This document shows positions 1 through 64,000 of a stretch of 64,000 nucleotides of DNA, one piece after another. The translations under genes and the position numbers were made by a program. This DNA is from Jaapia argillacea MUCL 33604. Taxonomy: Eukaryota > Basidiomycota > Agaricomycetes > Jaapiales > Jaapiaceae. How positions within the stretch are numbered: the stretch's first letter is position 1; each line of letters opens with the position of its first letter. The DNA lies in contig KL197749.1 of NCBI GenBank assembly GCA_000697665.1, forward strand, positions 122,441-186,440, in the 5' to 3' direction. The notes under the pieces are model-generated. The model was not told the origin of the DNA and did not search any database. It saw nothing but the letters and a program-made list of their open reading frames with translations.

Positions 1-591
1 CGATGTTCTGAGGAAGGGTCAAGGTGAAGGTGTCGCCGTTCACTAAGATTATAGCGGATTAGACCACGCGTCAATCGCGAGTAGAGCGACGTACTAATAT
101 CCTGTTGCCACCATGTGGAACCATCCGACTTCTTTCCGACCTGATCAATCTTGAAGAAATCCGCGTTGGTCGCATCGAACTGGTCACAGGTAGTGGTCCC
201 GCACTTCGCCATGTAAGTCATAAGAGGACCAGTGTTGTGAGGCCACTTTAGAGAAAGAAGAAGGTGAGTTTCGGCTCAAAAAGAAGAAAACCTGACTGAC
301 GTTTCCTGTCTCGCTATCGGCCCAGTCGAAAGTAACTGTACTCCCGGGGTTGGCAGGAGCGACCATTGATGCCACTGTGGCATTTTGACCACAGAAGACG
401 AAAGCATTGGTAGCACCCTTGACTGGATCGATGGTACTGATCTGACGGATTGGGCTGGGATTCGTAGCTCCGCCGGGGAGGTTTCCCTGGTAGGTCTTGC
501 CGTCAATGATGACCGTCTTGATGAAACCATGGGCGGAGACGAGGGGAGTGGCAGCGAGGAGAGACAAGAAGAGAGTGGAGAACGACTTCAT
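1..591 (-). CDS. AA9 lytic polysaccharide monooxygenase (partial, 3' end outside window)
   Basis: Secreted copper enzyme of the AA9 (former GH61) family, which cleaves cellulose or other beta-glucans oxidatively. The start is the ATG at 591. Residues 1-20 form a signal peptide ending in VSA, so the mature protein begins HGF and supplies the N-terminal His of the copper histidine brace. Exon 1 is 591-301 (or to 292 if a later donor is used), exon 2 is 245-95, and exon 3 starts at 42 and runs off the window. Exon 2 contains the typical AA9 stretch WPHNTGPLMTYMAKCG followed by a Cys-rich loop. Exon 3 reads NGDTFTLTLPQNI, where the family continues to its second copper His, which lies outside the window. 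Introns are 52-55 nt. Family assignment is firm; substrate preference cannot be read from this fragment. Confidence 0.9.
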
Positions 592-2150
592 CTTGAAATC
601 GTTATAATAGCGAGAAGAACAGGAAGGCAAAAAAGACTCGTCAAGAGTCGGAAATCGTAGGCAGAGGGATCGAAAGTAGAGAGGGTTGGGGCAGCTGAAT
701 GGACAGTGGTCAGGAAAGTGTTCCGCCTTTTAAAGGGACTCCAAAGCGGCCGGGTGGTGGCAGACGGAGAGAACCTTTGGAGGCGAGGCACAATGGAAAA
801 AGGCGTGCAGACCACCTGCCGATTCCATCACACACGATATAGATCCCGCCCCGCCACCCAAACAATGATCAAAAAGACTAATTTCATACTCAGCTCCGAG
901 CTGAAATTCCAAAGTGACTAAAAAAAGACTTATCTGTTCCCACGGGGGTTATCCAGGGCAAAACTTGCCAAAGATAGATGGGGTCAATGGCGTGTTGGTC
1001 AAACAAAGTCGGTCACTCGGTGTTCGACGTGGAAAAGTAGAGCGGTTGTAGTGAGTACTGAGGATTTCAACAGCGCCGTCGATTCCAACTAGTCCGGAAG
1101 AAACGCCCGGCACGTCACAAACACAGAAATGGACCCGCAAGATGACGGGGTTTGGACCTCATAGCACGGAGGCAAATTGAAGTTTGTGATGTGGCCAGAT
1201 GTGACAGGAAATCTTCGACACAAGGTATCTGACTCGTGGAGGCGAGGGGATCTTCCTCAGTCTCAGTATAGGAACGACGCTCCTAGGACAAAGATGGATT
1301 GTGCACCGTGATTATTGAGGGACGGATGGAACAGGGCATGGTCGCCTGAATAGCCATCAGTTGGCTAGAGAGGCGAGATGAGATACCTGACTTGCTTGAT
1401 TTGATGCCGTCAAGCAAAGCAGTAAAACTGGGGTGTCCCTCGGATGATCACGACGGCGGAAAATGGACGGCCTCGAGTTTCCGTGAACCATCACATGAAA
1501 GGGGAATGGAGGCACTAAGAGCATTGAATATGGGCGGCTGTGGGTGTTGATGAGGCCAGATTGCACGAAGAAGACCCTAACAACATGAGGTAGGAGGCAT
1601 GTGGCCTAAAAATATCTTCAAAACTTTAAACTCGTGTTAAGGACCTCATCTGAAAAGTGATGTTTGTTGTTCTGTATCCTCGTCCCCAGTAAGGAGGCTC
1701 AGATGAGCGACGCGTATCTGCATCCTGCCGCGTAGTTTAGCCATTTGAAGGTTAGCATGGGGTAGCCAATGAGCCGCTCGACTGAAGATATCATGCAGGG
1801 AGATCTCGAGATTAGGACCCTGCCACTAGGAATGCGATCCGGAGCGGTTTGGGTGAGAGTCCTTCCAATTGAGTAACATGTTTGGTGATGAACTGGGGTT
1901 GTTTTGGGATGTACGTAGCTGCGCTTCCTGGAGAACGGGCGGTGGAGGACAGAGACACGTCGTGACGCGTGACGCGTGAATGTCACGCCTCCTCCCCAGG
2001 CTCCTCCAAGGCTCTCTTGTAGGCTCGTAGCTTTGTCTACTTCACCCATGCTGGAATCGCTACATTTCAATTGTGGAATATGCAGGGCAATATAGTACAA
2101 AAGAATAGACGGTGGTATCGCCAACGAAGTCCCATAATTCAGAGCCATAC
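592..2150. other. intergenic stretch without a supported gene
   Basis: Region between the divergent starts/ends of the LPMO and the F-box gene. A TTTAAAAGG element on the minus strand near 727-735 could be a TATA-like site for the LPMO gene, about 140 nt upstream of its ATG. The open frames here (for example 1699-2148, minus) show no domain, codon pattern or splice continuity that I recognise. Confidence 0.5.
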
Positions 2151-3926
2151 TTAAATCTTGTTGACACCGAGCTCCCTCAAGCTGTCCAGCTGCTCAGATG
2201 AGATGTTCAGACACCGACTAATGCTGACGGACAGGATCCTCTTCGCCGTCTTCACACCTATCAACTGCGGACTCGCCATGCTCGCGGGTAATCGTAACGG
2301 CAATCCTATCTTCTTCAGTTTCTTCACCTTTCGCGGGGTGTCGGCTGGTAGGCACATGTCGACCATATCGTCAGATATCCTCATCGCATCAGCACCTCTA
2401 CCACCAGATCCACCCATCCCGGTTCGCGATTGCCTCATCTGCACGACATCTCTCAGGGTCTCAAACTCGATGTCCACACAATCGGAAAAAGTCATGCTCT
2501 CCAGTAGAGGGCAGTACCGCGCCCTGTGTACTCCATCAACCGTCCAGCTGCTCTCCTTCAGTCGCTCCAAGATGACTTTCCCACCCAAACATCCGTCGAT
2601 CTTGAGGTATACAAGCGAAGGCATGTAAGCAAGCGTCTCTTCCGCAGCAAGGATGAAACCCGATAGGCTGAGATGGGTGAGACGAGGCATCAGAGGGTGA
2701 TAGTAGAATATCGCCTCGTGGTCGTATTTCATTTGGGGTGACGAAAAAGGGCTCTCAGAGCGATAGCTGACTTTCAGTTCTTGGAGTGAGGTGAGCTTGA
2801 TATTCCTGAGTTTGGTGCTTTCACAAAGACCTTCGTAGCAGAGGGTGAGCTTGGTAACGGCGGGGTAGGTTATCGGCTCGTCAGGGATGTCAGTGAATGC
2901 GTGTTTTGTCCGGGGGCCTAGATTCAGATGTATCGACTGGAGCGCAGGGGTAGATAGAAACACGAGGAACTTGAAAACGTCGTTGGGAGTTGTTGGCCTG
3001 AATTCAAGGCGCGTTAGACTCGGGAGGATAACGGCTTTGGAGACACCGTGGATGGCGTCAAGGAGAGGGGTGGCATTAGCGAGGAGGAGTGTTTCAAGAT
3101 TTGGGGCGACAACGAGAATTTTCAGCAAATGCGAGAGCGGCACACCAAATTTCGCGTGGGCGAAGCTCACCCGAAGCATTCGAAGTTTCGGAAATGCGAA
3201 CATGGGGAGAGCGATTGGAGATATCCTGTCCAGCTCCAGGAACTCCAGATCAGAGGGAGTGGATGGAATATGAGAGGATTGATATCTGCCGAATGGATGT
3301 CTATTCGGTATTTTGATAGACATCTCGAGGTGTCGTAAAGATGCAAAGCTTCGGACGACCAAATCCGTTGCCAGCGCGGTCAACATTGCGTCTACTCTGA
3401 CAGTGTGCAACGCAAGCTTCTTCCAGTTATCAACGCAAGGCGATACTAGACCCAGGTTTTGCACCATGAGAGAACACTCCGTGTGACTCTCTAGACACGT
3501 TATCCTAGAAGGGCTGAAGACGATGTCCAGAACCCGTCCTACTGGCCGGGCTCTGCCAAGAAAGGCCGCTATGGCTGCTCTGCCAGGATCATTGTCCATG
3601 TCGCCTTTCATCAAGATGCGGGACCAGAGATGAGAGCACGAGAGAGAAAGTATTCTCCATCGACTGCAGACATGGGTGAGGAGGATAGGGTGATAGAACG
3701 AGGCGGGATCTCTATGGCCGGCACAATCGTGAACGAAAAACTTGAAGACCTCGAGGAGGATATCGTCCGGCATTACTTGTGCCTCCAGTTCGACTCGTTT
3801 GCGGAGGAGTTCGGAGCTTAAACGGTGGACCTCAGTCAACCGCTGCTGCAGAGTTTCTTGCTCGACGCGTAGGGCTGTGATCCCTGTATCAATTTGGTGG
3901 AGTTGCGCATTGATATCGACAACCAT
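2151..3926 (-). CDS. F-box-like/LRR protein, single exon, 591 aa
   Basis: Probable substrate-recruiting subunit of an SCF-type ubiquitin ligase. The first ~50 residues are a heptad-like, charged helix (coiled coil). An F-box-like segment follows at about residues 50-105: MPDDILLEVFKFFV, then LTHVCSRWRILSLSCSHLW, the form widespread in the large Agaricomycete F-box families. The rest is a run of irregular leucine-rich repeats (LEFLELDRI, LRMLRVSF, LTHLSLSGF). The frame is open from the ATG at 3926 to the TAA at 2151 with no intron needed. Such genes belong to fast-evolving expanded families, so the target cannot be inferred. The neighbouring 4.9-6.4 kb segment is a decayed relative. Confidence 0.85.
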   Translation of the reverse strand: MVVDINAQLHQIDTGITALRVEQETLQQRLTEVHRLSSELLRKRVELEAQVMPDDILLEVFKFFVHDCAGHRDPASFYHPILLTHVCSRWRILSLSCSHLWSRILMKGDMDNDPGRAAIAAFLGRARPVGRVLDIVFSPSRITCLESHTECSLMVQNLGLVSPCVDNWKKLALHTVRVDAMLTALATDLVVRSFASLRHLEMSIKIPNRHPFGRYQSSHIPSTPSDLEFLELDRISPIALPMFAFPKLRMLRVSFAHAKFGVPLSHLLKILVVAPNLETLLLANATPLLDAIHGVSKAVILPSLTRLEFRPTTPNDVFKFLVFLSTPALQSIHLNLGPRTKHAFTDIPDEPITYPAVTKLTLCYEGLCESTKLRNIKLTSLQELKVSYRSESPFSSPQMKYDHEAIFYYHPLMPRLTHLSLSGFILAAEETLAYMPSLVYLKIDGCLGGKVILERLKESSWTVDGVHRARYCPLLESMTFSDCVDIEFETLRDVVQMRQSRTGMGGSGGRGADAMRISDDMVDMCLPADTPRKVKKLKKIGLPLRLPASMASPQLIGVKTAKRILSVSISRCLNISSEQLDSLRELGVNKI

Positions 3927-4917
3927 GAGTTTGTGGGTGTGGCAGAGGGGTGGGACGGGAGAACGGGTCCGGCCCAGAAAAGTTAGAATTTGTTAAGGGC
4001 GGTTGACGACGCCAGCAGGCGCGTTAAGCGCAAACCCGAAGATGGCGGTGTGAAAGGGTGGATTAAGGATAGACGAGGCGACCTGGTACCCTGATGGTGA
4101 ATGGCACCGACTAGAGCCCCGAGACCTGCAAATCCTACTTCCTAATATTGTAAGTCCCCGGCTCCACAGGAGTAAATCCCTACGTGGTGACCGACTGACC
4201 GTAGCAGAATTTTGCTTCAAGCGGATAAACAACACAAGAGAATGCTTTCGGTGGAGTGTGGGTGGATAGTAAAGAGCTCCTTCGGTGATGGAGAGGGTGC
4301 CGTTCAACGCGAACGGTGGGAGACCGAGTTCTAGACTTAGTACAGCGTCTCTCATACACAGAATTCATAGACGAGCAATGTTGGCTCTGGTGCGGAGTTC
4401 CAGTCCTTCCTCAGAACCTTCACAAACTCAACCACTGAGCTCTTATATACATCGCTCAACGAGCACAACCGGGCACAAGCAACGCCATGGTGGCCTCCAC
4501 TACAGCTCTCGGTATTAATCTGTCTGCACGCACATCCGCACACTCTCGGCGAACCAAGACCCCTTCCCACATCCATCGACAATTACCTCTCACCACGATG
4601 AGTTGCCCCCTTGGGGGTGAGGAGTCGTGACAAGACGCCACCAGGACCTCGATTTTTCCTTTTTCTTTGTTTATATTTTGGCCCATGCTCATGCTCATGC
4701 ACAAACATATGGTTATGCATCGACGCCGACGACCCGAACCTCGGGGCGCAAACCTGTACATGCCTTACACCCCCCACCTCCACGATACAATTTTGAAAAC
4801 ACACTATCCTAGACACAGTAGAACATAGATAAGTAGAACCGGTCACTCGTTGTACCTATTGTAAGGCAACTTTAGGAGTAAGCGATGACCACCGCGTCTT
4901 AGCTCGTAGATAGCCGC
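3927..4917. other. intergenic/promoter stretch
   Basis: Lies between the F-box gene (minus) and the F-box pseudogene (plus), so it should contain the promoter of the former. Only short overlapping frames on both strands are present and none shows recognisable protein features. Confidence 0.4.
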
Positions 4918-6402
4918 TTGCTGTGCACGCACATCCGCGAACAGACATCAGATGGATCATGGAAATGGGATGCGGCTCGGCTGGCTCGATATTGCCATAC
5001 CTTCTATAACCCAGCTCTCGACATTTTATGGGAGAGGATGAACCAGGTTGAACCTTTGGTTCAGCTCTTACCAGCCGTCCAGTGGAGTGTTTTGGGTGGT
5101 AGACGCCAGGCGGTGCGTGCAACAAAGCCCCCACATCACCATGCAGTTTTTCTTACTCCAACCCCTTGTAGACAATAGCTCGTCCACCAATAGGCGAGGA
5201 TTGGCTTCGCTTCGATTTTTATGCGAAGCGGATACACGCGCTATCCTACGAGTCTGTCGGGAACTCTGTCAGCCTCTACCAACAACCTTTTCAATGGAGG
5301 CGCAGTCCCCTATTACCCTCACTATTGCAACTGGCGTGTCATAGCAAGATCAACCGTGGCTTCGGACCCGTTGATTGGAACAGTTTCGGGGCCTTCCTGG
5401 CACCTTCACTGCGCAGCGGTTGGGCTGGGACGACTGAAACAGGCATTGCTACCCTTAATTCAATCCCATCCACATGTCCTTCATTACCCAAACTGACCGT
5501 CGGCCGTTCACTTTCCCTCCCTTCGATTACTTCCTGACCGGGTTCAAGTACCTGGAGTCCTTATATCTTTGCCTAGCTACTCCTATGGACACCACTCAAT
5601 TGGAGGCTCTCGCTAGTCTCAAAACTCTCACTTCGCTCTCGCTCTGCCACTTCTTCCTTCTCTCCATCGACGAACTATGGCTCAAGACCACCAAACCTCA
5701 CTTCGCATTCATTCATTCCCATCCCTTCAGAAGCTAGAACTCACCAGTAATACAACTTCCGAACTCAAAAATATTTTCAATTCGATTTCCTGTCCCCGCT
5801 TATCCACTTTATCTGTCGAAACCATGCCCTTCACCTGGGGTGATCATTCACCATGGCTCCATGCTTTGCAACGCTCTCGACCCCCTCTCGAAACGCTATC
5901 ATGGGCCGGATGCTACTTAGTGAAGCTTCTGAAAGATGACCAAGGTTTCGTCGCGCGGGTGATAGAGCATTTACTCTCACAATTTCTCATGCTCAAGGCC
6001 ATCGGGATGGCGTTTTCATGGAGACCAGCTCCCACCCAGATTCACCCAACCCCGATTTCGCGAATGCCCTGCCCAGTCCTAATCATCATCCTCGCAAACT
6101 CGATACTTTTCACATTCACTTTCGAAACTCTACCCACACCCACCCTCGCCCCAGAGGTGTTCATCCAACACCTGGCCTCAGAGGAGAACGACGTTGCAGC
6201 TGCCTTGGAGGAGAGGAGGTTCGTAAGGGTGGAAAAGATACCCATCTATCCATCAAGACACTCTCAGCATTTATATATGGCGATGAAGTCCGCATGGCTC
6301 GCCCGAATTCTGGTCATCCTTGCTGTTGGGACGAGGGTACCCAAAACGGACTATACCATCGATCTTGAGGAGGCTATTCGAGTGCTTTGGGCCGATAAAT
6401 GA
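4918..6402 (+). pseudogene. decayed F-box/LRR gene
   Basis: The 5' part (frame 1, 4918-5178) reads LARYCH-FYNPALDILWERM followed by PLVQLLPAVQWS, the standard N-terminus of an Agaricomycete F-box protein class. LRR-type sequence then continues in frame 2 at 5474-5737 (FKYLESLYLCLATPMD, LKTLTSLSLCHF) and jumps to frame 1 again near 5720 (SLQKLELTSN through to the stop at 6402). The coding signal therefore changes frame at least twice, with no intron signals that would repair it. The 3' end, from about 6345, lies in a segmental duplication shared with 7145 onward. I read it as a non-functional paralogue; a truncated protein from 5677-6402 (241 aa) remains possible. Confidence 0.6.
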
Positions 6403-6985
6403 ACCAAGAGAGATTTCCCTTACGTTTTCTCTGGTAGACGAGCGCAGTACACGTTTCATCCAAACAAATTATCTGGGAGTCGTTCACATACCTATGCGTC
6501 AAGGCTACACGAACACATTGGTCACTGGTATCATAAGAAATGACCAATCAACGTATATCCTCCCACAACGAACGACATCCTATCGCAACCTCAACTTCCT
6601 AATCCCTGCGCCCCATCTTTCTCCCTCCCCTCCTCCCCCAACGTCTTCTTCTCATCCCCTCATCCCACATCCGAAAACGCCCTGGGCATAACAAGTTCAT
6701 ACTCTAACTCTTCATCTCCTTTCCTCCCACATCGTGTCCCGACGTGGGTGGTATCGCCGGAAGCGACCCACCCTCCACCCACGAGCACACTCAACTTACT
6801 CCCCCTCCTCCCATGTAAAGGCGCACGACGTTCTCTCAAACACATCTCCCTCACTCCGAAAGTCAATTTTCACATTTTCCTCTCCCACCTCCTTCAACTT
6901 GGGTTAGTTCGCATTCATCCTCGGAGTCATAAGGAGGTTGAAAAGTTCACATACTCATTCTCTGTCTCACTCTTCTAGTCTCCAT
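6345..6985. repeat. left copy of a local segmental duplication
   Basis: Aligns in order with 7145-7960. Shared landmarks are the ACTATACCATCGATCT block (6352 vs about 7150), the TCACATACCTATG block (6485 vs 7284), the CAACCTCAACTTCCTAA block (about 6587 vs 7475) and the GTCATAAGGAGG block (about 6928 vs 7878). The right copy is the 3' end of the CaM-kinase gene and its downstream DNA. The left copy is therefore a broken duplicate of the kinase tail, joined to the end of the F-box pseudogene. Confidence 0.75.
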
Positions 6986-7144
6986 TACCTGCTGGACCGT
7001 TACCCTTACTCCTTACCCTCCGCATGAAGTGTGTGTGTCATCCTCAATCTATATGCCTTGTCTCGTTGCTAATCCCATGTGTAGCTAATTGACACTGCAA
7101 GTAGAACATATCCTCATTCTCCTCGCTATTCGGATGCAGTTCCA

Positions 7145-7960
7145 AACCTGAGTATACCATCGATCTCGAGGGGGCTTGGGCCGATGAACCAACCAAGAAA
7201 CATTCCGTCCGCCTTTTATCTGGTAGACGAGAGTAGGGGCGTTCAGAGTACACCTTCCATCCAAACGAATTATACGATAGCCATTCACATACCTATGTAC
7301 AAAGAGAAATAGAGAAATCCAAGGCTACACAAACACATTAACATCATTGTACAAAGCCGAATACGAAGGGGGTCGAACTATGTATAATAGGAACTAATAA
7401 CCAATCAACCGATATCCACACCATCCTCTGCATACCTCGTCCGACAACAAACAACCCCAAACGGCACCCTATCGCAACCTCAACTTCCTAAACCACGCAC
7501 CCCAACCTTCTCCCTCCCCTCCTCCATGATGATGATGATGGTGATGATGTCGATGCTTCCTCCTCATCTCCTCATCCGAAAACGTCCCAGGCATAGCAAG
7601 TTCATACTCCGACTCTGCTTCCTCTCTTTCCTTTCCATCATGTCCTGGTGTCGGTGTAGATGGCGCTTGAGAAGAAGCCTCCGTACCCTCCCTAACAACC
7701 CCACCCAACTCACTCTCCGTCCTCCCATGTAAAGGCTCATGAGCATCCTCATGATGTTCCCTCTTCAACACATGTCCTTCACTCGGAAGGTCAACTTTCA
7801 CATTTTCCCCAGCTTTACCCTCTCCAACCTCTTTCACCTTGTCCTTCTCCTTGGATTTGTTCGCTTCGTCCTCAGAGTCATAAGGAGGCGAAACGTTCAC
7901 ATACTCATTCTCTCCCTCACTCTTTTCTCCATTCCCCCCATTCCCTCCCTCTCCCTCCAC
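7145..7960. repeat. right copy of the segmental duplication (overlaps the kinase 3' end)
   Basis: Partner of 6345-6985. It covers about 325 bp downstream of the kinase stop and about 490 bp of its last exon. It is longer than the left copy because of several insertions or deletions, most visible in the low-complexity coding part. Confidence 0.75.
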
Positions 7961-10275
7961 CTTCTTCTCCACCTCCCCTCCCTCAACCTTCTTATCCTCA
8001 CCCCCCCTCCACCCACCCTCATCATCACTCTCCCCTTCCCCCCCTTCCTTCTTCTCCTTCTCCTTCTCCTTAACACTCTTCCACCCCCCACTCCCTCCAC
8101 TCCCCGCACTACCCATCCTAGCCAGTCTCCCAACAGCCAACGCACCCCTAATCGCCGTCCTCCATTTCGCTTTCGGATCGAAATTGTCTCGGAGACCTGG
8201 GAGGTCGTGTGTGGGCGGGACGAGGCCTGCAGTTAACCACTGGTTACAAGAATGTGGGACGGCGAGTGGGTATAAGGTGTGATGCGAGTGAGTGGGAATT
8301 AAGGGTAAAAAGGAATGAGCGAGTGCGGTAACGATCGAAGCAAAGGGAGGAACGTACGGGGTGTTTAAGAGCTTCAGCAGCCGTAGGCCTCTCCTTCGGA
8401 TCGGGATTCAACAATTTCTTGATAAAATCTTTCGCTAGAAAAACCAACAAAAAACGTCAACTCAAAACCAATCCATCATCCCCAAATCGGGCAACGACAA
8501 AAAAAAACATACCATCAGCCGAAACATTCCCCCAATACCTCTCATGAAACTCAATCTTAGCCTCCGTAGTCTCCCTAATCAACTCTTTCAAATCTTCAGA
8601 TCTAAAAGGTGAGTAGCCACAGAGGAGGACGTATGTGATTATCCTGGGGTTTTGTGTTAGTGCTGGTGTTGGTTAAGTGGAATCGAGGGTAGGCGGAATC
8701 GAGAACTGGGGTGCGGTACCGCCATCCCCCCCCCCCCCAAAAAAAAGAACCCTACAAAAGCACGCATATATCCTCCCCTCCGCCTCTCCCCTGAATCAAG
8801 GGTATCGAGGAGCTTCGGGAGAGGAATGGGTACGAAAGGAAGCGCGTAACCCGAAAAACCTCGCATATACCCTCTGCCTCTCCCCGTCCCCCCAAAGGAA
8901 ATCGCGCATATACTCTCGCCAAAACAACACGCATATACCCTCCCCAAAAGTCGTGCATACCCCTCCAAAAAAAGAAAGAAAGAAAAACGCATACACTCCA
9001 AAAAAAACTCACCCAGTACTCCAAACATCAACCGCCTTCCCATGTCCACTCTTCTTCAACACTTCAGGTGCTACATACCCAAACGAACCAGCTAGAGAAG
9101 TGAGGAGCTCTGTTTCGTCGTGTAGATGTTTTGCTCTGCGGTGGGGGGCGACCGGAGGAAGGATTCGGGATTGGGAGGGGGGGAGAGAAGGGGAGAGAGG
9201 GAGAGAAGGGGAGAGAGGGAGAGAAGGGGAGAGAGGGAGGTGAGAGGGGAGGAGGAAAAATGAGGGGCAGGGACACTCACATGCCAAAATCGGCAATGAC
9301 GATATCGGAATCAGCGTCTTTCGTCCTGTATAATATATTCTCCGGTCTATAATCGAGAGCATAAGGTGAGAAGACATAGAGGGAATGGCGAAAAGGCAGA
9401 AGGAAAAGCAAATCAAAGCCAAAATCGAAATGTTGTTGATATACGCACTTGAGGTCCCTATGAACGATATCATGTTCATGCAGATAAACCACTCCCGCTA
9501 AGATCGACCTGCGGGATAAGAGTTAGAGTTAGAGCTGATCGTGAGAGAAGGCTAAAGTAAGGATCACCTAACGACCGTAACTCCATCTCCCTCTGTAAAC
9601 TTGCCCCTCTTACATATCCTCTCGAATAATTCTCCGCCGGTTGCTAGTTCGAAGGAGAGATAGTACTTTGTTCGAGATTCGAACCATTCGTAGAATTTGA
9701 CGATATTAGGATGGTTGAGACCTGTTCCGGCGGAAGGAGATGATGATCAGGGAACAAGAACGGTAATGAGAGAATAAGCGACGGTAGGCAAACATACCCT
9801 TAAGAACATCCATCTCACTCCAAACAGCACTCTCATTCCCCTTAACCTTCTTCTTCGGAATAATCTTCAAAGCAACATCTTTCGTAATCGTACTCTCTCC
9901 CTCCTTCTCCTTCCCTCCCTTCAAACTTGAACTCGTATTAGTCCTACTGAGGGACTTGCCCTGGAAATAACCGGTAAAGGAAGATGAAGTAGGTCCCAGT
10001 GTTTGTGATTTTTGTGGGGTGCGGAGGGAGGAAGAGGTGGGTGAGGGCTCTGCTGAGGCTCCGCGGAGGGCGATGGGGGTTTGGGAGGGGGGGACGTGCC
10101 ATGTTGCTCGCTGCGGGGGTGATTAGAGTGGGAGGGATGGGGAGAGGAGGGAGAACGGACGTACGACGACTTTTCCGAAGGTGCCTGTTCCTAAGACACC
10201 TTGTAATTCATAGTTCTTCTTCTTTGCGAATGAGGGAGGCTGGGGTAGGAGAGAGTCGGAGAGAGAGATGTGCAT
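7469..10275 (-). CDS. Ca2+/calmodulin-dependent-type Ser/Thr protein kinase, 601 aa
   Basis: CAMK-group kinase. Nine exons fit in phase: 10275-10165, 10110-9798, 9721-9568, 9508-9449, 9346-9281, 9135-9013, 8643-8513, 8434-8358 and 8239-7469. The glycine loop GTGTFG is at residues ~29-34. VALKII has the ATP lysine at ~119, HRDLKPEN the catalytic Asp at ~211, and the DFG Asp is at ~232. APEVL and an AVDVWSTG-type motif follow. Residues ~366-388 ([18 protein letters not shown]) match the autoinhibitory/calmodulin-binding helix of CaMKI-like kinases. Two oddities stand out. A Ser/Thr-rich insert of about 75 residues separates the glycine loop from the ATP lysine. The last ~200 residues are low complexity (Glu/Gly/Lys-rich), with a run of eight His just before a basic C-terminus. 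The intron between exons 6 and 7 is unusually long, about 370 nt. Confidence 0.9.
8763..9000. repeat. degenerate CGCATATAC-type repeat inside a kinase intron
   Basis: Six irregularly spaced copies of a GCATA(TA)C core followed by C/T- and A-rich spacers fill most of the long kinase intron (9012-8644). It looks like a decayed minisatellite and explains why this intron is six to seven times the local norm. Confidence 0.6.
9177..9245. repeat. GA-rich tandem repeat in a kinase intron
   Basis: About 3.5 copies of a ~17-18 bp unit of the GAGAAGGGGAGAGAGGGA type, purine-only on the plus strand, within the intron between kinase exons 5 and 6. Confidence 0.85.
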
Positions 10276-12538
10276 GGTGAGGTGAGAGGTGAGAAGATCT
10301 CTGCGGTTGATGTTGTGAAGGGTACGACTAGCTTATCGAGTCGCGTGCCGTCCTGAGGCCAATCCAGTCCCGGCTATCCACAGTCCTTGATCCAAGGTAA
10401 TCAATGTTATTGCAACGCTAGGGTCTTGTTGCAATGGTGGGGTCGTGCAGACTGATGTGGACGATACTGTAAAAGCAGGCTTGGTTGTCGCAAGGTTGCA
10501 AGTCGGAGAGTTCCCTGTTCCGACGTGCCTGCTCGCGCCAAGAGCGAAGACGATGTCATACCTGCTCATCAAATCCGTCAATCTCCCAGGCACCCGAACT
10601 TCGGCATCGACGGCACGCGTCGTTATCGTTCGCGTCGACGGGCCCATCGCCGTTACCGTCCCTCGTTGTCTTCCTTGATCAACAGCTTGTAGTCCATTCT
10701 CTTCCTTATCAGTTTCCTCCTGGAGGTCCAACTCGTTCAACACCATACATCTCAAAGCTCTGCCCCATTCTCACACCCAGCTTCTAAAGCTCCACTACCA
10801 CCCAGTACATCTAAACGCGATCCCCATCCCAACGACTCTGTCATTCCCATACTACTCGCCCCAACCATCTAATCTAAATTAGGACACCATACTTCCCCTT
10901 CTAAGGTGCTCTTCACGGTGCTAAGACCCCCAAAAAGTGCATTCTATCTTCATTTACCCTACTTCGAACCTTCCCGTCTTTTTAGGGATATACGTATCCA
11001 AGGACATTGATATCTCAAGTTGCTCCCTCGAAACGGGATCCTCCAAACTTGAAGACCAGCTTGAAGGCGGCTTGTAACTCCTCCTCAAGAGTCATCACGC
11101 CGAAGGTCTCGCAACTCGCTCAGACTCTTTCTGCAGCTTTCCTAGTCCCCGGAATTCATCCATCAACAACGTCTATTTCCGGCATAAGATCACTGGGATC
11201 TCCAGGACATGTCGATGTGTAAGGAATTTCAGAGAATATATTCTTTCCCTTCATACACCCCTCACTTGATCCAGATCCGCTGTTGTCAACAACTCCAAAT
11301 TCATCACATATCGCATTTCTATTCGCGTCGGGATCAAGAATTATTTGTATCCTCGTTCGCCGCGATGTGATAATGTCTAACGAGCCAAGCTCGTTCCCGA
11401 ATCAGGTCTGGTGCTATTAACCTTGTGAGCTTGTTGGTGGGAGGTACGTTTGTGTCCCTAGGGCTAAAATTCTTGGGAACAAACGAGGGTCAATTTGGTC
11501 CTTCGGACCTCTTGGTTCTCTATTCTGTTAGGGATTCGTTTCTTGGTGTTTTCTCGTCTTCCCCTCGTTCTTGACTAGGTTTCTAGTGGGGTCATTGTGG
11601 GGTACGAGGGTTGACCTACCTGTCATGTCGATGTTTAATGAGCTTTTCCGCGATTCAAAGGTCTTGCTAGCTTGCTCCATCCTTGACCTTGTCTCTGTAA
11701 TTTATTAGGCGTCTCTAGGTATCTTGGTCCGAGTCCTCTTGACGTATACATCGCATCTACGAATCAGTTTCCGGCTCGACGACCGTGAGAGAACTTCGCC
11801 TCACTGCACAACTCCAACATCGAGGTCATCCAAAATTCAAACTCAAACTCTAAATCGCATGTCTTTTGCGTCATCCATTGCTCACAAAGGCCAACACCAT
11901 CCACCAAAGTTTACGTCTAGTCCTTTCAAAACCGGGCGCCTGAGCTGCAGCCCCTGCAAATCGTTAAGCCTGGTGACAGGTGTTGCAGTCAAAGTGGAAT
12001 CTAATTTCTCCGGGAATGAATACTGTAACCTCACCGCGAGACGAAAATCGAGGCCCCACTGCCAATGGACGAAGCGCCACTTTGATAGCACCTCCACCTC
12101 TATTGTGCGTGCCTGTCCATGTAAGTTATCTGAAACATTACAACTCGGAGAACGCCCCACGTTGCTTTCATCTAGTTATTATCTCCGAAATCGTCACCTC
12201 CTTCTCCTGGGGATTCATATCTGGAGCTTTGGATGCACTCGAATGTCGTTCGATTCGAGAGTGACCAAACCTCAACTATGTCCTGACACTTTTATAGTGA
12301 AGTTACAGGAACGCCAGAGCGTCCTACCATACCGGCGGTCGGTAATCGTGTAGTGATGAGGCTTTGAGGGTAGACTGCCTCGTGTGGGGTGGTGACAACG
12401 TACGCCTTCAGCGACGTCACCTCAACCCAAATTCTACAGTCCTGCTGACCACCCCGAGGCAACGACAGATTGACAAGAGGCATGATATATGTTGGTGAAT
12501 ATGACGACGACCGTACGTCCCTTCACTAGCCTTGGCAC
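10276..12538. other. 2.2 kb without a supported gene
   Basis: Contains the 5' flank of the kinase and upstream DNA of the first FAS1 gene. Open frames at 10333-10755 (minus) and 11724-12353 (plus) have no recognisable domain and low-complexity-like composition. Confidence 0.4.
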
Positions 12539-12544
12539 TATAAA
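12539..12544 (+). promoter_or_regulatory. TATA box of first FAS1 gene
   Basis: TATAAA 94 nt upstream of the ATG at 12633. The second FAS1 gene has the same element at nearly the same distance (88 nt). Confidence 0.7.
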
Positions 12545-12632
12545 GTCTACCTCCAACCACCTTTGCATCCAGCTTCACCAAGCTTTCCACCCCCCTTCCT
12601 CTTAGAACCAAATCCAGACTCGGCTCGTCACG

Positions 12633-14247
12633 ATGCGTCTCACCTCCCTCATCCCTCTCCTCTCCTTAGGCCTAGCCAAAGCCCAATCTATCAACACCAC
12701 CTACCTCAATGGGCTTCTCAACGAATTGACTAATGCGGGGTTCACTTCGCTTGTTTCGGCTGCTGCGTCGGTGGAGAATACGACTGTTGGACAAGAGATT
12801 TTGAGCGAGTTGAGTTCGGCTTCGAATGGGAGTACGAAGTTTACTGTGTTTGTGCCTACTAATGTTGCTTGTACGTCTCTCCTCCCCCCCTTTTTAAACT
12901 CGATTAACACAAACTGATTCATCCTCACGTTCATTATAGTCTCGGGCGTACCTTCCAACATTTCAGGCGACCCTAACGTTCTAGCAGACGTCTTGGCTTA
13001 TCATATCGTCAGCGGTAATATATCAACCAACGAAATCGCTTCGTATCCGAATACGACTATTGGAAGGACGTTGTTGAATGATACGAATTATGTCGCGCTT
13101 GAGGGGGGCAAGAGTCAGGTTTTGGCTTGGACGAAATGGCCCAATGGGAATACGACTATTTTAAACCAAAAGTACGTCTTTTCGTTTGGAGGAGGGAGTT
13201 CGCTGGGAAGATTCGTTACTGATTTAAGGGCGTTTTTAGCACCGTCGTGAACGTCCTATCCAACTCCGTCTATCAGAATATCGAACTCTACGTCGTAGAC
13301 GCTGTCATTGACACTCCAGGATCTTTGGATGCTGCTTTGTTCGCTAATAACTTGACGGCATTGAGGACTGTTTTGAGTAGTGTGACTGAGGGTTCGGGTT
13401 CTTTGTTCACTGTGAGTTACTAGTCATTCTTCCTTGGGTTTATCTCGCTTTCTTAGCGGCTCTCAACTTCTGGTGATAGCAACTCAATAATACACATGGT
13501 TTCACGTTATTCGCTCCTACCGACGCTGCTTTCGCTGCTGTTCAATCACAATTGACGAGTTTGGGTTCGAACATGACGGCGTTGCAAGCTGTATTGGGTA
13601 ACCACGTAAGTCCCATGCATATCTTCCTTACCCATCGTATGTATCAATCCACCTCGCTAATAATCTCATTTATGTGTTCTAAAAGATCATCAATGGAACG
13701 ACGGCGTATACACCTACCCTCATGGCGCATAATTATACATCCGGAGCTGGAGAGTCGTTGAACACCCGTGCGAATTCGAGCGGAGTGTTCGTGTTTAGCG
13801 GGAACAGTACCGCTTCTGTGAGTACTGGGTTTGGGTTTTTTGAAAGAGCCGAGTTTTATTGATGATTTTTTGGGGGGGTAGATCACGAAACCTGATTTGA
13901 TACTTGATAATGGAGTGGTACATATCATTGATCACGTCTTGTTGAATGAGGATAGTAATACTGGTGCTGCGAGCTCTGCGTACGTCGTTCTCCCCTCCCT
14001 CTCTGACACGGCGCTCAACTGAAACGCCAATTTTCGTACATGTAGCTACTCATCGGCTACATCCGCCGCTGCACAAACTTCTACCGAGAGTGGACCGGTA
14101 GGATCTACGCCTTCTGCTCCTGGTTCTTCTGGAAGTAGTGGAAGTGGAAACGGTAGTGGGAGCAAGAGTGCGGCTGTTGGGATGGGAGTTGGGAAGGCGT
14201 GGGGGTTGGTTGGTGCTGGGTTGGTTTTGGGTGTTTTGGTTCTGTGA
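12633..14247 (+). CDS. secreted fasciclin (FAS1) domain protein, copy 1, 399 aa
   Basis: Cell-surface adhesion-type protein with two FAS1 domains. Seven exons fit in phase: 12633-12870, 12940-13171, 13240-13411, 13480-13605, 13686-13817, 13882-13979 and 14046-14247. It has an N-terminal signal peptide (MRLTSLIPLLSLGLAKA), FAS1 motifs (KFTVFVPTNVAF; TLFAPTDAAF; GVVHIIDHVLL), many N-glycosylation sequons, a Ser/Gly-rich linker and a hydrophobic C-terminal tail, as expected of a GPI-anchored wall protein. Its tandem paralogue at 15363-17069 has identical intron positions and phases, so the pair arose by gene duplication. Confidence 0.92.
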
Positions 14248-15274
14248 GTTGAGTGTGATGAACGTTTATTGGATGGAGGACCTTTGTAGTACTATGTTAT
14301 ACCCGTTTTGTTGTATGAGTTTCGAATTGATCCGTTTTCCATCTTGGCGAAACGATGTGAGTGTGGGAACCTTGCTTCGCTGGGCTCACTCGCTGTGTAT
14401 CACTTTAGTATACTGCGTCATAAACGTCCTTGAGGTCATCCTGAGCTTTGAACTCTAATTTCCGCGTCATCGTCCTGCTCCTGCTCGCAACCAAGAATTC
14501 ATGAGGCCCATTACACTCTCCGCCCCATCCAAAGTGCCGAAATAACGAGTTTCAAAGGTCCCGAGTACACGGCGCCAAGTTAGAACATTCTCCAAGGTAT
14601 CCTCTGGTCGAACTGTAAATCGCAAGGAAGCATTCCTGCCTCGCTGACGCCATTCGATTTTTGATGGAATGAATTGGCATAACCTTTCCAGGTCGCCACC
14701 GAGGATGGGGACGAATAGGCATGTATGGCAAGGCACCAGTGGTCATGTAGAAGCTGAACGGGGGGTTTGAATGACCCGATCCGATACCCCACCTCCACCA
14801 CGATCGAAGCACCACTCTTTTTGACACTTTTCTTTACGACTCTGGGTCATTCGGCGTTACCCTTTTCGACCTTGCAATTGCACGTTTTGCTTCATCTTTG
14901 GGGACTATTGTTTCCGAAGTCGCCATCGGACTTTGGTTCAGACTCATGTCTCGGGATTGCTGTCAACACAGACTGCGATTCCGGAGGTGGCCAAAGTGTG
15001 CATCGACGACCTTTTATTGGCGGGGCCGGGTTGCGGACGGAACCACAAGAGCCGCCGCCGATGCATTTCGCCGCTGCCTGTGGTCTCTCCCATTGCGATC
15101 GACCGGATTGTGGGCTCGTGCTCGTGGCGACGTTTACCCTGCATCGACGTCAGCGCAGCCAGTACATATTGTCCTGCTGACTTTTTGAACCAAAGTCTGC
15201 TTGCAGATGTGATGTATGTGAAGGAATGACGATGACGACGTCTTGGTTTGCATTCGATCGATCCATGCCGCGAC
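14248..15274. other. spacer between the FAS1 paralogues
   Basis: About 1 kb. Overlapping short frames occur on both strands (for example 14767-15180) with no recognisable product. It holds the promoter of the second FAS1 gene. Confidence 0.4.
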
Positions 15275-15280
15275 TATAAA
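15275..15280 (+). promoter_or_regulatory. TATA box of second FAS1 gene
   Basis: TATAAA 88 nt upstream of the ATG at 15363, in a context (CGACTATAAAA) resembling that of the first copy. Confidence 0.7.
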
Positions 15281-15362
15281 ATTCCGTTTCAACCATCCTT
15301 CACTCTCACCTTTTGCGCTTGTATTCACTCCCACCCATCTTTACTTTGAACCTCCTTGCACG

Positions 15363-17069
15363 ATGCGTCTTACATCCCTCACCTTTCCTTTCTTGTCCCT
15401 GGGTTTGGCTACAGCCCAGTCGATAAACACGACATATGTCGCTGGTCTTCTCAGTGCCCTCAACGGCGCTGGTCTCACCTCACTCGTCTCGGCTGCCTCG
15501 AGCTTGAATTCGTCAACTGTTGGTCAACAGCTTTTGGGCGAGTTGAGTGCCGGGTCGAATGGTACCACCAAGTTCACGATCTTTGCACCCAATAACGGAG
15601 CTTGTACGTCTTTCGCTCTCCTCCCACCTTGTCATCCACATATTTACCATCGCCGATCCATAGTCTCCGGTGTCCCCTCAAACATCTCTGGAAATCCTAG
15701 CCTCCTGGCCGATGTCCTCGCCTACCACATACAGACCGGCAACATTTCTACCAATGAAATCGCTTCGTACCCCAATACCACCATCGGTCGTACGTTGTTG
15801 AATGACTCGACTTATGTCCAGTTGGAGGGAGGAAAGAACCAGGTTGTGGCCTGGAGTAAGCAGAGTAATGGGAATACGACTGTGTTAAATCAAAAGTGAG
15901 TTTCTTTTCGCTTGGGGACTATTTGTCTTGGGGAGGCTATGCATGACGGAGTGTATGCGTGGAGATGTTTATACTCGGCTGAACATACACGCTCTGGATA
16001 CCATTGCCATGTGGTGATCGTATAGGTCGCTATATGCGCGCCTGTAGTCGCAAATGTCACTTTGTGGATCAAATTTCCCTCTCGCTTTCAGCTGCTGACA
16101 TATATATTCCTTGTCAGCACGGTTGTGAACGTCCTCTCCAACACGGTCTACCAAAATATTCAGCTTTACATCATCGATGGCGTCCTTGACATCCCGGGAT
16201 CGTTGGATGCTGCCATGGCCGCAAATAATTTGAATACTTTGAGGACGGTCTTGAGTACCATCACGGTCGGGGGAGGCAGCTTGTTCACCGTCAGTGGCTT
16301 CCTTCTCCTGTCCATCGGTCGAGTTTCATTGCTTATTCGATTGAACCTTCTAGCAATTGAATAGCACACGCGGTTTCACGTTGTTTGCTCCCACCGACGC
16401 TGCTTTCAGCGCTGTCCAAGATCAATTGACCAGTTTGGGCTCGAACATGACTGCCCTCCAGGCTGTTCTCGGAAACCACGTATGTTACCGACTTTCAATT
16501 TGAACTCATCTTCATGTATTCCCTTTAGATCATCAACGGATCGACAGTTTACTCACCCACTCTCATGACCCAAAATTTCACGTCTGGCGCTGGAGAGTCG
16601 TTGAGCTCTCATGCGAACACTAGTGGAGTATTCATATTCAGCGGAAACACTACTGCTGAAGTGAGCATCATACTTTTTCTCGACATCAAAGTTTATGGAT
16701 GACTGACTTTGTGATTATCATAGGTTTCGAAACCTGACGTGATTCTCGACAATGGTGTTATGCACATCATTGATCATGTCTTACTGAACCTCCAGTCTGA
16801 TTCGAGTGCCGCCAGCTCTGCGTACGTTCCTTCCTCAACGTTTGACATGCTGTTGGCTCACCGATCGTTTGCCTGTTAGTTATGCATCTGCAACCTCTGC
16901 CGCCGCCCATACTTCAACCGAGCAAGGACCTGTTGGGTCTACGCCGAGCGCTACTGGCTCTGCGGGAGGTGGAGGCAATGGAGGTAAGAGCGCTGCTGTT
17001 GGATTGGGTGTGGGGAGTGGATGGGGAATGATTGTTGTGGGGTTGGTAGCCGGTGCCTTCATTTTGTAA
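15363..17069 (+). CDS. secreted fasciclin (FAS1) domain protein, copy 2, 396 aa
   Basis: Tandem paralogue of 12633-14247. Exons are 15363-15603, 15664-15895, 16118-16289, 16354-16479, 16529-16660, 16724-16821 and 16880-17069. Exons 2-6 have exactly the same lengths as in copy 1 (232, 172, 126, 132, 98 nt). It carries a signal peptide (ending ATAQS), two FAS1 domains (KFTIFAPNNGAF; TLFAPTDAAF; VMHIIDHVLL), a Ser/Thr/Gly-rich stalk and a hydrophobic tail suited to GPI anchoring. The third intron-exon boundary region differs in that its intron 2 is ~220 nt against ~70 nt in copy 1. Both copies look intact, so functional divergence or dosage is possible. Confidence 0.92.
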
Positions 17070-17481
17070 GGTTTTGGAACTAGGAGAAGTGAGTAATGAA
17101 TGGGTGAGATGTGGAGAAGTGTTGGCGAGGCGAGTAATTGGGATGACTTGTGGGAGTGATGAGAAATACGATTTTGGACTCCTTTGACTTCATGGATGGT
17201 TCTTTGTTCGAATGTTTGTGATTTTGTGTCCTTAGTACATAGTTTAGTCGTCCCTCAATTTACTCGTGTGGACTTTGTCTCCACCACTGTAATACCCAGT
17301 ACGAAGCTGAAACGTCGGATTAAACTTTGCAGAAGACGTGCAATGATGATTTGTGCTACTTAGCGTCGATAATTGATGCCCTTCAATTCAACGTTTGGCA
17401 CACTGACGAGCATGAAGTTGAATGACAGCCTTCCCCAGCACATATGTCACGATCAAGTCTATTTCCATTCCTTACCTTCAC
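17070..17481. other. spacer downstream of FAS1 copy 2
   Basis: Probable 3' UTR/terminator region of the FAS1 gene. I see no gene in it. Confidence 0.4.
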
Positions 17482-17935
17482 TTACAAATAATCAACCTTC
17501 GTAAGTACCTGCTCCCCCTTCCTCTGAATCTCAGCTACATTACTAAACCCAGCCAAAGTTTCGGCCCGCTTCTCTGTACGACCGCCTCTATCACGCGAGT
17601 AAGTAGGTGGTGTGGCTAACACCATTCGTATACCGAGCTTCCGAGTTGGCCCTGGCAGTACCGAGTTCACCATCTGCATGAACGAGCCTCGGACGCCTAC
17701 GAAGAGAGGAGAGGGGAGTCTAACGCCTAATATCGTCGCCTAGGGAAAAAGCATATCAGTCAAGACCGACTTGCTCAATGGCCGCTGAGAAGACTAGGAA
17801 AAGGAACCTTCAAGTTTCAGTCAGTGTTATCGACGAACATTCGAGGGACGATCTTCCACCTTTCGGAAGTTTGGATATTATCTCGTTGTCCCCATACTAC
17901 TTCAAGGCGATGGGGATATTCATTTTGAAACTGTC
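17482..17935 (-). pseudogene. deletion pseudogene of the FMN-dependent dehydrogenase
   Basis: The first ~80 bp (17482-17560) match the 3' end of the intact gene at 21890-21970; the minus strand reads KGEQVLTKVDYL before a stop. The sequence then jumps to match 22990-23330, the region covering intact exons 3-2 (KLGIRMVLATPPT in place of [13 protein letters not shown]). About 1 kb of internal coding sequence, including the active-site His exon, is missing at the join near 17560. It cannot make a working enzyme. Confidence 0.75.
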
Positions 17936-18099
17936 AGGCATCGGTAGTTAGTACACACTCCGCCCCACAACTGTATCCAAGTCTCAAGCTAGTGAGTGCC
18001 TTCTAGAGGGATACTGAGCAGAAGTTGTAAGTCGATAGGTTGAAAGTTTCCGAAAAAACGAGGACGATGAGAATTGATTGGCCGGGGAGTGATAATGGA

Positions 18100-18840
18100 T
18101 TGAACGGCGTTAAGTGAAAGGACCGACTCGACAAAGACATGATATCCATTTGGTGTCGATGAAACTGCGAAGGGAACGATATGGATTGGATACGAGCACC
18201 TTCTCCAAAGGTTACAGAACCCGGTGCGAGCCCTATTCTTTCTGGCCACCAAATGCATGACAGGAGAAGTAGGAGAAGCGGGGGAAAGAGCGAAGGGTGG
18301 GGTGTTCAGGCAAACGCATACCTTTCCCCGGTGCGGACAAAACTGCGGATGGAAAAATACCGGTTTGATCTCATCAGCGTCTTCGGGATCAGTCGAGGGT
18401 ACGCACACTGAGTATGTGGAGTTCCAGTTTATTTGGCAGGGAGCCTGGGCATAGAACGAAGGGCGGGGAAGGGGAAGGGCCGAATACAGGCAAACATATG
18501 ACATCCCTCGGCTTCAGCGAAACTGCGAAGGGAAAGATAAGGGTTGGATCTGACCAGCTTCTTAAAGGCAGAAGAGGAGGGAACCCTGAGTTTGTGGAGT
18601 TACGGTTTATCTGACAGGTCATAGAGTGGAGGGCCCGGAGGGTAAGGACCAATCCGAGACAAACATATGGCATCCCTCGGTGTGGATGAAACGGCGAGGG
18701 GTTCGAATCCGACCAGGTTCTTCAAAATGGGAGAGAACGGGTGGAGAGGGAAAGGCGGGTGTGCGTGATTGGCTCATGTAGCCAGTAGAATATACGGGAG
18801 AGCCTTTTGTGCGGAATGAAGGGCCATTGATATAGATGCG
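18100..18840. repeat. diverged tandem array, about four units of ~165-185 bp
   Basis: Units begin near 18122, 18300, 18474 and 18643. Each has, in the same order, an ACAAACATATG-like start, a GCATCC(C)TCGG block, GAAACTGCGAAGGGAA, a GGTTGGATC/GGTTCGAATCC block, CTTCTT.AAAG, and in the inner units TGTGGAGTT.C.GTTTAT plus a GAACGAAGGGC(G)GG block. Copies are clearly related but differ at many sites, so the array is old. It is flanked by the dehydrogenase pseudogene. Confidence 0.65.
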
Positions 18841-20148
18841 CCGTCCCTGCACAACTTCAATTTACATGCGCCTGTACCTTTAGCACCGGTGCGTCGCGCG
18901 CTGCTACCAATTAAGGCCATGCCTACGTGGTAAGTCAATAGTTAGTAACGGCGCCAGAGGTTCTAGAGATCGACACCATTCGACTTCTAACAGCAGCCAT
19001 GGGGGGTCGGTAAGGCGTTTGTACGTGGATGGTTTCTATGTTGGGTAGACGGGCGAGCTTTCATAAGCTGAAGATGAACTACGTTCTCTGAGAAAAGGAG
19101 CGGGGCAGAGAATAGCCTGAGAGCGAGTCCAGCGAGAGCAAGAAAGGGAATTTAGACTCGGAGGCGTCAAGAACGACCACACGGAGAACCAGCTTTTCCG
19201 ATGGATAGTTTGACCCCAATGAGCACGAACCGCGACACTCCCTTGAACAGTCGAGTTGCGGCATGGTGGCAGAAGCCGGAGGTTGGCTGTTCCCGAGGAA
19301 TTATCAAGAACGGCAATGCTTGACCTTCAAGTTCGAAGATAACAAATCCAGGGGAATTCGAAGCACCGATTGGATGGAATCGAGCTTTTGATTATGAGCA
19401 TAGATAGACACAAAATTAACACGATGAGTCGTCGGCGAGGTACCATATCGTTGAATTTCGGAGTGTCTGCGATTGTACTACCCCCAGAGACTGTTGTGTG
19501 GACCAGTAAGTAACGACATTCGATTGGGAAGCTAGGGGATGCAAACCATTCAAAATACAGATAACTGTGGGAAAGTAACAAAACCTAACTGCGAAATCGC
19601 AAAAACAATCCCTACCAAAGGTCGCCAGTGATTCAAAACATCCATTCCTTGGGTTTGTACCCCCGTTGGCTTTGTTCAGTGAAGCAGTTAGCCTGTGGTC
19701 TGAAATTCTGAGCACTGGCAGGTTCTGCTGCTCCAGTGATGGAAAACCAGCATGAATGGTGAGGGGACTTCAGCATGTTTTCCGTATGTGTGCTTCCCGG
19801 CAACTCGATAGAATTGTGCTAATCAGCAAAACCTTCCCAGGAAGTGCTGAATGCTGTCTGAGGCTTGGTCGATCCTCCACGTGTTCTGCGGCCTGCCCTC
19901 TTCAAACTCGTCTTAGGTTCAGGTCGAACCCATGCCACCTCGTCCTTGTATTGCATTCTCAAACTACTTTGATACCTTATAGACTACCTCGTTTCCGCGA
20001 GGAACTTTACTTTAGCGCAGTATTCCCCGTGCCACTTCCATATCGTCGTCTACCAGATCACTCTCTCAGAGACGAGAGTCGGAGCCATGGAACCACCGGA
20101 ATGGGCGATTAGGAGGGTACCCAGATTGGACACCCTCCCCCCGTTGAG
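18841..20148. other. intergenic stretch before the lipase gene
   Basis: About 1.3 kb; short frames only, none recognisable. The right end is the lipase promoter. Confidence 0.4.
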
Positions 20149-20156
20149 TATATAAG
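20149..20156 (+). promoter_or_regulatory. TATA box of the lipase gene
   Basis: TATATAAG 128 nt upstream of the ATG at 20277. Confidence 0.6.
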
Positions 20157-20276
20157 TGTTCAGAACGTCGAACCAAGTACCTCAGGATCCCAAACTCCTA
20201 TCCACTCGAATCACCCCAGGTATCTCGCCTCTGATACTCCACGTCGATTGGTACTGAATATTCTCCCCCTATAGAC

Positions 20277-21518
20277 ATGGCCAAGCTCGATATATTCCAA
20301 CAGGTGTTCGCGTTGTCTCAGGCCTCCAACCTAGTGGGGGGTTTGACAGGGACAGAGGATGCCCTTCAAGCTGAAATGGATTCGCTTCTTCCCCAATATC
20401 TCCGGAAGGTGACAGGAGACTGGAAGGTGGTTTGGGGACCGACAGTGTGGAAGATCGATGCAAATGACTCCACGACTAGCCCTGGCAACGTTTGGTACGT
20501 TGCCAAGAGTGAGGCTACCGATGGGACGAAGGGTGAGGTGTATGTCGTGGCGATAGCTGCAACCGCAGGAGCCAATTCGCAGTATGATTGGGAACAGGAG
20601 GACATTTCCGTCTCGGGGGTTGTTGACTTTTCTTCGTGGAAACTGACCACAATACCGGGTCCCGAATATGAAGTCGACGACAAGAAGAACCCCTACATCT
20701 CCCTCGGCACAGCGACCGGAGTTTACTTCCTCGCTTCTACTCCCGCTCCTCAGAGCCATGTCACTCTCCCAGAGTTCTTGTCGAGCTTGGTCTCATCGCC
20801 CTCTACGAAGTTGATCTTCACCGGGCACAGTCTGGGAGGTGCGCTCGCCCCCACACTCGCGCTCGCGCTCGTGCAAGACGGCACCCTCGGTCAGTTCAAG
20901 GGGAAGGTATTGGCCTACCCCACTGCAGGCGCGACTCCAGGAAATCAGAACTTTGCTGATCTCTTCGCAAAGACTTTCCCCCGCGACGGCCAAGCGGCAT
21001 ATACAGTTTGGAATACCAACATTTACAACACCCTCGACGTCGTCCCACAGGCGTGGAGCCTCGACACCACCTTGCCACAGAATATGTGGAACATACCTGG
21101 CATGTATGGGGGAAATGGACTTGTACAGGCCGTTGTGAAAGCCATCGTCCAATCCTCCGCAGAGGCCCCTCAGAAGTCGGGCATTCACTACTTCCCTTTG
21201 CAGAGCAGTCCATTCACTGGTGAAGCGCCCACCCCGCCTACTGATCTGCAGGGATTCCTCGCTGATGCGCTCTTCGAGCATATGGATGCCTACGGAACGT
21301 TCTTCGACCTACCTTTTCCCCAGCCACTGGAGGGTCTGGGCAGCGTGCCCAACCATTTGGTTCAACGAGGCATCCCGGTCATCGGGGAGATCGCTACTGC
21401 CGGTGCGAATATGAGCAAGGAGGATGTCGTTGGATTGTTGGACGACAGTATTTCGCAGGCGGACAAGGAGGCATACTTCCACACTTACAACGCTAAGTTG
21501 CAGCCCCCGACTGAATGA
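20277..21518 (+). CDS. class 3 lipase-type alpha/beta hydrolase, 413 aa
   Basis: Intronless alpha/beta hydrolase of the lipase class 3 (GX-type) group that hydrolyses ester bonds, probably acyl lipids. The nucleophile elbow LIFTGHSLGGALAP places the catalytic Ser at residue 185. Asp in NTLDVVPQAW is the likely acid and His in the GIHYFPLQ region the likely base, in the order the family uses. There is no signal peptide or membrane segment, so an intracellular enzyme is expected. The ATG at 20277 is the first in the frame and sits at a normal distance from a TATA box. Substrate cannot be inferred. Confidence 0.85.
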   Translation: MAKLDIFQQVFALSQASNLVGGLTGTEDALQAEMDSLLPQYLRKVTGDWKVVWGPTVWKIDANDSTTSPGNVWYVAKSEATDGTKGEVYVVAIAATAGANSQYDWEQEDISVSGVVDFSSWKLTTIPGPEYEVDDKKNPYISLGTATGVYFLASTPAPQSHVTLPEFLSSLVSSPSTKLIFTGHSLGGALAPTLALALVQDGTLGQFKGKVLAYPTAGATPGNQNFADLFAKTFPRDGQAAYTVWNTNIYNTLDVVPQAWSLDTTLPQNMWNIPGMYGGNGLVQAVVKAIVQSSAEAPQKSGIHYFPLQSSPFTGEAPTPPTDLQGFLADALFEHMDAYGTFFDLPFPQPLEGLGSVPNHLVQRGIPVIGEIATAGANMSKEDVVGLLDDSISQADKEAYFHTYNAKLQPPTE

Positions 21519-21889
21519 TCATTTACGACCCTTTCCGTCGTTCATTTTAGGTTTCCCTAGTCCCTTCTTTACGGTTGTGATTGTATTTGAACCCTCTTCG
21601 TTACCGCGATGTACTTCGTATTTTCGTTTGTTGTGATCCGACTTTCTCATTTGCTCAAGCGGGTGTGGTAGTATTGTCGTATTGTTGTGGTGTTTTCGAC
21701 GTGTCCGAGCTCGTTCTACATCAGTTTCCTTCACCACGTCAACGTTGTTTGGAGTCTGAACGATACTTCGAAAAGGGACTAAGTCACTCAAAAACGTGAT
21801 GAACCCCCCATCCACATCAGCCCAGTCTAACTTCAACGAGCAACTTAAATGTTCGCCAGAAACTATGCATCACCATTCTGTATATTAAC
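21519..21889. other. convergent 3' flanks of lipase and dehydrogenase
   Basis: 370 bp between two convergent genes. It should hold both terminators; no gene seen. Confidence 0.4.
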
Positions 21890-23610
21890 TTACAAATAAT
21901 CAACTTTCCTGAGTACCTGCTCCCCCTTCCCCTGAATCTCAGCAACAGTACTGAACCCAGCCAAACCCATCGTAATCTCGAGTTCCGCCAGAATACTCTT
22001 CAAAACTTCTTCTACGCCGGCTTGACCACCAACAGCCAGGCCGTACAGAACGGGACGAGTGACCAGGACGGCTTGAGCGCCCAATGCAAGAGCCTACCAT
22101 CCATATGGGATAAGGAACGAGAGGTAAGGTATAACGAGATTGAGGATGACACACCTTCATAACATGGGTTCCATTTCGTATACCAGAGTCGAACATGACA
22201 GTCAACTTTCCTGATTTCTGAGCTGCTCGGATACTGGGTGCGCTGCAGATTTCCGCTAGGGCGTATATCGATGGGAGGGCACCGTCGATTTGTCTGCCGC
22301 CTTAGGAACTTTGGTTAATAACCCAACGGCAAGCAGAGGGAGGTAGTGTTGGAGAGGAAGGGGAAGCCGGCGCTTACCGTGGTTCGAGACGACGATACCA
22401 TTCGCACCCCATTGAATCGCTTTCTCCGCATCCTAATCCACCAAAAAGTCAGCCTCCTTCCAAGGAACCTCAAGTTGATTGAACCATACCTCAACGGTCT
22501 GGATCCCTTTTACCACCAAAGGCCCCTCCCAATTATCCCTCAAAAACTTCAAATCCTTCCACGGCCTAAACTGACCAGAATGTACTTCCTGCAAATACGC
22601 GATACCCAACATGGTATCCACCGTCGCCTTTTCGTCGCCCTCTTGTAATCCCTTATCCATGGCCTTGGCGTCGTAAGGGAAAGCGGGTCGGTAATCAGGT
22701 CTCACGGGCTGCTTGTGTCGTGCCATGAAGACAGGGTCGGACATTAGGTTTTGAGCACCTCGGCCGTGCATAGCTGGGGCATAGGATTGGGCAATGTCGA
22801 GGGTACGCCAACCGTTGATGTTTGTGTCGAGGGTTACGACGAGGGTTGAGAAACCGTTTTTCTTTGCGCGGGATAGCAGGGATAGGGTTACGTCGTCATT
22901 CTTTGGCCTATCAAAAGCAATTTGAGAACGGTTGCATTATGGATAGGTAAGCAAGCGGTACAGACCAGTAGAGTTGGTACCATCGGTGGCTATTTGGCCC
23001 GTTCTCCTGTGCGACGACCTCCATAGCACGAGTGGACGGTGTAGCTAGCACCATCGGTATACCGAGCTTCCCAGTGGCCCTGGCAGTACCAAGTTCACCG
23101 TCTGCGTGAACGAGGCCTTGGGCGCCCATAGGACCTACGAAGACGGGAGAGGGGAGTTTAACGCCGAATATCGTTGTCTGGGGGAAAGGTATCTCAGTCC
23201 TAGCCGACTTGCGCCGAGAAGTCTAGGAAGGACGAACCTCCAGGTTTCGGTCAGTCGTATCGACGAGCATTCGAGGAACGATCTTCCATCTCTCAAAAGC
23301 TCGGATATTGTCTCGTTGTGTGAGTCCAGTCCCCGCACCACCCCAGACATACGTGAATGCCGCTAGCTCAGGTCAACCACGAAGAAGGAACATATACACG
23401 TCAACACTGTTGCCAGTACCTGGACGAAGAAGGGATGAACTCACAAGGATTGTCCTTGAGTGCCTCTTTGGCTCTCTCCTCTATCTGCTGAAACTCCACC
23501 GTTCCAAGAGCCGGGGGTGGGACACGACTTCGAAGAAGCTCTCCCATGTACGTCGACCAACGTTGTGGGATGACAGCTCCTACCTCAGGTACTTCAGTGT
23601 GTTCTCCCAT
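21890..23610 (-). CDS. FMN-dependent 2-hydroxy-acid dehydrogenase (lactate oxidase/monooxygenase-like), 441 aa
   Basis: TIM-barrel flavoenzyme that oxidises an L-2-hydroxy acid such as lactate to the 2-oxo acid. Seven exons fit in phase: 23610-23445, 23362-23238, 23177-22966, 22907-22490, 22432-22378, 22300-22155 and 22093-21890. Family landmarks in order are [54 protein letters not shown], the active-site [17 protein letters not shown] (His ~325), [17 protein letters not shown] and [16 protein letters not shown]. No cytochrome b5 domain and no targeting peptide are present, so it is not cytochrome b2. A broken partial copy lies at 17482-17935. Physiological substrate is not decidable from sequence. 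Confidence 0.92.
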
Positions 23611-24341
23611 GGTGAATCAGATATCGTCGTGGAGCAAAGCTGGCAAGCAGGGAGTAGGGAGCAAGGAGAAGAGAAATGATCCAAGTATATGGGAGGGAGG
23701 AAAAGAGATTGTGAATGGCTTAATATTAGTACCCATGTCCGAAGGAAGACACATATGTATGGGGGTGTATGTGGTGGGTACCACCATAAATATACGGAGA
23801 GCCGTCGTCGTTCCCGAGGAATACCTGCTGATCAAGAGACACGTTGAGGGCGGGCCACGTCCCGAGATCTCGCCGTCAAAAGCCTGGCGGAACCGCTGTT
23901 CTATCTTGGGCGAAGATAAACGGCATATTCTCAGACAAAGCTGGCGTGGAGAGAGACCGCGTCCAGAGCGCAGGTAGAAGGGGGCAGCGTCGAGCTGCCC
24001 GAAGCATTGAGTAGGTCGCATTGAACGAGCGGAGGAACGAAGACCTTCAACAGTGCTTCACTTCAAACGACGGTGAAGGTTGAAAGTTGGAACTCAGTGA
24101 AGCTAGTGTCAGACATATCCGGAGTCACCATGTAGTCACTAGTCAACTAGTCACGCGCCAAGGCTTCAGATCCAAGGCCACTTCCACAATCTGGACGATG
24201 TACTGTTATGATAGTATTGCTGATGGTCTCAGGTAACGATGCCATGCCATCTCAAGACCAGTGTAATTGATACAGGGAAAGAAATTGCTGCTGACGATGC
24301 ACACCTGAGTGTACCATATCCGCCCTGCCGCGAAGAAGCCC
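23611..24341. other. intergenic stretch
   Basis: 730 bp between the dehydrogenase start and the E2 stop; no recognisable gene. Confidence 0.4.
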
Positions 24342-26145
24342 TTACACCCCCTCCACAATCAACCTCTCAGGTTTCTCAACCCAACCCCTCCAACATTCCA
24401 CAAACGCAGCCAACTCGGCGCCCTCCACAACTCTATGATCCGCACTCCAACTGACACCAACTTTCAACCTCCTTTGCCCTTGGCCACTCTCCTTATCCCA
24501 AACCTCAGTATCAACGTCATAAACCCACTTGGCTCGTCCAATAGCTACGATAGCGACTCCTCCACCTGGTACGAGAACCGGTGAAGCCCAGTCACCTTTA
24601 CCAATGGCTCCGACATTGGATACTGTTATAGTCCCACCACGTTTGGGCATATGGGAGGTTGTGAGACCACATGGGGTTTGACGCGCTAGGTGGGAGAGAT
24701 GGGAGATTGAAGAGGCGATGGAGTAGATTGATTGGTTGTTTGTGGAGGGCAGGAGAGGTGTGTAGAGGCCGGTGGGTGTTGAAAGCGCCAAAGCAATGTC
24801 TGCATTTGGCCGGATGGTAAGAGTAGGCTTGGAGGCGACTGATCTAGCTGAGGAGGGAGTGATTGAAGCTCGGAAAAGAGGCCACTCCATCATCGCTTTT
24901 GAAAGTGTTTTGAGGAAGATTGGGAGGTACGTGAGACGATGGAAGTGACCTCCTTCGGGTATTGGTGGTGGGGAAGGTGCGGGGTAGAGAGAGGATGGGC
25001 TGACGAGAGGTGGCTGGGGCGGTTTCGAGTGGGAGGGGGGGAGGTAATGTTGTGGTATCTCCTTGTTGAGAGTACTAAGAAGTTGGTGCAGATTCGTCAA
25101 GTCTAATGTGGTGGAATATCTAAAAGATGGAGGGGGGTAGTCAGAAAAGACACTCGATGATGTATCAAAGGAGGGCTGACCCGAAATGAGGGATTTCAAG
25201 ACTCTGAAACAAGGATGAGATTCACGGACATAAAGTTAGGGGGAAATAAGAACCTTTTCCATAGCCTTCCACATTCCATACCTAGTCCGACCAAGCTCGA
25301 CAACGACATCTTTTCCATCCACAACCTTGGTCTCAACACTCGTCGATTCCACCCCCGATGCCTTCGTCTCCCCTCGGCTCAGACTTAAGAACGCCTCCAC
25401 ATCCCCCTTCTCAATCCTTCCGTCCTTTCCACTACCTGGAGCAAGCTTGGACAGATCTACTCCCAGCTGCCTCGCAAAGTGCCGCGTCGCCGGTTTGGCG
25501 CGAACGTTCTCGTTGAAAGACTTTAATATCGTTTCAGCTGTCTGGGGGAACTTTGGATCAAGTGGATGGGGTCGAGGTTTGCGGACAGGTGGCGCCTCTT
25601 GGAGGGGCTTCGCCTCGTCGGGTATAGCTGGAGATGGAGGGGAGGTATCGAAGTCGCTCGCCTGAGTTGCCTCTTGTTCAAGGTGAGGTGGAGGATTGGC
25701 TGCAGGTTTGGATTCAGATGCAGGTTCTATGCTCTCTGCATTTGGCTCATCAGCCACAGCATCTTCATCCACCTCAATCAGACAGAGCCCCTCCCCGACT
25801 TTCGCTACCTCACCCTCTTTCACCAAGAACTGTTTGACGACTCCGTCGAACGGACTGGTGATTTCGACGCTTGCTTTGTCGCTCTGAACCTCACAAAGTT
25901 GGTCAAACGCCTGGATGGTAGCAGACTCTTTGACGTTCCTGCTAGTCGTTAAGGCGTGGATAGTTGGTTGAAACGAACAAAGATACGCACCACCTAATGA
26001 CTTCGCATTCTGTGATCCCTTCCCCAATATCTGCCAACTTGAACTTCTGTAAGACCTTCCTTGACGCCCAGCAAGCGTGAGCTGAGTGAAACTGAGCAAC
26101 CCGTCCTCGTAGCAGAGGTCCATGCAACCGTCGAGGGAGAAACAT
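24342..26145 (-). CDS. branched-chain 2-oxoacid dehydrogenase E2 (lipoamide acyltransferase), 546 aa
   Basis: Mitochondrial core enzyme that transfers branched acyl groups from lipoyl arms to CoA in Leu/Ile/Val breakdown. Exons are 26145-25991, 25938-25254, 25203-25181 and 25119-24342, all in phase. Order of parts: Arg-rich presequence (~1-30); lipoyl domain with FKLADIGEGITECEV and lipoyl Lys73 in QSDKASVEI; acidic/Pro-rich linker; E1/E3-binding domain (PATRHFARQLGVDLSKL, GKDGRIEKGDV); catalytic domain with SLEIPHFGYS and RGGTITVSNVGAIG. The catalytic motif is ADHRVVEG (His ~516), whereas the family usually has HxxxDG, so the Asp is a Glu here. The SLEIPHFG segment is carried by a 23-nt exon. 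GYSTTLDLTNL and the other landmarks separate it from pyruvate and 2-oxoglutarate E2s. Confidence 0.92.
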
Positions 26146-26658
26146 CGCGATTCAGTTCAAGTTGGATAGAAAAGTGGAGGAAGAGGGGTAATTCGAGGCA
26201 AACTGGAGGGAAAAGGAGTCAAGCGAGGTGGTTCATGTCTGTCGAAGGTCCGAGTGACCATCCTCCCAAGTTCCTTCCGGATCATCATCACCGCAAGAAA
26301 AAACTGTCAATTCCATCGCTTCGAAATCTGGTTCCGCATCCCCAGCGCGCAAGTTGTTTGCTTTCTGTCGTCAGTATCTTGGGACACGAAAAGCCATAAT
26401 ATATTCACTTGTTGATGCAGGCGACACGGATAGGATGATCTGGTTTCAAATTGGCTTTCAGGAGCTTTCTGACCCAAACGCATACAACGTTAGCCTGATC
26501 TGGTGCGGAACGACCTCCTCCGTGCAGCAACAGCCTGAACACCCGAAGGCACTGTAATTCTGGTTGATCCCGGCGCAGCTGGCTGCTCGATATACAAAGA
26601 CGCAACTCACACTCACAATCGAACGATACCCACGTCAACAACTCTGACCGTAACTAAG
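26146..26658. other. divergent promoter region (E2 / phosphatase)
   Basis: About 510 bp between two divergently transcribed genes; presumed shared promoter, no gene seen. Confidence 0.5.
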
Positions 26659-27536
26659 ATGCCGAACATGAACTTGATAGTCCCTGGTGTCTGGTTAGGC
26701 AAGTGAGTCTTTTTCCTTACCTTTCCAATCAGGAGAGCGGGCCATTGATGATATTTGACCTGAATCCCTGTAATCGCTCATCATTCGATATGAATCAATA
26801 ACCTACAGCGCATTCGCCGCTCGTAATGTCCAATCCCTGCACGAGCATGCAATTACACACATCCTTTCCGTGCTGCAAGACAACCAACCTCAAGATGATG
26901 GTTTTACCAGGTTGACTATTGCGGTTGACGACGCAGACGATGAGGTCAGCACCCTCAACTTTGGCTTCGTCATGGGTATTGATCAGTGTAACACCTCTAA
27001 GGATCTGCTGTCGCGGTTTCACGAAACAAATACATTCATTCAGAGTGCTTTGGAGGATGATGGAGCCGTCCTCGTACACTGGTCAGTCGGCTATAATCCG
27101 TATCATATCTAAATTTATTTAGGCGTAAATAAATTTGCAGTCAGCAAGGTGTCTCCAGGAGTGCTACAGTTGTTGCAGCTTACAGTAATTTCGCTCTTAG
27201 CTCTCCCCTCTTCATACTTTTACTAAGATGTCCCTGAACTCAGTGATGCAGACACACTCCCTTCCACCCTCCGAAGCAGTGCGCTTCCTCCGCTCCAAAC
27301 GATTCATCGTCTGGCCCAACCCAGGGTTCTTCACCCAACTCGAGATCTACTCTCGCTGTAATTGCGACATTAGTTCGAAGGAAGGTCAAGTTGCGTACCA
27401 AGGATGGAAGAAGGAGAGAGATGTGAGGTATGCTGAGCTTGTGAAGCGAACGGAGAACTTTCAGGTCCTTTGGAATCATCGCAAACCTCATCAGAGCATC
27501 TCGGGACCTTCTGAGCCATCTTCCGTTGAGATGTGA
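26659..27536 (+). CDS. dual-specificity protein phosphatase, 198 aa
   Basis: Small DSP-type phosphatase. Five exons fit in phase: 26659-26702, 26809-26944, 27002-27081, 27141-27184 and 27244-27536. The opening MPNMNLIVPGVWLGNAFAA is typical of atypical DSPs. The general-acid Asp lies in the VDDADDEDLL loop. The signature VLVHCQQGVSRSAT (Cys ~87, Arg ~93) is complete and is split by an intron inside the Cys codon. AAYMMQTHSLPPSEAV and PNPGFFTQLEIY follow, as in the family. The acceptor at 27243 was chosen because it alone keeps frame and restores the AAYMM helix. No docking or membrane segment is present. Substrate unknown. Confidence 0.88.
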
Positions 27537-31294
<3,758 letters not shown>

Positions 31295-31757
31295 GTCAGT
31301 TGGTCTTCATCTCGAGATCTCATCCGAGCCCAGCCTATGATAACCTCACATTCACAGATGAGTTGGATCTTTGTGTGTAAACGACTGTCGGTCAGTTTGC
31401 GGTTTATCCACGAACTACAATGAACACTAACGAGTCAGACACAGGCGACTTTCTCTAGGGTTATGATTTCACACCGGTGCCTCACAGGTATCCACACTAT
31501 ACTGGTCAGGATGACCACACACACGAGGACTATATGTCGTTACAACGGACAATGATAGCGACACACATTTTTGTAGCATGATATGTGTAATACTACGGGC
31601 ATTAATAGATGGGTCTATGTCGGTCAAATTGCGGTGGAGTTGGGCTGACAACCTGACAATGCACCGTTCAGCAGTCACCCTCAAATTCAAATCATACAAA
31701 GTAATGGCATGCCTTGAATCGCTTCCCAGGTAGGCCCACAAATCCAGAGCGGAGTCC
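31295..31757. other. convergent 3' flanks
   Basis: About 460 bp between the end of ATE1 and the end of the small membrane-protein gene; no gene seen. Confidence 0.4.
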
Positions 31758-32003
31758 TCAAGCCGGAAGGAGGAGATCGCCCCACGTTCTCACTGCAACT
31801 ATTCCCGCAGCAAATACACCGACTCCCGTCAGGATACTGAGGTTTCCTGGTAACTTTTCGGGTGACCAAATCTGCTCGCGCAGAAACCGCGTGAAAGCCG
31901 ATTCGTCGGCGTCATGAAGGGCGGCGCGTCCTCCTCGTGCTGCTGAAGGATGAGGAGAGAGATATGCGGGGCCAGAGTTGGGTGGTGCAGAGCGACGAGC
32001 CAT
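31758..32003 (-). CDS. small single-pass membrane protein, 81 aa (possibly mitochondrial Tom6-like)
   Basis: Starts MARRSAPPNSG at 32003 and ends DLLLPA. Residues ~1-45 are soluble and basic/polar. A single hydrophobic segment lies near residues 56-75 (NLSILTGVGVFAAGIVAV), close to the C-terminus, giving a tail-anchored layout. The pattern of an amphipathic stretch, then one membrane span, then a short polar end ending in LLxPA recalls fungal Tom6-type subunits of the outer-membrane import complex. That assignment is an inference from layout, not from a diagnostic motif. Confidence 0.5.
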   Translation of the reverse strand: MARRSAPPNSGPAYLSPHPSAARGGRAALHDADESAFTRFLREQIWSPEKLPGNLSILTGVGVFAAGIVAVRTWGDLLLPA

Positions 32004-33946
32004 TGTTTCGGATGAAAAGGATGAAGGAAACAAAATAATCCTCGAGTTCAGCTGGCACAAATTGCAAAGTTGGAGGGAAAGTTTTGCGATGGGCACTGAC
32101 CTGTCTGTTTGTCTCTGTTTGGCGCCGCCACATCCACGACTGGTACAAGCCTCATTTTTTGGTGATTTGGTTCCGACTTGCTAGTCTCGCTGTTTCCAAA
32201 TTGTGCAAGGACAATCGATAATTGAGACTCCAAGTGCGTCCACATCTCCGTTGCCAGCAGGCCTAGGGTGGAAGCCTGCAAAATTCATCGCCCCCTGGCA
32301 GGTCTGAGAAGTTTCACACTGACAGAACGTAAGTCACATCCAAGCCTTCCGAATGATACTCGGAATAATTAGAAAGTTCTGTGATCGTTTCAACGCAGAC
32401 TATTTGGACCCTGGTTCGCAAATGTTTCCAAGCACCTCGCCTTCCTCGTGTAAGTAGTTTTGTGGACTTCCTTCCGCTAACTCCGCATTTCCTCGACTGT
32501 CCCCTCCGTTTCAACCCGCTGAGTTTGCCATGCTTCTTGGTACCCATCTCCTCTAACAGGGTGTCCGGATAACGGGAGCGCGGCAGAGTGGATGTTTGCT
32601 GTCACACCAATGATTTCTAGCTGACTGCAGTTACAATTGATCGCCTCTAATAATTAACATATCAGGATTATCGACGGCCATTGTTCTCGACATTCTTTTC
32701 CCCATTTGCTGAGCAGTTTCCCTTCCCTCGTCGAGCGAACGCCACGTCTAAAAGGCGTGAATCGGGTGTGCTAGCTCACATCTCCAACGGCTATTTGACA
32801 ACCCACACCAACTACTGGCGACTTCCACGCTCTCCCTATTCATTTCCGCCCTTGAAATGCTTGCCTAAGTTGCCAGGTCATCGAGTCCGTCAGGCCGAAA
32901 CGAGGCTTCACATCATTCTAGGCTTTCCCCAACCAGTCACCATCTAACGCTGCCATTTTGACGCACCAAAATGCACAACACAGGGGATCGACTTCGGATC
33001 GATAGTGACCATCTAACGACAAACCCCTCGTGTCTCCTCGTCCATTCCCCGGGTCAATTACTCGATACTTCCAAGTGGGGCTTGAGTACACAAGTCGCCA
33101 GGCGCTACCTATCCGGGGCTTTCTTCGCCACGATTACTCCCTGCTGTTATCCTCGCGCTTGCGGTGTCCATATCATTGCCACTATGGCCTCCGAATTGGT
33201 CGCAATTTTTTCGGGCCGTCGCTTGAGCTAGTCCTCTGACTGTCGGTACCCTATTTCCTGTCGTATCTCTTGCGAGGCACGTAGAGGGTTCCAAACCTCG
33301 GAAACTTACCGTCTTCCTTAACCTCCGCTCTTCGGCTGTATTGTGGTCAGTGTGCTTTGGCTCTCGGTCAGATGTTGCTCGGTGGGAACTACCCCAAATG
33401 TGTCGGAGACGATCTGGCCTTTGGTGGAGTCTCCCCGTGAGACACGGCGAGCGTGCCCTAACACATCGATATTCTCTTCTTCTATCCTTCGCCCGCCGTC
33501 CACCGTTAATCCACCGCACGCGAAATGATTGACGCGATAAGGTTGGTACCTTTTGCGGCTAGACTTCCCAAGTAAGTTCAATGGGTAATGCCAACCTTTC
33601 GATCTACTGACAGTATGTAAGATCCTACTTCCACGCAGATGGTATCAACTTAGAGATGCAGCACACATCACTGTATTTTGATGGGAGATGTCCTCCGAGG
33701 AGACCGGGATCAGCCACGTCTATCACTCCATTTCCAAGCTAGTGAGGTCTCAGCGTCGTTATTATCATGGCTGGCTAGTATCTAATGGGGGTCTCGGACT
33801 GTTAGGCATCTTGGAACGCCCCCGGAGACTGGCTTTCCGTGAAAGGCCCTATGTTAGATCCATCTCGCCAAGGCGGTTTCTTGTATTTTAGTAGAATTGT
33901 CAGAATTCCGTTGTTAGGTGTACATACTAATAGTACACAACGGGTA
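32004..33946. other. 1.9 kb without a supported gene
   Basis: Includes the promoter of the small membrane-protein gene. Many short frames on both strands overlap one another (for example 33109-33519 minus); none shows family motifs. Confidence 0.4.
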
Positions 33947-35103
33947 TCAAAGTCGAGACTTTATGAGGTGCTTTACACTAGAAGGATCCAATACGCTTTC
34001 GGGATAAGGCAGTGACGGGACTCGAAGATGCTCCATGCCGCCGTCAACAATTATAATCTGCCCCGATATGTAGCTGGCCGCATCACTCAACAAGAAAACC
34101 GTCGCATTGGCAATGTCCTTGATGTCTCCTGTTCGTCCAGCCGGACAAACTTTACGCCAAAGGTTCTCTCCTCCCTCAGTTTTTGCACTAAGACGGTCCA
34201 TGCCTTCTGTACCGGCGATGGCACCAGGCGCAAGGATATTTGAACGTACGCCGTGCGGTCCCTCCTCAACTGCCAACGCAGCAGAAATGGCATCGACTGC
34301 CGCTTTCGCAGCTGAGACGTGGACCTGGTAAGGAGTGCCTATGGGAGCAACTGAACTCCTGGGTAAGGGAAGAACATGGCATCGACTGACCTCTGTGGTG
34401 TAACGTTGCGCTAACATGAATGTACGACCCTTTCGACGCTCGAATGTAGGGTAATGTGGCTTTGATTGTGTTGAATGTGCCAAGCTAAACACAAAAAGAC
34501 TCGTGATACGGTTATTTGGGAGGGAAGAGAACGTCGTACGGTGTCAATCTCTATCACTGTCCTAAACCCATTTTCAGACAGTTCTGAGATGGGAGCCAGA
34601 AAATTGCCAGCAGCCCCTGGTAATACGCGGTCTCGTGGTTGGTTCGGAGAAAATTGATGGAAGGAATGGGGAAATACCACATATAACGAAGTCAATTCTC
34701 CCAAATTTCTCAACCGCCTTCGCTACAGCATCCTTCAGCTGGTTGGGGTGTCTCACATCCGCTTGTGCAGGCATGCACACATTCCCAGTAAGCTTGGAAA
34801 GCTCTTCGGCAGAGCGGGTGAGGCGCTCAAGACTAGCAATGAACGTACATATTTAGAGTCTGTCCAGTGCTATGAGATCAGAGAGGCCACTCACTTCCGC
34901 CCAACTATCACTGCGTTTGCTCCGTGTCGCATCTAGAGACCAACATCGCACTTCGCAACCACGTCGGCGCATTAAGGCGTGAAAGTACATACCACTGCCT
35001 CTGTCATCCCCTTGCATATTCCCGAACCCCCACCAGTGCAGAACAAGACTTTTCCATTGAACAGGTCGTTCTTGAAGACAGCAGTGGAGTCCACGATTGG
35101 CAT
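33947..35103 (-). CDS. peroxisomal 2,4-dienoyl-CoA reductase-like SDR, 288 aa
   Basis: Short-chain dehydrogenase/reductase of the SPS19/DECR2 type, which reduces 2,4-dienoyl-CoA esters with NADPH during beta-oxidation of unsaturated fatty acids. Six exons fit in phase: 35103-34993, 34932-34895, 34832-34678, 34616-34540, 34484-34391 and 34338-33947. FNGKVLFCTGGGSGICKGM is the nucleotide-binding fold, AVIVGRNLERL the second strand, and GAAGNFLAP replaces the usual NAAG. GTFNTIKATLP, then GVRSNILAPGAIAGTEGM and YISGQIIIVDGG, follow. The C-terminus is KSRL, with SRL a PTS1-type peroxisome signal. DECR-type enzymes lack the classical YxxxK Tyr; here the region reads QVHVSAAKAAVDA, as expected of them. 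Confidence 0.9.
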
Positions 35104-37160
35104 GGCAACAGATTTGGGAGCCATGGCGGTCTATGGATTACCAGGAAAGACACGAAACTCTGGCTTTAAGGCGGCGCGGTCGTAATCAGCTGAGCCAGCG
35201 TATCAGTGCGATGGTGGACGGCTTCGGGGATCGGGCACCTTTCACTTCCCCACAATTCCGGTTATTCAAGACACCGAATTCAGCAAGCCACACGAAACCC
35301 TACGGTACACGATTGAGATTTGACCTCTTGTCGAACTCGGGCTCTGACGGTGTTAACAGGGAAGACTGGCATGATAATCCAGTGATCAATTTAGCTCCAA
35401 ACTCTACCGACGAGGTGCAGCCATCCGCTGAATCATATCATATTCCTCATCAGCTCATGCAATCTCGAGAAACCCCTGGTGCCTCGTGCCCAACCAGACG
35501 CACTGCGTCTCAGGCAATACTGGCGGGAAACTATCGATGTGGCGGCCTCGGCGTCAGACAAGTACACACCAGTCGGAGCTGCGAGAAACTCGACGCCGTC
35601 ACCGTCATAGACGCCAATGCGAACTGGCGACTCGGGGACGGTGTCGCATGATCTCCCCCCGGGTATATCCAACAACTCCGGTGTCCGATTACCTGACGCT
35701 GCTGGTCAACTGCACCCGAAGATGCAGCCTACCATCTCCTGACCCTCCTGAAGCCTCCTGAAGCCTCCTGACCGGTCTTGAACCCTGGTCGTGGAATGAT
35801 CTGCTGGAAGGGGTCACCAATCTCGTGCCAAGGAGTCAATATGAGCTTACCATAATTTGATTCTGTCCTCGTGGACGAGTATAACTGTGCCCAATGAGCG
35901 ATCGGAGGTGCTCTGCAAGGATCCTTCGACTGGTGGAACCTCTTTTCGTGACTCTGGTCCTTGGATATCTGTGCTTCCGTAGCACAACGCCTTAATATTT
36001 CTCCACCAAGGCAACCCGAGAAGCGCGCAAGTCCACACGGTGCCAGAAAACCTGTCCGCGAAGGGATAGAGCAACTGCCTTCGTACGTCAGCATGGGTGT
36101 CGAGGTTGTTGGAGTACTGGTCTCCGAGTGAGACATAATTGTCTTCGAGCGTAGGGGGCCTGTTACGTTTGCGCCCGCTGAGGTAACAAGGCCTGCACCA
36201 GCAAGGCCTCGCGTGATGGTCTCGGTCGTCGCTACAGGTGAGCTAGGTCAGTGGTGAACTGAGGCCAATTTTTCTAATCCGAATTGGACATCGCACCTGT
36301 GGATGCTAGATCCTACCCGTAGCACAGATGACTTGGCCCCACAACGACAACGCCTTTTCCGCGCAGCAGAATATTTTTTAAACGGCTAGTGAAACGACCT
36401 GTCACAGTGCTGCCTTGTGCCAGACTAGTCTTGGTGGTCGCTAACCAGGGTTTTGTGTCCCAGCCATATTTGGATGACAGAGTTGAACTTCAAGGACCTC
36501 TTCTCACGTTTCATAGCGTCAGTCAGACACCCAAATTCTGTACGGCAAACCCCTCGACTTCTACTGATGGTGACTACAGTTCCGGACCACATGATTATCA
36601 TTTCTCCCTGGTAGCCAGTTTCAGTGCCAGGTCCTAGCATCTCAGGTTGATGGTCAGATTTATCCTCCAGTCGCTCAAACGGTTGAACCGTTTGGCCGAC
36701 GCTCGTGTCCTATGCCATCCTCTCTCTCCCCAACCTGCGCCACTGAACCTACATTCCCAAGCACTTGGACCAGTTTCCCGCTTCTTCTTTGGTGATAATG
36801 TCTCGCAAGCTCTCCTGTTTTCAAGAATCGCCGACAGGTTAAGGATGGCTCATCGGACCGATACCAATTTTTGCGACGCCCCACTCAATTCTTGATTGAC
36901 ACACGTCCAGAGTCTGGATCATCGAGGAGTTCTAGGGCACTAGGACACCGCTAATATAATGATTGCTGCAAATCATCTGTACAATATAGTAATACGATCG
37001 CTACACGGTGAGATAATGTAATCTGTACAGTTTAATGCGAGAGCTAATGCGACTGTGCAAGCGAGTGGTGACCAGACCAGACAACGAGAGCGATAGGGAG
37101 CAGGTGCGAAGGAAACTTACGCACGTATGGTGCAAATAATCGATACAACGAGTATACTGT
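35104..37160. other. 2 kb without a supported gene
   Basis: Promoter side of the SDR gene and 3' flank of the HMG-box gene. Overlapping frames at 35729-36136 and 35847-36074 (minus) do not show a domain I know. A short direct repeat of CCTCCTGAAG (three copies) lies at about 35742-35772. Confidence 0.4.
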
Positions 37161-38740
37161 CTATGGGGGACCATCTAGTCTATCTCTATCCCAAAACCCG
37201 AGGTGAGAATGCCCAGAGCTGGCTGGCGAAGGAGTCATAGCGTTGAGCGACTGAGCGAGTGCGTAGGTAGAGATGGACGGAAGGGGTTGAGGGAGGGTGG
37301 ACTGGCGGGAGGTAGTATCTTCATGATGACTCGTCAAATACCCCGAATTGTTGGAGGAATGGAGAGAAGATGGCTGGGCGTAGCCACTCTCCTCATAATG
37401 AGTTCCATTCCTGCCACTGTAATGCCCAGCGGAGGAAAAATATTGGTGCGGGCTAGTCGCATGAGGAGTATTATCGTCCTGCCGCCCCGGTGACTGGGGC
37501 TGCTGGGGATAGAAGGAGGAATTTAAGGTGGGGAATGTGAGATTCGGGTTGGAAGTGGGTCCATTGGATGCACCGGATGATGCTGACGACGCGGAACTCG
37601 TCCACGATCGCGAGGGTGCATAAATTTCGGACTTGGTACTGGGCAACACTCCGAGGGAAGCGTCGTGGTGGCCACCGATGTTGAGCGGAGGGATGACGGA
37701 CCATCCTGCTGAAGTCGTCCTGCCATGGACGGGTCTGCCGACGCCGCTGGTCGACGTTCCCCAGAGAGTCGATCCGCCGCCGTGTTCGGATGTAAACAAG
37801 GAGTGAGGGGCTGGTTGATTTTGGGAATGTGAGTGGTAGGAATGTGATGCTTGTATGCTGGGCGCAGGAAATGCCGATGAATTGTACTGATTGGCAGGAG
37901 GTTCGTAGGAAGGGTAGGAAGAGACTCTGCTGTGCGTAGCGGCGTAGTTAACTTCATCGCTCATCGGCGATGGGCTTGCGTGGTGGACACGCGGATAGTT
38001 GAGGTCGCCACCAGGATAACCCAGACTTTCGTCGACCTCGCCAGGGGAATGCTCTTCCCACTCCATACCTCCCTGAAAATCTTCTCCTGGGTCCAAGGTA
38101 GACGCAGAATCAGCGAGGCGGCTCGGGCCTCCTTCGGTTCTACGTTTCTTACGGGAATTGTTGGGACGCCTACGATAGACATAGTCGGGGTACTTGGAGT
38201 TAAAGTTGTCTTTCAACTTCTTCGCCTGGTCCAAGTAGAATTGTTTATCGTTCTGTCGAGGGGGGATGTTGGAATATACCATATCGGTAGGAAGGGGATA
38301 CGCACCATATCCATGGAGTTCCATTCCTTGCTAAGGATTTTACTAATATCCCCAGTCCTCATAGTTTGATTCGCCGCAGACACCTCTGGTCTACGTTTGC
38401 GAGCAAATATCATGAATGCATTCATGGGACGCTTGGGGGTACCATCCGCGTTCAAAGCTTGCGCAATCAATGCGGCATGGAGGTCGTCGTCTATATACAG
38501 ATGAGCAGGTCAATGCCTGGCAGAGGGAATAATCTTACCGACAGGATCCAAGTCAGCTTTGGACATCTGGTGATACGGTGAATAGCCAGAGCTCTCTGAA
38601 CCGGAGAGAGAATCATGTCTTGTGCGTCTGGTGGACTGTGCGGCTGGCTCGTCTGAGGCGGATTTTGCCGGATTGCCCATTGAACTTTGGATGATGGCGC
38701 TACTGCGACTCATGAGCGAGAGTGAATTGGTTTTAAGCAA
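37161..38740 (-). CDS. HMG-box (MATA-HMG type) transcription factor, 492 aa
   Basis: Sequence-specific HMG-box regulator. Three exons fit in phase: 38740-38539, 38490-38306 and 38252-37161. The start could instead be the Met at 38713 (MSRSS), giving 483 aa. The HMG box is at about residues 85-155: TPKRPMNAFMIFARKRRPEV, then ISKILSKEWNSM, DKQFYLDQAKKLKDNF and KYPDYVYRRRPN. A basic tail (SRKKRR, probable NLS) follows the box. The KRPMNAFMIFARKRRP opening and PDYVYRRRP end match sex-determination/Ste11-type HMG factors. The remaining ~330 residues are low-complexity Ser/Pro/His/Tyr-rich and probably disordered. In basidiomycetes such factors often control mating and fruiting genes; a link to the pheromone genes 17 kb away is only a hypothesis. 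Confidence 0.88.
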
Positions 38741-41700
38741 GTCGGGGACCGAAATGCAGGAGGATTGAAAGACGCAAGTCGATGGAGTGAATTAAAGTAC
38801 AGGCTCGGGAGTGCAGAGAAGGGAAGTTGCGGTGTGATCGGCGGGGTACGATGCGGGTCTCAGATAGATCGCTGGCCAGAACCAGTCTATAAAGAGATAC
38901 GTGCTCAAACAAAAACGGTACGTTTGTTCGCTACCGTGACCGAGATTTGCCTCGAGGATGTGTTTGACGTAGCAGCTGGAGAAGCAGGTCAGGAAACAGA
39001 CTTTTGGTAGGGTCCTGCGCTTACCAGCGAATTGGGCCTGATTCGAATCAACCGGTGCCATCGTTCCTACCGCGTCGTGGAGCCGCCGAATCACAGGCAC
39101 CGTTGACACAGCCTAACCCCAGTCCTCGACGAATCCTTTCGCCGGAACTATGGAATTTTCCAACCCCCAGACCCGTCCGCCTTAGCTGCCTTTTCTGCTG
39201 GGCGGGAACCCAGGTTTCCTCTTCTGGCTAGCCTCGATGTCACAAAAGAACCAACGCTGGCGCCCAATGACTTAGTCCCATGATCTTGGTGATCTTCCTG
39301 CGGGTAATTACCAATGTAGCACATCCCACTGCCTTTCGGTCCTTCGTTGTGGAGAAGCCAGCCTCCTGGATCGTGAGCACAAATGGACCACCAGAACTTC
39401 CAAGACCAACTCCGAGCCCGACCGCAGCATTTGCGTGCAAAACCGACGTCCCCCCAAAACGTTCCGGGCATCAAAAACTGATCGAAGTGAGAATACGGTT
39501 TCCCACTTTCTCCCGTGCACAGAAGGGTCGAAACAGAAAGTCAGGGAATATCTGCCAGGCGGGTCATTTGGGCTCTTCGGGAACGCCTAGCGACGATAAG
39601 GAGGAAAAGTACATAACATCCACCGCCCCATTTCCTGCAAGCGACGGAGGTGGGAGTCATGGTTGACAGATTGCCAGAGAAATATAGCAGAATATTTGCG
39701 GGATGGTGCCGTACAAGCAGGGCGCGGTTCTTCTCGGCGTTACCCGACATCGGAGTACAAGCGACATGTCCGCGAATGGCACTGAGATTTAGAGTTATTA
39801 TCAAGCGAGATTCAAGAACAGAACTTCTGCTGACAGCAAGTCCCGAAATATTCGAGATTCTAGAAAGATATTGCTCCAACTTGGTACACATGCTTACCAC
39901 CGTCTGGACATCCGCAATGGGGGTCAAATTTCGGCGGCGCTATACCGATCAACAACCTGAACGTCCAGTAGCGTTCAGCGTGGTATCTGGGATCGCAAAT
40001 CTTCGCACCACGAACAGATAGGTTGCTGCAACGTAAGCCATCAAAGAAGCTTGAACATGATCGAACCGAAAATGTGCGATCAGATCTCTTTTGGGATACC
40101 AGGGTCGGGACGTGATATCCAGCCTTCGCGGTTGACCAAAATCCTTTCTTCTGGCGCCAACATACCTGCCAACAGCAACGCCCAATTCAAAACCTCCGCC
40201 GGTACAGAGGCGCTCAGTCTGCTAACTGAACGGAGGAATTAGCCTATTACCTTCAGTGGCTGTCCGGCATAGATTTGGGGTTCATTCAATTGCGTTTAGT
40301 GCGAGTGGACTGATCGATGATTACCCTTTCTGACGTCGCCTTGACAAGTCTGGTTTAATGCAGCGGCCATTACCACAGGGACGTGAGTCCTGAAAATGCA
40401 TGACCATTCCCTGAGCAAACTGTCTTTTCATGACCCGAGAGTCATGGCGACGATCCACCGAAAGTGGAATCACCAGGACACCTGTCCACTTCTCGAAGGT
40501 CACTAAACGTACGGTGGGCGTAGGGCGAGTGATTCCCCATCGATCTCATCCGTCGGGAGTTCCTCACGGCCAAACGCCTCGCGGCCCAGTGGACAACCAA
40601 ACCGTGAACAATCAGCGGATGCCCGTAGATCGGCCGATACCCATCAGCCACCGTCACTTGACTTCCTTGCCTTTCGGTCTGGCGGGGAAGAAGCCTCCAC
40701 GTCGATCCGCAGTACTGAGCAAGACAGCCAAAACAGATGCCAAGGTTCAATCTCAAAGGCATGTGAGCAACGACTCGGAAGGGTGACTGCTGGAGTCGGA
40801 GATGGGAGGCGTTTCAGAAATCTGGGGGATGGGAGATGGAAGAACAGAGCCTCACGCCAAGGTAACATTCGGCACTTTCCATCAGCAGGAAGTCTGAAGT
40901 CGCAGATAGACCGCCCACTTCAGATGTTGTGATCCTGCAACAGCCCTAATGATGACAGCCAAATGCATGATTAAGTTAAGGTGAACCACTGTCTTGGGCG
41001 AGCAATATCGGCGCATGATTGGTCAATTTATCTGGATGGAGTGGACAACGGAAAACTACTGAGAAATCAGAGCCAAAATATGAAATGGGGATTTGCTTCG
41101 CCACGCGACACATGGATCGTTGGAGCGATGCAACGATGAAGTGGAAAAATATGGCATGTGAGTAGGATAGAGGCCTACATCGGGGCCGTTCACCCCAAGG
41201 CCCTTGTCTGCATGCAGGGCAGGTGGTGGTCCCAAAGAAGATTCGCAGTGACGTCGTTACACGTAAAACATCGAGCCTAAAAGCAAATTTGTTACGATCC
41301 TCGAAAGAGGAACCAAGATTAGCCTCTTCGCACTCCATTTCACAAAGCGGGTCGTCTTTGGGGCTGCTCCGAGATTTGGTCGATGGGAAATGAAGATGAA
41401 GAAGCAAAGTGGAAGGTGCAAGAATGGGCACCACGATCCAAGAAAGTCCAAATCCATGCGAGAGTCGTCAGTAATCGTTGAACCCAAAAAAGTATGCGAT
41501 ATGAGAGCGTCGTATCTTTTTATAACCCTAGCGGCGATTGCCATCAACGTGAGCCTGCGTGGGTTGCGTGGATGGGAGAGTGCGGGACTTGAGAGGTACT
41601 TCGCTCTCGGGACAACGTAAGCCTTCTTCGCGGACACAAGTGCACCGGATGAGACAGCGAGGGATTCGATACGGTGAGCTGGCGATTCATGAAATGCCTG

Positions 41701-42288
41701 GAGCGATACAGGACTGCTGCCGCTAAGGATTGATAGGAGCTTAGGGCCGCAACTACTGGTAGGGTGATACGATGAGCCACGAGGTACCCCCCTGTTTTGA
41801 AACGAGGTTGGGGTGGGGGGCCGTTCCTAAAGATCTAGGTGCCTACGAGCAGAACCCAAAGTCAAAATCCCCCTTCTTTGCAGACGGCATTTTCGGGTAA
41901 ACGGTTAGTTCGCTCCTCCATCGTGCGATGTAAATTGTGAAGAAGTCTGAGCGGCGACTTACGACACCTCTGGTCTCTTTAAGCTCAGACGCGCAGCAAT
42001 ACCGCCGAGGTTGAGGCGATAAGGGCAGGGTTCCGAAGTTTCACGATGTTACACCTGGAGCATCAGGTGCAGAAAGATATCGGGGTTTGGAGAATGCAGC
42101 TGACGAAGATAGCGAGGAGGTCGTTGGTAGAATTGAGGGTAACCGCGTTCGACTTTGGTTCGGAAGTTTGTTGTTTGTTTGTTGTCATGCTGAGATGCTG
42201 AGATACCGACCAGACACCACGCGTGGTTATCCGAGATCCGAAATTACTTGCAACTTTGCCTCCGCCTCAATCTTGTAAACCCATAGGT
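38741..42288. other. 3.5 kb gene-poor stretch
   Basis: The longest stretch without a supported gene in the window. I read both strands; the longest frames (39541-39927 minus, 40976-41434 minus, 41257-41637 minus) contain no recognisable motif and overlap others on both strands. The first ~300 bp should hold the HMG-gene promoter. Confidence 0.4.
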
Positions 42289-43776
42289 ATGAAAGACCTC
42301 ATCATCGACGCAAGTGAGTACTCCAATGGTTAGCCAGTTTTCTAGCCCTCATCATCAGTCGGCCCCTAGATTTCCCACGTACCCTAGATCAAAGAGTCTA
42401 TCATCTGGGACTCCGATCAGGTGAAGTTGCCAATCGAATCGTACGTACCTCCACAGCATGCTTGATCGTTTCAAAATTCGCTTCCATCAACCCAACCAAG
42501 CAACCCATTCGGCTGAATTAACTGATTACTTCGCCCGGATTCAGATCACAGTCGGATCACCTCCCCGTGCGGATGCGATCGCAGTGCACTTGGACGCCCA
42601 ACCCAAACCTTTCCGTTTATTTTCTGAAAGGGGTTTCCTAACCATCACTGGTAGGTTCAAGGGTGTTCCGGTATCGATATGTAGTATTGGGATGGGATAC
42701 CCGAATATGGATTTTTTCGTGAGGGAGGTGAGGGAGTGTTTGATTGGAGAAATGATTGTTATCCGGTCAGTTATACCGTCTGTGATATGGATCTATTTTA
42801 CTCACTCGAATGGACTGGGCTGAGCAGACTGGGTTCATGTGGTGGATTGCGCGATTTTCCTGTGGGTTCTGTCGTCGTACCCAGGGCCAGCGTGGCCGTT
42901 ACTAGGAATTTCGACTATGATTTTTATGGAGGAGGCTCTACCAAGTCTGAGATGCCATATAGAATCAGTAAACCAGTCAGTGTTCATCGCCGGCCGCGAT
43001 TTACTGATATCCCAACACCAGAATGTATGTAGGCGGTCGCTGATGTCGAACTTGCAACGATTGTGAGTGATATTCTTGGAGGGTAACTTTGGTTGACTGA
43101 GGATACTCAGCTTTATAGATCATTGGACAGTATGCTAGCTCCGACGAGAGTAATTCCAGGTGTTGTCAATGCTTCAGCCGACAGGTAAGAAAATCTTTAT
43201 AAGCGGATGCAGAAAAACTCCCAACACCTTTGTAGTTTTTACTCCTCACAAGGGAGAAAGACGTTGTTTCCCGACCACAACTCCGATCTCATTAACCATT
43301 TGCTTTCATCAGTGGATGACCTAGCGACCCTTGAGGTAACGATCGATCTCCAACCGAATTCTCACTACTCGCTAATTTCGCGGACGCCGCCAGATGGAGA
43401 CGTTCCACCTATTCCACCTAGCAGCAAGCTGGTCCGGTCCCCCGAAGCCTCCTATCAAACCCGCAACTAATGGCACAGACGGCGCGGCGACACAAAGTCC
43501 CGTCCTAGACACCCTAGATCTGTCCGAAGGAGACAGACCTCGTATTAGAGCCGCGTCGGCTCAAATGATATTCGCATCTCGGACCTCACAGGAATTTATC
43601 GTTCCAGAAGAGGTTGAGAGGTTGGAATCGTTGAGTGGACGAGCTGTGCTGCAGGCTTTAGTCGAGGTTGACATTCCTGGTGACGTGAGTTTGGGTGGGT
43701 CGCTTTTGACCTCCGGTTGATATTGATGATTGGTTCTTAGAGGTTACATCCTGATGCGGGGAGTGTATGGACTTGA
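42289..43776 (+). CDS. uridine-phosphorylase-like nucleoside phosphorylase, 331 aa
   Basis: Family I nucleoside phosphorylase (PNP/UDP superfamily), splitting a nucleoside with phosphate in pyrimidine salvage. Nine exons fit in phase: 42289-42313, 42370-42440, 42545-42765, 42828-42975, 43033-43062, 43111-43184, 43236-43335, 43394-43684 and 43741-43776. Landmarks are RVYHLGLRSGEVANRI, ITVGSPPRADAIA, GVPVSICSIGMGYPNMDFF, VIRLGSCGGLRDFPVGSVV and LEMETFHLFHLAAS, the last carrying the ribose-binding Met-Glu. A ~45-residue insert (GPPKPPIKPATNG onward) precedes ASAQMIFASRTSQEFI near the C-terminus, as in fungal members. The first exon encodes only 8 residues; its start is inferred from the family's short N-terminus. 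Confidence 0.88.
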
Positions 43777-43866
43777 GTCGGTTCCAATGCAATCTTTGCG
43801 AGCTGATTGGACTGATGTTTGTTGACGATACAGTTGATATAGTGTTTTGAGGCAAGATACAACATG

Positions 43867-43938
43867 TCTCTGGTAGTATATCGGATAGTACACCCGCCTG
43901 TCACGCGGGAGAGCGGGGTTCGACTCCCCGCCAGAGAG
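43867..43938 (+). tRNA. tRNA-Asp (GTC)
   Basis: 72 nt without intron. The acceptor stem TCTCTGG pairs with CCAGAGA. The anticodon stem CCCGC/GCGGG encloses loop CTGTCAC with anticodon GTC. The T arm CGGGG-TTCGACT-CCCCG gives the B box, and the discriminator is G. All arms pair. Confidence 0.95.
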
Positions 43939-44973
43939 AGAGTGATTCAGATTATGCCATCGTTTTGGACCAGAACTGGGCGGTGAGTGTGTCATTGCCG
44001 TCATATCAGGTCTCGTTGAGCAACAAATCTTACGGGTGTCCCTACGTTACTATACGTCGATGGGGGCCATGTTTTTGCCACTGCTGCGTGATTCACACAA
44101 AACGCAAGCAACACCATCAAACTCCAATGGGGGCGTGGGTCTTGCTTGGTGTTCATTGCGTCGAAGCTCCTTCCTCTCGAGTCTGAGTGCCGTTCGCTGC
44201 GCTCTCAACGTCTTTGGATGTAAGTACAGTGCTGAGAACATCACAAATAGTGACCCCGCATATTGTGGGGTGATATTTACTCAGAGCCACGGCCAGGCAA
44301 CAAATGAATGAATACTCTGACATAAATCAACGGCGTTACGTTTGAACTAAGGCGTTCAGTCTCCTTCCTCCCCCTCCTTTCTCCCCCACCATCGCACGAC
44401 CTCAGCAACGCAAGTCAAATCCCACCAGCCAGCATTTCTGCCCATAGGATATAGGCGGAACTCATTCGCAACGAACAAGTGGGCTACTCACGGAGACTCG
44501 CTGCTTCTCTATTAGCTCGGCACCTGTTCTCCGTCATCTTCAAGTATATGGATCGCATAGACCCTCTACTTGATATGGCTCTCGCTGACGACAGAAAATC
44601 CGTCCTGCCTCTCCATGGGAAGGTCAAAACGGCATATTTCTCAGATGCAGAGTTGGGAGCGAAGGCAGACCGCGCCGACTGCAAGGGGGCGCGTGTGAAT
44701 CCTGGCCTAGACAGGTAAGTGGCCTTCCTCTTTCGGCACCACTTCCTGCTCATGTTCTAGCAATGTGACCATCGATGCACTTTTACTGATTTTTCTTCCC
44801 CAACATGACGCACGCAATGACTGCTTGCCATTCTTCCAATTCACTCGCTTTTCATCGTGGCCTGCTTCGTTATTCACACAAGCACCTATAAGTTCAACCT
44901 GGTTCCAGCGTCAGATTTGAACAACCACCGTCGGTGGTCTCCAGTCTCCCTGTCCTTCTTGGTTCTCTCCGCC
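43939..44973. other. intergenic/promoter stretch before the GH31 gene
   Basis: About 1 kb. Includes a frame at 44479-44718 that I cannot link to the GH31 protein or to any family. Promoter of the glucosidase expected at the right end. Confidence 0.4.
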
Positions 44974-47900
44974 ATGCTGGGCTCTGGCGTTTTCGTGGGA
45001 CTCTTGTTGTTCTCCGGCTATGCGCTGGGAAGAGCACCTTCGAACCTTGAGAAGAAATTAATCGGAGATTCGTTCGTGTTGGAGGGTAACCAGTCGAGAT
45101 CTATGAACGTTTCTAGCTGTCCTGGTAAGTTTCTCTCCATTCAGGTAACACGTCTTGTGGGAGCCTTTGTTTCTCGGGACGGATGAAGTTGCATCATTTG
45201 ACACCGTTGTGTCCAGCCCAGATGAACCTCACCTTGCTGTGGATTTCAGGGCCATGGGGGCTATTGACGTTCCTCCAATCATGATCTAGTCATCAGATCG
45301 GATGATGTCCATGCGTGTGTGTTTGAGTATCGTTTTTGGGATGGACTTTGGTGGTCCCCTTCAAGGGGGTTGGGTCAGGATTATTCCGGGACCCTGAACG
45401 GGGGGTTTAAAGTGCCTGAGGCACTCACATTGTGTCATGCTGTAATTGAGCGCGAGATGAGGGCGCATCACGCTCCCTTACCACCAAACTCTGAACCTTC
45501 GCGCTGGTTCTCAGAACTCATCTCGGTCTTCTCGTCATGTTTTATTCCATAAACCGTCATTGCTCACCCACCGACTTACCTTACCCGACCTCGTTTCGCC
45601 AGGTTACACGTTAACGAACCTCCAAGAATCCTCCACCGGTCTCACCGCTCATCTGGACCTCGCAGGGCCAGCTTGTAACGCGTTCGGGAACGACATTGCT
45701 AACCTCACCATCGAAGTTACGTATGAAACACAGACTAGGTTCGTCCCCCACAACCATAGCCACTTACCCTCCCTCTTTGTCCCCACCCTACCTTATCCGT
45801 TCCACTTGACCCTTTCCTGACTGACATCTCAACTTTGTTCTACGTGGCACCATCCATGGAATAGACTTCACGTCAACATTTACGACACGGCCAATGCCCA
45901 GTTCACCCTCCCAGCATCGGTGTTCGCCCCTCCCCCACCGAGTACATTCCCATCGTCTACCTCTGACCTAAAATTCAACTATAACCCATCGCCGTTCGCG
46001 TTTTGGATCACACGAAGCGATGAAGGAAGTGATTCGGTCCCGCTCTTCGATACGAGGATTTCTTCCTTGCCAAAAACCCCCATTGCGCCCATTGTGGCTG
46101 GGGATGAGAGCACTGCGCTCGACGGGTTTGAGTTAGTATTTGAGGATCAGTACTTACAGGTATGGCGTGGTGTTGGGTTTGACAGATATATGGAACTTAG
46201 CTGATTGTATTTTAAATTTTTTTTTGCGGGCCGTTTTTAGTTGACCTCGACCCTCCCACTCGATGCCAACGTTTATGGTCTCGGCGAAGTGGTTGCCAGC
46301 AGCGGCTTCAGGCGGGATGTTGGTGGGAACGGTACCAATGGAACCATCCAAACTATGTGGGCGAGGGATATCGCTGACCCCATTGATCAAAATGAGTTCG
46401 TATTCGCTCTCTTTTTGACATCAACGATCATTATTCTGCGCATATATTGACCTTTTCGCTCATTTAGGTATGGCATCCATCCAATTTACATGGAACATCG
46501 GTACAACACCACCACTGGAATGTCAAAATCGCATGGAGTGTTCCTCAAAAGGTCTTTACGTTCCGCTACTCCCATCCATGTACTAACCTTCCTGGCAATA
46601 CAGTGCATCTGGGTCCGATATCCTTCTCGTGACCCCACCTTCTTCTCTAACCTCTCTCATCCAATACCGCATGATAGGAGGGACGCTCGACTTCTATTTC
46701 ATCTCGGGACCTACGCCAAAGCAGGTTGTCGAACAGTATGGTGAGATTGTCGGTTTATCGACTTGGATTCCCTATTGGGGATTTGGGTTCCATTTATGTC
46801 GGTAAGTTTGACATTTAGTGGTTGAGAGTTGAGGTGTGGTACTGAACGGTTTGTGCTGGTAGGTGGGGATACACGAATGTCAGCCAGACAAGGGAACAAG
46901 TCGTGAATATGAGGAACGCTGGGATTCCGCTGGAAGGTTCGTATCGCTGTTCGGCGGGCCATTTGTCTGGATCTGAATATTCATATGCATTTCTTGGAAA
47001 ACAGTAATGTGGAATGATATCGACCTTTACCATGCTGTCAGGGATTTCACATCAGATCCTGTCTCGTTCCCTGGTGACGAGATGAGGGCGTTTATCGAAG
47101 AGTTGGTGAGTTTTCCCTTTCCTCTCAATTATCCAACAGCATCTGACATCACTTTGTCTCCCGTCAGGCTGCGAATAACCAGCACTGTGAATTTCTAGCA
47201 GCGCATATATCCACATTTGTACTGATATTTCGGTGTAGACATCCCCATTGTTGATGCCGCTGTGGCCAAGCAAGTCAATTCTACGGATCTCGTGAGTATA
47301 TGTTCGATGTTCCGCATTATCGCACCTGCTAACATGAATGCCAGTACTATCCTTATATCAGTGGTGCCGAACAGTCGGTTACTTCACCGCGATCATCGTT
47401 TTTGAGCTGACAATGGACGTTCTTCAGACAAGTCTTCATCAAGAACCCTGACGGATCCGAGTACATCGGACAGGTTTGGCCTGGCTACACAGTACGTTGT
47501 CCCTCTGTCTTAGTATTGTTTTTTGAGCTCAATGGTGGCGTATCCAAGGTATTCCCCGATTGGTTCGCTTCCAACACCCAACAGTGGTGGACTCAGGCTT
47601 TGAAGAATTGGTCTGCGATGGGTATTGAATTTTCTGGAATATGGTTGGATATGAACGAAGCTAGCTCTTTCTGTGATGGGTCTTGGTAAGTGGTGATAAG
47701 CTCTTTTGTGGCTTCAAGTTGCTGAAATATTTGGGATGGCAGTGGGACTGGAGCGAACCTGACCAACACCAGTGTTCCATTCTTGTTACCTGGAGCGCCC
47801 GGAAATCCTGTCACTGACTATCCTGAATGGTATGCTCTCGAGTCTCTTCTCGCGAAATGTTGACGATGCCGATGATCACTCCCTTTTAGTTACAATGCTA

Positions 47901-49500
47901 CCATCTCTGGACCGAGCGGCAATATCACTGTTAATGGAACTTTGACATGCGGGGCAATTGCCAGCTCAGGTTCTAGCATGAGAAAGCGTGGTGTCGGTGC
48001 GGGAGATGAGCCTGGCGTCGATTTGAATACTCCGCCGTATGCCATTCATAACGGTTCGTAGACTCTATTTTCGGCTATGAAAGGCGCTCATCTGTCGTCT
48101 GCTCCTAGGGAATGGACGACTCTCCATCCATGCGCTGGCCACCAATGCAACTCATGCGGGTGGTTACGCTGAGCTCGATGTTCATAATCTATGGGGTTTG
48201 ATGGAGGAGATGGCGACTAATGCCGCTTTGCGCGAGATATATCCTGGAAAGCGGCCTTTCATGATCAGTCGCTCTACATTCGCTAGTGCGGGCAAGTGGA
48301 CTGGACATTGGGTATGTGTCGACCTTTCGCACGTTCAATTGGTGAATGCTGATGTATGGGCATGTTAGCTTGGTGACAATTACAGCAAGTGGCAGTACAT
48401 GTACTTCAACATCCAGGGCGTCCTCCAGTTCCAGTTGTTCCACATACCCTTTGTTGGCGCCGACACCTGCGGATTCAGTTCGTTGATTTTTCTGTCGCCG
48501 GCTCGATATTCACTGACGCTCCGCGACTGCAGATGACAACACCGATGAGGAGCTCTGCAATAGGTGGATGCAGATGTCGGCATTTGTCCCGTTCTATCGG
48601 AACCACAATATCCTCGGTGCCATCTCACAAGAGCCTTATCGGTGGGACAGCGTTGCAAATGCCTCGAGGACCGCCATTTCTATCCGATATTCCCTTCTGC
48701 CTTACTGGGTGAGTTTCGATAGTTCTGTATGGGAGGGACATTGTTGACATCGTCATGTAGTATACCCTCTTTGCCAATGCATCGACTCTGGGAACGCCAC
48801 CAGTTCGAGCGCTGTTCTTTGAGTTCCCGACCGAACCAGAACTCTTCGGCGTTGACAGACAATTTATGGTTGGCAGTGATATCCTCGTTACACCCGTATT
48901 GACCCCCAACGTGTCGACAGTCGATGGTGAGTTCGCGAGTTTACCTACTTGCTCCGTTTCGCTCAATGCGTTTGGGTAGGTATCTTCCCCGGCCGCGGCC
49001 AAGTGGTTTGGCGTGATTGGTATACTCACGAAGTGGTCAATGCCAACCCAGGCGTTAACACCACGCTCTCTGCTCCTTTGGGTCATATCAACGTTCACAT
49101 CCGAGATGGGTCCGCGATCTTGCTTCATTCTGCCCCGGCATATACAGTTGAGGAGACGCGACAAGGACCATACTCTCTCCTCGTCTCCCAGGCGTCGGAT
49201 GGCTCAGCATTCGGGACAGCCTACATGGATGACGGTGTCAGCCTCCCACCGGGTGCAAACAAAACTGTGACTTTTGACGCCTGCAAAGGTCAATTGAAGA
49301 TCGGAAGTCAGGGAGACTTCAATGTCGCGCAGACGTTGGATAGTGTCACGATTCTTGGGACGAGTGCCCCACAGGCGGTGATGGTTGCAGGTAGTTTGGT
49401 GGCGGGAAGTCAATGGGCATACACTGACGGACTCCAGAAATTGGTGATCCAGGGCTTGAACTTGGACTTGAATCAGGCGACTATGATCAGTTGGGAATGA
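44974..49500 (+). CDS. secreted GH31 alpha-glucosidase, 973 aa, 20 exons
   Basis: Extracellular enzyme releasing glucose from maltose and starch ends. Exons in phase: 44974-45124, 45603-45738, 45865-46159, 46241-46395, 46468-46551, 46604-46801, 46863-46936, 47005-47105, 47168-47186, 47239-47291, 47345-47373, 47428-47491, 47549-47685, 47743-47829, 47890-48053, 48109-48311, 48369-48477, 48533-48708, 48761-48926 and 48980-49500. There is a signal peptide ([19 protein letters not shown]) and many N-glycosylation sequons. The catalytic nucleophile is Asp ~487 in [12 protein letters not shown]; the acid/base is Asp ~653 in HWLGDN. GFHLCRWGYTN and VMWNDIDLY line the pocket. Exon 9 is only 19 nt and exon 11 only 29 nt. 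The first intron, 478 nt, is far longer than the others. Length and domain order match fungal GH31 maltases. Confidence 0.93.
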
Positions 49501-49580
49501 TCGGGGAAAACGGACTTGATTTGTACATTCGACTACTGTAATACAAAGTGATTCGACTCGGCACCTCTGCTACAGTCAAT

Positions 49581-51613
49581 TCACTCAGCGTGAAGATCTG
49601 GCATCCATCCACAACATTCACGGGTCCCACACTCACATTTTGTAACCAACCCTGCAGGCTTTTTAGAAGCCTTCTTCCCATTCTTTGCTCGGGAAGGCTC
49701 GTAATCAAGAGTGAGTTCTGCGTACGGTGGTATATCTTGGGTCGCTGCAAATGCCAGATAGGGGAGATTCTGCTAGAACCGGGGCGTAAAACGGAGGGGT
49801 AAGAAACCCTTTTAGTTGACGAAACTTCCAGGAGGTGGGGAAGACTATACCTCGGGTATAGTGTCATAAACCACGGGGTAAACGAGCAAGTTTGGCGCGC
49901 AGGAGTGACTGCCAGATCAACAAGTTGAGCCAATGAGGAAAGAGGAAAAATATGGGCTCACTTGATGAATCTAGTCCAGTTACCTTGTGTGAGTGCGAGG
50001 GTTAGTGGAGGGTAACTTGTACTAATTGACATCAACTAACCGTATTCATAGGCGTCCACAGCATACATCGCTTCTTCAATTGAGCCATCCAGATCAAACA
50101 CGTAGGGTCTGTGCTCAGGAGGGAGGTCTTCTAGTAGTGGATGACTCCCAGGGATATCGAACGACCGACGGCTATGTAGATAAGCCTATCAGCGAAAGGG
50201 ATAGGAGGCGAGGAGGCGAGATGGACTAACACTACCTCTCTGCCAACGGTGATGGGAACAAAGTCAATGGTGAGGATCATGCGGTGATACACCATGCGTA
50301 CTGTACCCTGTATAGACACCAAGAACTTTCCCTCTGGGGATGGCCACTGGGCAGCGAACTCCCCACCCGCGATCTGCTGTCTTGAATATCTCAACTGCGA
50401 CATCACGAGGTGCTTGGGCAACTCTGTTCAGACAAGTGGTTCTGGTACAACCACATCCCTAGGATAACGATGTTAGTATAGTAGAGTATAAATCTGGGGA
50501 TAATCTCACGGAGTTGCATTCTATGACATCCGCACCTGGAGGGACGTTGAAGGCAAACAGGCCCTGCGGAGGGTCAGGTTAGGTCGAGATCGAGAGTTGT
50601 GGTGAGAGATGGGCCGCCTACCTGTTTCGTATAGGCGAAAACCTTCTTATCTCGTTTGTTAACCACCTTGGACTCCACTTGGCACTCACAGGCGGATGCG
50701 TCTACACAACTAACGCAGTCACAAACGGTGAACATCTCGTGCTGTCTCTCTGGTTCTTCATCTGAACTGGACGGAAGAGTCACATGAGTAGTGCAATGAC
50801 GCGAACAACGACAGGCGCGTACTGATGATACTTATTTTCGAGCCACGTAAAGTTGGGCGAGAGGGACGGCGTTTGCTCGCCATCTATATCATTGGCGATG
50901 GTAACTGTGGTTGCCCCCGCCTTGCGAGCAGCTCTCTTCCATCTGTCTTGAAGAACTTGCCTATCCTGTTGGAAAGGTAGATGATGAATCAGAGACGAGC
51001 AGGTCAGTGGATATCTATGAAATACTTACTGTGCTAGAGTCAGGCTGGTTGATAAGATCCCAGCCTGCATATCGGGACGATCCTTCCTCTTCGCCACTCC
51101 TTTCCAGCTTCTCTTGGATCGCCTGGGCTCTCTTTCCCGTGTTTCTTCGGTGCATATCAAGGGTGTAGATTGGGGCAAGCTCAACTTCCAAGCTTTCCTT
51201 TGCTTGATTGGCCCGTTTGTCTTCTTGGGAGTCTTGCCAATCTTCGATGAGGTGGACAGCATCGGGAAGGGTTCGCATCCAGGTAGTGTTTGTTCCATTC
51301 GCTCGTTCCCAGTCTGCCCACCGAATCTATGTAAAGATAAAGGGATGTTGCGGTGCAGAATGACTACTAGGAACATACCTCGTACCTGTGCATTCAAGTT
51401 GTCTCCTCACGTGAGTGAACAGTTGAATGGCTGGGAGTGGACTTACCTCGATTGCCCTGTGATTCCAACCTCCTCGCTGACGACACCATCAACTGCCCAC
51501 ACTCCAGCCTCGTTTTCATACTCGCCCCAATCCTCCTCTTCAGTTTCAGACTCCACCCACATCGGCGGCTCAACAACGACGGGTTTCTTCTTCTTGGTTT
51601 TTTTATTTCCCAT
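49581..51613 (-). CDS. histone H3K9 methyltransferase, Clr4/SUV39/DIM-5 type, 457 aa
   Basis: Writes the heterochromatin mark H3K9me. Twelve exons fit in phase: 51613-51447, 51385-51379, 51326-51030, 50965-50832, 50766-50622, 50563-50510, 50458-50307, 50239-50236, 50185-50041, 49983-49962, 49908-49851 and 49769-49581. The N-terminus is basic then acidic. A chromodomain-like segment ([37 protein letters not shown]) spans ~45-90. Pre-SET Cys residues are in [14 protein letters not shown] and GCGCTRTTC. The SET domain has [23 protein letters not shown], the catalytic FINHSCAPN (~374-382) and ELTLDYEP; post-SET is [12 protein letters not shown]. Exons 2 (7 nt), 8 (4 nt) and 10 (22 nt) are micro-exons; exon 8 completes the conserved SET TGE. 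An alternative start at 51637 would add eight residues. Confidence 0.88.
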
Positions 51614-52447
51614 TCGACCGGCGTGAGTTACTTTCACACGTTGATAACAAAAGACGGCTGGAGTATGCTCTCAGGTCGAAGTACTTGAACTGGCTGTTGC
51701 CAGTGGACTTGTGTGACGTGAGCGATGCGAAGGGGTCGCATGACTTTGTCACAAATCACGTGGATTGCCATGTGTGTGACGCAAGTGAATGTGCAACGAT
51801 GAGCGCTAGGGGCATTCGCGATAGACTACACTTGGCCCTGCATATCGCTCGCACAAACCAAGCTGGGACTTGCCTTCTTGCTGTTATGCGCGGTCACCTA
51901 TCGGTGAGCGACCTTTCCGTCTCTAGTTACTTGTTGTGGCAGTGCCCGTTTGGCTGGTGGGCCAACTTGAGTGTTTCAAACAGTTCAGGAAGGTTGTGCT
52001 GATGTGTCGCTTCTTGCTTCCTCTCTTATCTTTTTCTACTGAGACGACGACGACGACGACGACTGATGTCCCAGGCGGTTTCAGACTCAACCCACATCGC
52101 CGGCTCGACCGTTGAACGTCGTTTGGAACCTGGTGCATTGTCGCCGAATATGGCCACGTGGCCCCGGAATGAAACAAACATAGGACCCGGGACATAGTTA
52201 TATGGCAGTGGCGGGGCCCTACAAATATACCTTCTCCTGGGGCTCAATCTTGAAGAAATGGTGGACATGACAACGCATTATTCCTTTCAAACTTCCATTT
52301 TCCAGCGGATATTCGAGCGGGATCATATGGATATTCAAATTGCACAGCTCCTACCGGACGCTTTTCGACGGTTGCACAGCTTTCTGCAACGGGTTGGATG
52401 TGGAGCATGACCAACGCCCCACGGCTCCCCTACTATCTCCCTCCGCT
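51614..52447. other. divergent promoter region of the methyltransferase and the helical-domain gene
   Basis: About 830 bp. 51614-51695 and 51836-52065 belong to the repeat family also found at 55.3-58.1 kb. A second short fragment of methyltransferase exon 1 (about 52080-52108, matching 51546-51574) follows, then a TATA-like AAATATA at about 52225. No intact pheromone gene is present here. Confidence 0.6.
51836..52065. repeat. unit A of the pheromone-locus repeat (remnant, no pheromone gene)
   Basis: Begins with ATCGCTCGCACAAACCAAG and GCGGTCA blocks that recur at 55511 and 56796. It continues through the TCTTATCTTTTTC.CTGAGA block shared with 55733 and 57015. It ends before the TATA box and precursor gene present in the other two units. 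Confidence 0.65.
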
Positions 52448-53348
52448 ATGTCGGTTTTCGTGCATCGCATATTCAGGCGACCGGCTGTCTCTACATCCAA
52501 CATCCTCGCTCAGCTTGAGAACGCTCTACGAATATCTTCCGCAGCCTCGGACGCGTTGAACATTCCCGTTGTGAAGGGTGTGTTGAGTATCGGGTTGGAG
52601 ATATTGGCAGTGGTCAAGGTGAGGGCTACTTTAGATCGCTCTTCTCATAGGTTGGTCTCATATCGCAATAAGAAAGTACAAGATTCCCAAGATCGATGTA
52701 ACCAACTTGCTCAGACGTGTGCCAAATACATAATGGCAATATACTCCGCCCTCTGTCTAGATCACCTCCAGGATCACCTGCGTGACCCTCACTCCTCACT
52801 ATTTCTGCATATCACCGAGTTCACCAGGTACGATAGGCCCTCGATCTTCACCGAACGGGACTCAAAGACCACACTATTAGCACGTTGTCAGGAGTTCATA
52901 AGGCTATGGTTTCGCTTGCACAGAAGAACTACACTTCGAGGTTCTTCGGCCAGGGTGGGATTACAGATTGTCTGGGTCGCTACACGACAGAGGTTCAGAA
53001 CAGCTACAATGTTTTTCAGGTAAGTAGTGCTAATGCCGTGTCGTTCAGTATCCGTAATTAACCTTGACCCCTGATTACAGTTAAAACTGGATATTAGAAC
53101 GGCTGTCACTGTACAGGAGATTTCGTCCACCTTGAACGGGTTGGTTGGAGCCAATTGCTCAAATATCGTTGAAAAGGTATTTCGGTTCAAATCGCCAGTT
53201 TCCTCCCTCTCGTCGATCTGTTTTTCGTTAGCACCAGAACCTTGACCTAGCTCCACTCCAAAGGAGCACAATGATGCTCGGATCAGACGTGCCCAGTAGC
53301 TCGGGCACCGTCACAACTTTCGAGTATGCGGGAACGAATGCTCTCAAC
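52448..53348 (+). CDS. protein with Agaricomycete helical adaptor-like N-terminal domain (3' end uncertain)
   Basis: Five exons fit in phase: 52448-52618, 52673-52827, 52881-53019, 53081-53176 and 53232-53348. The product has a predicted all-helical N-terminus (ALNIPVVKGVLSIGLEILAVVK, with VQDSQDRCNQLAQTCAKYIM and FFGQGGITDCLGRYTTEVQN). This pattern is common at the front of Agaricomycete NLR-like and kinase proteins, where it resembles the MLKL/HeLo-type four-helix bundle. No NACHT, kinase or repeat domain follows in the window. The model can be continued in frame by an exon at about 53391-53433 and then into 53494 onward, so it may end there or share exons with the Argonaute-like gene next to it. 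Function not assigned. Confidence 0.5.
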
Positions 53349-53417
53349 GTCAGTTGTGTCGCCTCCACGTTTCATGTCTCCCTGACAATCTTGACAGTCA
53401 TTCCTGGCTGACTTGGA

Positions 53418-54752
53418 ATGTATAAATTCTCACCGGTACGTACCGAACATCCACGCCTTGGCGGAATTTTCCAACTGATCACAACAACGTTTAGCGGCCC
53501 CCATCTTCAGCAGTCATTCGGACTTTCGGCATCGCCCCTCACCCCCATCAAGATCACAGCAGAATTCATCTCTCGTCCAGGTACTGACCCTCTCGGACTT
53601 AAGTCCAGCGTTTTCTCCAGCCGAAACTTCGCAGTTGTCATGACTCAATTCCATAATGCCACTTTCGGAGCAAACTACGGTCCGTGTGCACGCTCTGTCT
53701 TCCTTATCCTCTCCCCGTCGAATCTTCAATTGATCTTTACTTTACTTCCTTCAACTATTCGATAGAGCCTTTCATCCAGAATGTCCTCGTGAAAGCCACC
53801 CATCTAGGATACAAGAAAACGGTAAAGGGTCTCGCAAGGATCAATGCCCGCCAACATATTTTTCAGGATCCGACGTTGGGAGCTGTAACTGTGGAGGAGT
53901 ATTTCAGACAGAGTCAGTTCATTGCTTGTTACTGAAAGACGACCCGTCACCTGATGCAATGGTGGGAAATAGCGTACAAGATCGAACTCGTATATCCTGA
54001 ATTGCCGCTTGTGGTGGTCGGGTCGCAGAATTTGCTTCCACCGGAGCTATGCGTTATTGTGGATAGGGCACAGGATTCGAGCAGGCCCAGATCACCGAAA
54101 GTGGGTCTCTTCTCGATCATCGTACAACAATTTTATGGAACCTGACGGTCCTCAGCCAAAATCTCGAATTACGAGAGTCGAGTACAGGAAACGTTCACCA
54201 ACGATACCAAGTGAAGACATCCTCCGATCCGAGCTCCGTATACGACTAGATCGATGGGCGGTCCTCTCGATCCATGAAGCGAGTCAAACCAACACTTTGT
54301 CTGATAAGACTCACGAAGACCTCGAATCCTCTATCACAACTTTCATGTCCGCTTGTCAGGCGAACGGGATTATGATTGATAAAAACCCTTCGACTCTGGT
54401 GGCAGTCATACCTCCGCGAACCGCTGACGACCTGGAGAGAAGCGATGCGGTTGGTATCTTGCGCCGAGTACTGGCGGAATGTCGGTCGGGGACTGGCGCT
54501 CTACCGAGGTTCATCCTGGTCCGTTCATCCTCTTCCCTCCACGCTCTCACAGAACTCATAGTCGTTGGGCAACAGGTCATTCTACCCTACCATGACAAAA
54601 CAATCTTTCGTGCGATCAAAGACCTGGGAAATGTAGAGGGCTTTGTGAATCAGTGCGTCCAATCTGGCAAGTTGAGAGATGAGAGGTTGGGGAGATCCAT
54701 ATTCAAAACAGTTGTGGCCAAGGTTGGTGTGAAACTTACGGAAATGGCGTAG
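53418..54752 (+). CDS. truncated Argonaute-like protein, PAZ and MID without PIWI, ~377 aa
   Basis: Exons 53418-53679, 53766-53912, 53973-54100 and 54156-54752 join in phase. The N-terminus (VRTEHPRLGGIFQLITTTF) recalls the Argonaute N-domain opening, but the N/L1 part is short. VKATHLGYKKTVKGLARI, TVEEYFRQ-YKIELVYPELPLVVVG and LLPPELCVIV form the L1-PAZ end. Exon 4 carries L2 and MID: WAVLSIHEASQ, FMSACQANGIMIDKNP, GALPRFILVRSSS, then IKDLGNVEGFVNQCV with the guide 5'-phosphate pocket helix, and KTVVAKVGVKL. A stop follows five residues later, where family members enter the PIWI slicer domain; I find no PIWI motifs downstream. It may be a relic or a small PAZ-MID protein. The 5' end is uncertain. 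Confidence 0.65.
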
Positions 54753-55309
54753 TGTTCTAGAGACTGGGTGTGGACTTTTCTTTCTCGGTGCCCAGTGTGT
54801 GCTGGCGAGGTCGCAGGTGTAAGCTGAGCTCCTCATGAATATCCCGTCGAGATTCGTCCCTCTTGCCAGAGGGATGAGAGGAGTATTTCTTTGTATAGAC
54901 AACGGTTCCGCTCGTTGAGCTGAGGCGGGAATCCCGAGAGGAGCCCTACAATGAGCGTGCCGTATAGCTGTCACCTAACGGTGTGAGTCATGCTGTGACG
55001 AGTTGAGGCTAAGGTCCATGGCGGATTGAACACCAAATGAATTGAGCTCCCTGGCTTGGCGTCTTCGAGAGCCATCCATAACACTGGTAGGTTGAAAAGT
55101 GATGTTTTAAACTCCGCGACATACATACTTTCTTGACTCTGGGGCTCTGAATCTGCAGACTGCGGTCAAGCGATGAAGTCGCTGTCGATCATGGTGAATA
55201 AACCCTCTGAGCCCCCACTATGCTTAACGCCATCGATTCCAGAGGTGAGAACAATCTCAGAAAGTCGAGGCCTCATGACGCTAACTTACATACTAACTAC
55301 TACTATTAC
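54753..55309. other. spacer between Argonaute-like gene and pheromone units
   Basis: About 560 bp; no recognisable gene and no PIWI-coding remnant seen. Confidence 0.5.
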
Positions 55310-55440
55310 TAGGTCTTCTTGGTCTTTTATTCTCCATACCCCCGACGTGAGTTACTTTCACAAGTTTATAATAAAAAGATGGCTGTAAGATATTTCGAGG
55401 TCGAAGGTAGTTCACTTGCCGTGGTGTTGTGGTTGAATTG
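55310..55440. repeat. copy of the methyltransferase start/promoter sequence
   Basis: Matches about 51588-51695, from CTTCTTGGT.TTTTATT through CGTGAGTTACTTTCACA to the AGGTCGAAG block. The first ~30 bp correspond to the 5' end of methyltransferase exon 1, the rest to its upstream flank. It leads directly into repeat unit B, as 51695 leads into unit A. Confidence 0.75.
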
Positions 55441-55797
55441 TGTGACTAAGTGAGGGTGAAAAGGTGGGCGCCGATGGTCGCTCCCTCGTGAATGATCACG
55501 CTTTATCCTGCAGATCGCTCGCCCAACCCAAGTTGGGACGTCTTATTGTTGTTACGCGCGGTCATCCTAACGGTGAGTAGGTGAATTGACGATTCCCCGT
55601 TTTTGCTTATAGCGTTGGTATGATCAGACCGCCTTGAACTTTCCACTAAGTCGTCCCCATAACAGGTTGTACTCTTGGGCAGAAGCATTTCGGCGTCGAA
55701 GCCTGTTCTATCGCGTCTTTTCTTACCCCCCGTCTTATCTTATTTCTCTGAGATGATGCGCCAGACGACTCTTCGCCGACTCGGAGCCTGTGGTCCC

Positions 55798-55803
55798 CTA
55801 TAA
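55798..55803 (+). promoter_or_regulatory. TATA box of pheromone gene 1
   Basis: TATAAA 108 nt upstream of the ATG at 55906; conserved in position in the sister unit. Confidence 0.75.
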
Positions 55804-55905
55804 AGATGACCAACCTACGGTTTCTCCCTCACCAAAGCACTCGAATTCGCAATCATCCGCCTTCATCCTCAGGATCCCTCCTCTTCACACACCACCACAA
55901 ATAAA

Positions 55906-56013
55906 ATGTATTCCTTCATCACCGTCTTCACCACCTCCGCCGTCGAGGACGGCAGGACCCCCAATAATTACGACAATCAAAACCAGTGGGGAGGCTACTG
56001 CGTTATCGCCTAA
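55906..56013 (+). CDS. CaaX mating-pheromone precursor, 35 aa (copy 1)
   Basis: Too short for a usual ORF call. It encodes a 35-residue peptide ending GGYCVIA and stop. Cys-Val-Ile-Ala is a CaaX box, so the Cys should be farnesylated, the last three residues removed and the end carboxymethylated, as in all basidiomycete lipopeptide pheromones. The internal EDGRT matches the charged pair at which these precursors are cut; the mature peptide would then be about 15 residues (TPNNYDNQNQWGGYC). The sister gene in unit C keeps the frame of TTSA-[VI], ED-x-RT, GGY and CaaA despite many changes. This shows selection on the ends and free variation in the specificity part. A TATA box and a donor-like GTGAGT after the stop (3' UTR intron?) are shared. 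Its receptor would be a STE3-type GPCR, not seen here. Confidence 0.85.
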   Translation: MYSFITVFTTSAVEDGRTPNNYDNQNQWGGYCVIA

Positions 56014-57084
56014 GTTGGTGCAACCGCCTGTATTTTTCGGTGCGGGCTAGCGTAATAATGTGAGTATCTTCAGCTCACAGCTCAAACCTTCGATTGGCAT
56101 GTACACAAAGGATTTGAACATCCACAAGCACAAGCGTTCGTTACCCCGTATTTTCTATCATCAAACTGGATTGTTTGATTAGCTCCTACTTCTTCGTTCA
56201 TTCCCATCGATATACGATTTTGTTCCCCTTTTGTTCTTCTCTCGACGAGACGTAGTTTCATTTGTTGGCAGGGTTATCCAGCAGAGGACAGTTGAAATGG
56301 ATTGGGAGGACTACACAGTATTGTATCGCATATTATCAAGTACCACATTGGAGCATCCTGAGGAAACCGAAGGAAATCATCACTTCATTGATGGTGTCCC
56401 AGACAAAGTCAGCGATTATAAACGCTCCCAGAGTTATTAGGAGCATCCCCAATGGATTAATTGAGCGGGACCGAGTAGATCAGTTCATTTCGATGTACGG
56501 TAACAGTGGGGACTGTTTCCTCCAGGGGCGCCAGAAAACGGGGGGCCCCTCAAGTCAAATGGACGGCTAAGCCTGTCACCAGCGAGGGAGTATGTTTCGG
56601 CGGGTGTTGAACCTCATAGAACGACTCAGCCGATGACGAGTACATCAGTCAGGACCCAGAGAATCAAATCTGTTGAGGAATGCAGGCGCAAGGGATCTTG
56701 GAAGCCTGATTCCGTCACGCGTCACAAACGGGGATACGGTGGCAGTGAACTGGAAGGTTTGAGATGCAGGGGCAAAGACCAAACTTTGCCCCACAGATCG
56801 CTGGCACAAGCCAAGTGGGGATGTTATGAGCGGTCATCCCAACCGGCGAGTGGGTGATTTGACCCTTTCCCATGATCAGACCATCTTAAACTTTCGTCAG
56901 CGTCGTGAGTCCCGATAACAAGTTGCAAACACCTGTCTTGGGCCAAAGCGTTTCAACAGGGACAGGGGTAGCAGCCAGGAAGGCTGTTCTATCGTGTCTT
57001 TTTTTGTCCCCCGCCTTATCTTGTTCCTTTGCGATGATGTGCCAGGCTCGACTTCTTCGCCACTGAAGGCTCGGAGTGTTCTGC

Positions 57085-57090
57085 TATAAA
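57085..57090 (+). promoter_or_regulatory. TATA box of pheromone gene 2
   Basis: TATAAA (in GCTATAAAAG) 84 nt upstream of the ATG at 57169. Confidence 0.75.
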
Positions 57091-57168
57091 AGATGACATT
57101 TCCCTCCCACCAAAGCACTCAAATCACATTCATCCTCATCCTCAGGATCCCATCCTCCACACACCACC

Positions 57169-57282
57169 ATGAATCAAATGGATTCTTTCACCACCTCCGC
57201 CATCGACTCGGAGGATGTCAGGACCTCTACCCCCGTTAATCTCGACACGGGAACAGGGGGATACTACTGCCTCATCGCCTGA
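57169..57282 (+). CDS. CaaX mating-pheromone precursor, 37 aa (copy 2)
   Basis: Encodes a 37-residue peptide beginning MNQMDSFTTSAIDSEDVRT and ending GGYYCLIA, with Cys-Leu-Ile-Ala as the CaaX box. The ED-V-R pair is the likely N-terminal processing site, leaving a ~16-residue mature peptide (TSTPVNLDTGTGGYYC) that differs from copy 1 in almost every internal residue. An internal Met at 57178 is an alternative start. Composition, size, CaaX end and tandem arrangement are those of homobasidiomycete mating-type B (pheromone/receptor) genes. The two peptides could activate different receptor alleles. Confidence 0.87.
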   Translation: MNQMDSFTTSAIDSEDVRTSTPVNLDTGTGGYYCLIA

Positions 57283-58090
57283 GCCGGCCAAACCGCTCTT
57301 GGTTATTGGTGCAGTCTATTAAGCAATGATGTAAGTATCTTCAGTCCGCATCGAGGTGTAATGGACCTATATGACTCACCAGCACAAGTATTCGTTACCC
57401 CATATTGACTATCATCAACCCAAGCTGGTTGATAGATTCTTGATCCATTCCTTCATTTGCAGTGAATTGCCATTTTATGCATGTTTTATATGCTTGTTCC
57501 TCATCGACGAGACGTAGTTTTGGCTATTGGCGAGGCTACCTGAAGAAGGCAGCAGATAGGGATTGAGAAGACCAGTATTGTATCGCATATTGTCAAGTAC
57601 ACATTTTAGCACCCTGAGAAGTCCAAGAAAAACATTGCTTCGTTAGCGATATTCAGGACAAAGTGAGGATGTGCGCAAACTCCCAAAGTCACTGGGAGTC
57701 CCCAGCATGCGTTATCGAAACGGGATCAACTAGATCAGCGCGTATCACATCGGGAGAGGATGTCCAAGCCTCGTCTCATTACCACACGGACGGTAACAGT
57801 AAGAGAATCAGGAAGACGACAATGCACACACACGTTGATGCCTCGAAGAAGGACTTTCCCGCCAGAGGAACCCTTTCGAGTCAAATGCATAGATAAGACT
57901 ATCACCGGAAAAGGCGCGTCAGTGGGTTTCAACAAAAGTCCACGGAACGGCACCACAGATGACGAGTACATCAGGCAGGATCCAGAATATGGGGGCTGGC
58001 TGAGGAATGAAGGCATCAGACATGACGGTGAGAACCACAAGAGGAAGCGGGGAAGCGGGAACTTCCTTAGTGCAATGCGGACCTGTGGTA

Positions 58091-58397
58091 CAATGGAGCC
58101 GTGCATTCTGAAGGTGGATCATTGTAACTTTGCGCATGTTTTGGGGGATCGAGGGGAGGCAGCTGACAAATGAGGGGAGGGGCGAGCCTCACGACGTTCT
58201 GCGACAAGCATGATCCGACCTCAGTTGCCAAACTGCTGAGCTGGGATCATCCTAACCAAGGGAACACGAATGGTGGTGAAGTTTTGTGAACGAGAATAAC
58301 CAAGGATCACAACGTGATGTCCACCGTTGCGATGGCAGGAGCCACTGACTTTCAACCGTATCCTAGATTTCATAAAGGTCACGGTGATGCGGCTGTA
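58091..58397. other. spacer after pheromone unit C
   Basis: About 300 bp; the frame ending at 58173 may continue from unit C but is not recognisable. 3' flank of the HAD gene. Confidence 0.4.
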
Positions 58398-59463
58398 TCA
58401 GCTTGAATTGACCCCAAGGATAGTGGCCAACTCTAAAAAAGAGTCCACAACGATGTCAACATCCCCTCCTTCCGCCTTGCTCTTCACCTGTTCTCGAATT
58501 TCGGCAGTATCCTCGGTGGGACGACGTACATATATCGTCTTCATTCCATGGCTTGCGGCGGCTCTAAGATCATAGATATGCGCAGCGACCATGGCACACC
58601 GTGAGGGCGGGATTGAAAGATGATGAGCAGCTCCCAAGCATGTTTTCGGGTTGCTAGTTACCGCTACTATCAGTCAGGGAGTGGCCTCCTGAGATGGGTA
58701 CATACGGTTTGTAGGATCCCAGCAACTCTCCGGAAAATATGACATCCCAGGGTAGATTAGCAAACTTCGCCTGGACGACCATGAGAGCCTCCTCATACGA
58801 AACTCAAAAAGAACACTCACCATGTCGGCAAGGAGACGCACATTTCCGTTGGAAAGTGTGCATATCATGTATCGCTTCTTAAGCGCATACAGTCCCTCGG
58901 ACGAATCCGCCCAGCCTGGAATGCTCAAGATCAGCACGTTGTAATCATCTCGGAATGATACTTCAGCACCGTGGAGGCGATGCCAGGCAAGATTCAGATC
59001 CTGGAGCTCCTCCTCATTCCAGAGGGACGATAAGTGTGACCACTTGGCCGATTTCAACATATCATCGAGGATCTGGTGTTTGTATCGCAAGGAAATCAAG
59101 TAGGATATCCAAAATGATGGCTTGCCTCTCGATGCATAATGTCGACATTGAGGGGGCCATTCCCTCCCTTTGCAATATCCTGGCTACTCCAGCGTTGGCG
59201 TACGATGGTTGCGTCAGGTAGAGTCCGTAACAGATAAAGGAACGTACGTCATACGACCATAGCCTGCTCTCCATTCTGCAGCAAAGTCTGCCCAGTCTGT
59301 ACCGTCGTGAGATAAGAGTCGAGCAGCCACCCAGATCGAAACTGATTTCCAGACCTTCTACTCGTCCTTTCGAACGCGATCTGAGTTCTTCAGTTATGGA
59401 ACCATGCCAGTCAACAACGGTGCCAAAAACGTCAAACAACAGGGCCTCGCAGTCGAAGACCAT
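58398..59463 (-). CDS. haloacid-dehalogenase-like hydrolase (type II 2-haloacid dehalogenase family), 248 aa
   Basis: HAD-superfamily hydrolase resembling (S)-2-haloacid dehalogenases. Seven exons fit in phase: 59463-59343, 59296-59248, 59183-59126, 59072-58970, 58915-58821, 58770-58706 and 58653-58398. Motif I is ALLFDVFGTVVDW (nucleophile Asp), motif II TLSNGNVRLLADM, motif III Lys in ELLGSYKP, and motif IV HIYDLRAAASHGMKTIYVRRP. WADFAAEWRAGY and NVDIMHREILDDML belong to the cap. Intron 3 begins GCAAGC, a GC-AG intron, and only this junction keeps the NVDIMHREILDD helix in frame. Fungal members act on various small substrates; true dehalogenase activity is not implied. Confidence 0.88.
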
Positions 59464-59548
59464 CTTGTCAAAAGAAAGTGGTGAGAATTCGAAGATTCAG
59501 TCGGTCGATGCACAAAACACTTGCAAAATGATGATGACATATGTGACA

Positions 59549-59620
59549 TACGCCGAAGGGGAGTCGAACCCCTGCCGCTTGCTTGGAAGGCAAGCATGAT
59601 AACCGCTTCACCATCGGCGT
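59549..59620 (-). tRNA. tRNA-Gly (TCC)
   Basis: 72 nt without intron. The acceptor stem ACGCCGA pairs with TCGGCGT. The anticodon stem CTTGC/GCAAG has loop CTTCCAA with anticodon TCC. The T arm is AGGGG-TTCGACT-CCCCT and the discriminator is A. All stems pair. Confidence 0.95.
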
Positions 59621-59694
59621 GCGAAATGCAAGTAATTGGTTCCCAAAACAAACGTCGGACGTGTTCTTCCAGAGCTAAGTAACTTCAACTGAGC

Positions 59695-60885
59695 CTAGCC
59701 TTGCAATACATACGGAGCGATGAAACCAACAGATCCAAGGAGAGTACCAGGCCATGCCAAAAGGAATAGGAAAAGCCCTCGAAGCCTCCCGAGGTTACCC
59801 ATTGAAGGTCTCGAGAGGATGGCCCAGAGAAAGAATGAAACAGTTGTCCAGATAACATCCCAACCAATAGACGACTGGGCCGGATGTGAATGTAGAACCT
59901 CCCAAGCGGACACCAAGAAATCAAGGGGGCTCTGCCTGGAAGGAGAAGGAAGGGAAAGGAGAGCGAAGAGTGTGGTACGGAGATGGAGTCCCAAAGCCAT
60001 CACGGTAACTAAAGAGGCAAGGGTTGACACGCGTATGGAATACGCGGGAAAGTGTAGAGGTGAAAATGCGAGGGGGATGACGAGGAGCGCGTGCATGGTG
60101 AGGAGATTCGGGAGGAAAGTCTTGTCCGAGGTGTATGGACTCATTCCAACAGTGGCGAGCGAGAGAAGAACGCTGATCCACAGGAGAGGAGAGGCTCTGG
60201 GAGAGTGCAATGGTCTTCGACCTTGCATTGCGCCAAGTAAAGCCAGGTAGAAGAGGTTGGACGCGACGGAGATGGCGACCACTTGGCCAAGAAGCATATA
60301 TGCCCAGACATGCTTCACACCGTATTTGTGGCCTTCGAGACACGTCAACAGCCATAAGTATAAACCGTAAACCGTAAACTCACCTTCAATGGCGATGAAG
60401 ATGGTCCACGCGCCGACAGTGAATAGACACAACTGCTCACTCCACCACCAGTTCATCGGGCCATTACACACTAACGCCCACGCTTCCTCGAACAACCCTG
60501 TATTCAGAAGCCAATCCGTGATGCGGTACAGGACTCTGGGATCGTGGACGGCAACAGAACTTTCATAGTTCACGAAGCTCCACTACATTCCCTCAGTTCG
60601 CGTCTCATCCGTCGGCATCATGGCTCACTCACCCTCATGTACTTGAACATATCTGTGGGAACAACGTTGCGATGAGGAATAGGTGCTCGTGTCGTGAAGG
60701 TACTGACAAAACCATGTGTGTCCAAACGACAAGCAAGTCAGAACACGAAAAGTGCGAGACCTATTGCGAATAGCATCATTTTGTCGGGGAACAGGTAGGC
60801 TCTTGACGATCAAACGGAACAGAACAGCGATAAGGATGAAATACGAGACAAATATTGACAACGCAACAAGGTGAGGGCCATCCAT
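59695..60885 (-). CDS. multi-pass membrane protein of unknown function, 344 aa
   Basis: Four exons fit in phase: 60885-60708, 60652-60633 (20 nt), 60582-60384 and 60332-59695. The first intron-free segment (LVALSIFVSYFILIAVLFRL) is a membrane span. Others follow around SEQLCLFTVGAWTIFIAI, VWAYMLLGQVVAISVASNL, PLLWISVLLSLATVGM, LLTMHALLVIPLAF, VSTLASLVTVMALGL, IWTTVSFFLWAIL and LRGLFLFLLAWPGTLLG, giving seven to eight spans. A soluble loop contains HTWFYMFKYMRWSFVNYE. I do not recognise the family. It is not a STE3 receptor: it lacks that family's motifs and long cytoplasmic tail. The intron 60383-60333 is 51 nt and in frame, so a retained form would also be open. Confidence 0.75.
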
Positions 60886-61357
60886 CCTTGGAACTTGAAG
60901 GTTGATTGCAAGAGGACAAAAAACGTCGACGTCACTTTGTTTGCCAAGGTTCTGGGATTCCATCAAATTCGAGTGGCAGGCTAAATTGTTGGTGGGTACT
61001 TCGATGGGATCATGTTGCGGAGGATACAAAACCAATTATCGCCATTCACCTACCTAACAGTAGCTATCAAAACCTTACAGAGGAGTGTAAGAACAACTGG
61101 TAGATACAGCAAAACAAACAACTAGTACGAATTGTTGTATAACAGCCTTCGAGTGACGGATTGTGGGACAAGAAATGAATTGTCATGATGAAAATCGTTG
61201 GCGAGAAAGGAGACTAGGTGATGGGATGAATATGTTCTTCTTTATTGCAACTAATGGAGGATAAGGTCGAGTCGACGGAACCGGGGGGGGAGACGGATTG
61301 GGAGGGGGCTGCGATAAGAGTTGACCGAATACACGTGCATGGGAGAAGGCAACCCAT
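60886..61357. other. spacer between membrane-protein gene and NAP1
   Basis: About 470 bp; promoter of the membrane-protein gene and NAP1 3' flank. No gene seen. Confidence 0.4.
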
Positions 61358-62846
61358 TTATTGTTGTTTGCACTCCTCTGGGTTCGTGTTAGCAGCACCA
61401 GCTCCACCACGACCTCGGGGAGGTCCACGTCGCTTCGCAACTGGGACATCTTCATCAGACTCGGAATCCTAGAATATCGCGATGCGCCATGAGTTCTGAC
61501 CAGACAAATAAGATGGGAAGTGAGAACGAACATACCTCTTCAAACCGTTCTTCGCCGCTCTCATCATCATCATCGTCATCGTCGAGATCCTCGTCGTCGT
61601 CGTCCATATCCTCGTACTCGAGAGCGTGTCCAGTGAAGTAGTCAACAGCCTTGGGAATGACCTATTTACCAAAGCTGTAAGTATCAAGTACGGTACGACT
61701 ATAAGGAGACTAACCTTCTCCTTGATATCTTCTCCAATTTGGTAGTCGATTTCCAATTTTTGCTCGAGATCAAACAGTTCTTCCTCTTCTATATCTCCAT
61801 TCTCCAAAGCACCCTCTGCGGGAGGAACTGGAGGACTGAAGAAGTTGAAGAAGGAGTCTGTTGGACGAGCCTTGCGAACCAGACGTGTTCGGTTTGTGTC
61901 TATGCGACGTGAGTGTCAATACACACACTCGACGGTTAAGGTAGGGGAACTCACTTTTATTGCGTTGCTTCTTGATCTCGAATTCCTTGGTTAGGTCCTT
62001 GTCCTCTTTCCACTTGATCTCGGTACCGATCGCCCGATCGTACACGAAATCGCCGGAATAACCAACTTCCTCTTGATACAGGTAGGTTTTTTCGAGCACC
62101 TCATTTTCAAAGTACTCGTTTGAGGTGAAGTGGAAGGTGAGTTTGTATCCAGGTTTGGGGTCGGTGGTGGGGAGATAAGAGCATCGGATATCGGTGAGGA
62201 ACTTGAGGGCTTCTGCATCACGATCAGTGATGATCTCTGAGAGCCCGATGTGGTTACGCAAGGCGGTGAGCCAGAACTCGGGGATTCCGGATTTCGATTC
62301 TGGCGCATCCTTAGGCAACGGGACGTAATCATGGTTCTCCTTTTGCGAAGCCGCCTCGCCAGCCTCAATCTCCTCGGGCGTGGGCTGCGCAGCGCCAGTG
62401 ACGATGGCAAATCGCCTTTCATACAAAGGTTTCTGAAGTTCAGAGTACTTTTTGCACAATGTTCCAGAATGTGAATTCCGATGGGACGATGGCGGCGATG
62501 AATAAATGAGACGCACCTTCTTCTCCAGTTCAAGGCATTCGCGTTTGTACTGGTTCTGTAGCTCGTTCTGCTTCACCTGAACGCCTTTCAAGGCCTCGAT
62601 ATTACGCTTGACCTCAACGGGCAAGCTCTCGATATAGCCGGAGCTTTTGCCAATGAGATTGGCGAGTCTTCCATGGACAAGACCGAGCATATCTGCCGCA
62701 GAGATTTCCTCGTCTTCATTGTCCTCAGAGATGTCGGGTACGGTGGGGCGAGATAAACCACCAGCGATCGGAGCATGGGTCAAGGGTGTATTCTGAGGGG
62801 TGGGGGCGGTAATGTCGCCTTCTTTAATGGCAACATTGGACGACAT
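61358..62846 (-). CDS. NAP1: nucleosome assembly protein 1 (H2A-H2B chaperone), 414 aa
   Basis: Histone chaperone shuttling H2A-H2B between cytoplasm and nucleus. Five exons fit in phase: 62846-62517, 62447-61955, 61899-61715, 61661-61536 and 61468-61358. The N-terminus is disordered. The long dimerisation helix lies around SLPVEVKRNIEALKGVQVKQ, with ELEKKYSELQKPLYERR. The NAP fold includes IPEFWLTALRNH, ITDRDAEALKFLTDIRCSYL, GYKLTFHFTSNEYFEN and GTEIKWKEDKDLTKE, then SFFNFFSPP. An acidic Asp/Glu tail (DDDDEDLDDDDDDDE) precedes a basic Arg/Gly end. The protein ends CKQQ, the CaaX-type end also found in animal NAP1L1. Length is typical. Confidence 0.95.
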
Positions 62847-63128
62847 GGCGAGTTAAACGACGACGATGCTGAGGAACGCGCGTTTTTAGAAAAAAATTCG
62901 AGGACAAAGCTCAGAGCTTGCTCAAGTGGCCAGAAAAGCGCCAGACTCCCTAACAGGCGGAGCCTCGGCGATGTCCGAATCCGTGCGCTTAACCGTTTCT
63001 TCGCCTAAGCGACGGCCCGGCTGGCAAACAGGTCCAAGGGGATGGAGGATGATTTCGAGTGTAGTAACACAAGAAGATGAGTGCCTACAATAATCATACA
63101 CCAGTGGTCTATCGACGATAATAGTCCT

Positions 63129-64000
63129 TTAAGCCTTCACAAAGACATACAAATATGCAAGTTTCTTCAACTCTTTGACACTCTCCTTATCGGCTTTCAC
63201 AACCTTCTCGTCATTGAACAGCACCCAACCCTCATCTGGATCCGCAGTCGAGGGTTCCTGTGCAGGTGCTCGGATATGGGCGACATAATGACCCGAGTGC
63301 ACTGAAGGCCCTTTGTGGGAGATGAAAGCCTTGAGAGTATACCTTGCTGGCAACATAGCCGATCCCCCGATTGTCACTGCGGGTTTCGACGATTCAGAGG
63401 TCGAGAGCGCGGTTTCCTCGCCCATGTCATCGGGATGCGAGAAAAGCCACTCCACAGCCCGTTCGGTATTGTCACCCTATTCGCTTATTAGTCAAAAAAA
63501 AATCCCTGGAACAAAACCTCACGTACCGTTTCACGTAAAGCCTTGCGTGCTTGAGCAGCCGTAAAGCCCATGTCAGCCAACATGCTGACATTTTCAGCAG
63601 CAGGCTCAGGTCCCGACGCACTCGAAACTCCAAGTTGAATAGGAGAATCGATGTCTACAAATTGATGATGTTCGATTAGATCATGATAAGAAGCGAATAA
63701 ATGGTGAATTTTAACCGACCAGGATCTTCCATGTGGGCGAAGAGCCAGTCCATCGCTGCCTCGGGATCGGAATTCCCTGTGGCTAGAAGAGCTTTCTGGC
63801 ATCTGATTACAGGGAAACCCATCATCTCGAGTTGCGTCATGGCAGCGTCGTTGAACTGAGGTAAATCAGGGGCAGCAGCTATCGGAATGATCGAAATATC
63901 AGGCCTGCGTTGCAAAAACGTGCTAAGGGAGTACGGACCTGCATTCTCCTCTGGTAATTCGATCTCGCCAGGTTGGAGGCCACGCCCAATGTATTTATCA
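63129..64000 (-). CDS. UBP14/USP5-type deubiquitinase (partial, 5' part outside window)
   Basis: C-terminal part of a ubiquitin-specific protease that disassembles free polyubiquitin chains. Final exons are 63476-63129, 63654-63527 and one ending at 63720 that starts near 63910; a further exon runs to the window edge (DKYIGRGLQPGEIELPEE). Two UBA domains are visible (AMTQLEMMGFPVIRCQKALLATGN; MLADMGFTAAQARKALRETGDN, WLFSHPDD). The His box YTLKAFISHKGPSVHSGHYVAH, with the catalytic His, and DEGWVLFNDEKV follow, and the protein ends AYLYVFVKA. The UBA pair inside the catalytic domain is diagnostic for USP5/UBP14. The intron near 63905-63940 is very short in any in-frame reading and its ends are unresolved. 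Confidence 0.9.

Follow-up and report, generated by a model that had tools for sequence, protein, structure and literature searches.

A very probable tandem pair of short lipopeptide pheromone-precursor genes, with no STE3 domain found among the scanned reading frames of the surrounding 64 kb

The lipopeptide pheromone precursors of agaricomycetes (Pfam family Pheromone, PF08015; the phb, PHB, and Pp genes) are short proteins with an MDSF-type start, a Pro-x-Asp/Asn site followed by an acidic residue, and a CaaX end. In the accounts cited here, MD[S/A]F is given as their usual N-terminal motif (PMC8305134), the cutting site as one with Pro at position -4 and Asp or Asn at position -2 which releases products of 9–15 residues (PMC4136793), and the charged pair, of which ED is a named type (PMC5100862), as lying 10–15 residues from the C-terminus (PMC3140503; PMC5100862). 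Published precursors are usually 39–100 amino acids (aa) long, those reported for P. cinnabarinus measuring 39–65 aa (PMC4101180), and two reports set the lower bound at 20 aa (PMC8686365, PMC12387193). The B mating-type cassettes of F. velutipes, P. eryngii, and P. ostreatus bring several divergent pheromone genes close together and carry a receptor, and UbiA, MFS, and ICMT are described as neighbors of the B locus (PMC5473757, PMC13108863). Another class, the non-mating genes described from C. cinerea, L. bicolor, and A. bisporus, consists of CaaX precursor genes situated away from STE3 receptors, for which the consensus is given as GGGSGNGAYC or GGGSGNNAYC (PMC8305134).

In the present work, we have analyzed a stretch of 64,000 nucleotides (the 64-kb window) in which two open reading frames (ORFs) are very probably tandemly duplicated genes of this known kind, belonging, to judge by gene content and by these ORFs, to a mushroom-type basidiomycete. 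The two ORFs, and the sister units of the duplication in which they lie, are as follows:

55906–56013, plus strand: putative pheromone-precursor ORF 1, 35 codons, 35 aa (MYSFITVFTTSAVEDGRTPNNYDNQNQWGGYCVIA), C-terminus CVIA
57178–57282, plus strand: putative pheromone-precursor ORF 2, 34 aa when read from the ATG matching the ORF 1 start in the alignment, MDSF start, C-terminus CLIA
55511–56483, plus strand: sister unit 1, the core of the duplicated stretch (blastn self match)
56794–57738, plus strand: sister unit 2, blastn self match to unit 1

A first-pass annotation of this DNA had described two ORFs with CVIA and CLIA ends inside sister units, with TTSA, ED-x-RT, and GGY common to both. 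Our analyses bear this out: the units match with 65.6% identity over 1033 columns (E = 2e-59, blastn self match), the ORFs stand at the same place in both, the CaaX motif directly precedes each stop, and all three stretches are found in both proteins. The same annotation had given the second ORF 37 codons, and this longer form (MNQMDSFTTSAIDSEDVRTSTPVNLDTGTGGYYCLIA) is indeed present at 57169–57282; however, in the MAFFT alignment of the units the ATG that aligns with the unit 1 ATG is the one at 57178 and not that at 57169, so that 57178 is the likely start and the second protein is more likely to be 34 aa long. From this ATG the protein begins MDSF (MDSFTTSA), and the unit 1 protein begins with the near-match MYSF.

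Rhizopogon phb3.2, which ends GGYCVIS (PMC5473757, Table 4), is among the closest known agaricomycete precursors. The two window proteins are like such precursors in being short, in the MDSF-type start of unit 2, in a Pro-x-Asp/Asn site followed by an acidic residue, in the CaaX end, and in a predicted product of 9–10 residues; at 34–35 aa they differ from the 13 Rhizopogon rows of that table, which span 48–60 aa, and they fall under the usual published range. This short length is not decisive, because two papers place the lower bound at 20 aa. A non-exhaustive search of the literature on CVIA and CLIA ends, neighbor genes, 3'UTR introns, and orphan pheromones found no closer relative among the papers listed.

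Other duplications were seen elsewhere in the window. A diverged tandem pair at 12629–14225 and 15359–17047, of about 65–69% identity, probably corresponds to the two fasciclin-domain ORFs of the Pfam scan, and a further diverged duplication (6341–6989 and 7142–7936) has about 69% identity. Dispersed repeats of 76–87% identity (17560–17889 with 22993–23319; 17465–17557 with 21873–21965) are possibly parts of a mobile element.

A strict search for CaaX ORFs (ATG ORFs on both strands of the window, 20–110 aa, ending C[VIL][VIL][ASMC]) returned ORF 1 and ORF 2 and no others. In 60 first-order Markov shuffles the mean number of such ORFs of 25–80 aa was 0.12, with a maximum of 1, and ORFs ending C[VL]IA did not occur in any of the 60. 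Unit 1 has 7 and unit 2 has 11 sense ORFs that run from start to stop (at least 20 aa, every in-frame ATG being counted); among these, a single pair, 55906–56013 with 57178–57282, has both its start and its stop matched in the MAFFT alignment. The neutral decay of ORF 1 was also simulated in 40,000 runs with 30% substitution and the indel load seen in the non-ORF part of the unit core (19 indels, 3 with lengths that are multiples of 3); the frame was kept in 1.5% of runs and the frame together with the CaaX motif in 0.15%, the corresponding values at about half the indel rate being 2.3 and 0.19%. This joint survival reached up to 0.8% at 22% substitution and fell to 0.02% at 39%; when all 26 flanking indels were applied in a separate simulation, it was 0.8, 0.2, and 0.06% at 20, 27, and 33% substitution. 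That the two are chance ORFs in a non-coding repeat is suggested by their shortness, by the even spread of their differences over the codon positions (6/6/7), and by surroundings which are at least as conserved as the ORFs, but 0.12 strict CaaX ORFs were expected where 2 were found and the joint conservation of frame and CaaX has a frequency of 0.15–0.19% at 30% divergence, and we consider this reading very improbable.

The substitutions themselves carry no coding signature. Over 29 codons pS is 0.30 and pN is 0.19, and the differences fall 6/6/7 by codon position; these counts are uninformative, and we do not claim diversifying selection on the mature peptide. In the unconstrained MAFFT alignment, differing columns are more frequent within the ORF (41 of 105) than elsewhere in the core (240 of 798); 19 of 87 positions differ when the ORF is aligned by codons. 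The upstream stretch has in parts 76–87% identity against 51–68% in 50-column blocks over the ORF. Gaps inside the ORF measure 12, 6, 6, 2, and 1 in the nucleotide alignment, with one of 3 in MAFFT. Whole-codon gaps were considered as evidence of coding and the argument was dropped, because codon alignment produces such gaps by construction. The case for coding therefore lies in the start, the stop, the CaaX motif, the MDSF motif, and the cleavage pattern, not in the pattern of substitution.

The copies might instead be pseudogenes, the decayed remains of what was once a pheromone cluster, a reading with which weak Pfam scores, substitutions that give no purifying signal, and a possible third unit, of which two upstream stretches are left, would agree. 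Even so, both copies retain start, stop, frame, CaaX motif, and cleavage pattern although the core has diverged by 30%, and we judge decay to be improbable. The Pfam scores in question are those of the unit 2 protein, which matches PF08015 with E = 0.083 and 14.4 bits from 57178, or E = 0.11 and 14.1 bits from 57169, below the 22-bit cut-off in either form; a Pfam search with the unit 1 protein gave no match to this family. As a yardstick, 8 of the 13 precursors in Table 4 of PMC5473757 were tested against the same family, and all 8 match it, with 14.9–25.7 bits, although only 3 of them exceed the cut-off, which for that reason is not defining; none of the 8 scores as low as either window protein. 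The Pfam E-values published for F. velutipes precursors are 0.0013, 0.45, and 0.035 (PMC3140503), and one matB-linked precursor of P. tuoliensis is reported without a Pfam domain (PMC5755439). Pfam is a poor arbiter for these precursors. The identification as pheromone precursors, already proposed in the first-pass annotation, is thus favored by the CaaX ends, the MDSF motif of unit 2, the cleavage pattern, the retention of start, stop, and CaaX in diverged copies, and the weak PF08015 match of unit 2.

A pattern P-x-N-x|D occurs at the same place in both proteins (TPNNY|DNQNQWGGYC and TPVNL|DTGTGGYYC), and a cut there, which is our preferred site, would yield DNQNQWGGYC (10 residues, codons 23–32) and DTGTGGYYC (9 residues, codons 23–31). 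Both proteins fit the pattern P-x-[DEN]-x-[DE] followed by 6–13 residues and a CaaX end, which only 0.76 and 0.83% of 20,000 permutations of their cores fit; the same Pro pattern fits 9 of the 13 rows for Rhizopogon, or 8 of the 11 distinct ones, a looser form without Pro fits all 13, and 0.8–6.1% of the permuted cores of 8 Rhizopogon precursors fit it. The pattern was composed after both sequences were known, and these figures are accordingly supportive and not independent. Counting against the preferred site, a charged pair of the ER, EH, or ED type is absent at 10–15 residues from the C-terminus; the residues at 11–12 are D-N and D-T, which are not among the published charged pairs as ED is. 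In these predicted beginnings (D-N and D-T in place of E-R or E-H), as in their Pfam scores under the cut-off, the window products depart from the Rhizopogon type. The cut had earlier been placed at the ED pair. This pair is one named in the literature, but it lies 20–22 residues from the C-terminus and would release peptides of 17 and 18 residues; since published products have 9–15 residues and the pair is too far from the C-terminus, we rank this site second. The earlier statement that the mature peptides differ nearly throughout depends on the site chosen, as the two products of the preferred cut would share an initial D and, toward the end, GG and YC. The computed [M+H]+ values of the farnesylated and methylated peptides are 1402.646 for DNQNQWGGYC and 1154.544 for DTGTGGYYC, and 2205.018 and 2122.089 for the forms cut at ED.

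The signals that flank the two ORFs, and a pair of related stretches further upstream, are the following:

55799–55805, plus strand: putative TATA box TATAAAG, 107 nt before the ATG of ORF 1 (read from the sequence)
57085–57096, plus strand: putative TATA box TATAAAAGATGA (TATAAAA at 57085), 93 nt before the ATG at 57178
56060–56065, plus strand: donor-like GTGAGT, starting 47 nt past the last base of stop 1 (repeat family D16)
57331–57336, plus strand: donor-like GTAAGT, starting 49 nt past the last base of stop 2 (repeat family D16)
51589–51908, plus strand: two short stretches, 51589–51681 and 51837–51908, which recur at 55314–55406 and 55507–55577

The TATA box that had been noted ahead of each ORF is present in both cases, and the donor-like GTGAGT and GTAAGT after the two stops may mark a possible 3'UTR intron. 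The two recurring stretches (93 and 72 nt, 78 and 84% identity) lie 3.7 kb further upstream of their unit 1 copies, of which 55314–55406 is upstream of unit 1 and 55507–55577 is at its start. The CaaX ORF scan of the window found no such ORF behind 51589–51908, which is possibly a reduced third unit or else a shared upstream piece. A scan for bacterial-type promoters and terminators found none, which is irrelevant to a eukaryote.

The window was also searched for an STE3-type receptor near the pair, a check which the first-pass annotation had called for. Three sets of ORFs were scanned: 96 hand-picked from the 150 longest of the window (at least 101 aa), mostly skipping overlapping frames; the 150 longest (at least 59 aa) of 264 ORFs of at least 45 aa that start at base 44000 or later, for which 25 of 30 families were listed; and 120 of 298 further ORFs of at least 60 aa in 1–44 kb, chosen for a hydrophobic 19-mer. 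The second and third sets are stop-to-stop ORFs, and short STE3 exons could escape a Pfam scan of this form. STE3 (PF02076) was absent among the families listed for these 96, 150, and 120 ORFs, the right flank being covered for 6.7 kb, and MFS, UbiA, and ICMT were likewise absent among the listed Pfam families of the scanned window ORFs. Kinase matches were obtained at 9012–9497 and in one ORF in 1–44 kb, and the families listed in 44–64 kb include GH31, PAZ, HAD-hydrolase, DUF2834, NAP, and UCH/UBA, two of which lie to the right of the units:

58401–58673, right of the units: HAD-hydrolase (Pfam)
59698–60582, right of the units: DUF2834 (Pfam)

Upstream of the units, PAZ pieces were observed in the ORFs 53936–54142 (E = 3.3e-6, 27.5 bits, cut-off 28.8) and 53657–53932 (E = 0.026), and a Piwi domain was absent among the 25 families listed for 44–64 kb; the pieces at 53657–54142 are perhaps a truncated Argonaute-like gene.

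Membership in the B mating-type locus, one of the two settings that had been put forward for the pair, is unsupported by the window because the scanned ORFs yielded no STE3 domain, with 6.7 kb of right flank covered. The pair could still belong to a B (P/R) locus whose receptor lies just beyond the window or was missed: divergent tandem copies would suit mating specificity, the matB alleles of P. ostreatus are reported to span about 40–150 kb (PMC13108863), the receptors of F. velutipes are placed about 180 kb apart (PMC3140503), and the right flank within the window amounts to only 6.7 kb. Published distances between pheromone gene and receptor, however, amount to 320, 427, and 2102 bp for F. 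velutipes (PMC3140503), at most about 1.7 kb for P. eryngii (PMC4136793, Table 2), roughly 1.6 and 5 kb for P. tuoliensis (PMC5755439, Table 4), and, for one P. ostreatus gene, over 3 kb (PMC12387193), and neither STE3 nor MFS, UbiA, or ICMT is among the families listed for the scanned ORFs. We regard a place in the B locus as somewhat doubtful. Like the B cassettes of F. velutipes, P. eryngii, and P. ostreatus, the window holds divergent pheromone-precursor genes close together, but those cassettes carry a receptor and none was found here.

The other setting, that of a non-mating paralogue, is likelier than the B locus, given that the scan of the window ORFs found no STE3 domain among the listed families. 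We see about an even chance that the pair lies beyond the B locus and encodes non-mating peptides of the pheromone-like kind reported from C. cinerea, L. bicolor, and A. bisporus; as CaaX precursors away from STE3, so far as the scanned ORFs of this window show, the two resemble those. The precursor genes of A. bisporus are described as scattered away from its receptor genes (PMC8305134), and two pheromone-like peptides of P. tuoliensis are reported from scaffolds other than that of the two mapped to matB (PMC5755439). The predicted product DTGTGGYYC is Gly-rich like the consensus GGGSGNGAYC (PMC8305134); DNQNQWGGYC, on the other hand, is unlike it, and the window ends at base 64000. Pheromones without close receptor association are considered unlikely to have a role in mating type (PMC3140503). 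On the basis of that statement, of the scattered genes of A. bisporus, and of the lack of an STE3 match in the scanned ORFs, an orphan cluster, either of the non-mating, pheromone-like type or one separated from the B locus, appears somewhat likelier than a cassette of receptor plus pheromones. We tentatively propose, at somewhat less than even confidence, that the pair is a stand-alone tandem cluster of unusually short precursors (34–35 aa) with diverged mature peptides, uncoupled from a receptor, which would represent a non-mating or recently detached signal diverging in specificity beyond the B locus, alongside a possible third unit already cut down to upstream stretches.

Under the explanation that we favor, that of pheromone-precursor genes, each ORF would be expressed from its own TATA box as a precursor of 34–35 residues starting MxSF; by the known pathway the CaaX cysteine would be farnesylated, the last three residues removed, and the cysteine methylated, and a cut of the pro-part at P-x-N-x|D would release DNQNQWGGYC and DTGTGGYYC as lipopeptides to be read by an STE3-type receptor. 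As the copies have diverged, they may address different receptors. If expressed, the genes would give two defined farnesylated peptides whose masses are directly searchable. About half of the precursor genes in PMC5473757 are reported to have been recovered by a CaaX pattern script alone, and the present pair probably adds to the genes that annotation pipelines overlook. Pheromone-like genes away from receptors have been reported in several mushrooms, and the function and pheromone binding of non-mating STE3-like receptors are described as still unknown (PMC8305134); for such receptors, this clean tandem pair would be a usable ligand candidate.
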